64,000 nucleotides of DNA from Acidobacteriota bacterium. Its GTDB lineage: Bacteria > Acidobacteriota > Blastocatellia > RBC074. Numbering within the stretch: the first letter of the stretch is position 1; each line of letters starts with the position of its first letter. This document shows, piece by piece, positions 1-64,000 of this stretch. The translations under genes were made by a program, and so were the position numbers. Location of the stretch: positions 64,869-128,868 of the forward strand of contig JACPYM010000099.1 of assembly GCA_016196035.1 (NCBI GenBank), given 5' to 3'. The notes under the pieces were generated by a model. It searched no databases and was not told where the DNA came from. It was given only the letters and a program-made list of their open reading frames with translations.

Positions 1-1347
1 CAAGCAACGCGCGGCAGCAGCGTAATCAGCGCTCTTCAGATAGACCCGGCCCAGACTCCGCAGCACATTGCCAATATCATTCGGATCATTCGAGATGCGC
101 CACTTGGCAAGTGCTTGCTGGTAGTTTTCCGTGGCTGCGGGCAAATCACCGAGCGTGAAATAGAGATCGCCAAAGTAGTAATAAACCCGCGCCTCACCCC
201 AAACCTCCGCAGCTTTCCGCCAGTATTCAAGCCCAAGATTGAGCGCATCAATCGCTTTCTGTATTTCCCCCAAAGCCAGATAGGCTCTACCCAAATTCGT
301 TACCGAACCAGCCGAGCCGCGATTATGTTCGTGCTGGTTGTAATCCACCGCTTGATAAGCCTTGAACGCCGCTTCGCCGTATTCAACGGCCTTCCGCCTT
401 TCTCCCAACAAGTGGTAACACGTAGCCATTGAGTGGAACGTCCAGCCCACGCCCCAAGTAGCCCCTTTCCCTTGCGTCTGCCAAAGCGGCAATGCCCGTT
501 GAAAGGCTTCAAGCGCCTGCGCGTAATCGTTGAGGTGAATGTAGGCTTCACCCAGACACATCAGCGCGTTGGATTCACCATTGAGGTCTCCCAGCGAGCG
601 AGATAAGGCGATTGACTGGTTGGAAACTTCGGCTGCCTGTTCATACTCGCCAAGCGAATTATGAATGTCAGCCAGCATTTCAAGCACTCTTCTCTCAGTC
701 CGGGACTCGCCGGTTCGGTGAAACAACTCGCGTGCTTTCAGATAAAGAATTTTTGCTTTTGCCAGTGACTCGCTGGTGTCCAGGCCGTGATTCCGTTGCG
801 CCTCGGTGAACGAAAGCCAGGCCCCAACACGGTCTTTGTCCTGTTCGGTGGGAAGACGTAAAGCAGTCAGCGTAAGCGCGTAGCAGGCAGGTAGCGCACT
901 GTTGTCAGGGTTTGAACGCACGCTCATGCCGGCACGGACTTCCACCAAGTAATCACCGGTGAATTGAGCGATAGCCGACTGTGCTGGAGAATTTTGCCCT
1001 TCCACCTCGTTGTTTTCCTGCGTGCCTTCAATTCTTTTTCCATCGGGTGTAAGCAGCGTGACGCTGAAATAAAACTTCCCCGCCAAAATCTGAAGCCGCA
1101 AATTGACATACTCGCCCGCCTGCATATACACGCGATAAAGATGCGGCTGCCCACCTTCCCACGCGCGCTCGATGGTTTGGCCGGGCGCGAGCGTGGGCAG
1201 TTCCTGCTGACGGGTGAATTCATCCGCAAAAGCGCGCGGCGTGCTGGTTGCCGCACGCTCCGCAAGAAGCAGCCATCCGCAAGCAACACTAAGCGCGACG
1301 CAAGCCGTGCGGCGGACGAAGGATTTTGTAGCTTTGGCGTGGCGCAT
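1..1347 (-). CDS. TPR protein with N-terminal beta domain, C-terminus beyond window (CHAT-type expected)
   Basis: An open frame of 449 codons runs from an ATG at 1347 to the left edge without a stop, so the gene is cut at its 3' end. GAGGGGAAAAGT just before the ATG is a good ribosome binding site. Residues 1-40 look like a signal or membrane segment (VALSVACGWLLLAERAA). Residues of about 50-160 resemble a pre-peptidase-like beta domain (GQPHLYRVYMQAGEYVNLRL, then LLTPDGKRIEG). From about 170 on there are tetratricopeptide repeats (for example NALMCLGEAYIHLNDYAQAL and NLGRAYLALGEIQKAIDALN). In acidobacteria this arrangement usually ends in a CHAT caspase-like domain, but that part is not in the window, so this is inference. 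It lies 53 bp downstream of the anti-sigma-like gene on the same strand and probably belongs to the same operon as that gene and the sigma factor. Confidence 0.8.
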   Translation of the reverse strand, partial: MRHAKATKSFVRRTACVALSVACGWLLLAERAATSTPRAFADEFTRQQELPTLAPGQTIERAWEGGQPHLYRVYMQAGEYVNLRLQILAGKFYFSVTLLTPDGKRIEGTQENNEVEGQNSPAQSAIAQFTGDYLVEVRAGMSVRSNPDNSALPACYALTLTALRLPTEQDKDRVGAWLSFTEAQRNHGLDTSESLAKAKILYLKARELFHRTGESRTERRVLEMLADIHNSLGEYEQAAEVSNQSIALSRSLGDLNGESNALMCLGEAYIHLNDYAQALEAFQRALPLWQTQGKGATWGVGWTFHSMATCYHLLGERRKAVEYGEAAFKAYQAVDYNQHEHNRGSAGSVTNLGRAYLALGEIQKAIDALNLGLEYWRKAAEVWGEARVYYYFGDLYFTLGDLPAATENYQQALAKWRISNDPNDIGNVLRSLGRVYLKSADYAAAARCL

Positions 1348-1400
1348 ACTTTTCCCCTCGATTGACCAAAGGAACAAGAAACTGACCGGCGCGTGATTAG

Positions 1401-2300
1401 TTAGGGCCGCACGATCAGCAGACGATAGTCTTCCGGCGCAACATCGGCCTGCTGCGCGCGCTCAAGACGCAACGTAGCGCCCTGATTTGCCAAACGGCGT
1501 AGATCAAGTGTGACGGATAAATGCTGCCCGGCACGGCTGCGCGCGCGGGCCACGGCCAGCGTGTGATCGGTGGCATCGAGAATGCTGATGCGATAGCCGC
1601 CCGCCGTTTGTGGTTCGCGCAGCGTAAGCAACAAACTCAAGCGAGCAGCCGGTAACTTGATAGGCGCGGCTTCCTGTCCAGCGCTACTGCGGCGTTGTGC
1701 TCCGAGCGCGCGGAAATCATTCAAATCAAGGCTGACAGCCAGCAACTCGTCAGCGGCCAGCGCAGGCTTGCCCACGACTGGCGGTGATGGTTGCGCTGTC
1801 GTTGCGCCTGCGCTTTCCGGCTGTTGGTGCGCAACCGTAGCTGTGGCTACAGGCGTGGGTTGCGTTTGGCTGACTTGCACGGTGGCCGTCCGCTCCCGCC
1901 ATATCCAAACAACAGCCGCCAGTAACAACACCGCGCACGCACCAGCCCAAAGCGGACGTTGCCACATCCGCCACGCGGCCAGCCAAACGCGCCACCAACT
2001 GGCCGGTTTTTGCGTGGCGCGCTGGCGACGATGCGCCACGATGGCGGCGTGGTATTCGTTGAAGCATTCCGAACAGCGGAACAGATGCGTTTGCAAATCA
2101 TCGTCGGGCAGCCGTTCCGCGCGCACGACGTTTTGCAACGCGCCAGAGACGGGGCAGCCCACGCGCTGCGGATTGGGAAAGCCAGTGGCGTAACGTTGCC
2201 GCGCGTGGGCAATCAATTCTTCGGCATCGGCAAAGCTGGGCGACAAGGCCCGGTCGCTACCGCTCACGGTACCGCTTGTTTGGTCGTGCTGGTTCATCAT
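1401..2300 (-). CDS. Membrane-anchored anti-sigma-factor-like protein
   Basis: Product of about 299 residues from the ATG pair at 2300/2297, preceded by AAGAAGAAAA; a longer frame begins at 2345 but has no better start. The cytoplasmic N-terminal part has Cys in VGCPVSG and a HLFRCSECF segment (His-x3-Cys-x2-Cys), the kind of zinc-binding cluster found in anti-sigma factors. One hydrophobic segment follows (LWAGACAVLLLAAVVWIW, about residues 120-140), then a Pro/Thr/Ala-rich linker and a C-terminal beta-type domain ending YRLLIVRP. The gene follows the sigma-factor gene by 88 bp on the same strand, the normal arrangement for a sigma/anti-sigma pair. No direct family match can be proven by eye; the assignment rests on the Cys cluster, the single membrane span and the neighbour. 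Confidence 0.65.
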   Translation of the reverse strand: MMNQHDQTSGTVSGSDRALSPSFADAEELIAHARQRYATGFPNPQRVGCPVSGALQNVVRAERLPDDDLQTHLFRCSECFNEYHAAIVAHRRQRATQKPASWWRVWLAAWRMWQRPLWAGACAVLLLAAVVWIWRERTATVQVSQTQPTPVATATVAHQQPESAGATTAQPSPPVVGKPALAADELLAVSLDLNDFRALGAQRRSSAGQEAAPIKLPAARLSLLLTLREPQTAGGYRISILDATDHTLAVARARSRAGQHLSVTLDLRRLANQGATLRLERAQQADVAPEDYRLLIVRP

Positions 2301-2388
2301 TTTTCTTCTTACACTCACAAGAGGGCGCGGCAGGCGAAAACGCACCCGTGCGCGAAAAAAAATCTTAAGGGTGAATTGCGCGGCTGGC

Positions 2389-2928
2389 TCAGTCGTTGTG
2401 AAGGTTCTGTTTGATGCGCTGGATTTCTTTAGCGAGTTTGCTGCGCAGAACGTTGGCTTGTGTGCCGAGCATGCGGGCGCTCTCTTCGTAGCTGTAACCG
2501 AGCGTGAGCAGGTTGAACAGTTGTTGGGTCGCCGGGGTCATCCGGCACACGATTTCATCTATCAGGATGTCTTGCAAGATGCCTTGGTCAGGCGCGTCAG
2601 CGGCCCGGTTGGGCGCTCCTTCCAATTCGCCGTCCGCGCCATGCTCGCGTTGACGCTGCCGCAGTTCATCAAGCACCAGGCGTTCAAAGCTGGTCCAGAG
2701 ATAAGCTTCAAGGTCTTTCAGGCGCGTGCGGTCTTGCCGGGAGACGGCGGCGACGGCTTTGAACAGCAGCCGCTGCCCGGCGGCTTCGTCATTGAGTTTG
2801 GCGTGGGCATAGTTGCGGGCGCGCGGCCACAGCGCGCGGGCCACCGCGTAGACGGCGGCGTCAACGTGGCCGAATGCATCGGTGTAACTTTCGTCTAGTT
2901 CGGGCCAATCGGCTGCTTCGGCATTCAT
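2389..2928 (-). CDS. ECF-like sigma-70 family RNA polymerase sigma factor
   Basis: Predicted product of 179 residues from the ATG at 2928 (MNAEAADWPELDES). The frame is open to 3024 but the extra residues look non-coding. The central part (LKDLEAYLWTSFERLVLDELRQ) resembles region 2 of ECF sigma factors. The C-terminal part (MTPATQQLFNLLTLGYSYEE followed by SARMLGTQANVLRSKLAKEI) is a typical region 4 helix-turn-helix, in which an acidic D/E is replaced by MTPATQQ. No strong ribosome binding site is seen before the chosen ATG. It is the first gene of a minus-strand group followed by an anti-sigma-like membrane protein and a TPR protein, suggesting a signal-responsive regulon that includes its own operon. 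Confidence 0.75.
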   Translation of the reverse strand: MNAEAADWPELDESYTDAFGHVDAAVYAVARALWPRARNYAHAKLNDEAAGQRLLFKAVAAVSRQDRTRLKDLEAYLWTSFERLVLDELRQRQREHGADGELEGAPNRAADAPDQGILQDILIDEIVCRMTPATQQLFNLLTLGYSYEESARMLGTQANVLRSKLAKEIQRIKQNLHND

Positions 2929-3077
2929 GGCAGTTTGTTGAAGAACGAGATTCTGCTTGCTTGAACGAGCGTAAGGCGGGCTGAGTTTAAGTGCGACTGC
3001 ACAACTTGGCAATCGTGCCGACAAAAAGCAAAAGGCTTGCTTGCAAACGAAACCGTCTGCAAGCAGGCCTTCTTGTT

Positions 3078-3199
3078 AGGACTTACGCAAAAGCGCATGG
3101 AGTTCAGGCTTCAGCCTGTGTGCGTGAACTCCAAGACAGGCTGAAGCCTGAACTCCATGCGCTTGCGCCACGTTTTTTTGAGCTTCTGCGTAAGTCCTA
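3078..3199. repeat. Long nested inverted repeat between RNase E/G and sigma-factor genes
   Basis: Outer arms 3078-3095 and 3182-3198 (AGGACTTACGCA / TGCGTAAGTCCT) enclose inner arms 3093-3119 and 3136-3162 that match over 27 bp (core GAGTTCAGGCTTCAGCCTGT). A T-run follows at 3173-3179. It sits downstream of the RNase E/G stop codon, so it may act as a transcription terminator. It also fits the window-wide pattern of large palindromic elements at gene junctions. Confidence 0.85.
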
Positions 3200-3224
3200 C
3201 TTGTTATTCAGACACTGCGCCGCG

Positions 3225-6200
3225 CTACGACAACGCGATGTCGAACTGTTCCTGATGCACCGCCGGGTCGCTCTTGATCGAAACGACGCCACCCAGATAC
3301 ACCTCAATCTCCTGCAAGACGTCGCGTTCGGATGAACGCAGGGCTTTGGCCACATCGGGGTGGACGCGGAGGATGACTTCGTTGGCGTCGTCCACGTCTT
3401 TGCTGATGCTGCGGGCTTCGGCCAGGATTTCGTAGGCCACGGTTTGCGGGCTTTTGACCATGCCGCCACCGCCGCAATACGAACAGGGCGTGCACAAGGT
3501 GCGTTCGAGCGATTGCTTGACGCGTTTGCGCGTGACGGCCACGAGACCGAAATCATTGAACTGGAGAATCTTCGAGGGCGCTTTGTCGTTGCGCATCTCG
3601 TATTCGAGCGCTTGCAAAACCTTGGCGCGGTTGCGGCGTTCTTCCATGTCAATGAAATCGAGCACGATGATGCCGCCCAGATCGCGCAGGCGGATTTGGC
3701 GCACGATTTCTTTGGCGGCTTCGAGGTTGGTTTTGGTAATGGTGTCTTCGAGGCGGTTGGACTTGCCGACGAATTTGCCGGTGTTGACGTCAATCGCGAC
3801 AAGGGCTTCGGTTTGGTTGATCACGATGTAACCGCCGGAGCGCAGCCAGACGCGGGGTTTGACGGCTTTGTCAATTTCGGCCTGCACGCCGTAATGATCG
3901 AGGATCGGTTCGTCTTTGGTGTACAGTTTGACGCGGTTGACCATCTTGGGGGCGAAGCGGTTGACGAAATCCACCATGCGTTCGTACTCCTCTTCGTTGT
4001 CCACGCGGATGGCCGAAAAGTCGCCGGAGAGTTGGTCGCGCAGGATGCGCTGCACCAAATCCAAATCGCGGTGAATGATGGCGGGCGCTTTGACGCGGTC
4101 GGCGCGGCGGCGCATGTCGTTCCAGGTGCGCACGAGGTATTGCATGTCGTCGCGCAACTCTTCGTTGGTGCAACCGTGCGCGGCGGTGCGCACAATGAAG
4201 CCGCCCGTGGCGCCGGTTTCGGCGCGCAGCGTGTGCAACGTGCGTTTCAAGCGCATGCGTTCTTCGTCGGTGCCGATCTTGCGCGAGACGCCGATGTGTT
4301 CGACGGTCGGCATGTAAACGATGTAGCGGCCTGGCAGGGCGACGTGCGACGTGATGCGCGCGCCTTTCTGGCCGATGGGTTCTTTGGCGATCTGGACGAT
4401 GATTTCCTGACCTTCGCGCAGCAGGTCGGTGATGACCGGACGTTGAAAGCGGTTGTCGTGCGCGGCGCCTCGTGAACCGCCGTGATTGCCCGTGCTGCTA
4501 CTACTGCTGCTCCGGCGTTCATACGCTGGCGCAGCGATGGGCGCAGGTGCGGGCGCGAGTACCGCCACAGGCGCGGCTTCTACGTGATCGTCTTCATGAA
4601 ATTCTTCGGTGTCGGCGGTGGCTTCGGTGACGGCGCGGCGCGCGGGGAAATTGCGGCGACGCCCCCGGCCACCACGGCGCGTGGCGGCCATTTCGCCGCG
4701 GTTGCGGCGTTGGCGCACTTTGGCGCTGCCTTCGGGCATTGGCTCTTCGGCGGGCGCGGTGGGATTGAGCGAAAGCACTTCGACATCGCCCAACAATTCG
4801 ACGACGCCAATCTCAGGTAAGGGCATAGGCAATTCATCGGTCACCGCCGGTAACACATCTTCAGTGGCAGCGGTGGCAGGCACTTCTGGCGCAGGTTCAT
4901 GCGGCAATTCGCGCGTCTGACGCTCGGTTGCAAACCAGGCGGGAGCCGTCACCGGCTCCGTCACGGCGACGAGCGCACCGGCTTCGGCACGCACAAGCGC
5001 GTGGTGTTCCGGCTCAGCGGCGTCAGCCGCCGCTGCACTGCCAGCTTCAACGGGTGCGTCGGCCAGCGGGGCGGTCGGCGCGGGTTCGGGTTCTTCTTCG
5101 TCGCGAATGCGCTCAAAGCCCGCCGGCAAATCAAGCGAACCGGTCAACGAACCGACCGTGACATCCGGCGTTGGCTCGACTTCCAACACTGTGGTGCGGA
5201 ACTCTTCGGCGCGCACCTGTTCGGCGATGCGTTCCTGCATCATGGCATCTTTGAGCATCTCACCAGCCTCGGCCTCGTCGTCCCGCTCGTCATCCATGAT
5301 GCGTTCAAACGGATTGTGATGAACGATCACGACAGGCTGCTGCTGAACGGCGGGAGCGGCTGCCTCGCCGTGCGTTGCGGTTTCGGCGGTCTCGGCGACT
5401 GCGACCGATTCCAGTTCAAAGGTTTCCATGGACTCCGGGGCCTCCGGGGTTTCAACTTCGGCGGTCTCGGCGCCGCCACGGCGGGGACGGCGGCGGCGGC
5501 GGCGGCGGCCTTGGCCTTCTTCGCCTGACGCATCTTCGGGCGCGCCTGATTCTTCCGAGGTGTCGGCCAGGGCTTCGACTTCGGGCGCTTCTTCGACCAC
5601 TGGCGCGGGAGCTTCCAACGCCTCTTCCGGTTCGGTATAGCGCAATCGGTTGCGGCGGCGCTGGCGGCCATCGCGCGGACGCGCCTCAGCGCTGGGTTCC
5701 TCGTCTTCCTCGCCATTGAAAGCCGTGACCGAGCCAGTCGTAATAATTGTGCCGAGGCCTGCGGCGGTCAGCATTTCATCGCCGGGGGCGGGTTCGATCT
5801 CCGGCTCTTCGGCGAGGTCTGCGATGTGTTGCATGGCGACGGCGGCGAGTTCGGCATCACGGTCGGCATCACGATCGGCATCACGATCATCTACGGCGAT
5901 GCGGTCAACTTCATAAGCGGCCTCGCGCGCTTCGCGGGGTTGGCGTTGCTGGCGTTCGCGGTATGACGCGGTGGTAATCGGCGGGCGCGGATCCTTTGCC
6001 GGTGGCGCCAGTTGCAGTGGTTGTTGCGGTTCGCGCGCGGCGACTTCGTCTTCGTCGAGTTCTTCTTCATCAAAGAAGTCTGAGACGTAGAGGAAGGAAT
6101 CGCGTTCGAGGCCGATGTCCACAAAGGCGGATTGCATGCCGGGCAGGACTTTCATCACCCGGCCTTTGTATATGTTGCCGACGATGCCCTGGTTTTCATC

Positions 6201-6296
6201 GCCGCGTTCGACGTAAAACTCAGTCACGACATCGTCTTCGATAATGGCGATCTTCTTTTCGCGTCCGTTGACGCTGACGATCAATTCTTTCGACAT
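3225..6296 (-). CDS. rng: Ribonuclease E/G with ~545-residue insertion in the S1 domain
   Basis: Endoribonuclease for rRNA processing and mRNA decay. The start is ATG 6296 (MSKELIVSVNG), preceded by GAGGAG; this gives 1023 residues against roughly 490 for RNase G. The S1 domain starts at residues 30-78 (IVGNIYKGRVMKVLPGMQSA) and is then interrupted by about 545 low-complexity residues rich in Glu, Ala, Pro and Arg tracts (GRRRRRRRPRRGG). It resumes at about residue 622 (LLREGQEIIVQIAKEPIGQK). The catalytic region is intact: VAIDVNTGKFVGK and IIVLDFIDMEERRNR provide the metal-binding aspartates. CTPCSYCGGGG is the zinc-link CxxC motif. The gene is the last of the mre-mrd-rod operon, the usual place for rng next to mreBCD. 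Split-S1 Rne/Rng proteins are known in acidobacteria; the function of the insert is unknown. Confidence 0.93.
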   Translation of the reverse strand: MSKELIVSVNGREKKIAIIEDDVVTEFYVERGDENQGIVGNIYKGRVMKVLPGMQSAFVDIGLERDSFLYVSDFFDEEELDEDEVAAREPQQPLQLAPPAKDPRPPITTASYRERQQRQPREAREAAYEVDRIAVDDRDADRDADRDAELAAVAMQHIADLAEEPEIEPAPGDEMLTAAGLGTIITTGSVTAFNGEEDEEPSAEARPRDGRQRRRNRLRYTEPEEALEAPAPVVEEAPEVEALADTSEESGAPEDASGEEGQGRRRRRRRPRRGGAETAEVETPEAPESMETFELESVAVAETAETATHGEAAAPAVQQQPVVIVHHNPFERIMDDERDDEAEAGEMLKDAMMQERIAEQVRAEEFRTTVLEVEPTPDVTVGSLTGSLDLPAGFERIRDEEEPEPAPTAPLADAPVEAGSAAAADAAEPEHHALVRAEAGALVAVTEPVTAPAWFATERQTRELPHEPAPEVPATAATEDVLPAVTDELPMPLPEIGVVELLGDVEVLSLNPTAPAEEPMPEGSAKVRQRRNRGEMAATRRGGRGRRRNFPARRAVTEATADTEEFHEDDHVEAAPVAVLAPAPAPIAAPAYERRSSSSSSTGNHGGSRGAAHDNRFQRPVITDLLREGQEIIVQIAKEPIGQKGARITSHVALPGRYIVYMPTVEHIGVSRKIGTDEERMRLKRTLHTLRAETGATGGFIVRTAAHGCTNEELRDDMQYLVRTWNDMRRRADRVKAPAIIHRDLDLVQRILRDQLSGDFSAIRVDNEEEYERMVDFVNRFAPKMVNRVKLYTKDEPILDHYGVQAEIDKAVKPRVWLRSGGYIVINQTEALVAIDVNTGKFVGKSNRLEDTITKTNLEAAKEIVRQIRLRDLGGIIVLDFIDMEERRNRAKVLQALEYEMRNDKAPSKILQFNDFGLVAVTRKRVKQSLERTLCTPCSYCGGGGMVKSPQTVAYEILAEARSISKDVDDANEVILRVHPDVAKALRSSERDVLQEIEVYLGGVVSIKSDPAVHQEQFDIALS

Positions 6297-6858
6297 TCGG
6301 TTCTCCTCTGCGGAAGCAGTTTTAGCACCGGATTGAGGCAGCAAAAGGTTTGTTGCGGCCCGGCCTAAAACCGGAGTCAAGCTTGGGTTGGCTGGCTGGC
6401 AGATAGTCGGAGGGCTGTCAGGGGTTGAAGCAAGCGGTCGTCGCTGACGACTCGCGTCACGACGACTGTTGGATAAAACCGGCGCAGAGAAAACGGAGCG
6501 GCGCGCCAGCAGAGCGTGAGACCGGGCGCGGCACGACGGTGTGTTAAGGGTCGTGCGCGCAAATTCTGTGTCGCCTGACGCGACAACGCTCTGCCAGCGC
6601 AGCCTCTCCCGATTGATCTTTACCGGGGAATCTTCAACTGCCGCCGAAGCGGCAAAACCTGAGTAAGACCTCTGACGCTGACCGGCTTGCGCAGCGCAAA
6701 CCGGCTTGCCAGCGTGATAGTGACCCAGGTGCGCGGCGGCACTAAATCCGCGCCACCAGGGCCGTGTCGCAGTTGGTCTTTGGGAACGCTGTGGCGGTGA
6801 CTGGCAAGGCTGACGTGGGGACGGAATTGCAGTGGCCTTCCGTGCTCAACGTATACCT
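6297..6858. other. Intergenic region between rodA and rng
   Basis: About 560 bp without a convincing gene. Two short minus-strand frames (6377-6586 and 6620-6862) have Arg/Pro-rich, domain-less translations and no ribosome binding site. The segment could hold a promoter for rng, but no clear -35/-10 pair was recognised. Confidence 0.5.
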
Positions 6859-7956
6859 TCAATTCACGAAGCGCCGTAAACGCACATTCATCGCCAGCCC
6901 CAGCCCAAAAAACGTGGCCAGCACCGACGATCTGCCGAAACTCATGAGTGGCAGCGGGATGCCCATAATCGGCAAGAGCCGCACAACCATCCCCACACTG
7001 ACGGTGACGTGATAGAGCAGCAGCGCTGCGTAACCCGCAATGAGTAATAACCCCGTGCGGTCGCGCGCTTGCCGGGCGATTTGGAACAATCGCAGCACCA
7101 TCAAGAGATACAACACCATCAGCGCAAAGCTGCCCAGAAACCCGGTTTCTTCACTCGCAACGGCAAAAATGAAATCTGTGTGAACTTCGGGCAAAAACCC
7201 GTAGCGTCCCTGTGTTCCCTGACCAACGCCTCTTCCCCACAGTCCGCCCGACCCCACGGCAATCTCGGATTGATCGTTTTGATGGCGGTAACGTTTCTCC
7301 GCCAATTCGGGCCAATAGACTGCCAAGATGCGTTGCGCTTTGTAATCCTTGCTCGCCTTGACGTGCGGGACGGCCAGCACGACGACCAGGATGAGCGCCA
7401 CCGCAACTCCGGCGACCCAACTCCAGCGCACTCCGCACAGGAACAAGATCGCCGCAAAGAAAGAGGTGAAACTAAGTGTGCTGCCGGTGTCGTGTTCGAG
7501 ATACACAAGCACCGTCGGCACGATCCAAATGGCGGCTGCCATCAGGACTGTCCGCAGTTTCAGCGGACGTTCGCGCACGTCGGACAAAAAGTGCGTCAGC
7601 ATCAGCAAGGTAAACAGCTTGGCCGGTTCCGAAGGCTGAAATTTGACAAAGCCCAGGTTGAGCCAGCTCTTGTTGCCGTTGACTTCGTAGCCCAAGGGTG
7701 TGAGCACGAGCAACAACATCACGATTCCGACGGCGTAAAAGTACGGTGCCGCCGCGACAATGATGCGGTAATCACGCATCGTCATCACGAACAGCAGCAC
7801 GATGCCAGCGGCAATTCCCCACAATTGATTGCGCCACAATCCCGGCTGCGGCTCGGAACTGGAGATTTCGAGTACGCCGAACAGCGCAATCGCCAACGCC
7901 ATCCCGAACAACGGCCAGTCAAAATCATCAATTGTGCGTTTGGAAATGCCGAACAT
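6859..7956 (-). CDS. rodA: Rod-shape lipid II polymerase RodA (SEDS family)
   Basis: A 365-residue polytopic membrane protein of the SEDS (FtsW/RodA/SpoVE) family, the peptidoglycan glycosyltransferase partner of PBP2 in cell elongation. About ten hydrophobic segments are visible. Family hallmarks are NGNKSWLNLGFVKFQPSEPA after the third or fourth helix, the loop region VGSGGLWGRGVGQGTQ, LPEVHTDFIFAVASEETGF, and GIPLPLMSFGRSSV near the C-terminus. It follows mrdA on the same strand. The start ATG at 7956 is directly preceded by a 7-bp tandem repeat (units of GTGGTCA type, 7957-7992), so there is no Shine-Dalgarno sequence. Translation may depend on coupling or on an unusual leader. Confidence 0.95.
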   Translation of the reverse strand: MFGISKRTIDDFDWPLFGMALAIALFGVLEISSSEPQPGLWRNQLWGIAAGIVLLFVMTMRDYRIIVAAAPYFYAVGIVMLLLVLTPLGYEVNGNKSWLNLGFVKFQPSEPAKLFTLLMLTHFLSDVRERPLKLRTVLMAAAIWIVPTVLVYLEHDTGSTLSFTSFFAAILFLCGVRWSWVAGVAVALILVVVLAVPHVKASKDYKAQRILAVYWPELAEKRYRHQNDQSEIAVGSGGLWGRGVGQGTQGRYGFLPEVHTDFIFAVASEETGFLGSFALMVLYLLMVLRLFQIARQARDRTGLLLIAGYAALLLYHVTVSVGMVVRLLPIMGIPLPLMSFGRSSVLATFFGLGLAMNVRLRRFVN

Positions 7957-8047
7957 AGTGGTCAGTGGTCAGTGGTCAGTGGTCAGTGGTCAGTTGCCTG
8001 CAATTGGACACTCATTGCCAATCACTGACCACTGACCACTGACCACT
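7957..8047. repeat. 7-bp tandem repeat with inverted copy (GTCAGTG units)
   Basis: Five or so consecutive GTCAGTG-type heptamers occupy 7957-7992, and the complementary run (CACTGAC units) occupies 8023-8047, so the RNA could form a long hairpin. The block fills the whole space between the mrdA stop codon and the rodA start codon. Its style, with 7-bp units that differ at each locus, recalls cyanobacterial STRR sequences. Confidence 0.9.
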
Positions 8048-8050
8048 GGT

Positions 8051-10090
8051 TCACTTCTTTGCCAAGTCCGCCTTGGGCGCCAGATCGGGGTGCGTGCGGC
8101 GGACGTAATCTTCGTAAATCGCTTTCGCGCGGGGGGCCGATTGGCGGCCACCGCGCCCGGCGTTTTCAGTCAGGATGACCATTGCCAGTTCAGCCTTGTC
8201 GCGCGGCGCAAAGCTGATGAACCAGGCATGGTCATTCGTCGCCTTTGTCATGCGGTCGTTAGAGGTGACTTGCGCAGTGCCAGTCTTGCCACAGACATCA
8301 AAGCCGGGCACAGCAGCGGCGGTGCCCGTACCACCCGCGTTGACGGCGCGCCACATGCCTTGCTTGATGATGTCGTGAAACTCGGGCGCCATCGGCACCT
8401 CGAATGGATTCTTGTCGGAGTATCGAGCTTCAGGTTGCGGGCTGCCGTTGCGGGCCACGCCTGCGCCCGCGCGCAGCAACAGATGCGGCGTGTGCATGTG
8501 GCCGCCATTGGACAGCACCCCGACATAACGCGCCAACTGAATCGGGGTCGAGGCGTTCTGCCCCTGACCGAAGGCCGAAGAGGCCATGTCGTAATCGGTA
8601 AAGCGGGACTCGCGTTGAAACATTTTCTCGTCGGCTTCGGTCCAGGGTGTTTCCTGCACGCATTTGTCGCGCGCCTCGCCTTCCAGGCCTTCTGCTTCGC
8701 AACGTTTGCGGATCGCACTTCTCACGATGCCGCGCGCATAGCTGGCCTTGGTTGTCGGGGTCGGCGCGATACCTCTGGATTCATTGGGCAAATCAATGCC
8801 CGTGCGATGACCGAACTGAAAGATGTTGACCCATTTCTCAAAGCGCTCCGGCCCCAGCTTCAACCCAAGCCGGTAAAAATAACCGTCGCACGAATGCTGA
8901 ATGGCGGTCACGATATCCGGCATCCCCATGTGCGAGAGCGAGTTCATAAAATAGTTGCCGAGTTGAATGCCGCCGTCCTGCACCCGGGAACTGCTGGGCG
9001 TGATGACGCCTTCGTTCAAAGACGCCGTCGTCGTGAACAGCTTCCAGGTCGAGCCGGGCGGGAACTGACCCTGTATGACGCGGTTGTAAAGCGGCTTGTC
9101 CGGGTCTTCCTGCAACTCCCGAATCTCTTCTTTGCCTTCCTGTGTCTTGGCGCGTTGCGAAAAGGTGTTCGGGTCGTAGGCCGGATGGCTAACCATCGCC
9201 AGCACTTCGCCATTGTTGGGATTAGTCACGACAATCGCGCCGCGTCCGGCGGGCATGGTATCTGTCTGTTCCTCGGCGGTCTGTTGAATGTCCAGATCAA
9301 GCGTGCTGTAAAGATCGCGCCCCTGAATCGGATCGGTGCGATCAATCTCTGAGATGATACGGCCCCGGCTGTCCACCAGCACACGGCGTTCGCCATCCTG
9401 CCCCATCAAAATGTCGTTGTAGGTAAGCTCGATGCCGGACTTGCCGACGATGTCGCCGAGTTTGAACCCCTTTTCCTTGAAGTACTGGCTTTCGGGATTG
9501 TTCAGTTGCTTTTTGCTGACCTCGCCCACGTAGCCAAGCGCATGCGCTGCCAATTGACCAAAGAGATACAGCCGCTGCGGCGCTTCTTCAGCGCGAATCA
9601 TCGGATAGTCGAACTGATGCGCCTCGACCCAGGCGACATCGGCAGGCGAAGCCTGTGTTTTCACGACGATGGATTCATAATTGGGTTCATACTTGGCCTC
9701 TTCAAAGCGGCGCTCCATCCATTCGCGCTCGATGCCCAGTTGTTCCGCTAGCAGCGTGGTGAATTCTTCGTAGCGATTGCCGACATCTTTTTTGCTGAGC
9801 ACGATGTTATAGGCGGGCTGACTGGTCACCAGCACGCGCCCGTGGCGGTCATAAATTACCCCGCGCCGCGCGGGGATCGGCAGAATGCGAATGCGGTTTT
9901 GATCGGCACGTTCGGCATACCCCTCGCCATTCATCACCTGCAACCACCACAAGCGGCCAATCAAGACCGCAATGATGAGCAGCGCCAGATAAATCACAAA
10001 CTGCATCAGCACGCCCGCCCGCCGCAGATCATCCAGCGAATCGAAGCCGCGCTCTTTGACGATTAAATCTGGCTGTTTGATTGGGGTCAT
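8051..10090 (-). CDS. mrdA: Penicillin-binding protein 2 (elongation transpeptidase)
   Basis: Class B PBP of about 679 residues; the ATG at 10090 (MTPIKQPDLIV) has GGGAAG just upstream, and a TTG four codons earlier is less likely. A single N-terminal membrane anchor (MQFVIYLALLIIAVLIGRLW) is followed by the pedestal domain (PARRGVIYDRHGRVL) and the transpeptidase domain. All active-site motifs are visible: PPGSTWKLF (SxxK), HSCDGYFY (the SxN position occupied by SCD) and CGKTGTAQV (KTG). It acts in the periplasm, cross-linking lateral-wall peptidoglycan polymerised by RodA, whose gene lies immediately downstream. mreD lies upstream with 42 bp between. Confidence 0.95.
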   Translation of the reverse strand: MTPIKQPDLIVKERGFDSLDDLRRAGVLMQFVIYLALLIIAVLIGRLWWLQVMNGEGYAERADQNRIRILPIPARRGVIYDRHGRVLVTSQPAYNIVLSKKDVGNRYEEFTTLLAEQLGIEREWMERRFEEAKYEPNYESIVVKTQASPADVAWVEAHQFDYPMIRAEEAPQRLYLFGQLAAHALGYVGEVSKKQLNNPESQYFKEKGFKLGDIVGKSGIELTYNDILMGQDGERRVLVDSRGRIISEIDRTDPIQGRDLYSTLDLDIQQTAEEQTDTMPAGRGAIVVTNPNNGEVLAMVSHPAYDPNTFSQRAKTQEGKEEIRELQEDPDKPLYNRVIQGQFPPGSTWKLFTTTASLNEGVITPSSSRVQDGGIQLGNYFMNSLSHMGMPDIVTAIQHSCDGYFYRLGLKLGPERFEKWVNIFQFGHRTGIDLPNESRGIAPTPTTKASYARGIVRSAIRKRCEAEGLEGEARDKCVQETPWTEADEKMFQRESRFTDYDMASSAFGQGQNASTPIQLARYVGVLSNGGHMHTPHLLLRAGAGVARNGSPQPEARYSDKNPFEVPMAPEFHDIIKQGMWRAVNAGGTGTAAAVPGFDVCGKTGTAQVTSNDRMTKATNDHAWFISFAPRDKAELAMVILTENAGRGGRQSAPRAKAIYEDYVRRTHPDLAPKADLAKK

Positions 10091-10132
10091 ACGTCTTCCC
10101 AACTATCTTTTAGCCAACTAAATCTCGGCCAA

Positions 10133-10729
10133 CTAAATCTTGATCTTCTTGCTGATAAACCGCCGCCGCCGCATGCCGCGCAACGCCGCCGTGCGCCGTG
10201 CGCCCAGGCGCGTGGTAGTTTGAAACACATTATCCAGCAGCACGAAAAACGGAATCGCCGCCAGCAAATTGCCAATCAGGCCCATGACCAAAATGGCCAG
10301 CAGGCTTTCCTGTCCCGTTAAAGACGCCAAGGGGAACCGCAGGATTTGATAACCGATTAGTTGGACGAGGATGTTGATGAGGCTGGCCGCCGCAACCGTG
10401 GCGATACGGACGGGCAGATTGTCCAACACAATCACGGAGGAGATGCGATCTGCCAGGTACCCGGCTAATAAATAGGCGATGCCACTGATGGCAATGACCT
10501 GCCCGCCCGCGCTGAAATCCTTGATGACTCCCGCCAAGATGGCCGTCCACAAGGTCACCTGGTGTTCGCGTTGTTGCAGCCCGAGATAAACCACCACCAA
10601 CAGGAGCCAATCTATGTGACGCAGCCCCGGATTGATGTATTGGGCGAGGGTAATTTGCAGGAACGCGGCTATCAGCAGGCTGGCGCCAATCTTGAGATTC
10701 CGCGTCGAACCTAATGCGTTTTTCTCCAA
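10133..10729 (-). CDS. mreD: Rod shape-determining protein MreD
   Basis: A 198-residue hydrophobic protein with about five membrane spans (LLIAAFLQITLAQYINPGL, WLLLVVVYLGLQ, a central QVIAISGIAYLLAGYLADRI), typical of MreD, which links MreC and the elongasome in the inner membrane. It is identified by its hydropathy pattern and by its place between mreC and mrdA. An in-frame TAG at 10736-10738 sits only three codons upstream, so the TTG at 10729 is the first available start. The C-terminus is strongly basic (RRRRFISKKIKI). Confidence 0.88.
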   Translation of the reverse strand: MEKNALGSTRNLKIGASLLIAAFLQITLAQYINPGLRHIDWLLLVVVYLGLQQREHQVTLWTAILAGVIKDFSAGGQVIAISGIAYLLAGYLADRISSVIVLDNLPVRIATVAAASLINILVQLIGYQILRFPLASLTGQESLLAILVMGLIGNLLAAIPFFVLLDNVFQTTTRLGARRTAALRGMRRRRFISKKIKI

Positions 10730-10843
10730 TCGCGTCTACTTTCAGACCTTAGACTCCCGACCGCTGACTTCAGACCCGATTTGCTGCGCACCGTTCGCCG
10801 GCTTGCAGCCAGCAAAAGGTCTAAGGTCTGAGGTCTAAGGGCT
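10730..10843. repeat. Degenerate 7-bp repeats in inverted orientation between mreC and mreD
   Basis: Heptamers of AGGTCTA/AGGTCTG type at about 10817-10841 pair with degenerate copies of the complementary sequence (CAGACCTTAGACTC) at 10741-10780. The block spans the whole mreC-mreD gap. The same kind of sequence recurs at 15154-15175 in another junction. Confidence 0.7.
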
Positions 10844-11773
10844 TCAGGGCTGCGCTTCACCGCGCCGTCGCCCTGGTAGTTTTTCCTGTTGTTGTTTCGC
10901 CGTCTCTTGTTGGACAAGTTCGTCCACCTTGGCGCGAATCTGATCTTTCGGCACCTGCAAGACGGCGACGACATCCAATTTATTCAACGGCGCCGCCGGC
11001 TCGATTTCGAGTGTCTGCGGCACACCCGGAGCACCCGGCGTCAACCGTACTGTTCCCAGCGGCAACCCACGCGGGTAAAGGCCATCCTGCCCAGAGGTAA
11101 TGACCGCCTCACCCGCGGCGACCTTGTCGGCGGGTCCCACAAAGCGCATTTCACAGAGCACGTTGTTTTTGCCCTTGATGACGCCAATCAAGCGCGTGTT
11201 GACCAGTTGACCGATAATCGCGCCCGCGCCGTGCCGTTCATCCGTGATCAACAAAACCCGTGAGGCCAGCGGCCCGGCGAAAACCACGCGGCCCACCAAA
11301 CCTTCCGGCGTCACCACGGGCATGTCTTTTTGCACGCCCGCCAACGTACCCTGATCAATCACGACCGTGTTAAACCAGGCGGTGGCGTCACGCCCGATCA
11401 CGCGCGCGTCCAGGGCCGGATAATTCAAGCCCGAACGCCATTTGACGAAAGTGTTGAGTTGGTCGGCCACTTTGGCTTGGTCTTGCGATTCAAGGAGCTT
11501 TTGGTTGAGTTGCGCCACTTGCGCTTTCAACTGTTCGTTCTCAGCCCGCGCATCGCGCAACGCAAAGTAGCGATTTCCGATCTTGCGAAACGAACCCAAC
11601 CCATTCGCCAGGAAGAATTGGAAAGGATAGAGGATGGTGCTGACCACCACTTGCCCCACATATAATTCCGGGTGACTCGTGGTGCGATTAAACGAGACCG
11701 CGACTAAATGCAGCGCCAACAGCACGGCCAGCGTCCTCGTCGCATCCTGTTTAATCTTGTCTACGAACTGCAC
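10844..11773 (-). CDS. mreC: Rod shape-determining protein MreC
   Basis: A 309-residue bitopic protein with a short cytoplasmic N-terminus, one membrane span (TRTLAVLLALHLVAVSF), a coiled coil at about residues 70-110 (ALRDARAENEQLKAQVAQLN) and the two periplasmic beta domains (VIGRDATAWFNTVVIDQGTL, then GLVGRVVFAGPLASRVLLIT). It organises PBP2/RodA in the periplasm and activates them. The start is a GTG at 11773; an in-frame TGA five codons upstream lies inside a 7-bp repeat block, which limits the choice. No clear Shine-Dalgarno sequence is seen. The C-terminus is extended by a Gln/Lys/Arg-rich tail. Confidence 0.93.
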   Translation of the reverse strand: MQFVDKIKQDATRTLAVLLALHLVAVSFNRTTSHPELYVGQVVVSTILYPFQFFLANGLGSFRKIGNRYFALRDARAENEQLKAQVAQLNQKLLESQDQAKVADQLNTFVKWRSGLNYPALDARVIGRDATAWFNTVVIDQGTLAGVQKDMPVVTPEGLVGRVVFAGPLASRVLLITDERHGAGAIIGQLVNTRLIGVIKGKNNVLCEMRFVGPADKVAAGEAVITSGQDGLYPRGLPLGTVRLTPGAPGVPQTLEIEPAAPLNKLDVVAVLQVPKDQIRAKVDELVQQETAKQQQEKLPGRRRGEAQP

Positions 11774-11845
11774 GGATAAAAGTAGTCAGTAGTCGGTAAT
11801 CGGCAGCTTGGACGTGATTCGTGACTGACTACCGACGACTTCAGC
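11774..11845. repeat. 7-bp repeats in inverted orientation between mreB and mreC
   Basis: AGTAGTC units at 11781-11803 and complementary ACTACCG/ACGACTT units at 11824-11842 fill the mreB-mreC gap. The repeat provides the stop codon upstream of the mreC GTG start. Confidence 0.75.
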
Positions 11846-12889
11846 TTATGACGGCAAGGTGGCGCCATCCCAGCGCACGCGCCGCAAAAGTTCAAAATCC
11901 GAGAGCATCGTGCCGGCCCCGAGCACGACCGAAGAAAGCGGGTCTTCGGATTGCGAAACCGGCAGGCCCGTCTCGCGGCTCAAGCGTGAATCGAGTTTCT
12001 TAAGCAGCGAACCGCCGCCCGTCAGCACGATGCCACGATCCACGATGTCGGCGGAAAGTTCCGGCGGGGTGCGTTCGAGCGCCACACGCACTGCATTGAT
12101 GATCGTCGCCACCGAATCGGAGAGCGCCTCGCGGATTTCCTCATCGGTCACGACAATGGTTTTGGGAATGCCTTCGATCAGATTGCGGCCTTTGATTTCC
12201 ATGCTCAGGGGCGTATCCACCGGGTCAGCCGAGCCAACTTCCATCTTGATTTGCTCAGCGGTGCGCTCCCCGATCAATAGATTGTATTTGCGCTTGATGT
12301 ATTGCGTGATGGACTCGTCCATCTCGTTACCCGCCACGCGCACGGATTTGGAATACACAATGCCCGAGAGCGAGATCACGGCGATGTCGGTCGTGCCGCC
12401 GCCGATGTCCACGATCATGTTGCCGTGAGGCTCGGTGATCGGCAGCCCCGCGCCAATCGCGGCGGCCATCGCCTCTTCGACCAGATACACTTCCGAAGCC
12501 TTGGCGCGATAGGCCGAATCTTCGACGGCGCGCCGTTCGACTTGCGTGATTTCCGACGGAATGCCGATGACGATGCGCGGACTCACCCAGGTCTTGCCGT
12601 TGTGGGCTTTGCGAATGAAGTACTGCAACATCTTTTCGGTGACTTCGAAATCGGCGATCACACCGTCTTTCATCGGGCGGATGGCGACGATGTTGCCGGG
12701 CGTGCGGCCCAGCATCTCTTTGGCCTCTTTGCCGACGGCTTCGACTTTGTGCGTGACTTTATTGATCGCGACGATGGAGGGTTCGGAGACGACGATGCCC
12801 CGGCCCCGCGCAAATACCAAGGTATTTGCCGTGCCCAGGTCAATCGCCAGATCGCTGGAAAACAGACTGAAGATCGAGCGTAGGTTCAT
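11846..12889 (-). CDS. mreB: Actin-like cell-shape protein MreB
   Basis: A 347-residue actin-fold ATPase that forms membrane-associated filaments guiding lateral-wall synthesis. The N-terminus MNLRSIFSLFSSDLAIDLGT carries the phosphate-1 motif (DLGTANTLVF). The phosphate-2 region MIVDIGGGTTDIAVISLSG and the adenosine motif GIVLTGGGSLLKKLD are intact, and length and sequence are standard for MreB. It is the first gene of the minus-strand operon mreB-mreC-mreD-mrdA-rodA-rng. The roughly 800 bp upstream, which lack a gene, probably contain the operon promoter. Confidence 0.98.
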   Translation of the reverse strand: MNLRSIFSLFSSDLAIDLGTANTLVFARGRGIVVSEPSIVAINKVTHKVEAVGKEAKEMLGRTPGNIVAIRPMKDGVIADFEVTEKMLQYFIRKAHNGKTWVSPRIVIGIPSEITQVERRAVEDSAYRAKASEVYLVEEAMAAAIGAGLPITEPHGNMIVDIGGGTTDIAVISLSGIVYSKSVRVAGNEMDESITQYIKRKYNLLIGERTAEQIKMEVGSADPVDTPLSMEIKGRNLIEGIPKTIVVTDEEIREALSDSVATIINAVRVALERTPPELSADIVDRGIVLTGGGSLLKKLDSRLSRETGLPVSQSEDPLSSVVLGAGTMLSDFELLRRVRWDGATLPS

Positions 12890-13692
12890 TGAATTTGGTC
12901 TGTGAGACTGGCCGGGTCAGCCAATGCATCGGATTGAATTGCCGTCAGCCTCTCTCCCCTTCAAACAAAGCTTTGATCCGGACGCATCGTTCAGTGCGCC
13001 CAGGTTACCGTGACCGGATTGCTTCAACGTTTCGGCGTGTGCTGTCTGTTCTTGGTTGGGTGCCAACGCGGATCAGGCCAACGCAGATCAAATTCGATCT
13101 GCGCCACGGAAAATCAATCGGCGAACGTCACATTATATAATTGCCGGGCGGGAGGATACCGCAAAAGCCCGAATTGTTGAAGTGGCACCCGGATAAAAGT
13201 TTCACCCTCCCCAGACCGCGCTGGGAAATTTCCCGCTCACCCCTAGCCTAGCGTCAACAAACGCGTCTGTCAGCGTGGAGAGCAACACCGCTGGAACCGT
13301 AACGGCAACAAGGGGAGCAAGGGCATGCCGTTTTAGGCAGGATCAATAAACCTCGTGCGGATTAGTCGCTTTAACCATTAGCCCGGTCACTCGCAAACTA
13401 GCACAGGCACGAAAACGCTTGCAATACGATTCTTACCGAAAGCCCATTAATGCCGACTACGCCGCAAGGCCAGCATAAAAATACTGGGTAGTGGCTCAAA
13501 GAGGAGAAGTCTGGCCGCGGATGAACGCTGGAAAAACGCGGAGCAGTCCTGTTAGCCAATTGAATTGATCTGCGTCGGTCTGCGGCGTGGCTCTCTCCCC
13601 ATTGACCCACTACCAAATACTGAAGAGCCACGCTCCTTTCACGTTCAAAGGCGGCCTGGCTCCCCCTCAAGCTCGCCTCAGGCGGACAACAA
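12890..13692. other. Gene-free region upstream of mreB
   Basis: About 800 bp with no convincing gene; a 90-residue minus frame (13398-13670) and an 83-residue plus frame (12889-13140) have no recognisable features. It contains a small hairpin at 13083-13102 (GCAGATC / GATCTGC), a possible minus-strand -10 element at 13132-13137, and an inverted repeat with arms GCGTGGCTC / GAGCCACGC near 13584 and 13625. It probably carries the leader and promoter of the mre operon. Confidence 0.5.
13132..13137 (-). promoter_or_regulatory. Possible -10 element of the mreB promoter
   Basis: The minus strand reads TATAAT here within an AT-rich patch (ATTATATAAT) in otherwise GC-rich DNA, about 240 bp before the mreB start. 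No good -35 hexamer was found at the normal distance, so this is only suggestive. Confidence 0.25.
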
Positions 13693-14328
13693 TTACTTGC
13701 TGAAATCCACCTTCGGCACTGTCTTGGCGCCCTCTTCCGCTTTGAAAAACGGCTTGTCCTGAAAATTCAACATCCCCGCAATCATCACCGTCGGGAAGGT
13801 CTGGCGGGTCGTGTTATACGCTTGCACCGCTTCGTTGTAATCCTTGCGCGCGATGGCCAGACGGTTTTCGGTGCCCGCGAGTTCGTCCTGTAACTTCAAA
13901 AACTGCGTATCTGATTTCAACTGCGGATACTGTTCGACAATCGAAAGGAAGCGTCCGCCTGTGCCCAGGATGCCGCCGCCGCCGCCGCCACCGCCAGGGA
14001 TGAGACCGGCTTTGCGTGCAACAGCGGTCATCTGATTGCTGGCGTCCATTTTCTCTTCGGGTGTTGCAGTCGTGGATTGAATCTTCGCGCGCGCCTCAGC
14101 GATTTTGGTGAAAACGCTCTCTTCCAATTTGACGTAGCCTTTGACCGCATTGACCAGGTTCGGAATCAGATCGGCGCGCCGTTGCAAATTATTTTCCACC
14201 TGCGCCCATTTGCCATCCACTGCGTTGCGCGAGGCGACCAGCCCGTTATATTTCCCCGCCACCCAACCACCGAGGATTAACACGATCACCAACAACACTG
14301 CTAACACACCGAGTATCGCTTTTCCCAT
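13693..14328 (-). CDS. LemA family protein
   Basis: A 211-residue LemA-type protein with an N-terminal membrane anchor ([20 protein letters not shown]) and a helical-bundle domain starting [20 protein letters not shown] and containing the hallmark [18 protein letters not shown]. The ATG at 14328 is preceded by AAGGAGC. Position about 120 carries an unusual run of eight glycines (PGGGGGGGG) between two helices, which is not part of the core fold. LemA proteins are of unknown biochemical role but are often encoded with TPM-domain proteins, as here (15204-16073). Confidence 0.92.
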
Positions 14329-14399
14329 AGCTTTGCTCCTTTTGAACAAGTAACTCAAAACCAAATGGCACAGGGCAATCGCAAGACATCAGCGCTCCC

Positions 14400-14441
14400 C
14401 ATTTTTTGATTTTTGCCTTTTGATTTTTGATTTTTGATTTC
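14400..14441. repeat. 7-bp tandem repeat (TTTTTGA units) between LemA and the next gene
   Basis: Consecutive units of TTTTTGA with one degenerate copy occupy 14400-14441, in the gap between the nucleotidyltransferase-like gene and lemA. No obvious inverted partner is present here. Confidence 0.8.
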
Positions 14442-14446
14442 CAGTC

Positions 14447-15151
14447 TCACAGCTTGTCCACTGCCGCAATGATCTTGCTCAGGCAGTCCACATAGCTGGC
14501 GAAAAGGTCCTGCGCTTCGACTTCCAGCAACTGCACCGGTTCATCGCGCAGGCGCAAAATGCGTTCGAGTGGGGAGAGATCAAGCTCCAACCGTTCACCA
14601 ACCCGCCGCACCGTCGCCAACCGGCCCAAAGGCGGCACTTCACCAAGCATATCCAGGATAGGGCGAATGTAACGCACAAAGCTGACAATGCTCTCGGTCA
14701 TCAGCCGCGCCAATCGCTCAACTGAGCCGCCTTCGGGCAAATAAAGCGAGCGCAGGCGCAACAGTTTGCCGCGCAATTCATATTCGATCTGCGCGCGTAG
14801 ATTATCTTTGGCGGCCTCGCGTTCGGCGATCAAATCTTCGCCGTGCAAGACGCGGTAGGCCCGTTTCAAATGGCGAAACTCGACAGCAAACACATCCAGC
14901 GAATCCACAAATTCCTGCCGCGTAAAAAACACCGGCAGCGGGAAGCCCTGCGCCACCCACCCACGCGCCGCCGGACGGGCCTTGCTCAATTCAGCCACGC
15001 CGAGTTGGTTCGTCACCACCAGCGTCAAATAATCGCCCGGCTTCACATTGCCCGGCGCGGCGATGGCCGAGCCATACGCGACCACGGAAACCAGCTTGTC
15101 CCCCAGAGCCGCGCGCAACTGATTGACCAGTTCGTTGAATTTGTCTTCCAT
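14447..15151 (-). CDS. Nucleotidyltransferase-fold-like protein of unknown function
   Basis: A 234-residue soluble protein from the ATG at 15151. The N-terminal LVSVVAYGSAIAAPG resembles the glycine-serine helix start of nucleotidyltransferase (MNT/kanamycin-type) domains, followed by YLTLVVTN in the place where a metal-binding Asp-x-Asp would be expected; no clear catalytic DxD pair is visible, so catalytic activity is doubtful. The C-terminal half is helical (KLLRLRSLYLPEGGSVERLA; LLEVEAQDLFASYVDCLSKI), like the helical partner domain of such enzymes. It sits between lemA and the TPM-domain gene, all on the same strand. The family name is a best guess. Confidence 0.5.
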   Translation of the reverse strand: MEDKFNELVNQLRAALGDKLVSVVAYGSAIAAPGNVKPGDYLTLVVTNQLGVAELSKARPAARGWVAQGFPLPVFFTRQEFVDSLDVFAVEFRHLKRAYRVLHGEDLIAEREAAKDNLRAQIEYELRGKLLRLRSLYLPEGGSVERLARLMTESIVSFVRYIRPILDMLGEVPPLGRLATVRRVGERLELDLSPLERILRLRDEPVQLLEVEAQDLFASYVDCLSKIIAAVDKL

Positions 15152-15203
15152 GCCAGACCTCAGACCTTAGACTTGAAACGCCAAGGTATTAGCCACACTC
15201 GAA

Positions 15204-16073
15204 TTACCAGCTATCGCTCGCGCCGCCACCGCCGCTGCTGCCGCCGCCAAAGCCGCCCCAATCGCTGCCACCGCCACCGCCACTATCACCGCCGCCCCAA
15301 CTGCCGCCTCCGACCGAGCCGCTGCCAAACCCGCCGCCGCCGCTGTTCCAAATCATCGGCGCAGCGTGCCAGCCGGAGCTGCGGCGTCCGCCGCCCCCGC
15401 CGCCACGGCGTGCCAGCATAATCATCAGCAGGATAAAAATGATGACCGCGATGAAAATACAAATGACGCCGCCTACGACCTGGCCGCCGCTGACATCAGC
15501 GTCCGGCTGCGGCGCATAGGCGTATTGCCGGTCAATGCCTTCAACCGAGATGTTCCACTTCTGCGCCAGCGTATCCACCAGCGTGCGCACGCCGACGGTG
15601 ATGCCCTGCGACCACTGTTTCTGTTGAAAGTAAGGCCGCATCCGCCGCAACATTTCGCCCGCCAAACCGTCGGGCAGATCGCCTTCCAAACCGTAGCCGA
15701 CTTCGAGCCGCGATTTCTTATCGTTCGGCGCAATCACCAGCAGCGCGCCTTTGTCTTTGTGTTCGCCGCTTTTGGCCCCGATGCCCCAGGCGCGATAGAG
15801 TTCGTTGGCGTAATCCTCGACCGGGCGTTCGTTGAGCGACGGCACGGTGACAACGGCGATTTGCGCGCCCGAACGTTTTTCAAAATTGAGCAGGATCGTT
15901 TCGAGCTGCTGTTTCGTGCCCGCATCCAGCACGTTGGCAAAATCGTTGACGTGGCTGGTATAGGCGGGGAATGGTGGCTTCTGTTGCGCCGCGCCTGGCG
16001 ACACGCCCGCCAACACGGTTAGCAAAACAAGCACCGCGTTTAGCAGCAAAACCGGCTTGGCAGGTGATTTCAT
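15204..16073 (-). CDS. TPM-domain (YgcG-type) membrane protein
   Basis: A 289-residue protein with a signal peptide ([20 protein letters not shown]) and a TPM domain at about residues 38-165 ([54 protein letters not shown]). One transmembrane helix follows ([20 protein letters not shown]), then a cytoplasmic tail made almost only of Gly, Ser and Trp ending [12 protein letters not shown] proteins of this type are linked to membrane-protein quality control or photosystem repair in other organisms; the substrate here is unknown. It is encoded in the same group as LemA, a common pairing. Confidence 0.9.
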
Positions 16074-16127
16074 CGGGGCACCTTATAGCGGAGAGCGGCA
16101 AAGGTGTCAATTAATGCTCCGGTAAAG

Positions 16128-16250
16128 CCTGGGTACGCACCGCTTCCAGCGTGCAGTCGTGGCAGCGAACGGATTGATGCTGAAAGGAACCTCTTCGGAC
16201 TAATTTCGTCTGACGCCACGGCTGCACGCGGGGAAGCGTGCGTACCCAGG
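16128..16250. repeat. Palindromic element, family A (copy 1)
   Basis: Arms 16128-16162 and 16216-16250 pair over about 35 bp with few mismatches (outer CCTGGGTACGCAC / GTGCGTACCCAGG). The right end touches the pepA stop codon (16251-16253), so on the minus strand the element starts immediately after TAA. Related copies are at 27620-27727 and 31092-31215. Confidence 0.9.
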
Positions 16251-17723
16251 TTAGCCGCAAACCAGCTTCACCAACGTCCGCACACCCACCGCCGTCGGCC
16301 CCACGCCCAGATGCGGTTTGCCGTTTTCGTTCCAGGCAGTGCCTGCGATGTCCAGGTGCGCCCAGGGCGTGTCTTCGACGAATTCGCGGATGAAGTACGC
16401 GCCGGTGATCGTGCCGGCCTTGCGCCCGCCGATGTTTTTGATGTCGGCGATCTCGCTCTTGATCTGTTCGCGGTACTCTTTGTCGAGCGGCAGTTGCCAG
16501 TACTTTTCGCCCGTCGCTTTGCCCGCCGCGATGATGGCGTCCACCCATTCCTGGTTATTGCCGAGAATCGCCACGTAAACATCGCCGAGCGCAATCGAAA
16601 CCGCGCCGGTCAGCGTCGCCAAATCCACGATCTTCGTCGCGCCCAGTTTGCGCGCGTAAGCCACGGCGTCGGCCAGGATCAAGCGGCCTTCGGCGTCGGT
16701 GTTGATGACTTCGATGGTTTTGCCGGTCATGGCTTTGACCACGTCGCCGGGCCGTTGCGCCTTGCCGCCGGGCATGTTTTCGACGGCGGGGACGATGCCG
16801 AGCACGTTAACGTTGGGTTTGAGTTGCGCAATCGCGCGCATGGCTGCCAGCGTCGTTGCGCCACCGGCCATGTCGTATTTCATTTTCTCCATCCCATCGG
16901 CGGGCTTGATCGAAATGCCGCCCGTATCGAAGGTCACGCCTTTGCCGACGATGGCGATAGTTTCATCCGACGCTGCCGCAGGCTTGTAACTCAGCACGAT
17001 CAACTTCGGTGGTTCAACGCTGCCTTGCGCGACGCCGAGCAAAGAGCCCATGCCCAATTCGCGCATACGGGTTTCATCCAGCACATCCAGTTCGAGGCCG
17101 AATTCTTTCGCCACCTCTTCGGCTTTTCCGGCCAACGCGGTTGGCGTGATGATGTTGCTCGGCTCGTTGATGATGTCGCGCCCGAAATTGGCGGCTTCAG
17201 CAATGATGCGCCCGCGTTCAATGCCTGCGGCCAGAGCCGCCCCGTCGCCATTTGCCAGCGTCAACGAATCTACCGGCGTATCGTCATCTTCTTTCTTATT
17301 CGTGTGGTATTTGTTCGGCTCAAACAGCGACCAGAGCGCGCCTTCCGCCGCCGCTTGGGCGTGTTCGCCGACCACCGCGCCGCGCAAAGCAAACGCGATA
17401 TTACGCGCCTTCTTTTTGCGCAACGCCCGCGTTGCTGTCCCGGCCAGCTTGCGTGTTGTGTGCGCGTCGAATTCGGCCTCTTTGCCCGCGCCCAGCAACA
17501 ACAATCGTTTGGCTTTCACATCGCCGGGGCTGGGCAGATAGGCCGATTCGCCCGCCTTGCCGGTGAACTCGCCGGTCTCAAGCAACGAAGCGATTGTCCC
17601 GCCAGTGCGTTGATTCAATTCGCCCAGCCAGCCTTCGTTGGCCTTTTCGCCTTCGTAAACGGCGACGGCCAGCGCGTCGCATTCGATTTCAGAATAGTGC
17701 TGTGAACTCGCTTTGATTTCCAT
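16251..17723 (-). CDS. pepA: Leucyl aminopeptidase (M17)
   Basis: A 490-residue cytosolic di-metal aminopeptidase. The N-terminal macro-like domain (to about residue 170) precedes the catalytic domain with GKGVTFDTGGISIKPADGME (metal and catalytic lysine region), KYDMAGGAT and the signature NTDAEGRLILADAV. The ends and length agree with the family (about 490-500). It removes N-terminal residues in peptide turnover; PepA homologues may also bind DNA. It lies upstream of a family A palindrome and downstream of smpB on the same strand, separated from smpB by another large inverted repeat, so co-transcription is uncertain. Confidence 0.96.
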   Translation of the reverse strand: MEIKASSQHYSEIECDALAVAVYEGEKANEGWLGELNQRTGGTIASLLETGEFTGKAGESAYLPSPGDVKAKRLLLLGAGKEAEFDAHTTRKLAGTATRALRKKKARNIAFALRGAVVGEHAQAAAEGALWSLFEPNKYHTNKKEDDDTPVDSLTLANGDGAALAAGIERGRIIAEAANFGRDIINEPSNIITPTALAGKAEEVAKEFGLELDVLDETRMRELGMGSLLGVAQGSVEPPKLIVLSYKPAAASDETIAIVGKGVTFDTGGISIKPADGMEKMKYDMAGGATTLAAMRAIAQLKPNVNVLGIVPAVENMPGGKAQRPGDVVKAMTGKTIEVINTDAEGRLILADAVAYARKLGATKIVDLATLTGAVSIALGDVYVAILGNNQEWVDAIIAAGKATGEKYWQLPLDKEYREQIKSEIADIKNIGGRKAGTITGAYFIREFVEDTPWAHLDIAGTAWNENGKPHLGVGPTAVGVRTLVKLVCG

Positions 17724-17778
17724 TCAATGATGTCCTCTCGATGATTTGCTGTCACTGCTCTCTTTGACGCGCAGCGTC

Positions 17779-17879
17779 TTTGGAGTGCGCGCGGCACAGG
17801 CCGCCGCTTTAGTAGTCCTTTGACTTGTAGCTAACGAAGGGCATACCAAAGCGGCGGCCTGTGCCGCGCGCACTCCAAA
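17779..17879. repeat. Perfect 32-bp inverted repeat between smpB and pepA
   Basis: Arms 17779-17810 and 17848-17879 are exact reverse complements over 32 bp (core GTGCGCGCGGCACAGGCCG) with a 37-bp loop. It could terminate smpB transcription, but no T-run follows. Its GC-rich core and position match the other junction palindromes. Confidence 0.9.
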
Positions 17880-17908
17880 GGCTTCGCCACCTTCTTTGTT
17901 TCTCCTCC

Positions 17909-18385
<477 letters not shown>

Positions 18386-18403
18386 TCAATGCAACTCTTC
18401 CTA

Positions 18404-18522
18404 GAATGAGGAAGAAGAGATTACAGAACAGACAGAAATAACGGAACACACAGAACCTCATAGCCAAGCTGCTCTCCGTCTGTTCGGTTATTTCCGTCTG
18501 TTCCGTAATCTCTCTTTCATTC
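18404..18522. repeat. Long inverted repeat between gpsA and smpB
   Basis: Arms 18404-18452 and 18480-18522 pair imperfectly over more than 40 bp (AGAGATTACAGAACAGACAG against CTGTCTGTTCCGTAATCTCT-like sequence, with short shifts). The unit ACAGACAGAA is partly repeated, so this may be a decayed short-period tandem repeat. Confidence 0.75.
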
Positions 18523-18528
18523 GTTACG

Positions 18529-19530
18529 TTATGTTTCGGCTTTGAGTGGGCGCTCCATCAATTCCAGTTCCAATTCGCGCGGCGTCTTACCTTCATACAA
18601 CATTTGATAAACGCCTGTGGTAATCGGCATCTCGACGTTTAGCCGCTGGGCCAACAAATAGGCCGCTTGTGCTGTCTTGACGCCTTCGGCGACTGCGCGT
18701 GTCTCACTCAAAATTTCAGTCAGTGTGCGCCCGCGTCCCAATTCAAACCCGACGCGGCGGTTGCGCGACAATTGGCCGAAGCAGGTCAGCACCAAATCGC
18801 CCAAGCCCGCCAAGCCCGCCAGTGTTTCAGACCGTCCACCCATTGCCACGGCCAGCCGCGTCATTTCGGCCAGCCCTCGCGTCACCAGCGCCGCCGCGCT
18901 ATTGTAGCCCAGCCCCAGCCCATTCACCGCGCCGGTGGCAAGCGCCATGACATTTTTGAGCGCGCCGCCCAGCTCAACGCCAATCACATCATCGTTGGTG
19001 TAAACGCGAAAGCGCGGCGCGGCAAAGGCTGCTTGCACGGCGGCGGCGGCGGCGCTTTCACGCGCAGCCGCGACGATGGCGCACGGTTCATCGCGCGCGA
19101 CTTCGTGGGCGAAGCTCGGCCCCGACAGCATGACGTAACGCGGCGCAAAGCGCGGTTGCAACGTCGCGCTCACAACTTCTTCCATCCGCTGTTGCGTTTC
19201 AATCTCAAGGCCCTTGGTGGCATTGGCAAAGATCATGTGCGGCTGGGCGTGCGGCGCGAGTTGCGTATAGACCGCGCGGCAGACGTGCGACGGCACGACC
19301 GTCACGACGATTTCCGCTCCGTGCAAAGCCGCGTCCAATTCGGCCACGGGTTCGATCTTGTTTGGCAGCACGAAGCCGGGCAAGTAAACGGTGTTTTCAC
19401 GATGATGATGTAGCGCTTCGACAACTTCGCGGCTGTGCGCCCAGAGCTTGACCACCTGGCCCGCGCGCGCGGCGACCAGGGCCAGCGCGGTGCCCCAACT
19501 GCCTGCTCCGATGATGGCGACGTTTTTCAT
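18529..19530 (-). CDS. gpsA: Glycerol-3-phosphate dehydrogenase [NAD(P)+]
   Basis: A 333-residue enzyme that reduces dihydroxyacetone phosphate to sn-glycerol 3-phosphate for phospholipid synthesis. The N-terminal Rossmann motif is MKNVAIIGAGSWGTALALVA. ANATKGLEIE, LSGPSFAHEVA and the C-terminal domain with VELGGALKNVMALATGAVNG (catalytic lysine) and AGLGDLVLTCFGQLSRNRRV are all intact. Length and ends agree with the family. It is on the same strand as smpB downstream; a hairpin at 19563-19621 separates it from the TonB-receptor genes upstream. Confidence 0.97.
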   Translation of the reverse strand: MKNVAIIGAGSWGTALALVAARAGQVVKLWAHSREVVEALHHHRENTVYLPGFVLPNKIEPVAELDAALHGAEIVVTVVPSHVCRAVYTQLAPHAQPHMIFANATKGLEIETQQRMEEVVSATLQPRFAPRYVMLSGPSFAHEVARDEPCAIVAAARESAAAAAVQAAFAAPRFRVYTNDDVIGVELGGALKNVMALATGAVNGLGLGYNSAAALVTRGLAEMTRLAVAMGGRSETLAGLAGLGDLVLTCFGQLSRNRRVGFELGRGRTLTEILSETRAVAEGVKTAQAAYLLAQRLNVEMPITTGVYQMLYEGKTPRELELELMERPLKAET

Positions 19531-19562
19531 TGCTCAGCCCACCCTTGTCGAATGACGGCAGG

Positions 19563-19621
19563 TTAGAACACACAACGGCGGTGCGACAAGCTGAACGCTC
19601 GCCGCACCGCCGTTGTGTGTT
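19563..19621. terminator. Hairpin between TonB-receptor gene and gpsA
   Basis: Arms of about 20 bp (AACACACAACGGCGGTGCG and its complement) with a loop of about 18 bp. The T-rich end (TTGTTTATT) is on the plus-strand side, so as a terminator for the minus-strand receptor gene it lacks a good U-tract. It may be a terminator or another junction palindrome. Confidence 0.6.
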
Positions 19622-19643
19622 GTTTATTCAGTTTGAAACCGGA

Positions 19644-22600
19644 CTAGAACTTCAGCTTCAACGCGAACTGAATCACACGCGCCGCTTCCCCCGTCTGAAT
19701 GATCGTTTGGGTAGTCGGCGGAGCGACCGACGCGCAGCACGTCTGACCGAACGTCGTCGCCAGAATGCTCGGCGAACCGGTTGAGGCGTCACGCGGGTTG
19801 TCGAAGTTCGTGTGGTTGAGCGCGTTGAACAGCTCCGCGCGGAAATCGAGCTTGAAGCGCTCGGTCAACTGGAACGCTTTGTTAATGCCCAGATCAACGT
19901 TCCAATAGCCCGGCGAGATAAAGATGTTGCGGCCTGAGCCGTCCGCGCCTGCGGCGGGAATGGCAAAGGCGCTGGCGTCGGCAAAGACCACCGGGCCGGC
20001 AACACCGGCTTTATCTTGCAACTTCGCTTCAACCGGCTTGATAACCAAAGCGCGTGAGTCGTGCGAGTTGTCCAAGGTTCTGACATTGCTGCGCACGGAG
20101 AACGGTTCGCCCGACATCTTGGTGTAGATGCCGTTCAGGCTCCAGCCGCCCACGATCATATTGGCAACCCCGTTATGCGGATCGAGCCATTTGCCCTTGC
20201 CAAACGGCGCTTCCCAGACGCCATTGACCGTCAGCACGTGCGTCCGGTCGAAGTCGGAACGTGCCCGCTCGTTGCGCCAGTCACGAATGGTGGTCGGCGC
20301 GCGTGAACTGGTCGTGGACAAGCCGCCGCCCGAAGACGCGCCCACCGGATCAAACGATTGGTCGTCAATGGATTTGGCAAACGTGTAAGCCATCCCGAAC
20401 AGGAAACCTTTCTCGAAGCGTTTGCGCAGCGTGAATTGCGCCGCGTGGTAGTAAGAATCGCCGCCGGCGTCAATGTAGGTGATGATGCCGAACTGCTGAT
20501 TCGGGCGCAGCTTCAGCGCCAGTGTCGTTTGCTCGATGCGCCCGGCGGTACTGCCCACGCCGCCCTGCTGCAATTCGGTGATCGTCGTGCCGGAATTGAC
20601 GAAGGCTTGCGTGAGCGGGCCTTTCGGGCTGTTCGCAATCGTCGTCGGATAGTTGACGATAGAAATCAACTGGCCGCCGCTGCAACCCGGTTTGGTGGTA
20701 TCGAGCGTCGCCGTGCCATCGGGGGTGCAGTTCTTGGCAATGTTCGCCTGCATCGCCCGGAAGTCGTTCAGGATCGGCGCGCCGTCAATCTGGTTGATGT
20801 CATAAGCCCGTTGCAGGTGCGTGCCACGCCGGCCAATGTAGGCCGCTTGCCCCACGAAGCCTTTCGGCAATTCGTATTGCATGCTCAGATTCCACTGATG
20901 CACCGTCGGCATTTGATAATTCGGATCAAAGGCCGCGACGGGCGAGGCATTGCTCAGCAAGGTGGCCGGCGGCGTGAAGAAGGATGACGGTTTGGTCGTC
21001 GGCGCCGCCAGCGCCAGCGGGAAGCCCTCGCCAAGACGCTTATCCGACGGCACTGCCGCACAACCCGGCGTGGGCGCGATGCCGACCGTTGACACACAGG
21101 TCGTGACCAGTCCCGGCGGGCGGCCCATGACCGCCGTCACCTGGAATGACGAGACCGGATCGAAGGCGATGCCGTAACCGCTGCGAATCACGAACTTGTT
21201 GCTCTTGCCCGGACTCCAAGCAATGCCCAGGCGCGGGCCAAAGGCGAGGTCGTGATCGCCGTTATAAAAGCTCTTGCCCTTGCCATACGTTACCAATCCC
21301 TGTGAACCGTCAATTGGCTGCTGGGCGATGTAGACACGGCCAGCGGCTTCTTTCGGTGTGCTATTCAGCTCCATGCGCACGCCATAGTTGATGGTCAGAT
21401 TCGGACGCAGCTTCCATTCATCCTGCCCATAAGCGTTGTACTGCTTGATGCGCGTGCCTACGTCAAAGAGCGAGACCTTGCCGTTGGCGACGAAGGGCAG
21501 GAAGGTATCGCTCTTGATGTCGCCGATGAAAACCTGGGTCAGCCGCGCCGGAATGCCCAGCACATCGTTGACCGTACCGCGCAGCCGGGTCAGGTCGGTC
21601 GCATTGATGCCCGTCGTCGCGCCCAATGTCGGCGGCAAGACCGTGGCGCTGAACGAAAGCGAGGGCGTCACGTTGATGCCGCCCGGCTGGCCGCGTTGAT
21701 CGTTGTGCTGATAAAACCGAATGTTGAGGCCCGCGCCGATCTGATGCGCGCCATGCACGATGCCCACGTTATCCAGCAGTTGCGGCGTCGTCACGCCCCG
21801 CGCCGTGCGCGGCGTATTGATAAAGGGCGTGCTGGCGTTATTGAAATTTCCGCTATTGGCAAACGGCAGCGTATTCGGGAAATCCGGATTGGCTTCGCCT
21901 TGCGTGAAGAGGAAGAAGAAGCGCGAAAAGCCAATGATCAATTCATTGTTGATCGAGGGCGTCAGTTGCGAACGCCAGCCTAACGAGAGGTTTTTCGACG
22001 CGCGGTAAACTTCGCCGAGCGGCGCGAAACCGGGGAAGACCTGCGGGCGGCCATTGAGCGGGTCGCCCTTGCGGGTGTTCTGATCGGCATAGAGGAAGCG
22101 GCCAAAGATGGAATTTTTGGCGTTGAGCGTGTGGTCAATGCGCGCCGCCCAATTCGGCCCTTGATTTTCTGTCGGCGGATTCCAGGCGTAAGTCGCCGTG
22201 TTCAACCCATCGCCGACTGCATAATCGTTCGGCTTCGGATAGGAACTGAACAGCTTGGCGACGGTCGGGTCAATCCCGATTTTGCGCGGGTCATTGGCAA
22301 ACATGTCGTAACTGGCGACGCAGTTCAGTTCAGTCGCGCTGACACAGTCATGCACGCCGGCGGCATACGCGCCCGTGCGCCGGTCAACCAGCAAGGGGCT
22401 GTTATTGGTGATTGCCACTCCATTAATCCTAAACGGATTGGCCGCATCGGCTTTGAAGTAGCGGTATTTGCCCGCCAGTGCGCTTGGTGTGTAAATCGTC
22501 GGAAAACCAAACGTCTGATCAATCGGCTGGGTGAATTTCACTTTCTGGCCCTGCCAACTGCCAAAGAAGAAGGTCTTGTTTTTGATGATCGGGCCGCCGC

Positions 22601-23468
22601 CTTCCAAACCGTATTGGTGCAGCTTGACCTCGGGTTTTTGCGTGCCGCGCGCATTGGCGAAAAAGTCGTTGGCATTGAGCGCGGTGTTGCGGGCAAATTC
22701 CCAGACGGTGCCATGATAATCGTTCGACCCGCCGCGCGTCGCAATCGAGACCGAAGCGCCGCTGTTGCGCCCTTCTTCCGCCGTCGCGTTGTTGGTCGTG
22801 ACCTTGTATTCCTGAATGTTGTCAGGGTTGATGCGGTAGAGGTTTGAAACCGGATTGGGCACCGTGGATTCATTCGCCTCGATACCGTCAATCGTCACGT
22901 TATAAGCGCGGTCGCGCGAGCCATTGACGTGAATGCCAGAGCCGATGCCGCCGAATGAACGCTGTGTCACGCCCGGTTCAAGCGTAATGAGAATGAGCGG
23001 ATTGCGCCCGTTGAGCGGCAAAGCCTCAATCGCCTTTTGCGAGACGACGTTGCCGATGGTGGCGTTAGAGGTTTGCAGCCGTTCGTAACCGCCCTCGATG
23101 TTGACGATTTCGCTGGCCTGCCCGACTTCGAGCACGGCGTCCACCACGAGCGGCGTGCCGACTTCGAGCACGTTGCCGGTCTTGTTGATCGTCTTGAAGC
23201 CCTTCATCTCGACGCTGACGGTGTATTTGCCGACAGGCAGCGAAGGAAACGTAAAGAGTCCTGCGCCAGTCGTGGTTTGGTTGTAGGTCACGCCGGTCGC
23301 TTCATCCTTGATGGTGACTTTGGCGCCCGGCACCAATGCTCCTGTGGCATCGGTAATGGTGCCGCTAATGCGCGAACTGCTGGTTTGCGCCCAGGCGTTG
23401 AGGCTGACCAGCGCCAGGACTGCCAGCAACGCAAATAAGTTGGCGAAAAGATGATTCTTTTTCATCAT
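19644..23468 (-). CDS. Oar-like TonB-dependent outer-membrane receptor 1
   Basis: About 1274 residues from the ATG pair at 23468/23465 (AAGGAG just upstream). A signal peptide (MMKKNHLFANLFALLAVLAL to about residue 27) precedes a carboxypeptidase-regulatory-like domain (SSRISGTITDATGALVPGAK; residues 28-115). A plug region of about 125-270 follows (EALPLNGRNPLILITLEPGV, HVNGSRDRAYNVTIDGIEAN), then a long beta-barrel ending in QFALKLKF with the terminal aromatic residue of outer-membrane proteins. This is the typical acidobacterial 'TonB-dependent receptor, carboxypeptidase regulatory-like' class, often amplified in these genomes and suspected in glycan or peptide uptake; the ligand is unknown. 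A second receptor gene lies immediately upstream, and the pair probably arose by duplication followed by strong divergence. Confidence 0.93.
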   Translation of the reverse strand: MMKKNHLFANLFALLAVLALVSLNAWAQTSSSRISGTITDATGALVPGAKVTIKDEATGVTYNQTTTGAGLFTFPSLPVGKYTVSVEMKGFKTINKTGNVLEVGTPLVVDAVLEVGQASEIVNIEGGYERLQTSNATIGNVVSQKAIEALPLNGRNPLILITLEPGVTQRSFGGIGSGIHVNGSRDRAYNVTIDGIEANESTVPNPVSNLYRINPDNIQEYKVTTNNATAEEGRNSGASVSIATRGGSNDYHGTVWEFARNTALNANDFFANARGTQKPEVKLHQYGLEGGGPIIKNKTFFFGSWQGQKVKFTQPIDQTFGFPTIYTPSALAGKYRYFKADAANPFRINGVAITNNSPLLVDRRTGAYAAGVHDCVSATELNCVASYDMFANDPRKIGIDPTVAKLFSSYPKPNDYAVGDGLNTATYAWNPPTENQGPNWAARIDHTLNAKNSIFGRFLYADQNTRKGDPLNGRPQVFPGFAPLGEVYRASKNLSLGWRSQLTPSINNELIIGFSRFFFLFTQGEANPDFPNTLPFANSGNFNNASTPFINTPRTARGVTTPQLLDNVGIVHGAHQIGAGLNIRFYQHNDQRGQPGGINVTPSLSFSATVLPPTLGATTGINATDLTRLRGTVNDVLGIPARLTQVFIGDIKSDTFLPFVANGKVSLFDVGTRIKQYNAYGQDEWKLRPNLTINYGVRMELNSTPKEAAGRVYIAQQPIDGSQGLVTYGKGKSFYNGDHDLAFGPRLGIAWSPGKSNKFVIRSGYGIAFDPVSSFQVTAVMGRPPGLVTTCVSTVGIAPTPGCAAVPSDKRLGEGFPLALAAPTTKPSSFFTPPATLLSNASPVAAFDPNYQMPTVHQWNLSMQYELPKGFVGQAAYIGRRGTHLQRAYDINQIDGAPILNDFRAMQANIAKNCTPDGTATLDTTKPGCSGGQLISIVNYPTTIANSPKGPLTQAFVNSGTTITELQQGGVGSTAGRIEQTTLALKLRPNQQFGIITYIDAGGDSYYHAAQFTLRKRFEKGFLFGMAYTFAKSIDDQSFDPVGASSGGGLSTTSSRAPTTIRDWRNERARSDFDRTHVLTVNGVWEAPFGKGKWLDPHNGVANMIVGGWSLNGIYTKMSGEPFSVRSNVRTLDNSHDSRALVIKPVEAKLQDKAGVAGPVVFADASAFAIPAAGADGSGRNIFISPGYWNVDLGINKAFQLTERFKLDFRAELFNALNHTNFDNPRDASTGSPSILATTFGQTCCASVAPPTTQTIIQTGEAARVIQFALKLKF

Positions 23469-23515
23469 TGCTCCTTCCAGATACAGATTGAATTTGAATT
23501 CTCGAAAAAGAGAGC

Positions 23516-23547
23516 AGCCAGACAGCACCAACCGATGCTGCCTGGCT
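23516..23547 (-). terminator. Rho-independent terminator after receptor gene 2
   Basis: Stem arms AGCCAGGCAGCA / TGCTGTCTGGCT around a short loop, followed on the minus strand by CTCTCTTTTTC. It lies between the stop codon of the upstream receptor (23582) and the start of receptor 1, so receptor 1 likely has its own promoter or relies on readthrough. Confidence 0.7.
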
Positions 23548-23581
23548 GAGCACAAGCTACGAAAAAGGCCGGAGCCAATCG

Positions 23582-26500
23582 CTAGAAATTGATCTTGCCG
23601 GAGAACTGAATACGCCGGGCCGCGCTATTCACACTGTCGTTGATGCGTCCAAAAATCGTGGACGTCAACGTCGCGGTCGGCGCGGCAAATGACGGCGTGT
23701 TAGTGAAGTTCCGGGCATCCACCCGCAGGTCGAAGTTGAACCGTTCCGTCAGGCGGAAGTTCTTGCTCAGCGAAATGTCCGTTTGGAAGTAACGCGGTTC
23801 GAGGAAGAAATTCCGGCCCGTGTTGCCGATGGAACCGGGCGCGGGCGCGCTAAATTTGGCGCGTGACGTGGCGTCGAACCAGAAGTTCTTACCGCTTTCA
23901 ACGACGAGCTTGCCTTCGTTGCGCGAGCAGCCGTTGCAATCCGCCAGCGAATTCACCACGTTGCTGAACGTCGTCAGGCCCGAATACACCGTGAAGGGGC
24001 GGCCCGAAGTGACCGTCAACGTCCCCGCCAGTTGCCAGCCGCCAATGACGGTGTCAAGACTGCGGTGAAGGCCCGAAAAGAACTTGCGTCCGTTGCCGAA
24101 GGGCAGTTGATAAACGTAGGTGCCTTGCAACGAGTGGCGGCGGTCAAAATCCGACCACGCATAATTCAGGCGGCGGTTGGCGTTGTTGAACGGCGTGCTC
24201 GAAGCGGATTGATTATTGGCCGTCGAAACCGTGCTGAAGGTGGGATCCCACGAACGGTTGTCCAGGGATTTCGCCAGCGTATACCCGAGCTGGAAACTAT
24301 TCCCGCCACGCACTGTACGCCGCAGGATGACTTCGAGGGCGTGATAGTTGGAATAGTCGCTGCTATCAAAGACATTCAACCCGCCGGTGAATTGCGAGAA
24401 CGGTTGCAACAGCGAGCTAAAGCCGTTGATGTCCAACAGCCGTTGGTTCAATTGCGCGCTCGTGCAAACGCCCGCCGTGACGTTGGCCGCGACGCACAGC
24501 CGTTGCGAAACATTGACCGCCAAGGCCGCCACGCTGCCCTGCGTCAACGCGGTAGTGTTCAAGGTGCGGAATAACGCGGTGCCCGCGTTGTTCGCCGCAT
24601 TGCCCGTCAACAACAAATTGATCAGCGGACTGTTGTACGTCGTGCTATTGCGCACGCCGTTAAAAGCATCGAGGAAGCTTTCGCTTTGACCGGAGACTTT
24701 GGCGTTGATGTTCACCTGATTGGCGTTGTAACCGCCCGTCAAATGCGCGCCATGCTTGCCGATGTAATTGATCTCGACCACCATCTGTTTCGCGATTTCT
24801 TTCTGGTAGCTGAGCGACCACGAATGCACTTGCGGAAATTGGAAGTCGGGGTCGAACACGTTGATCGAACTGGTGCTGAAGGCCGCTGGCTGGCGCAAGG
24901 CGTCCGGCGTGGACGAAGGAACCAGCGCCGCAATGACCGGCGCTACGTTGCGGAACAAACCGCCACCTTGTCCGAACGCGGCGTTCGTCGCGCCCAAGGC
25001 ATTGCCGGGAATGTTCTGAAAGACATTCGCGCCCAGCAACTGCGACGCCAGCCGGTCAGAGGCGATGCGGTAATTGCCGCGAATCGAAGTCTTGCCCGAC
25101 TTGAACGGGTCCCAGGCAAAGCCGATGGAGGGCAGGATTTTCTTGAAATCGTTTTTGAACAAACTGCCCGGCACCCATTTCAGCGCGTTCGTGCCGGCAT
25201 TGCCCAGCGTAAAGGGCAGATTCGGCACCAAAATCGGGCGGCCATCAGAACGCGGATTCAATTTCACTTCCCAGCGCACCCCCAGATCAACGACGAAGTT
25301 GGGGCGCATGCGCCAACTGTCCTGCCCATAAAAATCCAGTTCAGGATAGTTGGCGGTGAAATTCCAGCGCGTGCCCAACGGCGCAAACTGGCTGGGGTTG
25401 TTCGGATCGGACACAAAGGCCTGGGCGACGCTGCTGACGCGGCCCAACTGATCGTTGATGGTATTTTGCAGGCGCGTCAAATCAGTCGCATTGATGCCGG
25501 TCGCGCTCGACACAGGCAGGTTAAAGCCCGTATAGCCCGCCGCGCCGCCCAGGCTCACCGTCGGTTCCAGCCCGATGCCCGCGACCGACGAACGGTCGTC
25601 CGTGTGGCGGCCATAACGGAAATTCAAGCCCGTCTTGATGACGTGCGGCGAATAATCGAGCGTGACGTTGTCAATGAATTGCCAGGTGCGCAGCTTGCGC
25701 GCATTGCTGATGAAATTGGTGTTGGCCGTCGCCACGTTGATAAACGAAAACGAAGCGGCGGGGTCGGGTTGCGGGGTGTTAAACGCAAAAGCGAACTTGT
25801 TCAAGCCCAGGACGAATTCGTTGATCAGGTGCGTGGTCGGATTCCAGCGATAGTTGATCGCCAGATTTTTCGGGTTGCGGAAGGTGTCCACCAGGTTCGG
25901 CGAAGTCGGGAAGATCGGACGCCCGCCGTTGGCCGAATCGCCAAAGGTGTTTTGCGCGCCTTGCGCATAGCGGACATAGATGGTGTTGCGCTCGTTCAGC
26001 GTGTAATCAACCTTGGTGACGAAGTCGTACTGTTTCTCGTGTTGCGGCGAGCCGAAGTTGAAACCCGCCGTATTGAGTCCGTCGCCCGTGTTGAAATTGT
26101 TCGGCAGCGGTTGCGCGTTGAGGGCGGCCAGCAAGGTCGTATCGCGCGTGATGTTCGCCGGATTGTTGGCGATGTTGTAGGTGGCGAGGCAGAGCGTCGT
26201 GACCGTCGCGGAACAGGCCGGCACAAGCGCGTTGCCGCTGGCGTCCACCGCCGGTGTGGCTGAGCCATTCGGCGCATTGGCGCGGCCTACGACATAGCGG
26301 TAGACGCCGTCGCGCGCCGCTTGCGTATAGACCGTGCGCGTCACCAGCGCCGTGTCGTAAGCGCGCAGCAATTGCAGGTTGCCGAAATAGAACAGCTTGT
26401 TTTTGATGATCGGGCCGCCGATGCCGCCGCCGAAGATGTGCTGGACGAATTGATCTTTGGGCAGGTTGTTGATGTTGCCGGTGTAGCTCTTGGCGTTGAA

Positions 26501-27292
26501 ACGCGGCGTTTGATAATACTCAAAGGCGTTGCCGTGAATCTGATTGCTGCCCGACCGCGTCACCAGCGTCACTTGCGCGCCGCTGCTGCGTCCGAATTCC
26601 GCTGTGGCATTGGCGGTCACGAGTTGGAATTCCTGCAAGGAATCCGGGTTCGGACGCAAGGGCGTGAAATTCGACCCACCCGCGCTCGTCTCGTTGATGT
26701 CCACGCCATCCAGCGTGAAATTGAAAGCGCGGTCACGCGAACCGTGCACGTTCACGCCGCCGCCCGTATTGCCGCCCACCACGACGCCCGGTTGAAAGTT
26801 GAGCAAGTCGAGCGGATTGCGTCCGCGCGTACCAACGATGGGCAAACTTTCCAGCGATTTCTGGTTGATCGTGCTGCCGATGTTGCCCGAACTGCTGGTT
26901 TGCACCACATCCGCCGTGGCTTCGACGGTCACTTGCGACGAGACTTCGCCCACTTGCATGGCGACATTCACCGTCGCGGGCTGATTGATTTGCGCGACGT
27001 TGTTGTTGGAAACGAATTTCTTGAAGCCGGTTTTTTCCACCGTGACCTGATACGTCCCCGCCTGGATCAGATCAAAGGCATAAGCGCCCGTGTCGCTCGT
27101 TTGGGTCTTAAACGAAATGTTGGTGGCTTCGTTCGTCAACGTCACCGTCGCCCCGGGAACGGCCGCACCGCTTTGATCCGTCACCGTGCCGGTCAAGCGT
27201 GAGGTCGTGCCCTGCGCCAGCAGCACGCTCGAACCCAACATTGCGAAAAGGGCGCTCAGCAGCGTGCTGAGCAGTAAACTTTTTTGTCTCAT
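23582..27292 (-). CDS. Oar-like TonB-dependent outer-membrane receptor 2
   Basis: About 1236 residues from ATG 27292 (MRQKSLLLSTLLSAL), which follows GGAGAACTT. Signal peptide to about residue 27, then the carboxypeptidase-regulatory-like domain (TSRLTGTVTDQSGAAVPGAT), then the plug (SLPIVGTRGRNPLDLLNFQP, VHGSRDRAFNFTLDGVDINE, EFGRSSGAQVTLVTRSGSNQ) and a long beta-barrel ending in IQFSGKINF. It is in the same class as the receptor downstream (19644) and the one at 37891; the conserved phrases NGSRDRAYN / HGSRDRAFN show homology. No TonB box can be picked out with confidence. No SusD partner or regulatory gene is present nearby. Confidence 0.93.
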   Translation of the reverse strand: MRQKSLLLSTLLSALFAMLGSSVLLAQGTTSRLTGTVTDQSGAAVPGATVTLTNEATNISFKTQTSDTGAYAFDLIQAGTYQVTVEKTGFKKFVSNNNVAQINQPATVNVAMQVGEVSSQVTVEATADVVQTSSSGNIGSTINQKSLESLPIVGTRGRNPLDLLNFQPGVVVGGNTGGGVNVHGSRDRAFNFTLDGVDINETSAGGSNFTPLRPNPDSLQEFQLVTANATAEFGRSSGAQVTLVTRSGSNQIHGNAFEYYQTPRFNAKSYTGNINNLPKDQFVQHIFGGGIGGPIIKNKLFYFGNLQLLRAYDTALVTRTVYTQAARDGVYRYVVGRANAPNGSATPAVDASGNALVPACSATVTTLCLATYNIANNPANITRDTTLLAALNAQPLPNNFNTGDGLNTAGFNFGSPQHEKQYDFVTKVDYTLNERNTIYVRYAQGAQNTFGDSANGGRPIFPTSPNLVDTFRNPKNLAINYRWNPTTHLINEFVLGLNKFAFAFNTPQPDPAASFSFINVATANTNFISNARKLRTWQFIDNVTLDYSPHVIKTGLNFRYGRHTDDRSSVAGIGLEPTVSLGGAAGYTGFNLPVSSATGINATDLTRLQNTINDQLGRVSSVAQAFVSDPNNPSQFAPLGTRWNFTANYPELDFYGQDSWRMRPNFVVDLGVRWEVKLNPRSDGRPILVPNLPFTLGNAGTNALKWVPGSLFKNDFKKILPSIGFAWDPFKSGKTSIRGNYRIASDRLASQLLGANVFQNIPGNALGATNAAFGQGGGLFRNVAPVIAALVPSSTPDALRQPAAFSTSSINVFDPDFQFPQVHSWSLSYQKEIAKQMVVEINYIGKHGAHLTGGYNANQVNINAKVSGQSESFLDAFNGVRNSTTYNSPLINLLLTGNAANNAGTALFRTLNTTALTQGSVAALAVNVSQRLCVAANVTAGVCTSAQLNQRLLDINGFSSLLQPFSQFTGGLNVFDSSDYSNYHALEVILRRTVRGGNSFQLGYTLAKSLDNRSWDPTFSTVSTANNQSASSTPFNNANRRLNYAWSDFDRRHSLQGTYVYQLPFGNGRKFFSGLHRSLDTVIGGWQLAGTLTVTSGRPFTVYSGLTTFSNVVNSLADCNGCSRNEGKLVVESGKNFWFDATSRAKFSAPAPGSIGNTGRNFFLEPRYFQTDISLSKNFRLTERFNFDLRVDARNFTNTPSFAAPTATLTSTIFGRINDSVNSAARRIQFSGKINF

Positions 27293-27619
27293 AAGTTCTC
27301 CTGATAACCTCGCCAAGTCAGCGAAGAGGATGATTCCGTCCGGTATGCGCTTACTGATTCGTAACTGTAGTGAGTATTTTTGACAACCGTAAAGAAAAAG
27401 CGAGGCAAGTATTATTCCGGCTGGCAGGCAATTGCAAATTTCTGGCTAAGTCCCTCGTTCTTCAGATGTAAGACTGTCACGCATGGCAAAAACCGGGGCT
27501 TGCAACCACGCCCCGTCCAAAAATCCCAAAGCCGCATCCGAAAAAATGGAGCAAGCGGGCGCAGCTAAACTTGCGATGAACTCAGGGTCTGCTGCTTCTT
27601 CATCAGCAAGCGCGTCCTT
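27293..27619. other. Leader region upstream of receptor gene 2
   Basis: About 330 bp between a family A palindrome and the receptor start. No gene is supported; short plus-strand frames here have no domain content. The AT-richer stretch at 27350-27425 is the likeliest place for the receptor promoter, but no clear -35/-10 pair was identified. Confidence 0.4.
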
Positions 27620-27727
27620 CCTGGGTACGCACCGCTTCCAGCGTGCAGTCTTGGCCGCAGACGGTTACCTGCCGGTAGGAGGGTTGTAACTGCCAAGACT
27701 GCACGCTGGAAGCAGTGCGTACCCAGG
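27620..27727. repeat. Palindromic element, family A (copy 2)
   Basis: Arms 27620-27654 and 27693-27727 pair over 35 bp with one or two mismatches and share the outer and inner sequence of copy 1 (CCTGGGTACGCACCGCTTCC). The right end directly touches the stop codon of the beta-propeller gene, so on the minus strand TGA is followed at once by CCTGGG, exactly as at pepA. Confidence 0.92.
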
Positions 27728-30700
27728 TCATTTGATCCGCACCCGCACCGTGTTCCCTGTGACACCGCTCGCATTCACCATGACATCCACCTCGCCTTTG
27801 CCAATCAAACTGCGCGGCACGCCGAAGTTGAGTTGATCCAGACCGACCAGGCCCGCCACTTCGCCCGCGTATTGCGCGGGGACTTTGACGCCGCCAATGG
27901 TGACATCCACCCCAGACAAATCTGGCCGCCGTCGCAAGCCCGTGCCAAAGAGCACCAGCACGACCTGATCGCCTTCCGGCCCCAGATCAATCGCTTCGGG
28001 CTGGGCGGGCGGCAGAGCGAGCGGATCAAGGCGCGAAATCACGACCGGCGATTGCACGCCGCCGCTTAAGCGCACGCCGTAACCGGCGGGCACGCCGCGC
28101 CCGTTGGCGTTCGCCGTGAACAAGGCCGGAGCGAGGTTGCGCACACGCTCGATGCCGAATGAAACCGCGTTGTCGCCGCTGGTGATCGTGACAGTGACAG
28201 CGCCCGCCGCCACGTTCGGCGGGATTTGATAATTCACCTGCTGCGGCGAAACAAAGAAGAGTGGCGCGAGTTGTTCAACGCCATTCGCATCGGTCAGGCG
28301 CACCGTCGTGCCCGCTAATTCCGTCGGCAGCGGGATGGATTGGGCGGCCTCGCTGCGTGTCGCCAAGCCTGTGCCGAAAGCCGAAGCGATGCCTTCGACC
28401 GCCAAGGCCTCGCGGCTGAAGCTGGCTGATGAGACGGTCACGACCGGCGCGGCGAGTTTCAGGCGGTAAATGCCGCGTCCATGCGTCGCGACGACCAGGC
28501 TGCGTGTGGCCTTTTGATAACGCACCATGAATGTGGCTACGCGCGGCATGCCGTTGCCCAAGCGCACCCAGGTCGCGCCGCCGTCCGTCGTTTGAAAAAC
28601 GCCGAGGTCGGTGCCGATGTAAAGCGTGCCGGCTTGTGTCGGATCGGGTTCCACCGCCGTCACGGGCACATCCGGCAAATCGCCGCTGATGTCGCGCCAA
28701 CTTTGGCCCAGGTCATCGGTCACAAACAGATGCCCCAGCGTCGTGGGCGTGCTGACGTTGAAGCCGGAATAGGCGACGTAAGCGCGTTTCGGCTCGTTCG
28801 GATCAACGCCAATGGCCGTGACGAAGCGATTGGGCAACGGCGCTTTGGTGACGTTGGTAAAAGTCGCATCGGCCAGTTTGCCTGCGTCGGTTGTGACCAT
28901 CACGATGCCGTTGCTGGAACCCGTCCAGACGATTTCGCCCGGCGGCGTCGTGCTCGTGTCCAGTTTCGGTTGCGCGGCGATGGCCGCCAAACGCCCGGTC
29001 GTGCTGTTGGTCAAATCCTGGCCGAAGCCGTCCGCGCTCGGCCCCAGGCCCGTCCAGGTCACGCCCAGATCAGCGGTGCGATACAAACGGTGCGTGCCCC
29101 AATACACCACATTGCCCGGCGTGGTGAAACCTGTGTGTTGCGCCAGCGGCCCGTAAAAACCCACGCGATCATCGGGGTGCATGCTGCCGGGCACGGGCTG
29201 GCAACTGGCGCGGCAGCCGCGGTCGGTAAACGTGCCGCTGTTGCCGCTGTTCGTCGAAACGCGCGGGCCGAAGCTGGCGCTTTGCGTCGCGGTGCGGCTC
29301 TGATTCTGCTGGCTCTGCCAAACGATATTCGGATTGGTTTGGTCAATCAGCGCGAAGCCGCCATCCGCGCCCGCAATAGAAAGCCAAGCCGGATCACCGG
29401 TAAAGCGCAGCGTGCCGTTGTCTTGCGTGCCGCCGACGATGAAATTGGGATCGGTCGGATGAATCGCCACGCCCTGAAATTGCACCGTGTTGAGCGTGGC
29501 GTTGAGCGACGCCCAGGTCATCGCCGCCGCCGCGTCGGCATTGTCCGAACGCCAGAGGCCGCCATCGCTCGTGATGAAAAAGATGTTCGGCTTATTCGGC
29601 ACAGCCAGCGCGAAATGCTGATCTGAATGGAGCGCGCCATTGCCGCTGCCATTTTGCGCCTGCCAGGTTTGCCCGCCATCCAGGCTGCGATAAAAGCCGA
29701 CCAAACCGAAGTAAACAATGTTGGCATCCTGTTGATTGACGGCCAGCGCCAGGTTGTACCAGACCTGCGTGATGCTGGCGGGCACGCCCAGCTTCGTCCA
29801 GGTGTCGCCGTCGTCGGTGGATTTGTATACGCCGTGCAGATTGTTGCTGTTGCTCGCCACGGTCAACGCGGCATAGAGCGTGCGGCGCGTGGCGGGCGGC
29901 AATGGTGGGCCATCCGCGATGGCGATGCGGCGCACGTCGCTGGCAGGCAAACCTTCGGTGAGTTTCGTCCAGGTGCCCGGTTCGCCGCCGGCGGTGGAAC
30001 GGAACAGCCCCTGCCCTTCCACGCCCGCGATCACTATGCCCGGCGTTTGCGGATTGATGAGGATGTCATTGGCGTTGGTGACCCCGCCATTGCCCAGCGG
30101 ATCGAGATTGCGCCAGGTTTCGCCGCCATCAATGGATTTCCAAACGCCGCGTTGGCCGGGCGCGCCCGCCGTAATGCTGCCGCCGCCCGAAGGGCCGTAA
30201 CTGCTCGCCGCGCGCGTGCAGACATACAACGTGCGCGGATTCTGCGAGTCAAACGCAATGTGCATGAGCGCGATGTTGAGGAACACCGGCACGCGCGGCG
30301 CAATGGTCGCAACCGGCCCGGTGATAACGCGCCAACTCGCGCCGCCATCCACCGATTTATACAGGCCCGCGCCAAAATAACTATCGGCGCTAGCATTGCC
30401 TTCGCCGCTGCCCACGTAAAGCACGTTGGGATTGCTGGGGTCTACCGCAATAGCGCCGATGGCGAGCGAGGGCAGGTTGTCCGTGAGGGGCGTCCAACTC
30501 GCGCCGTTGTCGCTGGATTTCCAAACGCCGCCCTGCGCCGCGCCCGCATAGATCGTCTGGTTGTTCACGCCGTCATAGCGCGGATCGAGCGCCAGCGCCG
30601 TCGCGCGGCCCGCATTGGCGCGCGCCACCGGCCCAATCGGGCGCGGCCCCAACGCTTCCCATTTGGGCTGGCTGTCGGCCACGACCTCGGCGGCCTGTCT

Positions 30701-30991
30701 GCCGTAAAGTTGCTGGCGGCGCAATTGCTGGCGTTCTTCCAAGACTGCCAACTGTTCGACGGCCTTGGCGCGGACGCCGAGCGGAATTTCTGACAACGGA
30801 TAGGCGCGCTGTTCATAAAACCATTCATCCGCGCCTGGCTTGGCCTCCTGCGTTTCGGCGTCGGCTACTGGCTCGAATTCCAGCAGCGAGAACGAATCCA
30901 GGCGTGGGCCGCTCAGCAAAATGCCTGCGCCAAAGACGAGGGTCAGCAACGGCAGAACGCGCCGGACAAACCATATTGACGGGTACTTCAT
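27728..30991 (-). CDS. Secreted Asp-box beta-propeller protein with Solibacter-type C-terminal domain
   Basis: About 1087 residues from ATG 30991 (MKYPSIWFVRRVLPLL); the frame extends upstream into a palindrome and that part is unlikely to be translated. An N-terminal signal or anchor (VLPLLTLVFGAGILLSG) precedes two sialidase/VPS10-like propellers with about nine Asp-box motifs (SSDNGASW, SVDGGASW, SIDGGETW, STDDGDTW, SLDGGQTW, TDDLGQSW, TTDGGATW). The last about 230 residues (SFSREALAVEGIASAFGTGL, VSPQQVNYQIPPN, VVLVLFGTGLRRRP) match the C-terminal domain described as TIGR03437 in Solibacter proteins. Catalytic residues of sialidases were not recognised, so the role may be binding rather than hydrolysis. 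It lies upstream of the receptor pair on the same strand. Confidence 0.88.
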   Translation of the reverse strand: MKYPSIWFVRRVLPLLTLVFGAGILLSGPRLDSFSLLEFEPVADAETQEAKPGADEWFYEQRAYPLSEIPLGVRAKAVEQLAVLEERQQLRRQQLYGRQAAEVVADSQPKWEALGPRPIGPVARANAGRATALALDPRYDGVNNQTIYAGAAQGGVWKSSDNGASWTPLTDNLPSLAIGAIAVDPSNPNVLYVGSGEGNASADSYFGAGLYKSVDGGASWRVITGPVATIAPRVPVFLNIALMHIAFDSQNPRTLYVCTRAASSYGPSGGGSITAGAPGQRGVWKSIDGGETWRNLDPLGNGGVTNANDILINPQTPGIVIAGVEGQGLFRSTAGGEPGTWTKLTEGLPASDVRRIAIADGPPLPPATRRTLYAALTVASNSNNLHGVYKSTDDGDTWTKLGVPASITQVWYNLALAVNQQDANIVYFGLVGFYRSLDGGQTWQAQNGSGNGALHSDQHFALAVPNKPNIFFITSDGGLWRSDNADAAAAMTWASLNATLNTVQFQGVAIHPTDPNFIVGGTQDNGTLRFTGDPAWLSIAGADGGFALIDQTNPNIVWQSQQNQSRTATQSASFGPRVSTNSGNSGTFTDRGCRASCQPVPGSMHPDDRVGFYGPLAQHTGFTTPGNVVYWGTHRLYRTADLGVTWTGLGPSADGFGQDLTNSTTGRLAAIAAQPKLDTSTTPPGEIVWTGSSNGIVMVTTDAGKLADATFTNVTKAPLPNRFVTAIGVDPNEPKRAYVAYSGFNVSTPTTLGHLFVTDDLGQSWRDISGDLPDVPVTAVEPDPTQAGTLYIGTDLGVFQTTDGGATWVRLGNGMPRVATFMVRYQKATRSLVVATHGRGIYRLKLAAPVVTVSSASFSREALAVEGIASAFGTGLATRSEAAQSIPLPTELAGTTVRLTDANGVEQLAPLFFVSPQQVNYQIPPNVAAGAVTVTITSGDNAVSFGIERVRNLAPALFTANANGRGVPAGYGVRLSGGVQSPVVISRLDPLALPPAQPEAIDLGPEGDQVVLVLFGTGLRRRPDLSGVDVTIGGVKVPAQYAGEVAGLVGLDQLNFGVPRSLIGKGEVDVMVNASGVTGNTVRVRIK

Positions 30992-31091
30992 AAAGTTTCT
31001 GCTCCGTGTTTGATGAATGATGAGTGGAATGAGCCGCGCCAGTTTTGGGTTGTGAGCGGACAACTTGCAACACGCGCCGCAACGAGTCAAG

Positions 31092-31215
31092 CCCTGGGTA
31101 CGCACGCTTCCCAGCGTGCCGCGTGGTATCAGATCGAATAACTCCGGAGGGGTTTCCTTTCAGCCTGAGTCAGTCTGACGCCACGCGGCACGCTGGGAAG
31201 CGTGCGTACCCAGGG
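31092..31215. repeat. Palindromic element, family A (copy 3)
   Basis: Arms 31092-31126 and 31181-31215 are reverse complements over 35 bp (CCCTGGGTACGCACGCTTCC outer part). It lies between the divergently transcribed beta-propeller and TauE genes, about 40 bp before the TauE start, so here it is not at a stop codon. Confidence 0.92.
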
Positions 31216-31256
31216 ATTTTTGTCTTTCCCAAAAGCCTGCGCTAGTATGCGCGCCC

Positions 31257-32144
31257 ATGACCACCAAAACCTACCTCTTCATCGCGCTCACAGCGTTTGC
31301 GGCGTTCTATCTGTACACCTGGCTCACCGCCATCCGCCGCCAACCCAACCACGAACCCGCCACGCCCACGCCCTTGCACGCGGGCATCGGCTTTGTGACG
31401 AATTTCTTCGACACGCTGGGCATCGGCTCGTTCGCCACGACGACGGCGTTTTTCAAGCTCTGGCATTTGGTGAAAGATGAAGTCATCCCCGGCACGCTCA
31501 ACGTCGGCCACACGCTGCCCACACTGGCCCAAGCCTTTATTTACATCGCCATTGTGGATGTGGATATGCCCACGCTGATCGCGCTGATCATCGCGGCGAT
31601 TCTGGGCACCTGGCTGGGTGCGGGCGTTGTGGCGAGTTGGTCGCGCCGCAACGTGCAAATCGGCATGGGCATCGCGCTGTTGGTCGCTGCGGGTCTCACC
31701 TTGATGCAGGTATTGGGCAAAACTGCCCCACCTGGCACGGCCAAAGGATTGACCGGGACAATGCTGGTGTTAGGTTTCGCGGGCAACTTCCTGCTCGGCG
31801 CGCTGATGTCGCTGGGCATCGGGTTGTATGGGCCGTGTCTGATTATGATCTCGCTTTTAGGTATGGACCCGACGACAGCGTTCCCGATCATGATGGGTTC
31901 GTGCGCCTTCTTGATGCCGGTGGGCAGCGCGAAATTCATCAGCAAAGGCAGCTACAATCTGCGCGCGGCGGTCGGCTTGGCGCTGGGCGGCATTCCAGCG
32001 GTGTTGATCGCGGCCTATATCGTCAAATCGTTGCCGTTGTATTACGTGCGCTGGCTGGTGATTGTGGTGGTGGTGTATACGGCGGTGATGATGTTGCGCT
32101 CGGCGCTGTCTGAGCAACAAACAGCGAGCAACGCCGCCGCCTAG
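31257..32144 (+). CDS. TauE/SafE-type sulfite/anion exporter
   Basis: A 295-residue inner-membrane protein with about eight hydrophobic segments arranged as two similar halves. Typical TauE/SafE features are the first repeat HAGIGFVTNFFDTLGIGSFA (after TM1) and the second GFAGNFLLGALMSLGIGLYG. Members export sulfite, sulfoacetate or related organosulfur anions. It is the first gene on the plus strand after the divergent propeller gene and is followed after 21 bp by the small-protein/HNH pair. The substrate cannot be told from sequence, and the window's sulfur cluster (57679-64000) is distant from it. Confidence 0.9.
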   Translation: MTTKTYLFIALTAFAAFYLYTWLTAIRRQPNHEPATPTPLHAGIGFVTNFFDTLGIGSFATTTAFFKLWHLVKDEVIPGTLNVGHTLPTLAQAFIYIAIVDVDMPTLIALIIAAILGTWLGAGVVASWSRRNVQIGMGIALLVAAGLTLMQVLGKTAPPGTAKGLTGTMLVLGFAGNFLLGALMSLGIGLYGPCLIMISLLGMDPTTAFPIMMGSCAFLMPVGSAKFISKGSYNLRAAVGLALGGIPAVLIAAYIVKSLPLYYVRWLVIVVVVYTAVMMLRSALSEQQTASNAAA

Positions 32145-32165
32145 CATTTGAAGCGAAGAGGTTTT

Positions 32166-32555
32166 ATGGCAACGGAAGTCACCGTCAATTTACCTGACAA
32201 TGTTTACTTGCACGCAACGCGGTTGGCGCAGTTGATGAACAGCGACCTCGCAAACGTGTTGGCGGAAACCATTGAAGGCGCACTAGCCCCGCTTGGCACA
32301 ACTGAGCTTGATCTAACCCCAGTGACCGCGCTTCCCAATCAGGAATTGCTGGCGGCCAGCGAGTTACGCATGAACGAAAAACAAGGCAAGCGTCTGGGCC
32401 AACTGCTGGCGCGCCAAGAGAACGGGACGTTGAATGAAGCAGACCGCAATCAGCTTGCGGCGCTGATGCAGGTCTACCACGAGTGTTTAGTGCGTAAAGC
32501 CCAAGCGTTGAATGAAGCAGTACGCCGAGGCTTACGCGCGCCATTGACATCGTGA
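32166..32555 (+). CDS. Small protein encoded upstream of an HNH nuclease
   Basis: A 129-residue protein from ATG 32166, preceded by GAAGAGG. The N-terminus TEVTVNLPDNVYLHATRLAQ is reminiscent of a ribbon-helix-helix or related DNA-binding/antitoxin start; the rest is helical (EKQGKRLGQLLARQENGTLN, QVYHECLVRKAQALNEAVRR). Its stop overlaps the GTG start of the HNH gene by four bases (GTGA), implying translational coupling. Similar small gene plus HNH pairs exist in cyanobacteria and other bacteria (recalled family knowledge); function is not established. It could be an immunity or regulatory partner. Confidence 0.7.
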   Translation: MATEVTVNLPDNVYLHATRLAQLMNSDLANVLAETIEGALAPLGTTELDLTPVTALPNQELLAASELRMNEKQGKRLGQLLARQENGTLNEADRNQLAALMQVYHECLVRKAQALNEAVRRGLRAPLTS

Positions 32556-32986
32556 GCCGCAAAGAAATCCCCATTGAAATTGAGATGCGTGTCCGGTTGG
32601 CGGCGGGTCATCGCTGCGGTTACTGCTTAACGCCACAACACCTGCTGCCTTGGGAATTGGAACTTGAGCACATCCTGGCGAGCGCTAATGGCGGTACTGA
32701 TGACGAAGAGAATCTTTGGCTGGCTTGCCGCTCGTGCAATTCCTTCAAAGGCACCCAAATTTTCGCCCTTGATCCGCTCACCAATCGGCGCCTGCGCCTC
32801 TTCAATCCGCGCCGCCAGAAATGGTGGAAGCATTTCAAATGGAGCGCTGACGGCGCCCAGATTATTGGACTGACAGCGCCTGGACGCGCATCTGTTCTCG
32901 CGTTGAGATTGAATAACATCTTTGCAGTTGCCGCCCGGCGTGAATGGGTTTCAGCCGGTTGGTATCCGCCCAAAGACAATCCGTAA
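32552..32986 (+). CDS. HNH endonuclease
   Basis: A 144-residue protein with a complete HNH motif: the first zinc-ligand pair in HRCGYC, the catalytic segment LELEHILASANGGTDDEEN (His in EHI, Asn in DDEENLWLA) and the second pair in CRSCNSFKG. The C-terminal part (LRLFNPRRQKWWKHFKWSAD) is common in stand-alone HNH proteins of this kind. It starts with GTG inside the stop codon of the preceding gene. Substrate and biological role are unknown; options are a domesticated homing-type nuclease or a toxin/defence nuclease controlled by the upstream protein. Confidence 0.9.
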   Translation: MSRKEIPIEIEMRVRLAAGHRCGYCLTPQHLLPWELELEHILASANGGTDDEENLWLACRSCNSFKGTQIFALDPLTNRRLRLFNPRRQKWWKHFKWSADGAQIIGLTAPGRASVLALRLNNIFAVAARREWVSAGWYPPKDNP

Positions 32987-33006
32987 ACAGGAAGTAACGT
33001 AGGATT

Positions 33007-34182
33007 ATGGCAGAACCCAAACCCGCACTCGCCCAATTCCCCGCCCTCGCCGCTTACCAAATCGCCGAGATCGCATCCGTGCAAACGCCCGCGCTGCTCA
33101 TTTACGCCGACAAGGTTGTGCACAACATCGCCGTGACCATTCGCGCGCTGGGCGGCGATGCCAATCGCTGGCGGCCCCACGTCAAAACCTCCAAGCTTGG
33201 CTTCGTGATGCATCAATTGGCCGCGCAAGGCGTCGTCAACGTCAAGTGTGCGACGACGCTCGAATTGCAAACGGCCGCCGCCGCCGGAGCCACTGACATC
33301 CTGGTCGCCTATCCGATGATGGGCGCGAATGCGCGGCGCGTCTGTGCATTGGCCGAACAGTTGCCGCACTGCCGCATCTCCGCGCTGGTCGAAAACGCCG
33401 CGCAGATCAACGCCTGGACGGGCAGCCGCGTGGGCCTTTTCATTGACGTGAACTCCGGCCTGGATCGCACCGGCCTCGAACAAGACCGCACGCCGGAACT
33501 GGTCGCGCTGGCCCAAGCCATCGAAGCCACCGGGCTGATCTTTCGCGGCCTGCATGTTTACGACGGTCACATGAGCAAGTACGCCGATCTCGCTACGCGC
33601 GAAGTGATGGCGCATCAAAATTACGATCACTTGATGGAATTGGTCACCGTGCTCAACACTGCCGGGATCATTGTCGAAGAGGTCGTCACCGCCGGCACGC
33701 CCGCCTTCCCTTGCGCGATCACGTATCAACCCTTCAACGACGCGCCCTTCATTCAGCGCGTCTCGCCGGGCACGGTCGTTTACGGTGATTGCACCAGCAC
33801 GGGCCAATTGCCTGCTGAATGGGGCTACGAACCGGCGGCGCTCGTCGTCGCCAACGTCGTCAGCCAACCGACTGCCCAGCGCATCACCTGCGACGCGGGC
33901 CACAAAGCCGTCTCGGCGGATGCGGGCGTACCGACCTGCACGGTGTTGGGCCGCCCCGAATTGCAGCCCGACAAACCCAGCGAAGAGCATCTGCCCATCA
34001 ATGTCCCGGCGGGCGCAACCGCTCCGACCATCGGCGAGTATTTGTATTTAGTCCCGCGCCACGTGTGCCCGACGGTCAACAATTTCGATCACGCGCTGAT
34101 CGTCGAACAAGGCCGCATCGTGCGCGTCGAGCGGGTGACGGCACGCGGGCGCGAAGTGCCTTATGCAGTGCCTGGCGTATAA
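33007..34182 (+). CDS. D-threonine aldolase-like PLP enzyme (alanine racemase fold type III)
   Basis: A 391-residue fold-type III PLP enzyme. K60 in RPHVKTSK is the expected Schiff-base lysine. The barrel continues with CATTLELQTAAAAGATDILV and GLFIDVNSGLDRTG. The C-terminal D-serine-dehydratase-like domain carries H352 and C354 (PRHVCPTVNNFD), the metal-binding pair of D-threonine aldolase/D-serine dehydratase. It probably cleaves D-threonine or another beta-hydroxy-D-amino acid, or dehydrates D-serine; the sequence does not decide. Twenty bases separate it from the HNH gene upstream, so they may be co-transcribed, although functions are unrelated. Confidence 0.88.
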   Translation: MAEPKPALAQFPALAAYQIAEIASVQTPALLIYADKVVHNIAVTIRALGGDANRWRPHVKTSKLGFVMHQLAAQGVVNVKCATTLELQTAAAAGATDILVAYPMMGANARRVCALAEQLPHCRISALVENAAQINAWTGSRVGLFIDVNSGLDRTGLEQDRTPELVALAQAIEATGLIFRGLHVYDGHMSKYADLATREVMAHQNYDHLMELVTVLNTAGIIVEEVVTAGTPAFPCAITYQPFNDAPFIQRVSPGTVVYGDCTSTGQLPAEWGYEPAALVVANVVSQPTAQRITCDAGHKAVSADAGVPTCTVLGRPELQPDKPSEEHLPINVPAGATAPTIGEYLYLVPRHVCPTVNNFDHALIVEQGRIVRVERVTARGREVPYAVPGV

Positions 34183-34201
34183 TGCAATGTGACAATTTCC
34201 T

Positions 34202-34373
34202 AAGCCCTGAAAGGGCGACATCCAATAGCCCAGGGCAACGCCCTGGGTAACGGCGAAGCGAAGTAAAATACAAGCCCTGAAAGGGCGCAATAAGCGCAAT
34301 AAGCTTTTCACTCATTCGAACGTGGCACCAGGGGCGTTGCCCCTGGCTATTGAATGTCGCCCTTTCAGGGCTT
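34202..34373. repeat. Palindromic element, family B (copy 1)
   Basis: Arms at 34202-34247 and 34328-34373 (outer AAGCCCTGAAAGGGCG, inner CAATAGCCCAGGGCAACG and complements) enclose a further copy of AAGCCCTGAAAGGGCG at 34272-34287. Related copies lie at 43945-44122 (inside a gene) and 57512-57678. Confidence 0.9.
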
Positions 34374-34445
34374 CACCACCTGGCGCAAATTCCTAACAAA
34401 CCAAGACTCACTTAACCGCGCAACGCGCCCAACAGGAGGCTAACC

Positions 34446-36086
34446 GTGTTCATTCGCCAAGTCCTTTCACTCGCTCTCGTCTTTTCGTTGCTGCCCTTCC
34501 CGCTCAATGCCCAAACACAAGAGCCGCTCGATTACGCCATGCTCGGCAAAATCCGCGACGAAGGTTTGCAGCGTTCGCAAGTGATGGAACACATCGTTTG
34601 GCTCTCGGATATATACGGCCCGCGCCTGACCGGCTCACCCGCGATCAAGCAGGCCAGCACCTGGGCGCAAAAGAAATTTCAGGAATGGGGCCTCGCCAAC
34701 ATTCACGAAGAAGAGTGGCCGTTCGGCAAAGGCTGGTCGCTGGTGCGTTTCGACGCGCACATGACCGAACCGCAAGTCGCGCCGCTGATCGGCTATCCCA
34801 AGTCGTGGACGCCCGGCACCCAAGGGCGCATCAACGCCGAGGTCGCCCTCGCCAACATCCGCAACGAAGCCGACATTGAAAAATATCGTGGCAAGCTGAA
34901 AGGCAAAATCGTGCTGACGCAACCGGCCCGTGCCGTCAGAATGCTGGAAGACCGGTTGGTGCTGCGGATGAATGACACCGACATCAAAGAGGCCATGACC
35001 ACGCCGATTCCGCCTGCGCGCCAAGCCGGTGGCGGACGTGGCGGCGGAGCGGCAGCAGGCGGCGGTGATTTCGCGCGCCTGCGTGAACTCCAAACCAAAG
35101 TGCAAAAATTTTTCCTTGAAGAAGGCGTCGCCGCTATCTTCGAACGCGGCAGCGATGGCGACCTGTCCGCAGGCGGCAGCGATCTTTCGTGGCAAACGCA
35201 GCACACAGATGGCGGCACGATTTTCGTGCAATCGGGCGGGCCACGCGATGCCGCGAACGCGGGCAAGGTTCCGCCCCAGGTCGTGCTCGCCGTCGAACAT
35301 TACAACCGCATGGTGCGCATTCTCGAACGCAACCTGCCGGTCAAAGTCGAACTCAACATCCAAGCCGAATTTCACGAAGAGGCTGCCAGCAAGGGCTTCA
35401 ACGTGATCGCCGAAATCCCCGGCAGCGACCTCGCCAACGAAGTCGTAATGATCGGCGCGCATTTCGATTCGCATCATTCAGGCACCGGCGCGACCGACAA
35501 CGCCACCGGCAGCGCCGCGATGATGGAAGCCCTGCGCATTCTCAAAGCGGTCGGAGCCAAGCCGCGCCGCACCATCCGCATCGGCCTCTGGGGCGGCGAA
35601 GAGGAAGGGCTGCTCGGTTCGCGCGCCTACGTCAAAGAGCATTTCGCCGATCCGACCAACATGCAACTCAAACCCGACCACGCCAAGCTGGCCGCGTATT
35701 TCAACCTCGACAACGGCACCGGGCACATCCGTGGCGTCTGGTCGCAAGGCAATCTCGCCGCGATGAAAGTCTTTGAGCAGTGGGCCGACCCGTTGCGCGA
35801 CCTCGGCGTCACGATCATCAGCCCGCGCTCAGTCACGAGCACCGATCACCTCTCGTTCGAAGCCGTCGGTTTGCCCGGCTTCCAATTTGTGCAAGAGCGG
35901 CTGGAATACAACTCGCGCACACACCATTCCAACATGGACGTGGTGGATCACGTCGTGCGCGACGAGATGGTACAGGTCGCCACGGTCGCGGCGGTCTTTG
36001 CCTACAACGCGGCGATGCGGAATGAAAAGTTGCCGCGCAAGGCCTTGCCCGGGCCGTCGCGCAATCCACGCGAACAAGAGAATTGA
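34446..36086 (+). CDS. Secreted M28 family zinc aminopeptidase
   Basis: A 546-residue exported peptidase with a signal peptide (QVLSLALVFSLLPFPLNAQ). A protease-associated-like insert lies at about residues 100-290 and contains a Gly/Ala-rich stretch (GGGRGGGAAAGGG). The catalytic domain has the M28 metal ligands: H339 in IGAHFDSHHSG, Asp in GATDNATGSAAMME, Glu-Glu in GGEEEGLLGSRAY, Asp in FNLDNGTGHI and His in THHSNMDVVDHV. It removes N-terminal residues from peptides in the periplasm or outside. It starts at GTG or ATG near 34446 after an AGGAGG sequence at 34433-34439, an ideal ribosome binding site. Confidence 0.94.
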   Translation: MFIRQVLSLALVFSLLPFPLNAQTQEPLDYAMLGKIRDEGLQRSQVMEHIVWLSDIYGPRLTGSPAIKQASTWAQKKFQEWGLANIHEEEWPFGKGWSLVRFDAHMTEPQVAPLIGYPKSWTPGTQGRINAEVALANIRNEADIEKYRGKLKGKIVLTQPARAVRMLEDRLVLRMNDTDIKEAMTTPIPPARQAGGGRGGGAAAGGGDFARLRELQTKVQKFFLEEGVAAIFERGSDGDLSAGGSDLSWQTQHTDGGTIFVQSGGPRDAANAGKVPPQVVLAVEHYNRMVRILERNLPVKVELNIQAEFHEEAASKGFNVIAEIPGSDLANEVVMIGAHFDSHHSGTGATDNATGSAAMMEALRILKAVGAKPRRTIRIGLWGGEEEGLLGSRAYVKEHFADPTNMQLKPDHAKLAAYFNLDNGTGHIRGVWSQGNLAAMKVFEQWADPLRDLGVTIISPRSVTSTDHLSFEAVGLPGFQFVQERLEYNSRTHHSNMDVVDHVVRDEMVQVATVAAVFAYNAAMRNEKLPRKALPGPSRNPREQEN

Positions 36087-36202
36087 GATGCAGTACGGGG
36101 AGCGCTCACGCTCAATGGGATTAAGGCAAGCTATTTGCTAGGCGGAAGTCCTTGCCGCAAAAAGGCACAAAAAACTCCTGGTCACATCGGATTTTGTGGT
36201 GA

Positions 36203-36418
36203 CAGCCCCGGCGGGGCGAAATGTTTATAGTTGGAGTGCGAAAAGGCACACGAGCCCCAGCGGGGCGGGATCTGCCGGCGCTCAGATGTCGCTCCTGATG
36301 GAGCTAAGTTGGAGTGCGAAAAGGCACACGAGCCCCAGCGGGGCGGGATCTGCCGGCGCTCAGATGTCGCTCCTGATGGAGCTAAGTTGCTATAAACATT
36401 TCGCGCCGCTGGCGCTGG
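36203..36418. repeat. Inverted repeat enclosing a perfect 78-bp tandem duplication
   Basis: Outer arms CAGCCCCGGCGGGGCGAAAT plus TTTATAG at 36203-36230 and the roughly complementary segment ending at 36418 (TATAAACATTTCGCGCC). Between them two identical 78-bp units lie head to tail (36231-36308 and 36309-36386), each with its own GCCCCAGCGGGGC palindrome. Identity of the two units indicates a recent duplication. Confidence 0.92.
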
Positions 36419-36528
36419 AAAACACCAAACCACAAAATCCGGTGGGACTAGAAAAACTCAAAACCGATCAAACCACAGAATTTCGTTTGCGACTTTTGTG
36501 CTTTTTTGCGGCAAGTAATTTTCTTGCC

Positions 36529-36597
36529 TTATAGCGGTTTGCAGTTGAATGCGACCTGCGGCAACCACAGGTCGCATTCAACTGCAAACCGTTATAA
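36529..36597. repeat. 30-bp inverted repeat upstream of the CPBP gene
   Basis: Arms 36529-36558 and 36568-36597 (TTATAGCGGTTTGCAGTTGA and complement) are near-perfect with a 9-bp loop. The right arm ends in TATAAT (36593-36598), 54 bp before the ATG of the next gene, so it might contain a -10 element. Confidence 0.88.
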
Positions 36598-36651
36598 TCT
36601 CATTGCGCTCACGTTCCCCCGTACTGCCCTTCCCCTACCTTTGTCACAACG

Positions 36652-37584
36652 ATGCTGCAACTCTTCAAAAACAAATTTGTCCTCGCCTATCTGCTCCTTT
36701 ACGCTCTCTCGCTCGCCTTTCTAGTCCGCGCCGGGCATTCCGTCGGCGAGGGCCTGCTCGGCCTGCTCATCCTCGGCGTAGGCTTTTCGGCGCTGGCGTG
36801 GTGGTTGTGCAAAGGCGCTGTGCCGCTGCCCGTCTTCACCAAACCCGCGCGCAACGAGATGTTGACGGTGCTGGGTTGCGTCGTGCTTGTCACGCTGTAC
36901 CTGATGGTGGGCGCGCACAGCTTCAACCAACTGTTGCCCAATGCAGTGACGGCTTCGCCCCGCGCGCTATATGTCTTCACGCTGGTCAAGAAACTGGCAG
37001 TCTTCGTCATCATTCCGTATCTGGCGTTGCGGCAAGGCTTCGGCTACCGCTGGCACGATTTCGGCCTGTCGGCGCGGGCGTTGCGCAAGCATTGGAAAGT
37101 CATCGTCGGCATGTCGCTGGCCGCCTTGTTGCTGAATTACTTTTTAGGCAGCGCCGCCGCGCCGATTCGCCGCAGTGAATTCAGCACGCGGCAGTTACTG
37201 ATTGCCACGCCGCTCTGTTTCGCCTGGCTCGTCTTTGAAGTCGGCCTTGTCGAAGAGTTTTTCTTTCGCGCCGTGTTGCTCGAACGGCTGGCGGCCTGGC
37301 TGCGTTCCGATTTGAACGGCGTCATCGTAATGGCGCTGGTGTTTGGGTTGGCCCACGCGCCGGGCTACGTCTTGCGTGGCGCAGGCGCAGTCGAGGCCGT
37401 TGGCGCTCACCCTTCGATCCTGGAAGCCGCCGCCTACGCCATCGTGATCGTCTCGGCCACGGGCTTCTTTTTCGCCGTCATCTGGACGCGGACGAAAAAC
37501 CTTTGGGCGTTGATACTGATTCACGCTGCGACCGATTTGCTGCCGCAGTTGGCCGAGTTTGTGCGCGTCTGGCAAGTAAGGTAA
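36652..37584 (+). CDS. CPBP-family intramembrane metalloprotease
   Basis: A 310-residue polytopic membrane protein of the CPBP (CAAX protease/bacteriocin-processing, Abi) family. The diagnostic motifs are in the second half: FEVGLVEEFFFRAVLLERLA (the EExxxR motif), LVFGLAHAPGYVLRG (second, His-containing motif) and ALILIHAATDLLPQ (the final HxxxD/N motif). Around eight hydrophobic segments are seen. Members act as intramembrane proteases, in some cases in bacteriocin immunity or prenyl-protein processing; no partner gene is visible here. It stands alone between a repeat region and a receptor gene. Confidence 0.9.
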   Translation: MLQLFKNKFVLAYLLLYALSLAFLVRAGHSVGEGLLGLLILGVGFSALAWWLCKGAVPLPVFTKPARNEMLTVLGCVVLVTLYLMVGAHSFNQLLPNAVTASPRALYVFTLVKKLAVFVIIPYLALRQGFGYRWHDFGLSARALRKHWKVIVGMSLAALLLNYFLGSAAAPIRRSEFSTRQLLIATPLCFAWLVFEVGLVEEFFFRAVLLERLAAWLRSDLNGVIVMALVFGLAHAPGYVLRGAGAVEAVGAHPSILEAAAYAIVIVSATGFFFAVIWTRTKNLWALILIHAATDLLPQLAEFVRVWQVR

Positions 37585-37890
37585 GGCGTAACCTGACTTC
37601 TGTCACTGAACCTGCCCCGCATCAGCCAAACTTTCCGGGCTTCAACCGAACTTAGCTTGACCCGCCTGCTGGCGCTGATTTACTCTGCCATCTACTTCAG
37701 ACGACTGGCACGTCCCAATATAAAGCATTCATTACAGGCAAAGATTACAGAGCGTCCAGAAGCAGACGCAGCATTCTTCAACGCATCAGCCGGGATGAAA
37801 AAAGCACCAGGATTTCGGCAGTCTGCCGACCGTCACGCGGACAGTCTCACACTGCTATCCAAGATCAGCACAACCAATGGAGGTTTCAAT
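37585..37890. promoter_or_regulatory. Leader region of the third TonB-receptor gene
   Basis: About 300 bp without a gene. A possible sigma-70 promoter is TTGACC at 37657-37662 with TTTACT at 37679-37684 (16-bp spacing). AATGGAGGTTTCAAT directly before ATG 37891 is a strong ribosome binding site and fixes the start. The frame is open back to 37657, but those residues show no signal peptide. Confidence 0.35.
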
Positions 37891-40800
37891 ATGTGCATCG
37901 CTCTTCGTTTTGCGCGCACGCTAGTTTTATTGGCGCTTTTGAGCGCGCTCGGGTTCGCCCAATCCGCCGTCACCGGCGCGGTCAGCGGCACTGCCACTGA
38001 TCCGAGTGGCGCGGTCATTCCAAGCGCGACCGTGACCCTGCGGAATGTCGGCACGGGCAAGGAAGAAAGCGCCGCGACCGGCTCCGAAGGCCGCTACAAA
38101 TTCACCAACCTGCAACCCGGCAGCTATACCGTCTCCGTCAAGGCGGCGGGCTTCTCCGAATTCAAGCTCTCCGGCGTCGTCGTCGAAGTCGGACGCACGA
38201 CCGAAGCCGACGCCACGCTGAAAGTTGGGGGCGCCGACGCCAGCGTGGAAGTCACCGCTGATGCCGCGCCGGTCAACACCGAATCCAAAGAGTTTTCTTC
38301 CAACATCAATCAAGCCGCGATCAACAACCTGCCGATCAATGGCCGCCGTTGGTCCGACTTCGCGCTGTTGACGCCCGGCTCGGCGCCCGACGGCACGTTC
38401 GGCTTGATCAGCTTCCGGGGCATTTCAGGTTTGCTCAACAACAACACGATTGATGGCGGCGACAACAACCAGGCCTTCTTTTCCGAAGAGCGTGGCCGCA
38501 CGCGCATGGGCTATTCGATCAGCCAATCGGCCATCCGCGAATTCCAGGTCAACACCTCGAACTACTCGGCGGAATACGGACGTTCGGCGGGCGGCGTGAC
38601 CAATGCCGTCACCAAGAGCGGCACCAATGAATTCCACGGCGATGCATTCTATTTCCAGCGCAACAACGAATGGGGCGCGCGCAATCCGCTGGCGTTCCAA
38701 TCCACGCTGGTCAATGGCGTGGGCACGAGTGTGGGCATTAAGCCCGAAGATGTGCGTCATCAATTCGGCGCCACGCTGGGCGGGCCGATCAAGAAAGACA
38801 AGCTCTTTTTCTTTTTCAGTTACGACCAACAGCGGCGCAACTTCCCCGGCCTAGGCGTGTTCACCAGCCCGACTTATCTGAATACCGTCAATCGCAACAC
38901 GGATCCCACCATTACCACTGGCGCCAACGCCTACGCTGCGTCGCTGAAAAATCCGAGCCGTAACCTGACGGATACACAGATCAATGACACCTTGTCGTTT
39001 ATCAACTCGTTGACCGGCACGGTGCCGCGCCGGGGCGACCAGCTCTCGTTCTTGCCGAAGATTGACTGGCAGATCAACAACAAGAATACCTTCACGCTGA
39101 CTTACAATCGCCAGCGCTGGGATTCACCCGCCGGCATTCAAACGCAGCCGGTCAATCAGCGCGGGCGCGCCAGCTTCGGCGACGATTTTGCGGATATTGA
39201 TTGGGTCACGGCGCGACTCACTTCAACGCTGAGTTCGAGAGTGGTGAATGAATTCCGCATGCAGATCGCCCGTGATCTCGAGTATGAGTTCAGCCAGAAG
39301 CCGCTGGCTGGTGAACCGGCCACGGCGCTCAATGGCAGCGCGCCGGACGTCTTCCTGACCAACGGCCTCGAATTTGGTAAGCCGACCTTCCTGGAGCGGC
39401 CCAAATACCCGGATGAAAGACGCAAACAGTTCACCGATAACGTGACCTTCTCGCTGGGTGCCAACACGCTCAAATTCGGCGTGGACATCAACCGCGTCAA
39501 CGAAGAATTGGGCAATCTGCGCAACGAGAGCGGCGCTTACAGCTACAGCAACATCAATGACTTCATCATTGATTACGTCAACTGGAAGACGCCCCTCGCC
39601 GCCACCGTGCCCTGCTCGACCAGCACGCGCACACGCGGCAAATGCTACACCAGCAATTATCTGCAAGGCTTCGGCGTGCTGGGCGCCAAGCTGGCGACGA
39701 CTGATTACAATTTCTTTGCGCAATACGATTGGAAATTCCTGCCGCGCGTGACCTTCAACCTGGGCCTGCGTTACGAATACCAGCAATTGCCGGAGGCGCA
39801 GATTCCGAATGCCGCCACCGATACCATCCCGAACGTGAGCCGGACGATGAACGAAGCGACGTCGTTCATGCCAAAAGACAAAAACAATTTCGGCCCGCGC
39901 ACTGGGTTCGCAATTGATGTGTTCGGCAATGGCAAGACTGCCGTGCGTGGCGGCTACGGGTTGTATTACGGACGCATCATCAATTCGACCGTTTATAACG
40001 CGTTGATCAACACCGGCAACCCGGCGGGTCAAACCCAGATCAGTTTGACGCAAACGGCGGCGACCGCGCCGATCTTCCCGAACGTGCTGACGTCGGCACC
40101 CGCCGGCACAGGGGCGATTCAGTTCTTTGCCAAAGACTTTGGCAACCCGATGATTCACCAGTTCGATTTGATCTTCGAACACCAATTGTTCCGCAACCTG
40201 ACGGTGTCGGCCTCGTATCTGGGCAGCATCGGGCGCAAATTGCCGACCTTCTACGACCGCAATCTGACGCCCCCGACCACCACGCAAATCTTCCCGCTGG
40301 TGGGTGGGCCGCTGGATGGCAAAACGCTGCCGGTGCAACTCTTCGCCACCACGCGCCCGCTGACCACTTACGCGCAGCTTACGGAGATCGCCAGCAAGGT
40401 GAAATCCGAATACAACGCCTTTGTGGTGCAAGCCAATCATCGGATGGCGCGCGGCGTGATGTTCCAGGCGAACTACACGCTCTCGAATGCGATTGATACG
40501 CTGCAAACCTCGACGACCTTCACGGCCAACAACACGCCGTTCAACGTCTTCGATCCCGACTCGGATCGGGGCCGGTCGAATTATGATCGCCGGCATAAAT
40601 TCGTGTTCAGCGCCGTGCTGGCGCCGCGCGTCAAGGCCAGCAACAAAGCCGTGACCGTCCTGGCTGACGGCTGGTCAATCGCGCCGGTCGTCCAGATCTT
40701 TAACGGTCTGGCTTACGACGGTTCGGTGACGGGCAGCAGCGGCGGCGCGGGCAGCCTGAATCGTTCGGGCGGGAACAACGCCCTGCGAGGCTTGCTGGAA

Positions 40801-41091
40801 CGCAATCCTTTCACGGGGCCGACCGTGAAAATCTTCAACGTCCGCGTGTCACGCCGCTTCTACATCAAAGAGAAGATGAACGTGGAGTTGCTGGGCGAGG
40901 TGTTCAACGTGCCGAACCGCGTGCAAGTCACCGGCATCAACAGCACGATGTACATCCTGAACAGCGCCATCAATGCGACGCATCCGGTGGCGACGCTGGA
41001 TTACAACACTCCTTTTGGGACTGTCACAGCGGCGGATAGCACGCTCTTCCGTGAGCGGCAAATTCAGATTGGGTTCCGCTTCAATTTCTAA
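37891..41091 (+). CDS. Oar-like TonB-dependent outer-membrane receptor 3
   Basis: About 1066 residues from ATG 37891 (MCIALRFARTLVLLALLSAL), chosen for its GGAGG site and signal peptide. The carboxypeptidase-regulatory-like domain (VTGAVSGTATDPSGAVIPSA) covers about residues 25-110, then the plug (NNLPINGRRWSDFALLTPGS, RTRMGYSISQSAIREFQVNT, AEYGRSAGGVTNAVTKSGTN) and a beta-barrel ending IQIGFRFNF with the terminal aromatic. It resembles receptors 1 and 2 in plan but is clearly divergent and shorter. A strong rho-independent terminator follows. The ligand is unknown. Confidence 0.93.
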   Translation: MCIALRFARTLVLLALLSALGFAQSAVTGAVSGTATDPSGAVIPSATVTLRNVGTGKEESAATGSEGRYKFTNLQPGSYTVSVKAAGFSEFKLSGVVVEVGRTTEADATLKVGGADASVEVTADAAPVNTESKEFSSNINQAAINNLPINGRRWSDFALLTPGSAPDGTFGLISFRGISGLLNNNTIDGGDNNQAFFSEERGRTRMGYSISQSAIREFQVNTSNYSAEYGRSAGGVTNAVTKSGTNEFHGDAFYFQRNNEWGARNPLAFQSTLVNGVGTSVGIKPEDVRHQFGATLGGPIKKDKLFFFFSYDQQRRNFPGLGVFTSPTYLNTVNRNTDPTITTGANAYAASLKNPSRNLTDTQINDTLSFINSLTGTVPRRGDQLSFLPKIDWQINNKNTFTLTYNRQRWDSPAGIQTQPVNQRGRASFGDDFADIDWVTARLTSTLSSRVVNEFRMQIARDLEYEFSQKPLAGEPATALNGSAPDVFLTNGLEFGKPTFLERPKYPDERRKQFTDNVTFSLGANTLKFGVDINRVNEELGNLRNESGAYSYSNINDFIIDYVNWKTPLAATVPCSTSTRTRGKCYTSNYLQGFGVLGAKLATTDYNFFAQYDWKFLPRVTFNLGLRYEYQQLPEAQIPNAATDTIPNVSRTMNEATSFMPKDKNNFGPRTGFAIDVFGNGKTAVRGGYGLYYGRIINSTVYNALINTGNPAGQTQISLTQTAATAPIFPNVLTSAPAGTGAIQFFAKDFGNPMIHQFDLIFEHQLFRNLTVSASYLGSIGRKLPTFYDRNLTPPTTTQIFPLVGGPLDGKTLPVQLFATTRPLTTYAQLTEIASKVKSEYNAFVVQANHRMARGVMFQANYTLSNAIDTLQTSTTFTANNTPFNVFDPDSDRGRSNYDRRHKFVFSAVLAPRVKASNKAVTVLADGWSIAPVVQIFNGLAYDGSVTGSSGGAGSLNRSGGNNALRGLLERNPFTGPTVKIFNVRVSRRFYIKEKMNVELLGEVFNVPNRVQVTGINSTMYILNSAINATHPVATLDYNTPFGTVTAADSTLFRERQIQIGFRFNF

Positions 41092-41112
41092 GCGGACGGC
41101 CCAATTCGATGT

Positions 41113-41152
41113 GAAAAGCGGAGGTCAGCAATGGCCTCCGCTTTTTTGTTTA
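41113..41152 (+). terminator. Rho-independent terminator of receptor 3
   Basis: Stem AAAGCGGAGG / CCTCCGCTTT with a 9-base loop, followed by TTTTGTTT. It begins 22 bp after the receptor stop codon. This is the clearest intrinsic terminator in the window. Confidence 0.92.
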
Positions 41153-41160
41153 GATCGGAT

Positions 41161-41295
41161 TTGCGGCAAAAGCGCATAGCGGGACGGTACCGCGCGCGTC
41201 AGCAAGCGGAGACTGCGCTACTGCACCCGTCCGTCAGACTTGACGCGCCGCTTGCTGACGCGCGCGGTACCGTCCCGCTATGCGCTTTTGCCGCA
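41161..41295. repeat. Palindromic element, family C (copy 1), ~48-bp arms
   Basis: Arms 41161-41209 and 41248-41295 are almost exact reverse complements (TTGCGGCAAAAGCGCATAGC outer part, CGCGCGTCAGCAAGCGG inner part). It lies between the convergent ends of receptor 3 and the giant IPT gene. The inner half is shared with the copy at 49099-49230, the outer half is not. Confidence 0.95.
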
Positions 41296-41326
41296 GTGAA
41301 GATCTGCATTGCTCCGCGGTTGCGGC

Positions 41327-44300
41327 TTAATTTTTAACGGGAGCTGTTTGGCTTGGCGGCGCTGATTGTTGCGGTTGCGCTTCGGGCTGCGGCTGTTTCT
41401 CTTCCTTCGGCGGCGCGGGTTTGGCCGGTTGCACAATCGTCCACAGGAACAACAAGCGCGGCGTGCGATGCGTCATGCCTGACAACCCATCGCGCATCCA
41501 CATCTGGCTGCCCTCGAATGACAGCACGTTGAAGCGGTACTTGCCCGGCAATTGCCACGCCAGGCGCGCACCGTGGTTGGTCATCCACATATCGCCCGTG
41601 GTCAGGCGGCGCAGCGGCGCGCCTTCCAGCAATTGCAGCATCTGCGACGAGAGTTGATTGAGCGTCACCAGCGGCGTCAGCGACAACCCGGTGCGCGTCC
41701 AGTTAAACGTCGGTTGAATATACGCCGTCAGCGTGCGTGAAGCGCCGACGCTGAAGCGTTCGCCCGCCAGCCAGTTGACGCTGACGGTGGACGTCCATTG
41801 AAACCAGGGATTGACGGGCGTCCAGTTCGTGCTGACATTCAGCGAGGTGAGGATGTTGTTGGCGCGTTGATTGACCGTGTCGCGGAACCAGTTGCGCGAA
41901 CCGCCGACGGTCACGGCGAGCGCGCCCAGCTTCGGCTTTTGCAGCGTCTCGGTGAGATTGACGTTGACGCCATCGCGGCCCTGATCGGCCAAGCCGATGA
42001 TGCCCGGCTGCGTGCGGTTGCTGGTCGTGGTGCGCGCAACGTTCGCGCCCACCGAAAGCATGGTGCTGAAGGTGGCGTCTTTGACCGTCTTGTGCGTCAG
42101 TTGTTTCGCCCAGTTCAGATTGACGTTGTTCAGGCCCACGTGCGCGCGATTGTCGTAGCGGAAATCGCTCTGCAAATACTGGTACTGGCCGGAAAAGGTG
42201 CCGTACAATGTGTTGCGCGAAATGGCGAAGTCTACGCCGCGCCGGTCACTCGCACTGAGTTGCGTCAACGACGCCGTCGCCGGAATCGAATAGTTGGGCG
42301 AGACATCGCGAAATGAAAAACTGATATTCGCCTTGTGCCAGGTGCCGACGAAGCCCGTGCGCCAGGCCCGTCCGAATTGCCGCCGCGCTTCGGCAGCGAG
42401 GCGATTCACATTGTTCGAGGTGATCGCGTATTCCGAGACCCAGTTCCAATCTTTGTTCAACTTGACCGCCAGCAAACTGCCATACGAATCGCCCACGCGC
42501 GGCGTCGCGAAAGCGTCAATCTGCGTGAGGGGGTTCCCTTCCACGTCATACCCGATCTTGAGCGGATGGCCGCCGACATCGTTCGCGCTCAGCCACATCA
42601 AACGGAACTTCACGCGCTCCGGGTCTTTCGTAAACGCAGGCGCGTCGTAGCTGCCGCCATAAACGCGCTGATGAAAGCCGAAGCCGATGCCTTCGCCCTG
42701 GCCTTTGTCATTGGTGTTGCGATAGAAGCCAAACGTGCCGCCCGGCGTTTTCAAGGCCAACTCGACGCCTTCGCGCGCAAAACCGGTTGAAACATATTCG
42801 GCGTTCAGAAAGCTCTGCGGCGAGACCATGCCGAAGCGCAAATCAATGCCCCACTGCGGGCCTGTCAAACCAGTTTGGCCCGGCTGGCCTGCCGCCGGAT
42901 TGGGCTGCGCCGGATTGGCCGCCGCGCCAAACGGCCACTCGCGGCCAAAGTGAAAGATGTAATCGTTGAAGCGGCCCAGCGAATGGCGCGGATTGGGGCT
43001 GAGCAACGAATTGAGCAGGCCGCTGCCATTCATCTCGGTGAGCCAGGGGCCGTTTTTGTAGCGGCCCTGCATCGAGAGCGACAGGTTGTGCGTGTCCTGC
43101 TCGCTGCCCGAAATGTCTTGCTGATTGGAAGCGGCTTCCCATTTGAATTCTTTTTCGACGGCTGGCACAGGCGCCGCGCCATCGGGCGCTTGCTGCGCGG
43201 CAGCGGCCTCGGCAGCAGCCGTGGCTTCGGCATTCGCCGCGCCAGTCGCTGTCGTCGTTTGCTCCGCGTCGGTGCCTTTGGTTTCCGGGTCAGCCTGTTC
43301 GGTGGTGGCCGCCGCATTGACGGTGAAGAACCAACCCAATGCTTCTTCGCCCACGTTCAACAGAAGCTGGTGTTTTCCATTCGTCAGCGGAATCGTCGGT
43401 TGAAAAGCGACCTGCCTGTCAGTGATCTTGGCGAGCGCGCTGTAATCGGTGTCGTCAATTTGCAAACCGACCTCGCTCGGTTGAATGGGTGCGTTGAAAT
43501 CAATGCTGACCGCCGGCGTCGCGGTTTTGACGAAGGCGTCAGGCAAGGGCGAACGCGCGGCGATCATGGCGGTCAGCTTGGGCGATGGCGGCGGCGCGGT
43601 CTGGGTTTGTGGCGCTGGCGGCTCTGCTTGGTTTGGCGGCGCAGTTGTTGTTTTTTGCGCCGGTTGATTTTGCGGTTCAGTCGCCGTCTTTTGTGCCGGT
43701 TGTTGTTTTGGCGCGACGGTCGTGCTTGCCGGTGTTTTGGTTTGCGCCACAGCCACAGCGTCATCCTTCTCTTTTCCAATAGCCCAACCGTGCGCACCGT
43801 AAATCGGTGAAGCGGCAGCGGGGCTTGGCGTATCAACTTCGGCAACATCGGCCTGCAATTCAGCCATCGCTGAAACAGGTACAAACGTGACCGGTGTCTC
43901 TGCCTGTGACGACTCTATAGACCGGTTCAAATCATGGGCTGCCGTGTCCCTGAAAGGGACAAATTCAATAGCCGGGGGCAACGCCCCCGGACAAGGTAGT
44001 TCCGTGCCCGACCCTGAAGGGGTCGCATTTGAATCGGTCTGCGACCCCTTCAGGGTCGGGGGATCACACGCGCTATTCCGGGGGCCATGCCCCCGGCTAT
44101 TGAATTGCGCCCTTTCAGGGCTGCCAAAGCGTGTTTGTGGCTTTGCCAGCAATGCCAATTCTGCTGAAACCCCGTCGCTCCCGCTCACAGTACTGTCACG
44201 TCTGCCCGCCATACCCGCCGCCACTTCCGGCCAGGCAATCTGCCAATCCAGTTTTTCGACCGGCAACAACGAACTGGTTTTCTGCGGCTTCGGCAAAAAG

Positions 44301-47300
44301 TTGTAGCGCTCGCTGGTCATCAGCAAACGGCCTTTCAAATTGAAGGCTTCGACGCGCCAGTAATACAGCACACCCGGCTGAAATTTGTCGGAGAGCTTCT
44401 TTACATCCAGCTTGGCATTCGCGGTCGCAAAGCGTTTGATCACCAGTTTGCCCGCTACGTCACTGGTGATTGTCACGCGGTAAATGACCGCCGCGCGCAC
44501 GGGCTGCCATTCCAAAATCGTCGTGTCCGTTGGTGAAGTCAGCGCGACAGGTTTTAGCGCGCCCGGTGTCAAACGGTTGATGCGCCGCATCGCGGCGGGT
44601 TCGCGCAAATTGCCCGCCGTCTCGACCACGCGCGCCGTCCACCACAATTCGCCTTCGGGCAAGGCTTGCCAGACGGCGAGCGGCACCTGCCATTCGGTGC
44701 CCGTCACGTCGTGCCATTGCGTGATCGTGTTAAAAAAGGGCTGCGTCGAAAAACCGATTTGGTATTTCATCGCGCCGGGCACGGGCGTCCAGCGCAACAC
44801 CGGCGTCTGTTCGGCGACATAGCCCGCGCCGGAATTGGGCTCGAGCAGGCGCAACATCTTCCAGGTGCCGTTGTTGATGATGATCTCGACCGGCGGCGAC
44901 TGAATCATGTTCGGCGACGTGATTTTGATTTCGAGCCGGTGCGGCCCCAGATAGATCGTCGGCAGCGGATTGTTCGGGCGCAGCGTGCGGCGCTCGCCCG
45001 CCGTGAAGTTGAGCGCGAACTGCTCGGTGACGTTGCCATCCCACAACCATTGGCCGATCACGGTGCCAGTACCCGCGCCTGCCAGCACGGCTTCGGCAAT
45101 GAGTCGCTCGCCTTGCGAGATGACGGTGCCGTTGCGCGGATAGATGATCAGCACGCTGGTGATCTGCAACGGCGCGCCCAGCGAACTGCCGCCCTGCACG
45201 CGCAAAGGTTTCGTCGTGCGCGAGCCATTCGCCCCGGTGCTGGTCAAATCGGCGTTGACCACGTCTACCGCGCGCATGTTGAGCGTGGCGTTGTTGGCGA
45301 CGCTGACGACAGCGTAAATCATCGTCTCGTTCACACGATTGACCGATTCGACCAGGATGTCGGCGGCGGGCATCAAGCCTGCATTGCTTTCGCTCGGGCC
45401 GATCACGACGCGCGCGCCGGGCCGGAAATTCGCGCCGATCAGCGTCAGGCGCACTTGCCGCGCGCCCTGGGCGACGGCGCTGGCGGTGACGGTGTTCAAG
45501 GTCGGCGGTGGCAACGGGCGCGGCGTGATTGTGAAGACAGCCGCGTTGGAAGTTCCGCCACCGGGCACGGGGTTGAACACGGTGATTTGAGCCGTGCCCG
45601 TGTTGGCGACATCTGCCGCTGGCACCTGCACGGCCAGTTGCGTGCCGCCGACGAAGCGCGCCGTGCGATTCGCGCCGTTCCAACGCACGACCGACGCGGG
45701 CAGGAAGCCGTTGCCATTGATCGTCAGCGTGAATTCGCCGCTGCCTGCGACGATGGAATTGGGGATGATCGCGGCGATGACGGGCGCGGGATTGTTGACG
45801 TTGATCGTCAGCGCGTTGGATTGGCCACCGCCCGGCGCGGGATTGAATACGGCGATGCTGGCGGTACCCGCGTTGAGCAAATCGGACGCGGGGATTTGCG
45901 CGCTCAACTGCGTGGCCGACACGAACATCGTCGGGCGGTTCGCGCCGTTCCAGCGCAGCACCGAATTCGCCACAAAGTTCGTGCCCGTGACTAGCAGCGT
46001 CACGCCCTGTGCGCCCGCCGCGAGCGGATTGGGCGTGGCAGCGGTCAGCGTCGGCACAGGGTTTTGCTGTTGGTTGATCGTAAAGGTCAGCGCATTGGAC
46101 GTGCCGCCGCCCGCGCCTGCCACGTTGGGTGGATTGAGCACCGTCACTGCCGCCGTGCCCGCGCTGGCGATGTCCGTCGCGGGAATCTGCGCCATCAATT
46201 GCGTCGCCGACACAATTGTGGTCGGGCGGTTCGCACCGTTCCAATGCACCACCGAGGTGTTGATGAAATTCGTGCCGGTCAGCATCAGGGCGAAACCCGC
46301 GCCGCCTGCGTTCACCGCATTGGGCGTCAAACTCGTCAAGGTCGGCACGGGCGCAGGCGCTTGGTTGATCGTAAACGGCAAGCTATTCGACGTGCCGCCG
46401 CCCCCGCTGGCATTGGGCGGATTGAAGACTGCGACCGTCGCCGTGCCTGTGTTGGCAATGTCCGTGGGCGGAATCTGCGCCATCAGTTGCGTCGCCGAAA
46501 GAAACGTCGTTGGGCGATCCGTGCCATTCCAGCGCAGCACTGAACTGTTGATGAAATTTGCGCCCGTGACCGTCAGCGTGAATCCGGCGCTGCCCGCATT
46601 GGCCGCGCTGGGATTGAGGGCGGTCAGGCGCGGCACGGGATTGGGCGCGACATTGATGGTGAACGGCACCGGGTTCGACGAGCCGCCGCCGCTGCCATTG
46701 GTGTTGGGCGGATTGAAGACGGTCACGTTCGCCACGCCCGCGTTGGCAATGTCGGTCGCGGGAATTTGCGCGCCGAGTTGCGTGGCGTTGATGAATTGCG
46801 TCGTGCGATTCTGCCCGTTCCAGCGCACGACCGAACCGGCAATGAAGCCGCTGCCGTTGACCGTCAAGGCGAACGCGGGGCTGCCCGCAACTGCCGCGTT
46901 CGGCGTAATCGAAATGACGATGGGTGCGGGGTTGTTGATGTTGATCGTTAGCGCATTCGATTGACCGCCGCCGGGCGCGGGATTGAACACCACGATGCTG
47001 GCCGTGCCTGCTGCATCTAAATCCGTCGCGGGAATCAACACGCTCAACTGGGTGCTTGAAATGAACGTCGTTTGCCGGTTTGCGCCGTTCCAGCGCAACA
47101 CCGAACCGGCGACGAAATTTGCCCCCGTCACCAGCAAGGTCACGCCCGGCGTCCCGACCTGAATCGGGTTCGGCGTGGCGTTGATGAGCGTGGGCACGGG
47201 GTTCTGGGCCTGAATGATCGTGAAAGGTAAGGCGTTCGTCGTGCCGCCACCGCCGCCCGCATTCGGCGGATTGAAGACCGCCACCGAAGCCGTGCCCGCG

Positions 47301-48763
47301 TTGGCGATGTCTGTCGCCGGAATCTGCGCCATCAACTGTGTCGCCGAAACAAAAGTCGTGGGGCGATCTGCGCCGTTCCAGCGCGCGACGGACGTGTTGC
47401 TGAAATTCGTGCCCGACAGCATCAAGGTGAAGCCCGCGCTGCCCGCGTTCGCCGTGTTTGGATTGAGGCTGGTCAGCGTCGGCACAGGCGCGGGCGCTTG
47501 ATTGATCGTGAAGGGCAAGGCGTTCGAGCTGAGTCCGCCCGCGCCATTGGGATCGGTGTTAAAGACCGTCACACTCGCGCTGCCCGCATTTGCCAGATCG
47601 CTGGCGGGAATCTGCGCGCTCAATTGCGACGCCGAAAGAAAGGTGGTCGGACGATTCGCGCCATTCCAACGCACCACCGAGAACACGCCGAAATTCGTGC
47701 CTGTCAGCATCAAGTTGAGCGGCGGACTGCCCGCGTTCGCCGTGTTCGGATTGAGGCTGATGAGTGTCGGTGTGGGAGTCGGTGCCGCATTGATCGTGAA
47801 CGTGACGGGATTGGAGGTGCCGCCGCCTGCGCCCGCCGTGTTGGGCGGATTGAAAACAGTCACGCTGGCACTGCCCCCATTGGCGATGTCGCTGGCGGGA
47901 ATTTGCGCGCTCAATTGTGTCGCCGAGAGGAACTGCGTCGGACGATTCGACCCATTCCAGCGTGCGACCGAGCCATTGATAAAGTTCGCGCCCGTCAGCG
48001 TCAGCGTAAACGCCCCGCCGCCCGCCGTCGCTTGATTGGGATTGAGATTGATCAACGTCGGCACCGGATTGGCCGCTTGATTGATCGTAAAGGAAACAGG
48101 GCTGGACGTGCCGCCACCCACACCTGCTGTGTTCGGCGGCGTAAAAACGGTCACGCTGGCGCTGCCAGGTGCCGCGATGTCACTGGCGGGAACCTGCGCG
48201 GTTAATTGTGTCGCTGACAAGAAATTCGTCGGCAGATTCGACCCGTTCCAACGCGCGACCGATGCATTGACGAAATTCGCGCCGTTCAACGTCAACGTGA
48301 AGGCCGGGCCGCCGGCATTCGCCGCGTTCGGGTTGAGACTGAGCAAGGTCGGCGCGGGCGGCGCGGGTTGGGTGATCGTGAAGATCAGCGGATTGGAAGC
48401 GCCGCCGCCTGCGCCGGGATTGAAGGCCGTCACTTGCGCGGTGCCCGCCACGGCCAAATCCGCCGCCGTGATGAGCGCCGTCAATTGCGCGGTCGAAATG
48501 AAATTGGTCGGACGATCTGCGCCGTTCCAGCGCACGGTCGTCAGGCGGTTGAAATTCAAACCGCTGACCGTGATGGTCAAGCCGGGCGTACCGGCTTGCG
48601 CAGAATTGGGGGCCAGGCCGGTCAGTGTCGGCACATTGGTTTGCGCGATTGCCAACACGCCCGTGCTGACCAGCGCCAGCCATAAACAGACGCTCCAGGC
48701 GCGTCTGTTGAAAAGCCCGTAGAAAAAAATGCCGAATTGTATTGAGCTGCGACTCCGCTTCAC
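41327..48763 (-). CDS. Giant IPT/TIG-repeat protein with C-terminal outer-membrane barrel
   Basis: A 2478-residue exported protein from the GTG at 48763, preceded by GGAGAG. Signal region: AWSVCLWLALVSTGVLAIAQ. Residues about 43-1170 hold twelve IPT/TIG-like beta-sandwich repeats of about 90-95 residues, most with the phrase RWNGANRPT, then SATQLSAQIPA and VFNPPN. Next comes a region with fibronectin-like features (VLRWTPVPGAMKYQIG, LYYWRVEAFNLKGRLL). Residues about 1547-1607 are encoded by an inserted family B palindrome. A Pro/Gln/Thr-rich linker follows, then from about residue 1890 a segment of alternating beta-strands (LSLSMQGRYKNGPWLTEMNG to LFLWTIVQPAKP) typical of an outer-membrane barrel, with a Pro/Gln-rich tail. 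The plan resembles an adhesin-like or autotransporter-like surface protein; its biochemical role is unknown. Confidence 0.85.
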   Translation of the reverse strand: MKRSRSSIQFGIFFYGLFNRRAWSVCLWLALVSTGVLAIAQTNVPTLTGLAPNSAQAGTPGLTITVSGLNFNRLTTVRWNGADRPTNFISTAQLTALITAADLAVAGTAQVTAFNPGAGGGASNPLIFTITQPAPPAPTLLSLNPNAANAGGPAFTLTLNGANFVNASVARWNGSNLPTNFLSATQLTAQVPASDIAAPGSASVTVFTPPNTAGVGGGTSSPVSFTINQAANPVPTLINLNPNQATAGGGAFTLTLTGANFINGSVARWNGSNRPTQFLSATQLSAQIPASDIANGGSASVTVFNPPNTAGAGGGTSNPVTFTINAAPTPTPTLISLNPNTANAGSPPLNLMLTGTNFGVFSVVRWNGANRPTTFLSASQLSAQIPASDLANAGSASVTVFNTDPNGAGGLSSNALPFTINQAPAPVPTLTSLNPNTANAGSAGFTLMLSGTNFSNTSVARWNGADRPTTFVSATQLMAQIPATDIANAGTASVAVFNPPNAGGGGGTTNALPFTIIQAQNPVPTLINATPNPIQVGTPGVTLLVTGANFVAGSVLRWNGANRQTTFISSTQLSVLIPATDLDAAGTASIVVFNPAPGGGQSNALTININNPAPIVISITPNAAVAGSPAFALTVNGSGFIAGSVVRWNGQNRTTQFINATQLGAQIPATDIANAGVANVTVFNPPNTNGSGGGSSNPVPFTINVAPNPVPRLTALNPSAANAGSAGFTLTVTGANFINSSVLRWNGTDRPTTFLSATQLMAQIPPTDIANTGTATVAVFNPPNASGGGGTSNSLPFTINQAPAPVPTLTSLTPNAVNAGGAGFALMLTGTNFINTSVVHWNGANRPTTIVSATQLMAQIPATDIASAGTAAVTVLNPPNVAGAGGGTSNALTFTINQQQNPVPTLTAATPNPLAAGAQGVTLLVTGTNFVANSVLRWNGANRPTMFVSATQLSAQIPASDLLNAGTASIAVFNPAPGGGQSNALTINVNNPAPVIAAIIPNSIVAGSGEFTLTINGNGFLPASVVRWNGANRTARFVGGTQLAVQVPAADVANTGTAQITVFNPVPGGGTSNAAVFTITPRPLPPPTLNTVTASAVAQGARQVRLTLIGANFRPGARVVIGPSESNAGLMPAADILVESVNRVNETMIYAVVSVANNATLNMRAVDVVNADLTSTGANGSRTTKPLRVQGGSSLGAPLQITSVLIIYPRNGTVISQGERLIAEAVLAGAGTGTVIGQWLWDGNVTEQFALNFTAGERRTLRPNNPLPTIYLGPHRLEIKITSPNMIQSPPVEIIINNGTWKMLRLLEPNSGAGYVAEQTPVLRWTPVPGAMKYQIGFSTQPFFNTITQWHDVTGTEWQVPLAVWQALPEGELWWTARVVETAGNLREPAAMRRINRLTPGALKPVALTSPTDTTILEWQPVRAAVIYRVTITSDVAGKLVIKRFATANAKLDVKKLSDKFQPGVLYYWRVEAFNLKGRLLMTSERYNFLPKPQKTSSLLPVEKLDWQIAWPEVAAGMAGRRDSTVSGSDGVSAELALLAKPQTRFGSPERAQFNSRGHGPRNSACDPPTLKGSQTDSNATPSGSGTELPCPGALPPAIEFVPFRDTAAHDLNRSIESSQAETPVTFVPVSAMAELQADVAEVDTPSPAAASPIYGAHGWAIGKEKDDAVAVAQTKTPASTTVAPKQQPAQKTATEPQNQPAQKTTTAPPNQAEPPAPQTQTAPPPSPKLTAMIAARSPLPDAFVKTATPAVSIDFNAPIQPSEVGLQIDDTDYSALAKITDRQVAFQPTIPLTNGKHQLLLNVGEEALGWFFTVNAAATTEQADPETKGTDAEQTTTATGAANAEATAAAEAAAAQQAPDGAAPVPAVEKEFKWEAASNQQDISGSEQDTHNLSLSMQGRYKNGPWLTEMNGSGLLNSLLSPNPRHSLGRFNDYIFHFGREWPFGAAANPAQPNPAAGQPGQTGLTGPQWGIDLRFGMVSPQSFLNAEYVSTGFAREGVELALKTPGGTFGFYRNTNDKGQGEGIGFGFHQRVYGGSYDAPAFTKDPERVKFRLMWLSANDVGGHPLKIGYDVEGNPLTQIDAFATPRVGDSYGSLLAVKLNKDWNWVSEYAITSNNVNRLAAEARRQFGRAWRTGFVGTWHKANISFSFRDVSPNYSIPATASLTQLSASDRRGVDFAISRNTLYGTFSGQYQYLQSDFRYDNRAHVGLNNVNLNWAKQLTHKTVKDATFSTMLSVGANVARTTTSNRTQPGIIGLADQGRDGVNVNLTETLQKPKLGALAVTVGGSRNWFRDTVNQRANNILTSLNVSTNWTPVNPWFQWTSTVSVNWLAGERFSVGASRTLTAYIQPTFNWTRTGLSLTPLVTLNQLSSQMLQLLEGAPLRRLTTGDMWMTNHGARLAWQLPGKYRFNVLSFEGSQMWMRDGLSGMTHRTPRLLFLWTIVQPAKPAPPKEEKQPQPEAQPQQSAPPSQTAPVKN
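43945..44122. repeat. Palindromic element, family B (copy 2), inside the IPT/barrel gene
   Basis: Outer arms 43945-43990 and 44078-44122 (CCCTGAAAGGG, CAATAGCCGGGGGCAACGCC and complements) enclose an inner palindrome at 44006-44062 (CCGACCCTGAAGGGGTCGCA and complement). It contributes about 60 residues in frame with no stop codon. The translation there (Pro/Ser/Arg-rich, with DPPTLKGSQTDSNATPSGSG) is unlike the rest of the protein. Confidence 0.93.
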
Positions 48764-48972
48764 AGTGAACTCTCCAGTTGACGTAAATTCGCAAAGTTAT
48801 GGGGCGTCAACTACACAAGCGTTTTTTGGCCCGTAAAACACTCATCGCACAAAAAGATTTCTGCCTGTAAAAAATTCGGGGCTGTTCCCTGGGAGCGCAA
48901 GCATCTCTGCCTGCCATGAAAGACGTTGCGCAGCGCTCCTTTTCCCGCCCCAGATTGAGGTCGAAGACTAGG

Positions 48973-49081
48973 CTAGTACTCCATCAAGCTGTAAGTGATG
49001 GATGCTGAGAGCGCATCCGGGATGTAGGGCGGGATTAAATCCCGCCCTACATCCCTCATTTTCAGCTTGATGGAGTACTAG
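48973..49081. repeat. Nested inverted repeat (CTAGTACTCCATCAAGCTG arms)
   Basis: Outer arms 48973-48991 and 49063-49081 are exact complements of 19 bp (CTAGTACTCCATCAAGCTG). An inner perfect palindrome occupies about 49019-49056 (GGATGTAGGGCGGGATT and complement with a 2-4 bp loop). Confidence 0.92.
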
Positions 49082-49098
49082 ATCAGTTTGCATTTGAA

Positions 49099-49230
49099 TG
49101 TACGGGTGGCGCGCTGGGGGCAGTACCGCGCGCGTCAGCAAGCGGTGCGTCAACGCTGGCGCAATACGGCACACCCTGAGTCTCCGCTTGCTGACGCGCG
49201 CGGTACTGCCCCCAGCGCGCCACCCGTACA
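49099..49230. repeat. Palindromic element, family C (copy 2), 47-bp arms
   Basis: Arms 49099-49145 and 49184-49230 are exact or almost exact reverse complements over 47 bp. The inner part (GTACCGCGCGCGTCAGCAAG) is the same as in the element at 41161-41295, showing a dispersed family with variable outer arms. Confidence 0.95.
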
Positions 49231-49329
49231 CCGCTCTGCCATCCGATCTAAGGAAAGCTACGCGGCTTTTCTTACAGCAGGCAAGGATGCCTGCGCTCCC
49301 AGATGTGCCGTCAACGCTTCACCAGCACC

Positions 49330-49373
49330 GGAAAATTTACAGGGAGAAAAGATTTTTCCCTGTAAATTTTCGG
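49330..49373. terminator. AT-rich hairpin downstream of the TPR gene
   Basis: Arms CGAAAATTTACAGGGA and complement with a loop of about 10 bases. It lies 36 bp past the stop codon of the minus-strand TPR gene and could be its terminator; the neighbouring words GCGCTCCC / GGGAGCGC extend the symmetry. Confidence 0.6.
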
Positions 49374-49408
49374 CGCTCGGACCGGGAGCGCCCCGCTCTA
49401 CTGGCCCT

Positions 49409-50524
49409 TCAGGCTTCATCCTTCATCCTGCCGAAGATTTGCGCCGCGCGCTGGCGGTAAACCTCGGCTTCCTGCTCGCGCAGTTGCGTTTGGTAAAACT
49501 GCGCCAGGGTTTCCAGCAATTCGGCGACTTCCAGGTTTTGCACGCCGAGCAGCTTTTCTTTGATGGCCAGAGCGTGCAAATAACAACGTTCGGCTGCGGG
49601 CGCGCCGCTCAAGCGCGCCAGGGCCTGCCACAACACGGCCATCTCGTAATGTTCGGGGCCATACCGGCGTTCAACGATCGCCACGGCGCGGCGGTAAAGT
49701 TGTTCCGCCGCCGCGTGCCGCTGCAAATTTTCCTGAATCGCCGCCAACAGTTTCAGGTCAGGCACCAGTGCCGGATGGGCCGCGCCCAGCACACGTTCGC
49801 GCGTCACCAAGGCGCGATGGGCAAAATGTTCGGCTTCGGCCCAGTGGCCGCGCGCGATTTCCAACCGGCTCAGATCGCGGCACAGATCGGTGACGGAACT
49901 GTGCTCTTCGCCAAAGAGTGTTTCGTTGATCGCCAGCGCCTCTTCGTAATGCGCGCAGGCTTCGTCCAGGCGTTGCCGCGCTTGCAGCAGGATCGCCAGC
50001 CGATGGTGCACCGCGCCAGTTTCGGGACTGCATTTGCGAAAGGCGGTTTCCGCCAGCTCCAGCGCTTGGCGCAACCAAGGTTCGGCTTCGCTTAAGCGGC
50101 CTTGCGTCTGTTGCAAGGCCGCCAAACGCTGCCAGGTATGCAAACGCCAGCGATTTGTTTCGGATCGCGCGGCGGCGGATTGCGTCCGAGCGGGCTGTGG
50201 CCGTGTGGGCTGTGGCCTGGTGGATTCGAGCACACGCGCTAGCCGCTCATAGAGCCGGACCGCTTTGGCTTGGTCGCCATTCGCTTCATAAAGTTTTGCC
50301 AGATGATCGAGAAATTGGGCCAAGTGCAGCGGGTCATCGCCGGCTGCCGTTTCGGCCAATTGCAGCGCGCCCTGCCAGAGCGACTTGGCTTGTGACGGCT
50401 CTGGTTGGACGCGCGCGGTGACACCCAGGTTATGGCATAAGTTGCCTGATTTGGGCAATGCACCCGTGCGCGGCAACTCGCTCGCCGGCTCGCTGCTCAA
50501 ATTGCTCTTGTTCGTCTCGATCAT
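49409..50524 (-). CDS. Tetratricopeptide-repeat protein (kinesin-light-chain-like repeats)
   Basis: A 371-residue soluble protein without a signal peptide. At least six TPR or kinesin-light-chain-type repeats are visible, for example LDHLAKLYEANGDQAKAVRL, HHRLAILLQARQRLDEACAH, LAAIQENLQRHAAAEQLYRR and LLETLAQFYQTQLREQEAEV. A Pro/Arg linker (TRPQPTRPQPARTQ) sits at about residues 100-115 and comes from a short DNA duplication. It is likely a scaffold for protein contacts. No partner is evident; the next gene upstream encodes a small secreted protein, 253 bp away with a terminator between them. Confidence 0.85.
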   Translation of the reverse strand: MIETNKSNLSSEPASELPRTGALPKSGNLCHNLGVTARVQPEPSQAKSLWQGALQLAETAAGDDPLHLAQFLDHLAKLYEANGDQAKAVRLYERLARVLESTRPQPTRPQPARTQSAAARSETNRWRLHTWQRLAALQQTQGRLSEAEPWLRQALELAETAFRKCSPETGAVHHRLAILLQARQRLDEACAHYEEALAINETLFGEEHSSVTDLCRDLSRLEIARGHWAEAEHFAHRALVTRERVLGAAHPALVPDLKLLAAIQENLQRHAAAEQLYRRAVAIVERRYGPEHYEMAVLWQALARLSGAPAAERCYLHALAIKEKLLGVQNLEVAELLETLAQFYQTQLREQEAEVYRQRAAQIFGRMKDEA

Positions 50525-50670
50525 TTTCCCTTCTCCTGCTTTTTCTTTTTATCTTCACGTTGACTGCCGCATTCGCTCGCCCCCTGTTTTCGCAATTCGT
50601 TTTGGCCCATGCCGCAGAAGCCATCGCACCTGGCCCGGCACGGCTTATTTCCATCGCCAAGCCGCCCCTG

Positions 50671-50712
50671 AAAACGGCAACGCTCCTGCCCCACTGCGGT
50701 GGAACAGGAGCG
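50671..50712 (-). terminator. Rho-independent terminator after the small secreted protein gene
   Basis: Stem CGCTCCTG / CAGGAGCG extended by CCAC / GTGG (50681-50712), followed on the minus strand by TTGCCGTTTTC. It begins 66 bp past the stop codon at 50778. Confidence 0.75.
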
Positions 50713-50777
50713 TCCGGACAGCTTGTCTGGGGATGCCTTTCAGCTAAGCCAAGCCATCATGTAGCCGCTGCGCTGTC

Positions 50778-51143
50778 TTACTTGATGATCCAAGCCTGGC
50801 ACGAAGCAACGCCGCCTGGGGGGCCGAGCAAGCTGATTTCGTTGCCATTGTTCTTTTTCAGAATCTGGCCGGCGGTCTGCTTGCTGTTCGTCGGGGTGCC
50901 GCCTTGCGTCGCCGAATAGTAGATCAGGGTGTTCGCCGCGATGTCTTGCGCCGTCGGGTTTTTGACGTAAAGCGGCGTGGACACGTCTTTGCCGCCACCC
51001 GGCGTGCAGGTCAGCGAGACCTTTTGCCCACGCGGAATCGGCAGCGGGCTGTTCGGGTTTTTCTTCATTTGCGCCGAAACCACCAGCGCCAGCGCCATGG
51101 TCACCAAAGACATCGTCATCAATGCGAAAAATTTGTTCTTCAT
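50778..51143 (-). CDS. Small secreted protein of unknown function
   Basis: A 121-residue protein with a clear signal peptide (MKNKFFALMTMSLVTMALAL, cleavage probably after VSA at about residue 24). The mature part has two cysteines (LTCTPGGGKD and VASCQAWIIK at the C-terminus) that could form a disulfide, and the phrase PTAQDIAANTLIYYSATQGG. AAGGAG precedes the ATG by about 12 bases. No known family was recognised. It appears to be monocistronic, with its own terminator downstream and a 760-bp gene-free region upstream that carries two repeated boxes. Confidence 0.75.
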   Translation of the reverse strand: MKNKFFALMTMSLVTMALALVVSAQMKKNPNSPLPIPRGQKVSLTCTPGGGKDVSTPLYVKNPTAQDIAANTLIYYSATQGGTPTNSKQTAGQILKKNNGNEISLLGPPGGVASCQAWIIK

Positions 51144-51322
51144 ACGATCTATAGCTCCTTGTATTTCTTTCCGTAGAGAATCGTGTCAACGACTCTCCAG
51201 TTTGCCCAGTGTGATTGTCGTCACCAAACGACAACCGTTGCTTGCCTGCCGCTGGGGCTAGCGGCCAGACTTAAAATTTGCGTGTGCGCCTGCCAAACCT
51301 GCTTACGCAGCTTGCTTTCAGC

Positions 51323-51558
51323 CTGAACCGGTCTTCATCTCCAACAGGCGCGGAGAACAAGAGACAAAGACCGGTTCAGACAGCTTCATCGCCTACCCCG
51401 TAGTTGGGGTTGCGCCGATGACTCAGTGGGGTTCAAGCCATCCGACGCCGGCGATGAAATTTCAAAGAACATTCCTCCTTCTCTCAATCGTCTCGCGTTC
51501 GGCCGCCAGCAGTTCCCGCCCCCAACAGGCGCGGAGAACAAGGAGCGGGAAACCGCTG
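51323..51558. repeat. Two stem-loops sharing an identical 21-bp box
   Basis: Box 1 (51341-51361) lies in the loop of a hairpin with perfect 13-bp arms (CTGAACCGGTCTT at 51323-51335 and its complement at 51367-51379). Box 2 (51522-51542) lies in a second hairpin with imperfect arms (CAGTTCCCGC and GCGGGAAACCGCTG). The boxes are identical while the stems differ. Confidence 0.85.
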
Positions 51559-51828
51559 CGCGGGCCAGTTCCATCGCCCGTGAGCGATGAAAGCTTATTC
51601 GTCTCGTTACGTCTCGCTCGTCTTTACAGTATTGCTTGGGCCATTCCGCTCTTTGCTCGAAACGCCCTGCTTATCAATCTGCTGATGACTTGTTTTTTTG
51701 CGGCTCGCTCTGTCTCGCTCACCACCGCCATCAACGAGGCCGATTCTATGCAGATGGCGGTTTGGGTGCATGAGGTTTTGGTGATGCTTTGGTGAGGTTT
51801 TGGTGAGGGCGATTAAATCGCTGAAACC

Positions 51829-51884
51829 AAAAAGCCAAACCGGAGCGGCTGAAAGAATTCAAGCCTCCGGTTTGGCTTTTTGTC
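51829..51884. terminator. Bidirectional terminator downstream of the Uma2 gene
   Basis: Stem AAAAAGCCAAACCGGAG / CTCCGGTTTGGCTTTTT with a loop of about 19 bases. It has A-runs and T-runs on both sides and so can act on either strand; the Uma2-like gene ends 25 bp away. Confidence 0.9.
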
Positions 51885-51909
51885 GCTGGTCGGGTTGGGC
51901 GCAGTAGCG

Positions 51910-52428
51910 CTAACTCCGGAAGAGCGCACTAACGCGGCATTTGAAGCCAGGCAAGAGGGCTTCGCTGGTCAGTTCCTGGTCGGCGGTGACGACGCGAATT
52001 CGCGTCGGTGAATCGTAAATCGTCACTTCCTGCTCTACTTGCGAGACCAGCCAGACTTGCTGCACGCCCGCCGCGAAGTATTCGCGAACTTTGCGATTCA
52101 CCTTGTCCCAAACATCGTTTGGCGAGATTACTTCAATCGCAAGGTCAGGAGCGATTTTCCATTTGCCGCTCGGCTCGCCTTCGGCAGGAATACGTTGCGA
52201 AAAAACAAACCCGACATCCGGCATCCGCTCATTAACACCAATCTGAAACGTCGTGTTGGAGGTGTACAGTTTTCCAATAGGATTTTGTTTGAGGTAAATA
52301 CCCAGTTCAATGATCAGTTGCGCATTGATACTGCCAGGTTTGGCTCCCGCCATCTTGGCCTCCTTTTGCCCATCAACGATTTCGTAATCCAGGTCATCTT
52401 CAAATGCCGCTTGCGTTGTCGCGGTCAT
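51910..52428 (-). CDS. Uma2-family (DUF820) PD-(D/E)XK nuclease-like protein
   Basis: A 172-residue protein of the Uma2 family, a restriction-endonuclease-fold group abundant in cyanobacteria and other multi-copy genomes. Core motifs are MPDVGFVFSQ, APDLAIEVISPND (the D...ExI active-site strand) and YFAAGVQQVWLVSQ. The N-terminus DLDYEIVDGQKEAKMAGAKP is typical. No experimental function is known for most members. It is followed by a strong bidirectional terminator and preceded by the large regulator gene, whose stop codon lies 84 bp upstream. Confidence 0.9.
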   Translation of the reverse strand: MTATTQAAFEDDLDYEIVDGQKEAKMAGAKPGSINAQLIIELGIYLKQNPIGKLYTSNTTFQIGVNERMPDVGFVFSQRIPAEGEPSGKWKIAPDLAIEVISPNDVWDKVNRKVREYFAAGVQQVWLVSQVEQEVTIYDSPTRIRVVTADQELTSEALLPGFKCRVSALFRS

Positions 52429-52511
52429 GAGCCTTACCTCCTAGTTGTCGATCTGTTTGCAGGCTTGCCTTACTGCACGGCCATTTTAGCCCGCTTGGAA
52501 TAACGCGGCAA

Positions 52512-55500
52512 TCAACGCGGCACGTTCAGTTCCCAAACGCGCGCCAAGGTGTCCGCTTCCGCCTGCGCCCCTTGCTGCCGCAACTTGGCGGCCAGCTTTT
52601 CCGCCCAACAGCCGCGCGCCTGGCGAAAGAGCGCGCCGCGCGCCGCATCCGCCGCCGCGATTTGTTCGCGCATCTCGTTCAACAGCCGCACGCAACTGCG
52701 CAACGCTTCGACGGCTTCGCGTTGGTGCTTCTCGTCCGGGCTTTGTTCTAACACCAGCGCCAGCGCCTGAGAGCCGCGCCAGCGTTCGCCCGCGCCGCTC
52801 TCTTCCAACAGGCTCAGCGCGCGTCGCAAGCCAGCCAGGGCTTTCGCCGTATCGCCCAGTGCAAACTGCGCCCGCGCCTGTTCAATCAAGGCCAACCCCA
52901 AACCATCCACGTTGTGCAACTCATCGGCAATGACGACGGCTTCGGTCGCCAGGGCCAGCGCGAATTCAGCTTCGTCCGTCGCCAGCCGCAAGCGCGCCAG
53001 GTCGGTCAGCATGCGAAATTCGTCAGCGCGGTCGCCGACGCTTTCGCGGATGGTCAGCAGCGCGCCGGTCAAATGCGCTTCGGCCAGCGGGTGTTGACCC
53101 AATTCGCAATACGCGCGGCCCAACAGCCATTGGGCCTCGGCTTCGATGTGAGTGTCGCCGACGCGGCGCAAACTTTCCTGCGCGCGTTTGAGCAATTCGA
53201 CAGCCTCGTCATACAGCCCCTGCGCCAGCCGCGCCTGGCCGATGCCCAAATCCATCTGCGCTTCGCCGCGCGCGTCGCCGACGCTGCGAAAGTCGTCGCG
53301 CGCGCGCAGCGCCAGTTCAATCGCGCCTTCATAACGGCCCCGCGCCAGATCGGCCCAATGCCGCCGCCGCAACAACAGCGCGCGGCGCTGCGCATCGCCG
53401 ATGCTGCCCATGTAATCCACCGCGCGTTCGAGCAGCGGTACGCCTTCTGAATAATGCCCTTGCAGCGCGCGCGCCCAACCCAACAGGCCAAAGGCCACCG
53501 CCGCAATCTGGCTGTTGAGCGCGACATCGGCCAGCGCCTGTTGCGCGAACTCTGCCGCCGCGTCGTAATGCCCCAGCCGTACCTGCACGCCGCCCAGTTG
53601 CAACAGCGCCAGCGCCACGCCTTCGACATCGTTGAGTTGCCGGTATAACTCCAACGCCTGCTCGGTCACGAGCACAGCTTCGCGGTACTGGCCCAGGCCC
53701 ATCTGCGTTTGCCCGCGTTGCAACAGCGCCACGGCCAAGCCGCCACGGTCATGCACGGCGTTGGCGAGCGCGACGGCTTCGCTATAGGCGCGTTCGGCTT
53801 CCGGCAAATTGCCCGTGGCGTAACAGGTTTCGCCCCAGGCGAAGAGCACGCGCAGGCGTTCGGCTGGATCGAGCGGCGCGGTCGCCCCGCGCTGCACGTC
53901 GTCGGCGGCGCGGCGGGCGCGTTCGATGTTGGACATGGCTTCACTCCAGGATTGGCGGCTGCTGGCGGCTTGCCAGGCGCGCATGCTCCACTCAAAAGTG
54001 CGCAGGGCGTCACCGGCGGCTTCGTAATGTGCGCTCAAGGCTTCGGCAACGCGCTCGCGGTCGCGGCGATACACGCGCTCCAACGCTTGCGCGGCTTGCA
54101 GGTGCAACCGCTTGCGGCGGCGCGGCGGCAGGTTTTCATAGAGCACGTGACGCAGAGTCGTGTGATAGAACCGCGCGTCATTGCCCGCCGAAACGCCGCG
54201 TTCAGACAGCACACCGACTTTGACGCCGGCCAGCAGCAGGCTTTCGATTTCCTCTTCGCCGCGCCCCAGCATCTGCGCCAGCGTTTCGATGCGGAACTCA
54301 TCGCCGATCACGGCGGCGGCTTCGGCCAATTCGCGCACTTCCTCGCTCAACCGGTCGAGCTTGGCGTGCGCGGCCATCACGATGGTGTCGGGCAAATGCA
54401 AATCCTTGAGGCCCTGCCATTCCCAAATCGCCTGTGTGGGATTGAACGTGATCGCGCTCTCTGACACCAACAGCCGCAGCATCTCGGTTAGGAAATAGGG
54501 ATTGCCGCCCGTCACGTGATGCAGCCGCTGCAAATCGGCGGGTGGCACGTGCAGCGTCTGGTTGAAGACGGCTTCGCTTGCGCTGCGGCAATCGTCGGCG
54601 TTCAGCGGCCCGAGCGTCAGCGCGGTGTAGCTGCGCAAACTGGCCTGCCGCCGCAACCATTCAGCCAGCGGATGATGCCGGTCGTTGGCGGCTTCGGCGC
54701 GCGCCAGGCTGACGATCATCAGCGGTTCGCTTTGCAGTGTGCGCAGCAAATAGCCCACGCAATCACGGCTCGCCTCGTCGGCCCATTGCAAATCGTCGAA
54801 GACCAGCACCAGCGGACGATGCAAACTGGCGCGCACAAAACACTGGCTCAAGGCCACGACCGTGCGCGAATTGCTGCTGTTGCTGATGAGCGGCCCGGTA
54901 GTTTTTGGGATTGCGGATTGGGGATTGCGGATGGCGGATTCGGGCATCACTAGGGTGCCGGTGGTTTTGATTAAACGTGCGTTGGCATCAGCAAACAGTT
55001 CATCCGGCAAGGTGACGCCGAGTTGTTGCTGGGCCAGCGCGCGCAGATCACAGGCCGCCAGCGGCTGCGCGCATTCGCTCGCACCGGCATTCGGCACGCC
55101 CAAGACCGTGCGCAACAGATCAAGAAAGACTTCGTAAGGCGCCAACCGGCTGGCCTGATAATCGAAGAACCGCGCGGACAGGCAAAGCGCACCTTGGGCC
55201 TGCGACCAGCGCACAAAGGCCCGCGCCAGTTGCGTCTTGCCAATGCCCGGTTCGCCCAGGATCATCACCGGGCGTCCATTCCCAGCCAGCACGCGCGTGT
55301 ATTCGGTTTGCAACTGTTGCAACTCGGCCTCGCGCCCGACCAGTTGGTTGTAATCGGGCACGCCCAGCCCCGCACCGGTCGTGAACGGGACGATGCCCGC
55401 GTGACGCATTGAAGGGGAATCAAAGACAGGCACGCGCTGTTCGCCGGTCACGGCTGGCGCGGGCGGAATCAACGCGGGCGCTGCCGCAGTGCCCGCGCCG

Positions 55501-56567
55501 CCACTGCGTTGTGCTTCCGGCGCGGGCGACGCGGCTGAGACAGGCGCGTCTTTTTGAACAACAGGCGCGGCCTCGCAAGTCACATCGGCGATAAAACGAT
55601 AGCCCTGGCCGTGATAGGTTTCGATGAAGCGCGCCTGATCGGCCACATCGCCCAACGCGCGCCGGGCCTGTGAAATCGCGCGTTTCAGCACGCCATCGGT
55701 CGTGAAGGTATCGGGCCAGACGGCTTCGAGCAACTCGTCTTTGGTGACGACGCGTTCGCTGTGTTCGGCCAAAAAGCGCAGCACCTGCACGGCGCGGCGT
55801 TCAAGCGCGACCATCTCGGCGCCGCGATAGAGCAAGTCCACCTTGGCCGGAATGCGAAAGGCTCCAAATTGCAATTCGCTGTGTGACATCTTGATTCTCC
55901 AATGCGGAATGATGCGGCTGCGCAGGGCTTTGCTGACCGCTTCGTTTTTGGAATGGACGTGGAGTTTGTCGTAGATGCTGCGGATGTAATTGCGCACCGT
56001 GTTGACACTGATATTGAGTTGTCCGGCGGCGCTCTGGTAACTGTGTCCGTCGGACAGCAGTTGCAAGAGCCGGACTTCCTGGGGCGTGAGCTGGTCATCG
56101 GGCTGAGCGGATGTGCCAATGAGATGGCCGGTCTTTTGAAAGAGCGTGACGACCTTGCGCGCGATTTCGGGCGACATCGGCGAGCCGCCCTCGTGCGCTT
56201 CACGAATGGAATCGAGCAGGCGGGCGGGCGGCGTTTTCTTGAGCAAATAGCCGCACGCGCCGTTGCAGATGGATTCAAAAATCTTGTCCTGCTCGGCATA
56301 GACGGTCAGCATCAACACCTGCATCTGCGGGAAGCGTTCGCGGAAGACTTTCACACCGTCCGAACCGAGCATGCCGGGCAAATGAATGTCGAGCAGCAGC
56401 ACCTCGGGCACGTTCGCGCCCAATTCGTGCAGCGCTTCTTCGACCGAACCGAAGGTGCGCGGGCAGCGAAAGCCCGGCGTCGCGTTGATCAATAAGCCCA
56501 GGCCTTCGCGCAACGAACGGTCGTCTTCGACGATGGCGACATGAATGGTGCTGGTAGCCGTTTCCAT
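52512..56567 (-). CDS. Fusion regulator: receiver-LuxR joined to wHTH-AAA ATPase-TPR
   Basis: A single frame of 1351 residues from ATG 56567 (METATSTIHVAIVEDD), with GGAGAACAAATC upstream; the open frame to 56903 covers a repeat and is unlikely to be used. Order: NarL-type receiver (about 7-125; phospho-acceptor in EVLLLDIHLPGM, conserved Lys in YLLKKTPP), LuxR helix-turn-helix (about 150-215; LTPQEVRLLQLLSDGHSYQS), an OmpR/CadC-type winged helix (about 230-325; LQFGAFRIPAKVDLL, ARFIETYHGQGYRF), an AAA ATPase (Walker A LGEPGIGKTQLA near 434, Walker B LVLVFDDLQWADEAS near 584) and about 480 residues of TPR. A 7-bp repeat is inserted between the Walker motifs (near 542-553). The second half has its own ATG at 55889 with GGAGAATCAAG before it. 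The two halves are known separately; the fusion is unusual. Confidence 0.85.
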   Translation of the reverse strand: METATSTIHVAIVEDDRSLREGLGLLINATPGFRCPRTFGSVEEALHELGANVPEVLLLDIHLPGMLGSDGVKVFRERFPQMQVLMLTVYAEQDKIFESICNGACGYLLKKTPPARLLDSIREAHEGGSPMSPEIARKVVTLFQKTGHLIGTSAQPDDQLTPQEVRLLQLLSDGHSYQSAAGQLNISVNTVRNYIRSIYDKLHVHSKNEAVSKALRSRIIPHWRIKMSHSELQFGAFRIPAKVDLLYRGAEMVALERRAVQVLRFLAEHSERVVTKDELLEAVWPDTFTTDGVLKRAISQARRALGDVADQARFIETYHGQGYRFIADVTCEAAPVVQKDAPVSAASPAPEAQRSGGAGTAAAPALIPPAPAVTGEQRVPVFDSPSMRHAGIVPFTTGAGLGVPDYNQLVGREAELQQLQTEYTRVLAGNGRPVMILGEPGIGKTQLARAFVRWSQAQGALCLSARFFDYQASRLAPYEVFLDLLRTVLGVPNAGASECAQPLAACDLRALAQQQLGVTLPDELFADANARLIKTTGTLVMPESAIRNPQSAIPKTTGPLISNSSNSRTVVALSQCFVRASLHRPLVLVFDDLQWADEASRDCVGYLLRTLQSEPLMIVSLARAEAANDRHHPLAEWLRRQASLRSYTALTLGPLNADDCRSASEAVFNQTLHVPPADLQRLHHVTGGNPYFLTEMLRLLVSESAITFNPTQAIWEWQGLKDLHLPDTIVMAAHAKLDRLSEEVRELAEAAAVIGDEFRIETLAQMLGRGEEEIESLLLAGVKVGVLSERGVSAGNDARFYHTTLRHVLYENLPPRRRKRLHLQAAQALERVYRRDRERVAEALSAHYEAAGDALRTFEWSMRAWQAASSRQSWSEAMSNIERARRAADDVQRGATAPLDPAERLRVLFAWGETCYATGNLPEAERAYSEAVALANAVHDRGGLAVALLQRGQTQMGLGQYREAVLVTEQALELYRQLNDVEGVALALLQLGGVQVRLGHYDAAAEFAQQALADVALNSQIAAVAFGLLGWARALQGHYSEGVPLLERAVDYMGSIGDAQRRALLLRRRHWADLARGRYEGAIELALRARDDFRSVGDARGEAQMDLGIGQARLAQGLYDEAVELLKRAQESLRRVGDTHIEAEAQWLLGRAYCELGQHPLAEAHLTGALLTIRESVGDRADEFRMLTDLARLRLATDEAEFALALATEAVVIADELHNVDGLGLALIEQARAQFALGDTAKALAGLRRALSLLEESGAGERWRGSQALALVLEQSPDEKHQREAVEALRSCVRLLNEMREQIAAADAARGALFRQARGCWAEKLAAKLRQQGAQAEADTLARVWELNVPR
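54908..54942. repeat. Five 7-bp units (GGATTGC type) inside the ATPase domain
   Basis: Units GGATTGC, GGATTGG, GGATTGC, GGATGGC and GGATTCG follow one another without gaps. On the coding strand they are read as ESAIRNPQSAIP. The insertion is flanked by a direct repeat: coding-strand AAAACCACCGG and AAAACTACCGG, giving KTTGTL before it and KTTGPL after it. Confidence 0.9.
55887..55901 (-). promoter_or_regulatory. Internal ribosome binding site and start codon within the fusion gene
   Basis: On the minus strand TTGGAGAATCAAG precedes an ATG at 55889 that begins MSHSELQFGAFRIP, exactly the start of the winged-helix domain. No stop codon separates it from the upstream LuxR domain (ending RSRIIPHWRIK). 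It looks like the retained translation start of a formerly separate gene and may still yield a 1125-residue product. Confidence 0.7.
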
Positions 56568-56636
56568 GATTTGTTCTCCGGCACCCATCCTCACGCACTT
56601 TGCGTTGGGCGTCCAGAGCATAAATATGCGCCTATT

Positions 56637-56753
56637 GTTGGCAGTTGGCGGTTGGCGGTTGGCGGTTGAATAAAAAAGCGACGTTGAAGTAGTAGCCAGC
56701 AACCTACAACCACGTATCAGGAACTGCCAACCGCCAACCGCCAACTGCCAACT
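56637..56753. repeat. 7-bp tandem repeat with inverted copy (GTTGGCG units)
   Basis: GTTGGCG/GTTGGCA units at 56637-56667 and complementary CCAACCG/CCAACTG units at 56721-56753. The block lies between the VanX-like gene and the regulator gene on the minus strand. Confidence 0.9.
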
Positions 56754-56760
56754 GTCCGGC

Positions 56761-57480
56761 TTACGGCTTGGCAATCTTTGACATACGCTGAATACGATTG
56801 GCCTTGGGATGCTGCGCGCGCTGATCCAGTTCGGCAAAGCCGACATTGAGGATCGGATAGCGCCGCCAGTCCTTGTAATCGAAATGCCACCACTCATATT
56901 CATTGACGGCGAAGCCTTCGGCTTCCATCACCCGGCGCAACAGATCGCGGGTGCGGCGCTGTTCAGCGGTGCCGCCTTTGTAAGTGGGATAGGAACGCTC
57001 GGTCATCTCGTCATACGCGCCCGGCATCGGCACTTCCTGCCCAGTTTTCAGATCGTAAAGCGACAAATCCACCGCACAGCCGCGATTGTGTTTCGAGCCT
57101 TTGGCCGGATTGGCGACGAAGTTGTGTTTGTCGGGCGGCGTGACATCCCAAAACAACTTGGTGATCGCCCAGGGACGATAACCGTCGAAGATCAACAAGC
57201 CATAACCTTGCGCTTTCAATTTGTGATGGGCACGGACTAAAGCATCGGCAGCCGGGCGCTGCAAAAAGGCGCGCGCTTCCTGATATACCGGCTTGCCGAC
57301 GAAGTTGTTCGCGGTGGCATAGCGTATGTCGAGCTTGATGGTGGAATCGAGCTTGATGAGTTCGACCAGATCAGGCGGGCGAAATTTGCCGGACTCGTTG
57401 GGCATCTCTTGCGCCCAGGCAGGCACGGCAAAAAACAATAGGATTACAGCAATGATCGGCACAAGCATTCTTTTCTGCAT
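56761..57480 (-). CDS. VanX-like D-Ala-D-Ala dipeptidase (M15D), exported
   Basis: A 239-residue protein from ATG 57480 (MQKRMLVPIIAVILLF); the frame continues to 57612 through a palindrome and is unlikely to be translated there. A signal peptide ends near PAWAQ. The M15D zinc-peptidase motifs are complete: FDGYRPWAITKLFWD, SKHNRGCAVDLSLYDL (SxHxxGxAxD) and EYEWWHFDY (ExxWH). VanX/DdpX enzymes hydrolyse D-alanyl-D-alanine; the export signal suggests a periplasmic role in peptidoglycan recycling or dipeptide use rather than vancomycin resistance, for which no vanHA genes are present. It is separated from the sulfate-transporter genes by a family B palindrome. Confidence 0.93.
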   Translation of the reverse strand: MQKRMLVPIIAVILLFFAVPAWAQEMPNESGKFRPPDLVELIKLDSTIKLDIRYATANNFVGKPVYQEARAFLQRPAADALVRAHHKLKAQGYGLLIFDGYRPWAITKLFWDVTPPDKHNFVANPAKGSKHNRGCAVDLSLYDLKTGQEVPMPGAYDEMTERSYPTYKGGTAEQRRTRDLLRRVMEAEGFAVNEYEWWHFDYKDWRRYPILNVGFAELDQRAQHPKANRIQRMSKIAKP

Positions 57481-57511
57481 AAGAGTAATAGCGGAACCTA
57501 TGATCTGAAGC

Positions 57512-57678
57512 CCTGAAAGGGCGGCATTCAATAGCCGGGGGCAAGCAGAGCGCCGCCCCCGGTAACATAGGAAAAAACAGCAAGCCCTGAAAGGGCGAAA
57601 TCCAGCTATCAATTTCGCCCTTTCAGGGCTGCGTTTATTGATTTGACGTGACTATTGAATAGCGCCCTTTCAGGGCTT
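57512..57678. repeat. Palindromic element, family B (copy 3)
   Basis: Contains several copies of AAGCCCTGAAAGGGCG and its complement (57512-57527, 57583-57598, 57616-57631, 57662-57677) plus CAATAGCCGGGGGC. The right end directly abuts the stop codon of the ABC ATPase gene (57679-57681), so on the minus strand TGA is followed at once by AAGCCCTGAAAGG. Confidence 0.88.
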
Positions 57679-58881
57679 TCAAGCGCACAGCAATTTATAA
57701 GACTTCAAGCCCAGCGTCACCACATCGCCCGGTTGCAAGGGCAAACGGTGTGCGTCCCATTTCGTCCGCGTGACTTTGAGGACAATGTTCGCGGCAGGCC
57801 TTGCGCCAATTGCGGCACTCGCCAGCGTCAACCCGCTCTGACTCTTGGGCAACAAGCGCACGGTTAGAGATTCCGTGGCCCCCGCAAACGCGACATCCAG
57901 CACTTCGGCGCGGCCAAATTGATGCGGCGTTTCGAGGCGGCCATTCAAATGGCCCAGCACGATGTCTTCGGGACGAAAGACGATTTTGACCTGCTCAGCC
58001 CCCAGCGGTTCGTAACCTTGGCTGAACAGAAAATGCTCGTCGTCAATTTCGATGACGCGCTCGCGGGGCCGCCCGGTTACGACATTGGCGGCGCCCAGGA
58101 AGGTGGCGACGAATTCGGTCTGCGGTTCGTTGTAAACCTCATAGGGCGAGCCGATCTGTTCGATGCGCCCGCGATTGAGGATGGCGATTTGATCGCCAAG
58201 TTCCATGCCCTCTTCCTGATCGTGCGTGATGAAGATGGCCGGCACGCGCAACCGGCGCAACAGGGCGCGGATTTCGCGGCGTAAGCCGACGCGCGTTTGC
58301 GGATCGAGCGCGCTGAACGATTCGTCAAAGAGCAGCAAGTCCGGTTCGTAAGCCAACGCCCGCGCAATCGCGACGCGCTGTTGCTGGCCGCCCGAAAGTT
58401 GCGCCGGGTATTTGTCACGATGTTCGGTCAGCCCGATCATCGTCAGCATCTCGTCAGCCTTCTCAAAGCGTTGCTGCTTTTTGACGCCGCGAATCTTCAA
58501 GCCGAAGGCGATGTTTTCGGCCACGGTCATGCGCGGGAACAGCGAGTAATGCTGAAAGATCACGCCGATGTTGCGTTCGCGCGCGCGCAAATGTTCGATG
58601 TGGCGGCCCTTCAGAAAAATGCCGCCGCCATCCGGCCCGGCCAAGCCCGCCAGCAAGCGTAAGGTCGTGCTCTTGCCACTGCCCGAGGGTCCCAGCAGCA
58701 CGAGGCTCTCACCTTCGGCCACGGAAAAGCTGACATCATCGAGAATCAATTCGTCCCCGATGTATTTCACCAGATGCTGCACGCGCAACGCGGTGCGCGC
58801 CTCGGCTCTGGCCTGCCCATCGGCATGCGTCTGAACCGTGCGAGTTTCAGGATAAAAGGGGATTGCCAGTTCTCTCGCCAT
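57679..58881 (-). CDS. cysA: ABC transporter ATP-binding protein, sulfate/thiosulfate (CysA) type
   Basis: A 400-residue ATPase from ATG 58881, with AAGGAGG six bases upstream. An N-terminal extension of about 30 residues precedes the nucleotide-binding domain: Walker A LLGPSGSGKSTTLRLLAG, Q-loop FQHYSLFPRMTV, signature QLSGGQQQRVAIARAL, Walker B PDLLLFDESFSALDPQ, H-loop FITHDQEEGMELGD. The C-terminal about 110 residues form a TOBE-type regulatory domain (KIVFRPEDIVLGHLNG; VTRTKWDAHRLPLQPG). The tandem with a CysT-like permease and a sulfate-type binding protein on the same strand points to sulfate or thiosulfate import; molybdate cannot be excluded from this gene alone. Confidence 0.9.
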   Translation of the reverse strand: MARELAIPFYPETRTVQTHADGQARAEARTALRVQHLVKYIGDELILDDVSFSVAEGESLVLLGPSGSGKSTTLRLLAGLAGPDGGGIFLKGRHIEHLRARERNIGVIFQHYSLFPRMTVAENIAFGLKIRGVKKQQRFEKADEMLTMIGLTEHRDKYPAQLSGGQQQRVAIARALAYEPDLLLFDESFSALDPQTRVGLRREIRALLRRLRVPAIFITHDQEEGMELGDQIAILNRGRIEQIGSPYEVYNEPQTEFVATFLGAANVVTGRPRERVIEIDDEHFLFSQGYEPLGAEQVKIVFRPEDIVLGHLNGRLETPHQFGRAEVLDVAFAGATESLTVRLLPKSQSGLTLASAAIGARPAANIVLKVTRTKWDAHRLPLQPGDVVTLGLKSYKLLCA

Positions 58882-58902
58882 CACAGACCTCCTTTGGTGG
58901 AG

Positions 58903-58950
58903 GGATGAGGAATGAGGAATGAGGGATGAAAACTTTGTGCTTCATCCTTG
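58903..58950. repeat. 7-bp tandem repeat (GAATGAG units) between permease and ATPase genes
   Basis: Units of GGATGAG / GAATGAG at 58903-58930 with a partial inverted copy (CTTCATCCTTGACCCCTC) just downstream. It lies between the permease stop (58963) and the ATPase start. Confidence 0.8.
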
Positions 58951-58962
58951 ACCCCTCAACAC

Positions 58963-59808
58963 TCACCCTTTTTCTAGTTTCTTGCGAGTCAATAAAATCA
59001 AGGAAAAGATCGCAAACGAAAGGATCGCCAGCACGGCGGCAATCGCATTGGCGCCTTCGACATCGCCTTCGTTGAATTTGGTGAAGATGTAAAGGGGCGC
59101 GGTTTGCGTCTTCAACGCCAGATTGCCGCTGACCATAATCGTCGAACCGAATTCGCCAATCGAACGCGCGAAGGTCAACAGCGCGCCCGTGATGATCGCG
59201 CCGCGCAAACTCGGCAAAATCACGTACCGAAACGATTGCCAACGTGACGCGCCTAAAGTTTCGGCGGCGTCTTCCAAACTGGTATCCAGGTTTTCGAGCG
59301 CCGGTTTGATTACGCCAAAGGCCAGCGGGAACGTGACGAAGATATTCGCCAGGATGATCGCCGCTGTCGTGAACATGATTTGATAATCGGTGCGTTCCAG
59401 GAATTGCCCCAGCAAGCCCTGCCGTCCCCACAACAACAACAACGCAAAGCCCGCCACCGCCGTCGGAATCGCGGTCGGCAAGCTGATGATGATCGTCAAC
59501 GCCGATTCGCCGCGAAAGTTGTACTTCGTCATCACATACGCGGCGATCAATCCGAAGAAAACATTGCAGGCCGTGGCCGCGCTGCTGGTCAGCAAACTCA
59601 ACTTCAGTGAAAAGAGCGCCGCCGGATTGAGTAACGCCTGCCAAAAATGCGACGGCCCTTTGCTCAGCGAATAAATAAAGATCGAAGCCAGCGGCAGCAT
59701 CACCAGTGGCAGCATCGCCGTCACGATGAAGCCAATCCCCAGCGGGCGCGCCAAATCAAAACCGTGGCCAGGCAATGGTGCAGCTTGTTTTTCCCAGGCA
59801 GTACTCAT
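58963..59808 (-). CDS. Sulfate-type ABC transporter permease (CysT/CysW family)
   Basis: A 281-residue inner-membrane permease with about six transmembrane segments (LGIGFIVTAMLPLVMLPLAS and others). The EAA loop that docks on the ATPase is EDAAETLGASRWQSFRYVIL. NVFFGLIAAYVMTKYNFRGE and LPTAIPTAVAGFALLLLWG are typical of CysT. Enterobacterial sulfate importers use two permeases, CysT and CysW; only one is encoded in this cluster, so it may work as a homodimer or with a permease encoded elsewhere. It lies between the cupin gene and the ATPase gene, all on the minus strand. Confidence 0.88.
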   Translation of the reverse strand: MSTAWEKQAAPLPGHGFDLARPLGIGFIVTAMLPLVMLPLASIFIYSLSKGPSHFWQALLNPAALFSLKLSLLTSSAATACNVFFGLIAAYVMTKYNFRGESALTIIISLPTAIPTAVAGFALLLLWGRQGLLGQFLERTDYQIMFTTAAIILANIFVTFPLAFGVIKPALENLDTSLEDAAETLGASRWQSFRYVILPSLRGAIITGALLTFARSIGEFGSTIMVSGNLALKTQTAPLYIFTKFNEGDVEGANAIAAVLAILSFAIFSLILLTRKKLEKG

Positions 59809-59819
59809 CTTTGCTCAGA

Positions 59820-59912
59820 GTGAAAAGTGAAAAGCGAAAAGCGAAAAGCGAAAAGCGAAAAGAAAGGCATAAAGATCACTGTTCACTATTCACTTTTCAC
59901 TTTTCGCTTTCA
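59820..59912. repeat. 7-bp tandem repeat with inverted copy (GAAAAGC units)
   Basis: Four GAAAAGC-type units at about 59822-59862 and the complementary run (CACTTTT / CGCTTTT) at 59888-59911. The second run overlaps the 3' end of the cupin gene and encodes its last residues (LKAKSEK). Confidence 0.88.
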
Positions 59913-60348
59913 ACATTCCCGGCGAATTCCATTTGAAGACGTGATAGGTCGCGGGCGTTTTGCCGACATTGCGAATCGCGTGCATTTGATTCGACGCCTG
60001 AAAGATCACCGACCCCGGCCCCAGAATGTGCTTTTCTCCGCCGACCAATGACTCGACCGTGCCTTCTTTAACAATGACGATCTCTTCGTCTGCGTGCTGG
60101 TGCGGCGCGTGGGGCGATTCGCCGGGGTTGAGCGTCGTGACGTGACATTCCAACTCATCCAGCGTCGCGGTCGGCGCCTGAAAGAATTTGCGCACCGCGC
60201 CGTGCGTGTTCGGCGTGGCGGCAATCTTGTTCCAGTCCCAGACCGACGATCCCATGATCGGTTTGTCGTCGCGCGCGAACGATACGCCCGCCCAGGTCGC
60301 ACTCGCCGCCAGCAGCGCCACGGTCAAATCACGTTTGGTTAGTTTCAT
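59890..60348 (-). CDS. Exported cupin-domain protein in the sulfate-transport operon
   Basis: A 152-residue protein from ATG 60348 (GGAGCTAGACAAAGC upstream). The N-terminal segment TKRDLTVALLAASATWAGVS looks like an export signal. A single cupin barrel has the metal-ligand set PHAPHQHADEEIVIVKEG (His, His, Glu) and the distal His in NQMHAIRNVG, so it probably binds a metal ion. The gene starts 14 bp after the binding-protein stop codon and precedes the permease gene, so it is translated with a sulfate-type transporter; a role in periplasmic handling of a sulfur compound is inferred, not known. The last codons are derived from a 7-bp repeat. Confidence 0.83.
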   Translation of the reverse strand: MKLTKRDLTVALLAASATWAGVSFARDDKPIMGSSVWDWNKIAATPNTHGAVRKFFQAPTATLDELECHVTTLNPGESPHAPHQHADEEIVIVKEGTVESLVGGEKHILGPGSVIFQASNQMHAIRNVGKTPATYHVFKWNSPGMLKAKSEK

Positions 60349-60362
60349 GCTTTGTCTAGCTC

Positions 60363-61412
60363 CTATTTGGCCATTTGAATCCGGCGTTTCCACACGCCTT
60401 CGATAATTTCGGGATAAGCGCGCTGCCAGCCCCCCAGGTCGCCGACGGTAAACGGCAATTCGATTTTGGCGAAACGCGGGTTGGCACGGTTCAATTCTTC
60501 AAAATTGATCGAACGAAAGTTCGCTTTGACCCAAGCCCGTTGCGCATCTTCAGACCACAAATAGCGCGCGAACAACTCCACCAGCGCGTATTTCGCGGGC
60601 GGCATCCCGTGATCCACGATCACGACCGGGTGCTCGCAAAAGATCGTGCTTTGCGGCACGACGATCTCAAAGGGCAGCTTTTTCGCCTTCAACTGTAAGG
60701 CCTCCATCTCATAAGTGATCAGCGCATCGCCTTCGCCGCGTTCCAACTGCGTGCGGGCGGCGCGCGCCGAATCGGGTGTAGCAATTACGTTCGCCCAAAC
60801 TCGCCTTAGCAAATCAAAGGCCGCCGCCTCATCGCGCTCATCCTTGCGGTGTTCCGACTTGGCGATTTCGGAACCGTAAATCGCCAGCAACGACCATTGC
60901 CCGCCGCCGGATGCCGTTGGGTCAGGATGAATCAGTTTCACGCCCGGTTTGGCGAGGTCGGAGAAATCGCGAATCTTTTTCGGATTGCCCTGCCGCACCA
61001 AAATCACCATCGGTGTCTTGTTGACGATGCCGTTGTACGGCAGCCAGCGCCAATCGCTCTTGGTCGCGGCGGTATCCATTAAGCGCTGCGCATTGCGTTC
61101 GATGGCCAGAATCGCCAGATCGGCTTCCACGCCGGAGACGATCTGGTTTGTGACCATCTCCGAACCGGCAAACGAGGGCGTGAAGGTCAGGTGCTGGCCC
61201 GTCTTGGTGGCCCAGTCACGCTCAAACGCCGGGATAATATCGTTTTCGAGCGGCTCTTTGACCACGCTGAAACCGTAAACCGTGATCGTGGCTTCCTTGG
61301 CGATGTCGGACTTGCGGCGGCAATTTGTCAAAGAACTGCCCAGCAGCAAAACACAAAAGAGCCGGAGGAAGCGTGCGCGTCGGGTTCGTTTGTCAGGCGT
61401 GCAGCCGTTCAT
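60363..61412 (-). CDS. Sulfate-type ABC transporter substrate-binding lipoprotein
   Basis: A 349-residue protein from ATG 61412 (MNGCTPDKRTRRARFL); a GTG four codons earlier overlaps the GAGGAG sequence and is less likely. The signal sequence ends in a lipobox (LLLGSSLTNC), giving a lipid-anchored periplasmic protein. Family features of sulfate-binding proteins are VKEPLENDIIPAFERDWATK, VSGVEADLAILAIER, KLIHPDPTASGGGQWSLLAI and EGDALITYEMEA. The anion-binding segment reads TPSFAGSEMVTNQ instead of the SHGGSGKQ found in enterobacterial Sbp, so specificity may differ (sulfate, thiosulfate or another oxyanion). It is the first gene of the operon followed by cupin, permease and ATPase. Confidence 0.88.
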   Translation of the reverse strand: MNGCTPDKRTRRARFLRLFCVLLLGSSLTNCRRKSDIAKEATITVYGFSVVKEPLENDIIPAFERDWATKTGQHLTFTPSFAGSEMVTNQIVSGVEADLAILAIERNAQRLMDTAATKSDWRWLPYNGIVNKTPMVILVRQGNPKKIRDFSDLAKPGVKLIHPDPTASGGGQWSLLAIYGSEIAKSEHRKDERDEAAAFDLLRRVWANVIATPDSARAARTQLERGEGDALITYEMEALQLKAKKLPFEIVVPQSTIFCEHPVVIVDHGMPPAKYALVELFARYLWSEDAQRAWVKANFRSINFEELNRANPRFAKIELPFTVGDLGGWQRAYPEIIEGVWKRRIQMAK

Positions 61413-62082
61413 GTGTGGCGCCACTCCTCAGGTCACTGGTTTCGGGCAATCACTGTTATCGCACGTTGGCGTGGCTTGTCATTCGACGGCTTCGCACCTT
61501 GCGCCAGGTCGCGGCAGCGGCGCTACGCTAGCCTAAACAGATCGGGTGCAACAGCGTCCGGCGCACCTGTGGGAGCAATCTGTCAGTTCACTCAGGGAGA
61601 TTCAGAAGGGTAACGTTCATCCAACAAATAGTGAGGAAATCAGCATTGACTGCGGCTGGGAACAGAGGCGGCTTCGGGTGCGAACAATGTCGGGTTGTCA
61701 TTGTAGTGTGCATCAGCCTTCCTCTTGGCGCGGTGACCGCGCAATTTTACTGTCGCGAACTGCCAATCCCAGCGGCGTTGTCCCAAGCCTGTCTGTCTGC
61801 CTTAGCCAGGTTCCAGGTCATTTTGTCATCGGTCAATTATTGGTTTGGGCAACAAAACACATCAATTACGGTAACGAAAACGTGTGTGTTTCTATTTCGA
61901 TTTTCGTGGAAAACACGTGCCTTATACACGCCCATATTGGCAAAGTCAATTCTTGAAATTGCGCGCCAAAGCTACCTTCAGCAAGCAACGCGAACGCAGC
62001 TTTGCGGTTGCCAAAAGGCGTATCCACACAGGTCAGGCGCATCCAGCAGCGCCGGCTTAAACGACTCAAAATAAGCCACCCT
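61413..62082. other. Gene-free region between mtnC and the sulfate-binding protein gene
   Basis: About 670 bp with lower GC content than the neighbours (notably 61840-61960). Two plus-strand frames (61546-61956 and 61631-62074) have no domain content and are probably spurious. The region should contain the promoter of the sulfate operon. It was searched by eye for SAM-riboswitch-like signatures on the minus strand, and none was recognised. Confidence 0.45.
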
Positions 62083-62829
62083 TCAACGCGGAAAAACCTC
62101 ATCAAAGCTCTGCACCTGCTGGCTAAAACCCGGCGGCACGGCAGGCGCATTCCCCGGGCGCACAGCCAGCAAAGTTTGCAACCCGGCGGCGTGGGCAGCT
62201 TCCAACTCCGCTGTCACGTCAGAAATGAAAGCGACATGCGCCGGACTGACCGCCAAAGCCGCCGCGATGGTTTGATAACTATGTGCCGCGCGTTTCGGGC
62301 CGCTGGTGGTGTCAAAATAGCCGCTCAAGCAACTGGTCAAATCGCCTGCCGTGGTATGCGCAAAGAGCAACTTTTGCGCCAGCACGCTGCCAGACGAATA
62401 GAGGCAAACGCGCCGCTCTTGTTCATACCAACGAGCCAGCGCGCGCGGCACGTCTTCAAACATCACGCTACGCAACTCGCCCTGCCGATAACCTGTCGCC
62501 CAGATTTTCCCTTGCAGTGATTTGAGCGCGGTGGATTTGCGATCCTGCTCCATCAGCCACAGCAGATACGCCGCCGCAGATTCCAACACTGCGCTCTCAG
62601 CCCAAACTGGCGGCGCAAGCTGATGTGCGACATCGGCTGCATGTTCCGCGCGCAAGCCGAGCAAATCTTCCTGCACTTCATGCTCTGACCAATGCAGCGC
62701 CAGATATTCTTTCAGATGAAGGCGCGCGTAAGGGAACAGCACCTGATACACGAAATCTATCGGCGTCGTCGTGCCTTCGATGTCGAGCAGGATGACTGGC
62801 ACTGGTTCATTCAAGCGAATCGTCGTCAT
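62083..62829 (-). CDS. mtnC: Enolase-phosphatase E1 (methionine salvage)
   Basis: A 248-residue HAD-family enzyme that enolises and dephosphorylates 2,3-diketo-5-methylthiopentyl-1-phosphate to acireductone. The nucleophile motif is [20 protein letters not shown], with the family-specific [25 protein letters not shown] is the second motif, [17 protein letters not shown] carries the conserved Lys, and [20 protein letters not shown] is the acidic motif. The ATG at 62829 overlaps the mtnD stop codon (ATGA), indicating translational coupling in the order mtnB-mtnD-mtnC. Confidence 0.95.
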
Positions 62830-63392
62830 AGAGCCGGGATGCTGGCGGGAAGATACGCCGCACCAAAACAAAGCGGTTGATACGCATCATCCGCGCCGCT
62901 CTCGGTGTAATTGGGCGACCAACCCGCCGGGTCTTTGAACAAACGAATTGCGCGGATGCGCTGTTCGGCGCACAAGTTAAACCAATGCAGCGTTCCTTGC
63001 GGCACACGAATCAAATCGCCCGCTTCGACTTCAATCGCCACCACAGGCGCATCTTTTGGATGGATGTGAAACAAGCCCCGGCCTTCGATGATGAAACGCA
63101 CTTCGTCATCGTCGTGCCAATGCTCGCGCTTGAACTTTGCCAGCATCGCCTCCAGCCCCGGCGTCAGCGGCGAGACATCAATCACATCCGCCGTGACGTA
63201 ACCGCCGTTGGCTTTCAGGCGTTCGATCTCCGGCGCGTAGGCGGCCAGAATCTCGGCGGCGGGCGCAGCGGGCGCGACCGCGTGCGCTGGTTCCCAGCGT
63301 TCGTAATCAATGTTGATGGAGGCCAGAAACTGCGTCAGTTCCCGTGCGTCTTGGATCGTGCGCTCTGCTTGCGGAATTGAAACTACAGCCAT
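62826..63392 (-). CDS. mtnD: Acireductone dioxygenase
   Basis: A 188-residue metal-dependent cupin dioxygenase that converts acireductone to the alpha-keto acid of methionine plus formate (Fe form) or to the off-pathway products (Ni form). The metal ligands are in [17 protein letters not shown] (His, His, Glu) and [10 protein letters not shown] (His). The start at 63392 has AAGGGGG upstream; a longer frame from 63419 overlaps the end of mtnB and is less likely. Product length is typical (about 180-190). The gene lies between mtnB and mtnC and is coupled to mtnC by a four-base overlap. Confidence 0.95.
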
Positions 63393-63409
63393 ACGAGTCC
63401 CCCTTGGTT

Positions 63410-64000
63410 TCACTGCCATGCCCCAGGCACCCTGTGTGTTCGTTGCAACCGCCCCGTCACCTCCAGCAGGAATTCAAAAATTTCGACGTGGCGGCGCGCT
63501 TCGCTCAGGGTTCGCCCCCAGGTGTACAACCCATGCCCGCGCAGCAAAAATCCATGCGCGGCGGGTTGTTCATGCAACACCGTGGCGAGCGTTTGCGCCA
63601 GCGAGGTCATGTCCTGCGAATTCTCAAGAATCGGCAACCACTCAGCGTGCTGATGCGATTGAACGCCCGCCAGCCCTTTCAACATTTCCCAACCGGTGAT
63701 GCTCAGTCCGCCCTGCGCGGCAAATTCATCTGACAACAACGTCGCCCAAACGGAATGCGTATGCAACACCGCGCGTGCGCCGCGTTGCCGCACCAGCGTC
63801 AGATGCAACGGCGTTTCATCTGAAGGCTTGCCCGCGCCACTGACCAGCGCGCCATCTTCATTCAACAGGATGAATTCTTGCTCCGTCAACTGGCCCTTGT
63901 CTTTGCCGCTGGCGGTAATCAACAACCGCAACGGATCGCCGTTGACCACCGCGCTGAAATTGCCGCTGGTACCCAACACCCAGCCACGCTGATAAAAGCC
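63410..64000 (-). CDS. mtnB: Methylthioribulose-1-phosphate dehydratase, 5' end beyond window
   Basis: The frame is open to the right edge; the first visible residues are [20 protein letters not shown], so about 15 N-terminal residues are missing. This is a class II aldolase-fold zinc enzyme dehydrating methylthioribulose 1-phosphate. Characteristic are [52 protein letters not shown] (zinc histidines) and [20 protein letters not shown] (the third His). It is the first gene of the visible minus-strand group mtnB-mtnD-mtnC; with mtnA and mtnK presumably elsewhere, it recycles methylthioadenosine to methionine. Confidence 0.95.

Follow-up and report, generated by a model that had tools for sequence, protein, structure and literature searches.

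The window analysed here, a 64,000-nt stretch of one contig (C99) of an Acidobacteriota genome, carries a giant gene with a palindromic element inside its reading frame, together with two further copies of the same element family. Hairpin arms are scored with R1, a model built from family arms that included some arms from transposase loci of this genome.

41327-48763, minus strand: host gene, 2478 aa, with 11 IPT/TIG repeats, an FN3-like part, the element, a linker and a C-terminal barrel-like part
43945-44122, no strand: palindromic element of 178 nt inside the host ORF, read here as a transposon end-pair that lacks the transposase gene
43947-43990, plus strand: arm 1, consisting of hairpin H1, linker, ATAG foot and hairpin H2 (R1, 54.3 bits, E 2.9e-11)
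44007-44060, no strand: central palindrome of two inverted H1-like hairpins
44078-44121, minus strand: arm 2, an inverted copy of arm 1 (R1, 51.3 bits)
34203-34372, no strand: intergenic family copy with both arms (R1, 34204-34247 and 34328-34371)
57510-57676, no strand: family copy with a strong arm at 57510-57562 and a weak partner at 57652-57676 (R1)

The 11 IPT/TIG domains are Pfam assignments (NCBIfam names choice-of-anchor Z, CoaZ-type, repeats), whereas the labels FN3-like, linker and barrel-like come from the preliminary description of the window and from our own reading. That description had reported a mobile-looking palindrome at 43945-44122, and the palindrome is confirmed: arms of 44 nt (43948-43991 and 44077-44120), 89% complementary and 85 nt apart, enclose a perfect inner palindrome (44007-44027/44040-44060), and as ssDNA the element is predicted to fold at -80.1 kcal/mol as compared with -35.5 +/- 3.4 for its shuffles (z = -13; 0/200 shuffles as good). 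It is a strong quasi-palindrome in which each arm is a double hairpin of the Acido-Lenti-1 type rather than a simple palindrome, and its 178 nt are not a multiple of three. The intact arms had also been taken to suggest that the insertion may be fairly recent. This dating finds no support, since the nearest family copy is only 81% identical and since intact stems in this family accompany compensatory changes. More recent activity of the family in the genome is shown by a subfamily with 97–98% identical copies, which does not date the window copy itself as recent. A unit of ~294 nt that contains the element is 95–98% identical in about ten places, several of them at contig ends, and represents a recently amplified subfamily (L059 1952-2245 and about nine others: L057, L061, L062, L064-L066, L069-L071).

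The family is dispersed, as had been suggested, with 103 blastn pieces in the genome (9.59 Mb, 139 contigs) and at least 118 matches to Rfam family RF01687 (Acido-Lenti-1), the latter being a lower bound from 150 scored candidates out of 3095; none of 14 control genomes has any RF01687 match. The two other members that the preliminary description placed at 34202 and 57512 are real, both being matched by R1. Merging the blastn and RF01687 lists gave ~90 places, 86 of which were fetched (all except C42:29, C114:117521, C122:20587 and C88:130101). Full-length copies share one plan, in which an H1 hairpin, a ~10-nt linker, a TAG foot, an H2 hairpin and a spacer lead to a central palindrome of two H1-like hairpins, followed by the mirror image. 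In an alignment that omits nine of ten near-identical duplicated copies, conservation beyond the arms stops about two bases before H1, and the H2 foot of 80 arms from this genome is ATAG in 55 and GTAG in 6. A set of 35 of the 46 non-redundant arms, which covers several lineages, shows two-sided changes in 12 of 14 stem pairs, with pairing in 92% of cells; 0/500 shuffles do as well, and shifting the stem partners along the alignment abolishes the signal. The double-hairpin structure has thus been maintained, and covariation is equally compatible with hairpins of ssDNA and of RNA, which it cannot tell apart. At two places the arms form direct tandems rather than inverted pairs (L078, C104:66120-66456, and L108, C50:37452-37628), with periods of ~75 and 66 nt. 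Names of miRNAs that came up on the element were chance palindrome matches below their own cut-offs, and one exact arm pattern searched against viral contigs gave no match. Within one taxonomic family the number of RF01687 matches per genome ranges from 2 to at least 150; in one of these genomes (G005) all 150 scored candidates were matches, those listed being mostly 47 nt, and its copy number is probably higher.

The same contig carries, about 38 kb from the window element, a gene for a 150-aa Y1 (HuH) transposase with a half-element on either side:

C99:146734-147381: 648-nt unit with halves at 146734-146818 and 147295-147381 and Y1_Tnp (PF01797) at 146921-147262 between them

Bases 1–84 of the window element correspond to the left half of this unit and bases 96–177 to the right half; the gene replaces the middle ~11 bases and sits in the loop of the central palindrome. 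With half-elements around the transposase gene, the window element resembles this transposon stripped of its gene, and it has what defines a MITE, ends as in an autonomous copy (C99:146734-147381) with the gene absent. There are 14 Y1_Tnp (PF01797) matches in the genome. R1 arms lie beside six of the seven genes of the same type, subclass 1.2 (see below), and 1.3 kb from the seventh (L035), and at 0/7 of the other Y1 loci. Three transposases (L032, L034 and L039) have the same mirrored ends with stem sequences of their own, and all 118 arms located by a pattern finder in the fetched copies could be allotted to whichever of six transposase arm types lay closest, with 103 at ≥80% identity. One transposase (L038) is single-copy, its next homologue in the genome being 49% identical, so that the several near-identical copies per genome expected of IS200/IS605 elements are not seen. 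Around another transposase gene (L036, C24), eight model matches with E < 0.005 are crowded into positions 1138-2954.

The TnpA-Y1 subclass 1.2 was defined by Quentin et al. (2018; PMC6006769) through its Y...Q..HH signature, its median length being given as 148 aa, and we assign the transposase to it by signature and length rather than by their profiles: it is 150 aa long, carries NHVH and YLAKQKIHH, and matches PF01797 and the NCBIfam IS200/IS605 family. Its HuH motif is NHVH as against the published consensus DH[IV]H. The signature, together with a HuH motif and ~150 residues, is present in 35/38 of the proteins. As described in that paper, the subclass occurs mainly in Cyanobacteria and Bacteroidetes, has a 'no' in the REP column, and is generally without the typical terminal structures of IS200.

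Transposases of this type occur in 125/162 genomes of the class. Inverted repeats scoring ≥22 join the two flanks at 23 of 37 class loci (including one duplicate, L160, and one subclass 1.1 gene, L031) compared with 6% of 1332 mismatched flank pairs. The pattern finder places an arm on at least one side of 30/37 of these loci and on both sides of 18/37, with a background of 44 matches per 187,246 strand-bases in 20 control loci. From a scan of genomes with named organisms, the best 80 of 576 loci were analysed, none of which had been used for R1; going by record titles, these include Acidobacteria, Planctomycetes, Verrucomicrobia, Bacteroidetes and Lentisphaera as well as Calditrichaceae, Ignavibacteria, Fibrobacteres, Zixibacteria and others. 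Flank repeats scoring ≥22 are present at 37 of the 76 testable loci (the flanks of 4/80 were too short) compared with 0.37% of mismatched pairs. Among the best 80 loci, 121 of 147 R1 matches fall within 300 nt of the gene, or 2.60 per kb versus 0.094 elsewhere, a 28-fold enrichment beside one transposase type, and a correctly oriented arm is found on at least one side at 46/80 and on both sides at 25/80. In the 20 control loci R1 has two matches, both in L190, which is the second in-frame copy described below. One record in the scan (L211, CAMBFS010000007.1) bears the title of a Klebsiella pneumoniae MAG; with a transposase that shares 66% identity with the query set, it is probably mislabelled.

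Several observations count against a transposon. A correctly oriented arm at E ≤ 0.05 is absent from 34/80 of the named loci, the element shows neither a target duplication nor an exact boundary, and three genomes (G001, G002 and G008) have 7, 14 and 38 RF01687 matches, yet no such transposase was detected in them, perhaps through loss or because the bins are incomplete.

The arms have been known under another name. RF01687 matches the window at 44078-44122 with 41.9 bits against a gathering score of 37, which makes this arm a member of the family (the model is written on the strand opposite to arm 2); arm 1 falls under the Rfam cut-off, yet reaches 54.3 bits with R1. The same Rfam model exceeds its cut-off beside the gene at 10 of 20 loci that had been picked for high R1 scores, so that arms next to transposase genes in other phyla share with the window arm a score above gathering. 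The Rfam annotation is that of an sRNA gene, whereas here the family behaves as a transposon end with gene-less derivatives. If Acido-Lenti-1 were instead a repeated structured RNA, a regulator or a terminator, the in-frame copy would be a chance overlap of an RNA gene with a coding frame. The Rfam listing speaks for this, as do the entry 'RNA? y' in the table of Weinberg (2010; PMC2864571) and a 2026 paper whose text treats the function as little known and suggests regulation of nearby proteases (PMC13298647). Inverted pairs, the wide range of copy number within one taxonomic family, the enrichment beside a single transposase type and copies inside reading frames speak against it, and we regard an RNA as quite unlikely. 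Copies of Acido-Lenti-1 are listed in PMC10059132, and RF01687 appears in a listing in PMC7682815. The available text of open-licence papers, including work on transposases of Acidobacteria and Planctomycetes, yielded no link between RF01687 and a transposase, and only two of the papers found (PMC3733652 and PMC6006769) join either phylum with such transposases.

Turning to the host gene, its ORF of 2478 codons is open throughout the element, which begins at residue 1548 and spans ~60 codons, in agreement with the original observation of about 60 in-frame residues at a domain junction; their translation is predicted from the sequence. An orthologue was found neither in the family (11 genomes) nor in the class (162 genomes), and a contig scan returned 0 relatives; matches outside the genome itself are either element copies or 33–38% identical in the FN3-like part. 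The giant IPT-repeat gene thus has no detectable orthologue even in the same genus, where the genome compared is 73% complete. Since neither an orthologue nor an empty site was found, we infer the insertion in the window gene by analogy with a second in-frame copy:

C34:24360-24562: second in-frame copy, 203 nt in a 1258-aa ORF between Peptidase_S9 and Amidohydro_3

Eight of the relatives' loci were aligned to establish the presence or absence of this copy. All seven fused orthologues that span the peptidase-amidohydrolase junction are without the ~110-residue linker that carries it, one of them being from the same genus and keeping a short linker of its own, while in the eighth relative (L193) the gene ends at the junction. 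The most likely course is thus a gain of the segment on the lineage leading to this genome. The copy accounts for ~68 of the ~110 linker residues, a point against the transposon reading. The ~40 linker residues beyond the element (L097, aa ~634–661 and ~732–759) are also absent from the relatives and are possibly the remains of another insertion.

Of the 86 places, these two alone fall within long ORFs that show evidence of coding on either side. L075 and L116, in small overlapping ORFs, and L051 and L130, at or before a likely gene start, were rejected and are excluded from this tally, as are shorter candidates that were not inspected singly. Because their reading frames differ, the two copies have no peptide in common, and a search for the element's peptide in other proteins, as had been proposed, returned other element copies, many with internal stops. 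The lengths of the two, 178 and 203 nt, are not divisible by three, so that the reading frame must have been preserved through minor additional changes or by selection. At least one frame is open in 31/44 full-length copies (mean 1.05 of 6 versus 0.82 in shuffles), and these 44 copies give no clear sign of adaptation to coding; together with the different frames, this means that it is enough for copies to persist wherever chance provides an open frame.

Alternatively, the host ORF might be, or once have been, two genes with the element at their junction. The position at a domain junction would fit, and third-position GC falls from 0.71 before the element to 0.44–0.56 for ~100 codons downstream. 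It then recovers to 0.67–0.86, the frame is single and open over its whole length, inspection by eye reveals no evident signal peptide in the low-complexity linker that opens the part after the element, and the relatives' gene at C34 is already fused although it lacks the element; on these grounds two genes seem unlikely. The palindromes could also be classic GTAG-type REPs of a class 2 RAYT, which would agree with the inverted pairs and with an NTAG foot at H2. This appears very improbable, as the five class-2-like or divergent Y1 loci of the genome (L040-L044) are without arms and the flanked genes have Y...Q..HH, not Y...NP.

In our judgement the window element very likely derives from a small transposon related to IS200, as a non-autonomous (MITE/REPIN-like) copy in which the loop of the central palindrome holds no gene. 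The autonomous form would consist of a double-hairpin arm, a spacer, a third hairpin, the gene for a 150-aa Y1 transposase of TnpA subclass 1.2, and the mirror image. The transposase would recognise the hairpins as ssDNA, with the NTAG foot of H2 as the guide, as do TnpA-REP and TnpA-IS200, and would move gene-less copies. The family, its structure, the ends in common with the transposase-bearing unit, the open frame and the gain at C34 are observed, while we infer transposition itself. Most copies would survive between genes and a few inside them, at domain junctions that tolerate an extra stop-free segment, and in the giant window gene such a copy would have become a linker segment of ~60 residues. 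We also lean towards a broader view in which Acido-Lenti-1, instead of being an RNA family, forms the terminal double hairpins of Y1 transposons (subclass 1.2) that span phyla. These would make up a third REP-like system besides those of class 2 and class 3, and their gene-less copies would time and again turn into linkers between protein domains.

The resemblance to REPs and REPINs (BIMEs) with their TnpA-REP (RAYT) lies in the inverted hairpin pairs, the TAG foot, the many dispersed copies and a cognate Y1 transposase that lies between such hairpins. The elements here differ in having two hairpins per arm and a third near the gene, in a foot that is mostly ATAG and not the GT[AG]G found 5' of REP hairpins, and in a transposase whose signature is not the Y---NP of class 2 TnpA and whose subclass is tabulated without REPs (PMC6006769). 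Rickettsia palindromic elements, which are palindromes of ~150 nt that add translated in-frame segments to proteins (PMC10969869), were an apt comparison in that a palindrome can be read in frame inside genes, and at the second copy presence and absence document a gain. The present family differs in its two clear in-gene cases among 86 places, its use of two frames with no conserved encoded peptide, and the fact that a likely transposase is known. REPs in coding frames have been described (Di Nocera 2013; PMC3733652), as have REPs in tnpA genes (Quentin 2018; PMC6006769); those reported there are mostly of the GTAG/CGTC families and give segments of 20–30 and up to 82 aa, whereas the present element belongs to another family and another transposase group. 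As a kind, palindromes linked to a transposase, some of them in frame, have been described before; what appears to be new is the group of transposases involved, the double hairpins at the ends and the identity of the Rfam family.

Our results provide a likely identity for an Rfam family listed since 2010 without a known function and for a transposase subclass to which the 2018 description ascribed no ends, and they make of both one testable system. They also place, outside Rickettsia, a transposon-derived palindrome in frame in a conserved two-domain enzyme whose relatives show the element-free state. Acido-Lenti-1 copies that are annotated as genes for small RNAs may have to be corrected.

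Follow-up and report, generated by a model that had tools for sequence, protein, structure and literature searches.

Does a long string of immunoglobulin-like beads, joined in one chain to its own outer-membrane barrel, stand outside the cell or inside it, and where did such a chain come from? The question is raised by a gene at 48763-41327 on the minus strand of the 64,000-nucleotide stretch of Acidobacteriota DNA analysed here (the window). Its reading frame is open throughout and encodes a giant protein of 2478 residues, and the plus strand of 41327-48763 contains many stops. A first-pass annotation, made from the sequence, had read this protein as a TIG stalk, a Pro-rich spacer and a C-terminal barrel in a single polypeptide; it named no strand and had neither the relatives nor the palindromic element in the linker. 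That anatomy is now supported by searches for domains, by a structure model and by homologues in which the domains follow one another in the same order.

Domain anatomy of the giant protein

All features in this section lie on the minus strand. Translation would begin at a GTG start at 48763, 6 nt downstream of a ribosome-binding-site-like GGAGAG (48770-48775) that we read from the sequence. Residues 1-41 (48641-48763) were recognised by eye in the translation as a signal peptide, with a basic n-region, a hydrophobic core and an A-I-A-Q end, and the first repeat begins directly behind it at residue 44. Eleven full CoaZ/TIG repeats occupy residues 44-1079 (45527-48634), identified by Pfam, NCBIfam and DNA-level matches. 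They are followed by a degenerate twelfth TIG (residues 1085-1190, 45194-45511), which has a partial NF058597 match, aligns with its counterpart in homologues and forms the first domain of a conserved core.

Behind it, an Ig-like domain (residues ~1195-1300, 44864-45181) is placed by alignment alone, and two FN3-like domains (residues ~1302-1400 and 1401-1500, 44264-44860) by alignment, with the name given on inspection; neither kind has a Pfam match in the giant protein. The Pro-rich spacer that had been claimed is confirmed by composition: the linker at residues 1501-1732 (43568-44263) has 32 Pro and 37 Ala among its 232 residues. A Big_13-like domain follows (residues 1733-1816, 43316-43567), with a Pfam Big_13 match at E 0.045 that is under the cut-off and with conservation in homologues. 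The chain continues into an outer-membrane barrel with 26 predicted strands (residues 1866-2445, 41429-43168), assigned from an AlphaFold2 model, fold matches and strand alternation, and ends in a Pro-rich tail (residues 2446-2478, 41330-41428; 10 Pro of 33). Those Terriglobia-like homologues (defined below) whose stop codon is covered end soon after the last barrel strand.

The CoaZ/TIG repeat array

Pfam TIG (PF01833) matches the giant protein in 11 stretches with 239.8 bits (gathering cut-off 20.9), and NCBIfam NF058597 (CoaZ_rpt_PGGG, choice-of-anchor Z repeating domain) matches it in 12 stretches with 1044 bits (cut-off 30). At the DNA level, NF058597 resolves 11 full repeats (residues 44-1079) and one partial repeat from about residue 1085, and the "dozen" IPT/TIG repeats first reported are better counted as 11 full and one degenerate. 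No distal ligand-binding domain was found at the N-terminus, where no other Pfam or NCBIfam family matched.

The 11 repeats share 46-80% pairwise identity as protein (mean 60%) and 55-78% as DNA, and their median dN/dS is 0.29. The suggestion that the array DNA is repetitive enough to recombine was only partly right: the repeats are alike, yet the longest exact direct repeat within the array is 21 bp, so present-day unequal crossing-over is plausible but not obvious. Repeats 5 and 9 are 80% identical and repeats 6 and 10 are 77% identical, and the nearest relative of repeat 11 within the protein is repeat 7 (59%). These pairings suggest an old duplication of four units, by which part of the array would have grown as a block.

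The C-terminal part is modelled as a large barrel

With 12 homologues, AlphaFold2 models residues 1866-2450 as a simple meander of 26 strands (mean pLDDT 61.7, pTM 0.52), with pLDDT >=70 in 216 of 585 residues. A single-sequence model of residues 1742-2453 reached a pLDDT of 30.9 and was discarded. Side-chain hydrophobicity alternates in the modelled strands more strongly than in 1998 of 2000 within-strand shuffles. The top five rows of VIA-align include the FimD usher (Z 16.3, 363 residues aligned), MtrB of the Mtr complex (6r2q_B, Z 15.5, 465 residues aligned, model residues 3-582) and LptD (Z 15.2), and the rows below them include TonB receptors and porins. Foldseek returned 13 matches at E <=0.001, which had low TM-scores and were all outer-membrane barrels, namely ushers, TonB-dependent transporters and the T9SS translocon, with SprA chains among them. 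The barrel sequence had no sequence match in the PDB.

The earlier proposal of a barrel in the last ~550 residues thus gains a 26-strand model over ~580 residues and matches to barrels in the PDB, with moderate confidence. There is a good probability that the C-terminal part folds as a large barrel, the exact strand number being uncertain in this model. A TonB-dependent receptor was rejected as an identification: the protein has no plug or receptor-barrel Pfam match, and window neighbours of that kind do match.

A conserved core in other Acidobacteriota

As a single sequence, the C-terminal part matched only its own genome when 11 genomes from the order and 98 from the class were searched; a first scan of the genome collection with this part alone found no relative, and a plasmid search gave no match. 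Searching 149 genomes from the phylum with the barrel gave matches in seven, own genome included. Five of the six others, all from one family, carry ORFs of 1114-1147 aa that can be aligned over the whole of residues 1085-2478, covering the TIG, Ig-like, two FN3-like, Big and barrel domains. A phmmer search of the homologues' ORFs with the C-terminal 863 residues gave E 4.5e-16. A profile scan of the genome collection yielded 16 loci, of which 13 were strong (L184-L196) and five of these lay on the same contigs as the relatives from the phylum search. The strong loci include Granulicella sp. and Acidobacteriaceae, Granulicella belonging to the Terriglobia within the Acidobacteriota. We call L189-L196 Terriglobia-like, although only L189, L190, L191, L192 and L195 are titled Granulicella or Acidobacteriaceae and the other three only Acidobacteria or Acidobacteriota. 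Left out were L197-L199, which are partial matches, and genome G112, with a 41-residue match containing a stop. L187, L192, L194 and L196 are truncated by contig ends and L191 and L195 each occupy two frames, which leaves seven homologues complete in a single frame: L184, L185, L186, L188, L189, L190 and L193.

Barrel identity to the giant protein is 36-49% for the seven Terriglobia-like rows with barrel coverage (over 276-520 residues) and 18-21% for the other rows. For the Ig-like domain, it is 47-50% in six Terriglobia-like homologues and 27-32% in the others. A profile of the core alignment scores the giant protein at 1449 bits, a value that is not independent because the protein's own row is in the profile. 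The same profile found no other core in 147 genomes of the class. Its matches in 27 other class genomes were short, generic Ig/FN3, Big or TIG hits, as were FN3-region matches in 19 of 98 class genomes (own included), and neither set was counted as core. The same-genus genome is 73% complete. The core being absent from the sampled class, horizontal transfer is possible, as is loss elsewhere in the class.

Judged by alignment and shared domain order, residues 1085-2478 are part of an Acidobacteriota family that is not curated, and its recurrent barrel core had no match here in Pfam or NCBIfam. Ahead of the degenerate TIG, we counted one CoaZ repeat in each of L189-L196, none in L184-L188 and 11 in the giant protein. 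We therefore read the giant protein as a conserved barrel core with a stalk that expanded in its own lineage: the shorter relatives carry zero or one bead, which suggests that the string grew longer here. The L184-L196 homologues lack most of the Pro-rich linker as well as the palindromic element treated below. What had been called a new combination is shared in its core with a family of several Acidobacteriota and new in the eleven-repeat array set upon that core, which we saw only here. The parts are ordinary and, as far as these searches reach, the assembly is new and the core family is in no curated library. A literature search for TIG domains associated with the outer membrane in Acidobacteria found none.

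Possible origin of the array within the host lineage

CoaZ repeats are abundant in this lineage, with 98 NF058597 matches in the genome and repeats in 11 of 11 genomes of the order. We collected 49 stretches from this and related genomes and called repeats in them with a model built from the giant protein's own repeats. They contain 46 CoaZ-bearing ORFs, 29 of which have a Soli_cterm-like motif behind the repeats; NCBIfam calls Soli_cterm in three of four tested. Among the remaining CoaZ ORFs, six have different tails of 151-193 aa and several are cut by contig ends. The giant protein's C-terminal and middle parts matched none of the 1262 ORFs of the 49 stretches.

All 11 repeats score higher against their best match among own-genome repeats than against their best match among Terriglobia-like ones. 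The simplest account is that the core's single repeat was supplemented or replaced by repeats from the host itself, although concerted evolution would produce the same pattern. A repeat tree (88 columns, 267 rows) was poorly resolved.

A palindromic element read in frame in the linker

Within the linker lies a 175-bp palindromic repeat element (43948-44122), read in frame at about residues 1548-1606, with an Acido-Lenti-1 match at 44078-44122 on the plus strand. Residues ~1531-1615 match many other places in the genome, mostly with internal stops, and after merging 105 listed matches by hand within ~500 bases we find the element at 41 places, some copies sitting at contig ends. Rfam Acido-Lenti-1 (RF01687, 46 nt), a motif listed in a table of a published paper, matches the ends of the element. 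The copy at 34203-34372 has it at both ends in opposite orientation and the copy in the ORF at one end; 14 further copies scanned for it had it at both ends in opposite orientation in four cases, at one end in seven and at neither in three. The double match at 34203-34372 suggests that the RF01687 "sRNA" is, at least in this genome, the arm of a dispersed palindrome and not a free sRNA.

The element strand is predicted to form an RNA hairpin of -134 kcal/mol, compared with a shuffle mean of -68, and in the giant gene each strand has one frame without a stop across it. Since both flanks match one protein family, the gene keeps its reading frame from one side of the element to the other. An assembly artefact at the element was rejected on the ground that homology continues across it. 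None of 14 other copies tested is clearly mid-gene; at one of them (L018), the open frame runs for 74 aa before the element and 485 after. This locus thus presents a dispersed palindromic repeat that is read in frame as protein sequence and leaves the gene unbroken.

Genomic neighbourhood

Upstream of the giant gene lies a TPR protein (49409-50524, minus strand), and downstream, in convergent orientation, a protein with CarboxypepD_reg and OMP_b-brl_4 domains (37657-41091, plus strand). Two hairpin repeat copies flank the gene, one downstream at 41188-41269 and one upstream at 49124-49205, with arms of ~50 bp and identical 22-bp core arms. This pair is absent elsewhere in the window and might mark a mobile cassette. 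A third inverted repeat, with TAGTACTCCATCAAGCTG arms, lies directly upstream of the giant gene at 48974-49080. Elsewhere in the window, seven of 17 tandem-repeat rows are short arrays with a 7-base period (at 7957, 8023, 14403, 54908, 56637, 56722 and 59822), and a 78-bp unit is repeated in tandem at 36229-36389 (2.1 copies, 100% identical). At 52512-56903, a 1463-aa protein unites a receiver domain of the response-regulator type with DNA-binding domains of the LuxR and OmpR types, an AAA ATPase and TPRs. The window ORFs scanned included none recognised as heme, LPS or pilus genes.

In six relatives (L184, L185, L186, L190, L191 and L193), a gene for a different giant protein comes next after the core gene, and one for an FN3 protein after that; the trio spans 8271-18805 in L184, 9545-21101 in L190, 9749-21213 in L191 and 7315-18956 in L193. 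This neighbouring giant measures 1242-1974 aa, is split in L190 and has TIG matches in L193; that of L184 has no Pfam match. Neither it nor the FN3 protein has a homologue among the window ORFs, and its C-terminal 816 residues had no match in this genome in a search run without a positive control.

A proposed barrel-anchored stalk and its alternatives

We favour a barrel-anchored Ig stalk that projects from the cell surface, to which we assign a probability of about 0.5. Computation gives the domain order, the homologous core, the differing repeat numbers and the barrel-like fold. What we infer is the route of export, the exposure at the surface and any function in binding. A core of TIG, Ig-like, FN3, FN3, flexible linker, Big_13-like domain and C-terminal barrel would have been extended N-terminally to eleven CoaZ/TIG beads. 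The chain would be exported by Sec, the ~26-stranded barrel inserted with the assistance of BAM, and the bead string borne on the long disordered linker, which would pass through or beside the barrel and most likely project the stalk outside the cell. Repeat number would then set reach. If the protein is a stalk, binding would fall to the repeats themselves or to partners, since there is no tip domain.

Length and variability favour the outside. A TIG, Ig or FN3 domain measures ~3.5-4.5 nm and the periplasm is 20-30 nm wide, so that a rod of 12 TIG, one Ig and two FN3 domains would extend over ~50-65 nm and exceed the periplasm. In addition, array length varies (0, 1 and 11 repeats, in distant relatives and not in strains of one species) while the core does not. 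On the other side, domains that precede a large C-terminal barrel in known proteins usually lie in the periplasm, which favours an inside placement. The even strand number in the model would also leave both barrel ends periplasmic unless the linker threads the pore, and this counts against a surface stalk, as do the moderate confidence of the model and the lack of a visible adhesive tip. The relatives' neighbouring giant TIG-type and FN3 genes hint at a partner function that our explanation leaves unused.

The first alternative is a periplasmic receptor or scaffold, in which the Ig string would stay inside and touch peptidoglycan or inner-membrane partners and the barrel would act as a conduit or uptake pore. 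That placement is the default topology of a barrel with an N-terminal extension, and the closest folds include the conduit-type barrels MtrB and LptD; the Pro-rich C-terminal tail also fits. A 15-domain chain would nevertheless be longer than the normal width of the periplasm, and a range from 0 to 11 repeats on a conserved core would be odd for a spanner of a fixed gap. We regard the periplasmic reading as possible and give it some weight. The succession of core, giant and FN3 genes in the six relatives, the ushers at the top of the VIA-align list and the SprA chains among the Foldseek matches would instead fit a secretion or assembly platform: the barrel would export or anchor the relatives' giant TIG-type protein, and here the partner would have been lost and an own TIG array taken its place. 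No usher, POTRA or T9SS family matched, though, and the partner is missing from the window ORFs, as is its C-terminal part from the genome in the search without a positive control, and we consider a platform improbable.

The 41-place element inside the ORF, with its -134 kcal/mol hairpin and its copies at contig ends, also raises the prospect that an insertion or an assembly join at that point produced a decaying or chimeric ORF without function. Against this, frame and homology run on across the element: in relatives, a single protein matches both residues 1085-1500 and residues 1733-2450. The array, the middle domains and the barrel all have a third-position GC of 0.78-0.80, and the median dN/dS of the repeats is 0.29. 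We consider decay or chimerism very unlikely. A classical (type Va) autotransporter would share the exported N-terminal part, the C-terminal barrel and the single chain, but passages of PMC6555100 describe classical autotransporters with a 12-stranded barrel and inverse autotransporters with an N-terminal one. With 26 strands in a moderate-confidence model, compared with 12, the giant protein is probably not of the classical kind, and Pfam autotransporter families matched neither it nor the 13 aligned barrels; we give this identification hardly any credence.

Returning to the surface stalk, a bolder extension is that it constitutes a separate form of one-chain surface display in Acidobacteriota, in which an Ig stalk would be exported through, or be held by, its own ~26-strand barrel, would have its reach tuned by taking in CoaZ beads from the host's repertoire, and would use a domesticated mobile RNA-hairpin element as its linker. 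We put this forward speculatively.

Comparison with known systems

The giant protein resembles type V autotransporters in having a beta-domain stalk and a barrel in one chain, and the first-pass appeal to "autotransporter or intimin logic" holds as far as this likeness. As a statement of membership it is not supported: type Va shares the C-terminal barrel but not the modelled strand number, no autotransporter family matches, and in type Ve (intimin/invasin) the domain order differs, so that a protein with its barrel at the C-terminus is not an intimin. FimD/PapC, MtrB and LptD are similar in fold (Z 13-16, scores that many barrels reach alike) with 5-10% identity over aligned residues, and none of their sequence families matched the giant protein.

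As for the linker, Rickettsia palindromic elements are ~150-bp palindromes read in frame inside genes, according to passages of PMC10969869. The likeness is a palindrome in frame inside a gene; unlike them, the element here is unrelated, has Acido-Lenti-1 ends and is clearly mid-gene in one of 15 copies examined.

Periscope proteins, described in passages of PMC8201768 as surface stalks of variable length, have tandem similar folded domains that differ in number between relatives; they may be a parallel for the array here, where repeat numbers of 0, 1 and 11 come from distant relatives. The distal ligand-binding domain of Periscope proteins and fibrillar adhesins is absent from the giant protein, and an adhesin with a tip was rejected because no tip domain was found. 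The passages of the fibrillar adhesin paper PMC8286594 do not mention TIG.

The closest comparisons lie within the phylum. The CoaZ ORFs examined in the lineage have the same repeats, 29 of 46 with a Soli_cterm-like motif and none with the giant protein's C-terminal part. The L184-L196 family has the same order of TIG, Ig, FN3, FN3, Big and barrel, but with 0-1 CoaZ repeat where the giant protein has 11, and with downstream partner genes that are not present here. In a lineage rich in CoaZ/TIG giants, this locus connects one array with a barrel core that is found again in other members of the phylum, which offers a concrete candidate anchor, and the series of 0, 1 and 11 repeats makes the growth of the stalk traceable.

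Follow-up and report, generated by a model that had tools for sequence, protein, structure and literature searches.

Probable fusion of a NarL-type response regulator to a STAND-type regulator through stop-codon loss in an Acidobacteriota genome

A single open reading frame on the reverse strand of an Acidobacteriota genome appears to encode two complete DNA-binding regulators, one after the other. This raises the question of whether the two are now one protein or are still an ordinary pair of genes. The frame lies in a stretch of 64,000 nucleotides (G000:C99), referred to here as the window. It translates with zero internal stops (Table 1), and the in-frame run into the second regulator that an earlier note had reported is therefore unbroken. 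The likely explanation is a genuine, lineage-specific fusion, in which an adjacent response regulator (RR) gene and a wHTH-AAA-TPR STAND gene on the same strand were joined by loss of the RR stop codon.

Table 1. Positions in the window of the fused frame, its domains and its junction
Feature	Position	Strand	Basis
Fused ORF, 1351 aa	52512..56567	-	Translation
Receiver domain Response_reg, residues 10-121	56205..56540	-	Pfam PF00072; D15/D16, D60, T88, K110 present
LuxR/GerE HTH, residues 158-213	55929..56096	-	Pfam PF00196, 46.7 bits vs. cut-off 23.5
Winged HTH Trans_reg_C, residues 252-325	55593..55814	-	Pfam; nearest curated full-protein model CadC
AAA_16 ATPase, residues 408-619	54711..55346	-	Pfam, 98.7 bits; Walker A GEPGIGKT, Walker B LVLVFDD
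TPR array, about residues 902-1251	52815..53864	-	Pfam
RR ribosome-binding site GGAG, 8 nt 5' of ATG 56567	56576..56579	-	Sequence; duplex energy -6.6
Linker PHWRIK, residues 221-226, six residues, probably formerly intergenic	55890..55907	-	Coding end of the complete RR orthologues examined, here or a few codons away
TGG codon (W223), about where G010 and G008 have TGA (TGAAG vs. TGGAG)	55899..55901	-	Presumed base homology
GGAG for internal start, overlaps TGG	55897..55900	-	Duplex energy
Second-gene ATG, retained (M227; 1125-aa product possible)	55887..55889	-	Sequence, relatives
Protein sequence across junction			...ALRSRIIPHWRIKMSHSELQFG...

The first half, residues 1-220, is intact and can be classed as a NarL-type response regulator. 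The DD, D, T and K residues of the receiver are all present in the alignment (PF00072), and a GerE/LuxR HTH domain (PF00196) is located after the receiver. These domains and phosphoacceptor residues bear out the earlier reading of a complete NarL-type regulator. Phosphorylation by a cognate kinase is suggested by genetic association. Like VraR, DevR and NarL, the protein combines REC with GerE and keeps the phosphoacceptor set, and it matches the solved VraR, DevR and NarL over its full length. It differs from these NarL/FixJ regulators in that its C-terminus runs on into another complete regulator.

The second half, from M227, is an intact wHTH-AAA_16-TPR regulator. It possesses a P-loop NTPase with Walker A and B motifs and a repeat sensor (the TPRs), and can be classed as a STAND-type regulator, for which a nucleotide switch and oligomerization are predicted. 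The earlier note had called this part SARP/MalT-like. The winged helix, AAA ATPase and TPRs were indeed found, but membership of the SARPs (AfsR type) is ruled out by a wHTH without a BTAD domain: a search for BTAD (PF03704) in residues 227-419 at E-values up to 1 gave zero matches. "SARP-like" is thus an analogy only.

Several known regulators resemble the second half in part. The NOD-TPR portion of AfsR inhibits the protein's own DNA-binding part, and ATP relieves the inhibition (PMC10936776). Regulators of the AfsR kind likewise have an N-terminal DNA-binding wHTH, an NTPase and TPRs, whereas the second half has no BTAD and carries a receiver-HTH at its N-terminus. The TPR/ATPase part resembles AfsR only partially and scores far under the NCBIfam cut-off (66 vs. 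1430 bits). AAA/STAND and TPR parts are shared with MalT and the LAL regulators, with a TPR_MalT match that is weak and below cut-off. MalT has its LuxR HTH at the C-terminus, whereas in the window protein this domain is part of the fused RR. The wHTH aligns with CadC, as in CadC/ToxR-like regulators, over residues 5-131 of the second half, but an ATPase and TPRs replace the sensor part of CadC. No description of REC-GerE-wHTH-AAA-TPR proteins was found in the literature searched, which is weak evidence because the coverage of the search was limited.

The longest mechanical ORF reaches 56903. The start was placed at 56567 by comparison with relatives, and the stretch between the two positions overlaps the neighboring gene and an inverted repeat. 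In 56640-56740, 5' of the RR, copies of a CAACCGCCAACCGCCAACTGCCAAC-like motif are present in opposite orientations, at 56668 (-) and 56728 (+). These could possibly form a hairpin between a VanX-like gene and the RR. An AlphaFold model of residues 1-345, with a single sequence as input, had a pLDDT of 42.5, too low to be informative. In a variable loop of the AAA domain, ESAIRNPQSAIPK is encoded by a low-complexity ATCCGCAATCCCCAATCCGCAATCC stretch at 54903-54941. The stretch resembles a dispersed repeat turned coding, and no other copy was found within the window.

Looking for the halves in relatives had been proposed as a check. Both orthologues were found adjacent on one strand in G010, G008 and G006, which belong to another genus (g5) of the same family, and in none of these are they fused. 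The RR ends there in ALRSGIIS, followed by TGA, TGA and TAA, respectively, and the next ATG lies 18 nt (G010), 18 nt (G008) and 111 nt (G006) beyond the stop. An open frame of 1363 in the search table suggested that G006 was fused; this was ruled out, as the sequence has two TAA codons, the first of them after IIS. G009 has its RR and second gene on different contigs. Separate genes in all close relatives had been named as an argument against the fusion. This is literally what the three relatives have, but because they all belong to another genus, it dates the fusion and does not refute it.

Across the class, the complete RR orthologues examined all terminate at the same point, give or take a few codons. 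There were 113 RR-family matches at E-values up to 1e-45 in 162 genomes of the class, and only the window exceeds an open frame of 339 aa; the others have frames of 126-339 residues. A junction-spanning query against 396 genomes of the phylum gave no unbroken spanning match among the matches listed. Separate orthologues in the relatives, together with the one long frame, therefore point to a derived fusion, private to this genome, that arose when the RR stop was lost, and it is seen in one assembly only. Separate adjacent orthologues, intact halves and a junction at the old stop were all found, as gene fusion by stop loss entails. Since the stop codon between the genes is gone, the two regulators are now one 1351-residue protein, and since the nearest relatives with the adjacent pair still make two, this is probably a recent gene fusion.

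In the RR tree, the window groups with the RRs of g5 (support 100/99), and its branch is not long (0.19). The second-half tree also groups the window with g5 proteins (100/99). As both trees place the window with g5, the pair was inherited; as both halves are sister to g5 genes, the two genes were already adjacent in the ancestor of both genera, and the fusion is the derived state. The single same-genus genome compared, G001 (73% complete), has no close orthologues of either half. Its relative of the second half (49% identity) lies 11 nt behind a PAS-HisKA kinase gene, a second tie of the second regulator to two-component signaling. A contig profile search with the second-half alignment recovered only distant STAND proteins (best 32% identity).

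It is conceivable that stop readthrough already gave some fusion protein in the sister genus and that the window lineage hard-wired it. The RR frame of G010 and G008 continues past the TGA into the downstream gene without meeting another stop. This fits two of the three relatives only, as G006 has two in-frame TAA codons, and chance alone would put one pair in three in frame. Readthrough is regarded as a very improbable origin.

At the junction, the window reads ATC ATT CCG CAT TGG AGA ATC AAG ATG, and G010 reads ATC ATC TCC TGA AGT TTT CCA ATC AAG TTT ATG. The common TG(A/G)AG and AATCAAG suggest a change of TGA to TGG plus small indels. Because the automatic alignment is gappy at the junction, the exact mutational path can only be inferred.

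Four single-base changes within the linker would each bring back a stop, so a single consensus error could mimic the fusion. The true linker might then contain a stop (for example, TGA at W223), leaving two ordinary neighboring genes like those of the sister genus. One base would be enough, the assembly is a draft of 139 contigs, and all three relatives with the adjacent pair have a stop within a few codons. Against this, the long ORFs around the junction show no gene-sized frame damage. Neither of the other two frames has a stop 5' of the ATG, so an indel would not restore one, and a frameshift artefact is ruled out. Consensus substitution errors are rare a priori. Such a base error is considered unlikely, but it is the chief doubt about the fusion, ahead of doubt about its biological importance.

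The GGAG site and ATG ascribed earlier to the second part are both there, at 55900-55897 and 55889, with a spacing of 7 nt. Anti-SD pairing is -6.4 kcal/mol at this internal start and -6.6 at the RR start. At the second-gene start of the relatives it is +0.5 (G010), +0.6 (G008) and -6.1 kcal/mol (G006). The change to TGG probably also created this GGAG. Since the TGG bases form a GGAG 7 nt 5' of the old ATG, a separate 1125-aa product remains plausible. Internal initiation is supported but unproven, because about 5% of the 209 internal in-frame ATGs in the window's long ORFs match its anti-SD energy. In reporter work, reinitiation dropped steeply with intergenic distance and was nearly gone by about 20 nt (PMC10666635); tight coupling is therefore also not expected in the unfused relatives.

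The strong internal GGAG-ATG, and the restriction of the fusion to one genome, would also suit a real stop loss that is nearly neutral. The activities would then be mainly separate (a free second regulator and an RR with a tail), and the fusion a transient or strain polymorphism. Neither half shows decay, though a young event would lack time for it. Without the stop, each ribosome starting at the RR makes the fusion. A near-neutral event thus appears improbable.

Differences between the window and G010 at codon positions 1/2/3 are 0.15/0.07/0.41 for the RR and 0.34/0.22/0.52 for the second half, and the catalytic and phosphoacceptor residues are intact in both. These residues and the third-position bias speak against pseudogene decay of either half. 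This constraint accumulated mostly before the fusion and is no evidence of selection for the fused form.

A possible partner of the RR can be identified from more distant genomes. In six outgroups (G003, G026, G041, G030, G020, and G014) the RR lies directly behind a kinase of about 1060 aa with Reg_prop, Y_Y_Y, HisKA_3 and HATPase domains, as scanned on the G003 copy. In the kinase tree, G000:C107:160486-163653 groups with the g5 copies (100/99), inside the clade of the outgroup kinases. No RR of the same family was found in 10.5 kb around it. About 4 kb separates the kinase from the RR pair in G008. The Reg_prop/Y_Y_Y/HisKA_3 kinase appears to be the ancestral partner of the RR, and in the window genome the pairing would be retained at a distance: as the orthologue is on another contig, the phosphate donor of the RR is most likely a kinase encoded elsewhere. 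In G006 (L033:3245-4060) and G010 (L150:3310-4125) all that was seen of the kinase orthologue is a C-terminal frame of 272 aa, and the propeller kinase may therefore be truncated or broken in these two genomes.

Other genes were observed around the fused frame. A 371-aa TPR protein is encoded downstream on the same strand (49409-50524). A similar TPR gene is present divergently upstream of the RR in G008 (L032:7065-8237) and G009 (L036:6136-7197), and it may thus belong to a conserved neighborhood. A 2478-aa protein (41327-48763) has many near-identical repeats (SLNPNTANAGS...RWNGANRPT). By eye, 57679-61424 holds ABC transporter and binding-protein genes of the sulfate/molybdate kind, and 62083-64000 holds genes resembling methionine salvage.

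Both alternatives of the earlier note hold in part: a former adjacent pair lost its stop, and the result is an in-frame fusion of two intact, constrained DNA-binding regulators. Its control by phosphorylation and ATP is predicted from sequence. The RR stop was probably lost by TGA to TGG with small indels, and a spacer of about 18 nt would have become the six-residue linker. D60 could be phosphorylated by the orthologue of the ancestral kinase, encoded elsewhere in the genome. Dimerization of the RR might carry the attached STAND module to sites bound by the RR or aid STAND oligomerization, so that phosphorylation and ATP/TPR input would act on one complex. If the internal site is used, the old GGAG-ATG would still yield the free 1125-residue regulator. 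It is a more doubtful proposal that the one gene yields two regulators, the RR-STAND fusion and free STAND, whose ratio sets the response while phosphorylation gates the STAND switch.

This is an interesting fusion, but it is not a new kind of system. It has been caught while the sister genus still has the two genes unfused and adjacent, and the regulators concerned carry two independent control inputs, phosphorylation and nucleotide/TPR. The fusion suggests that the STAND regulator and the RR cooperate even as separate genes.
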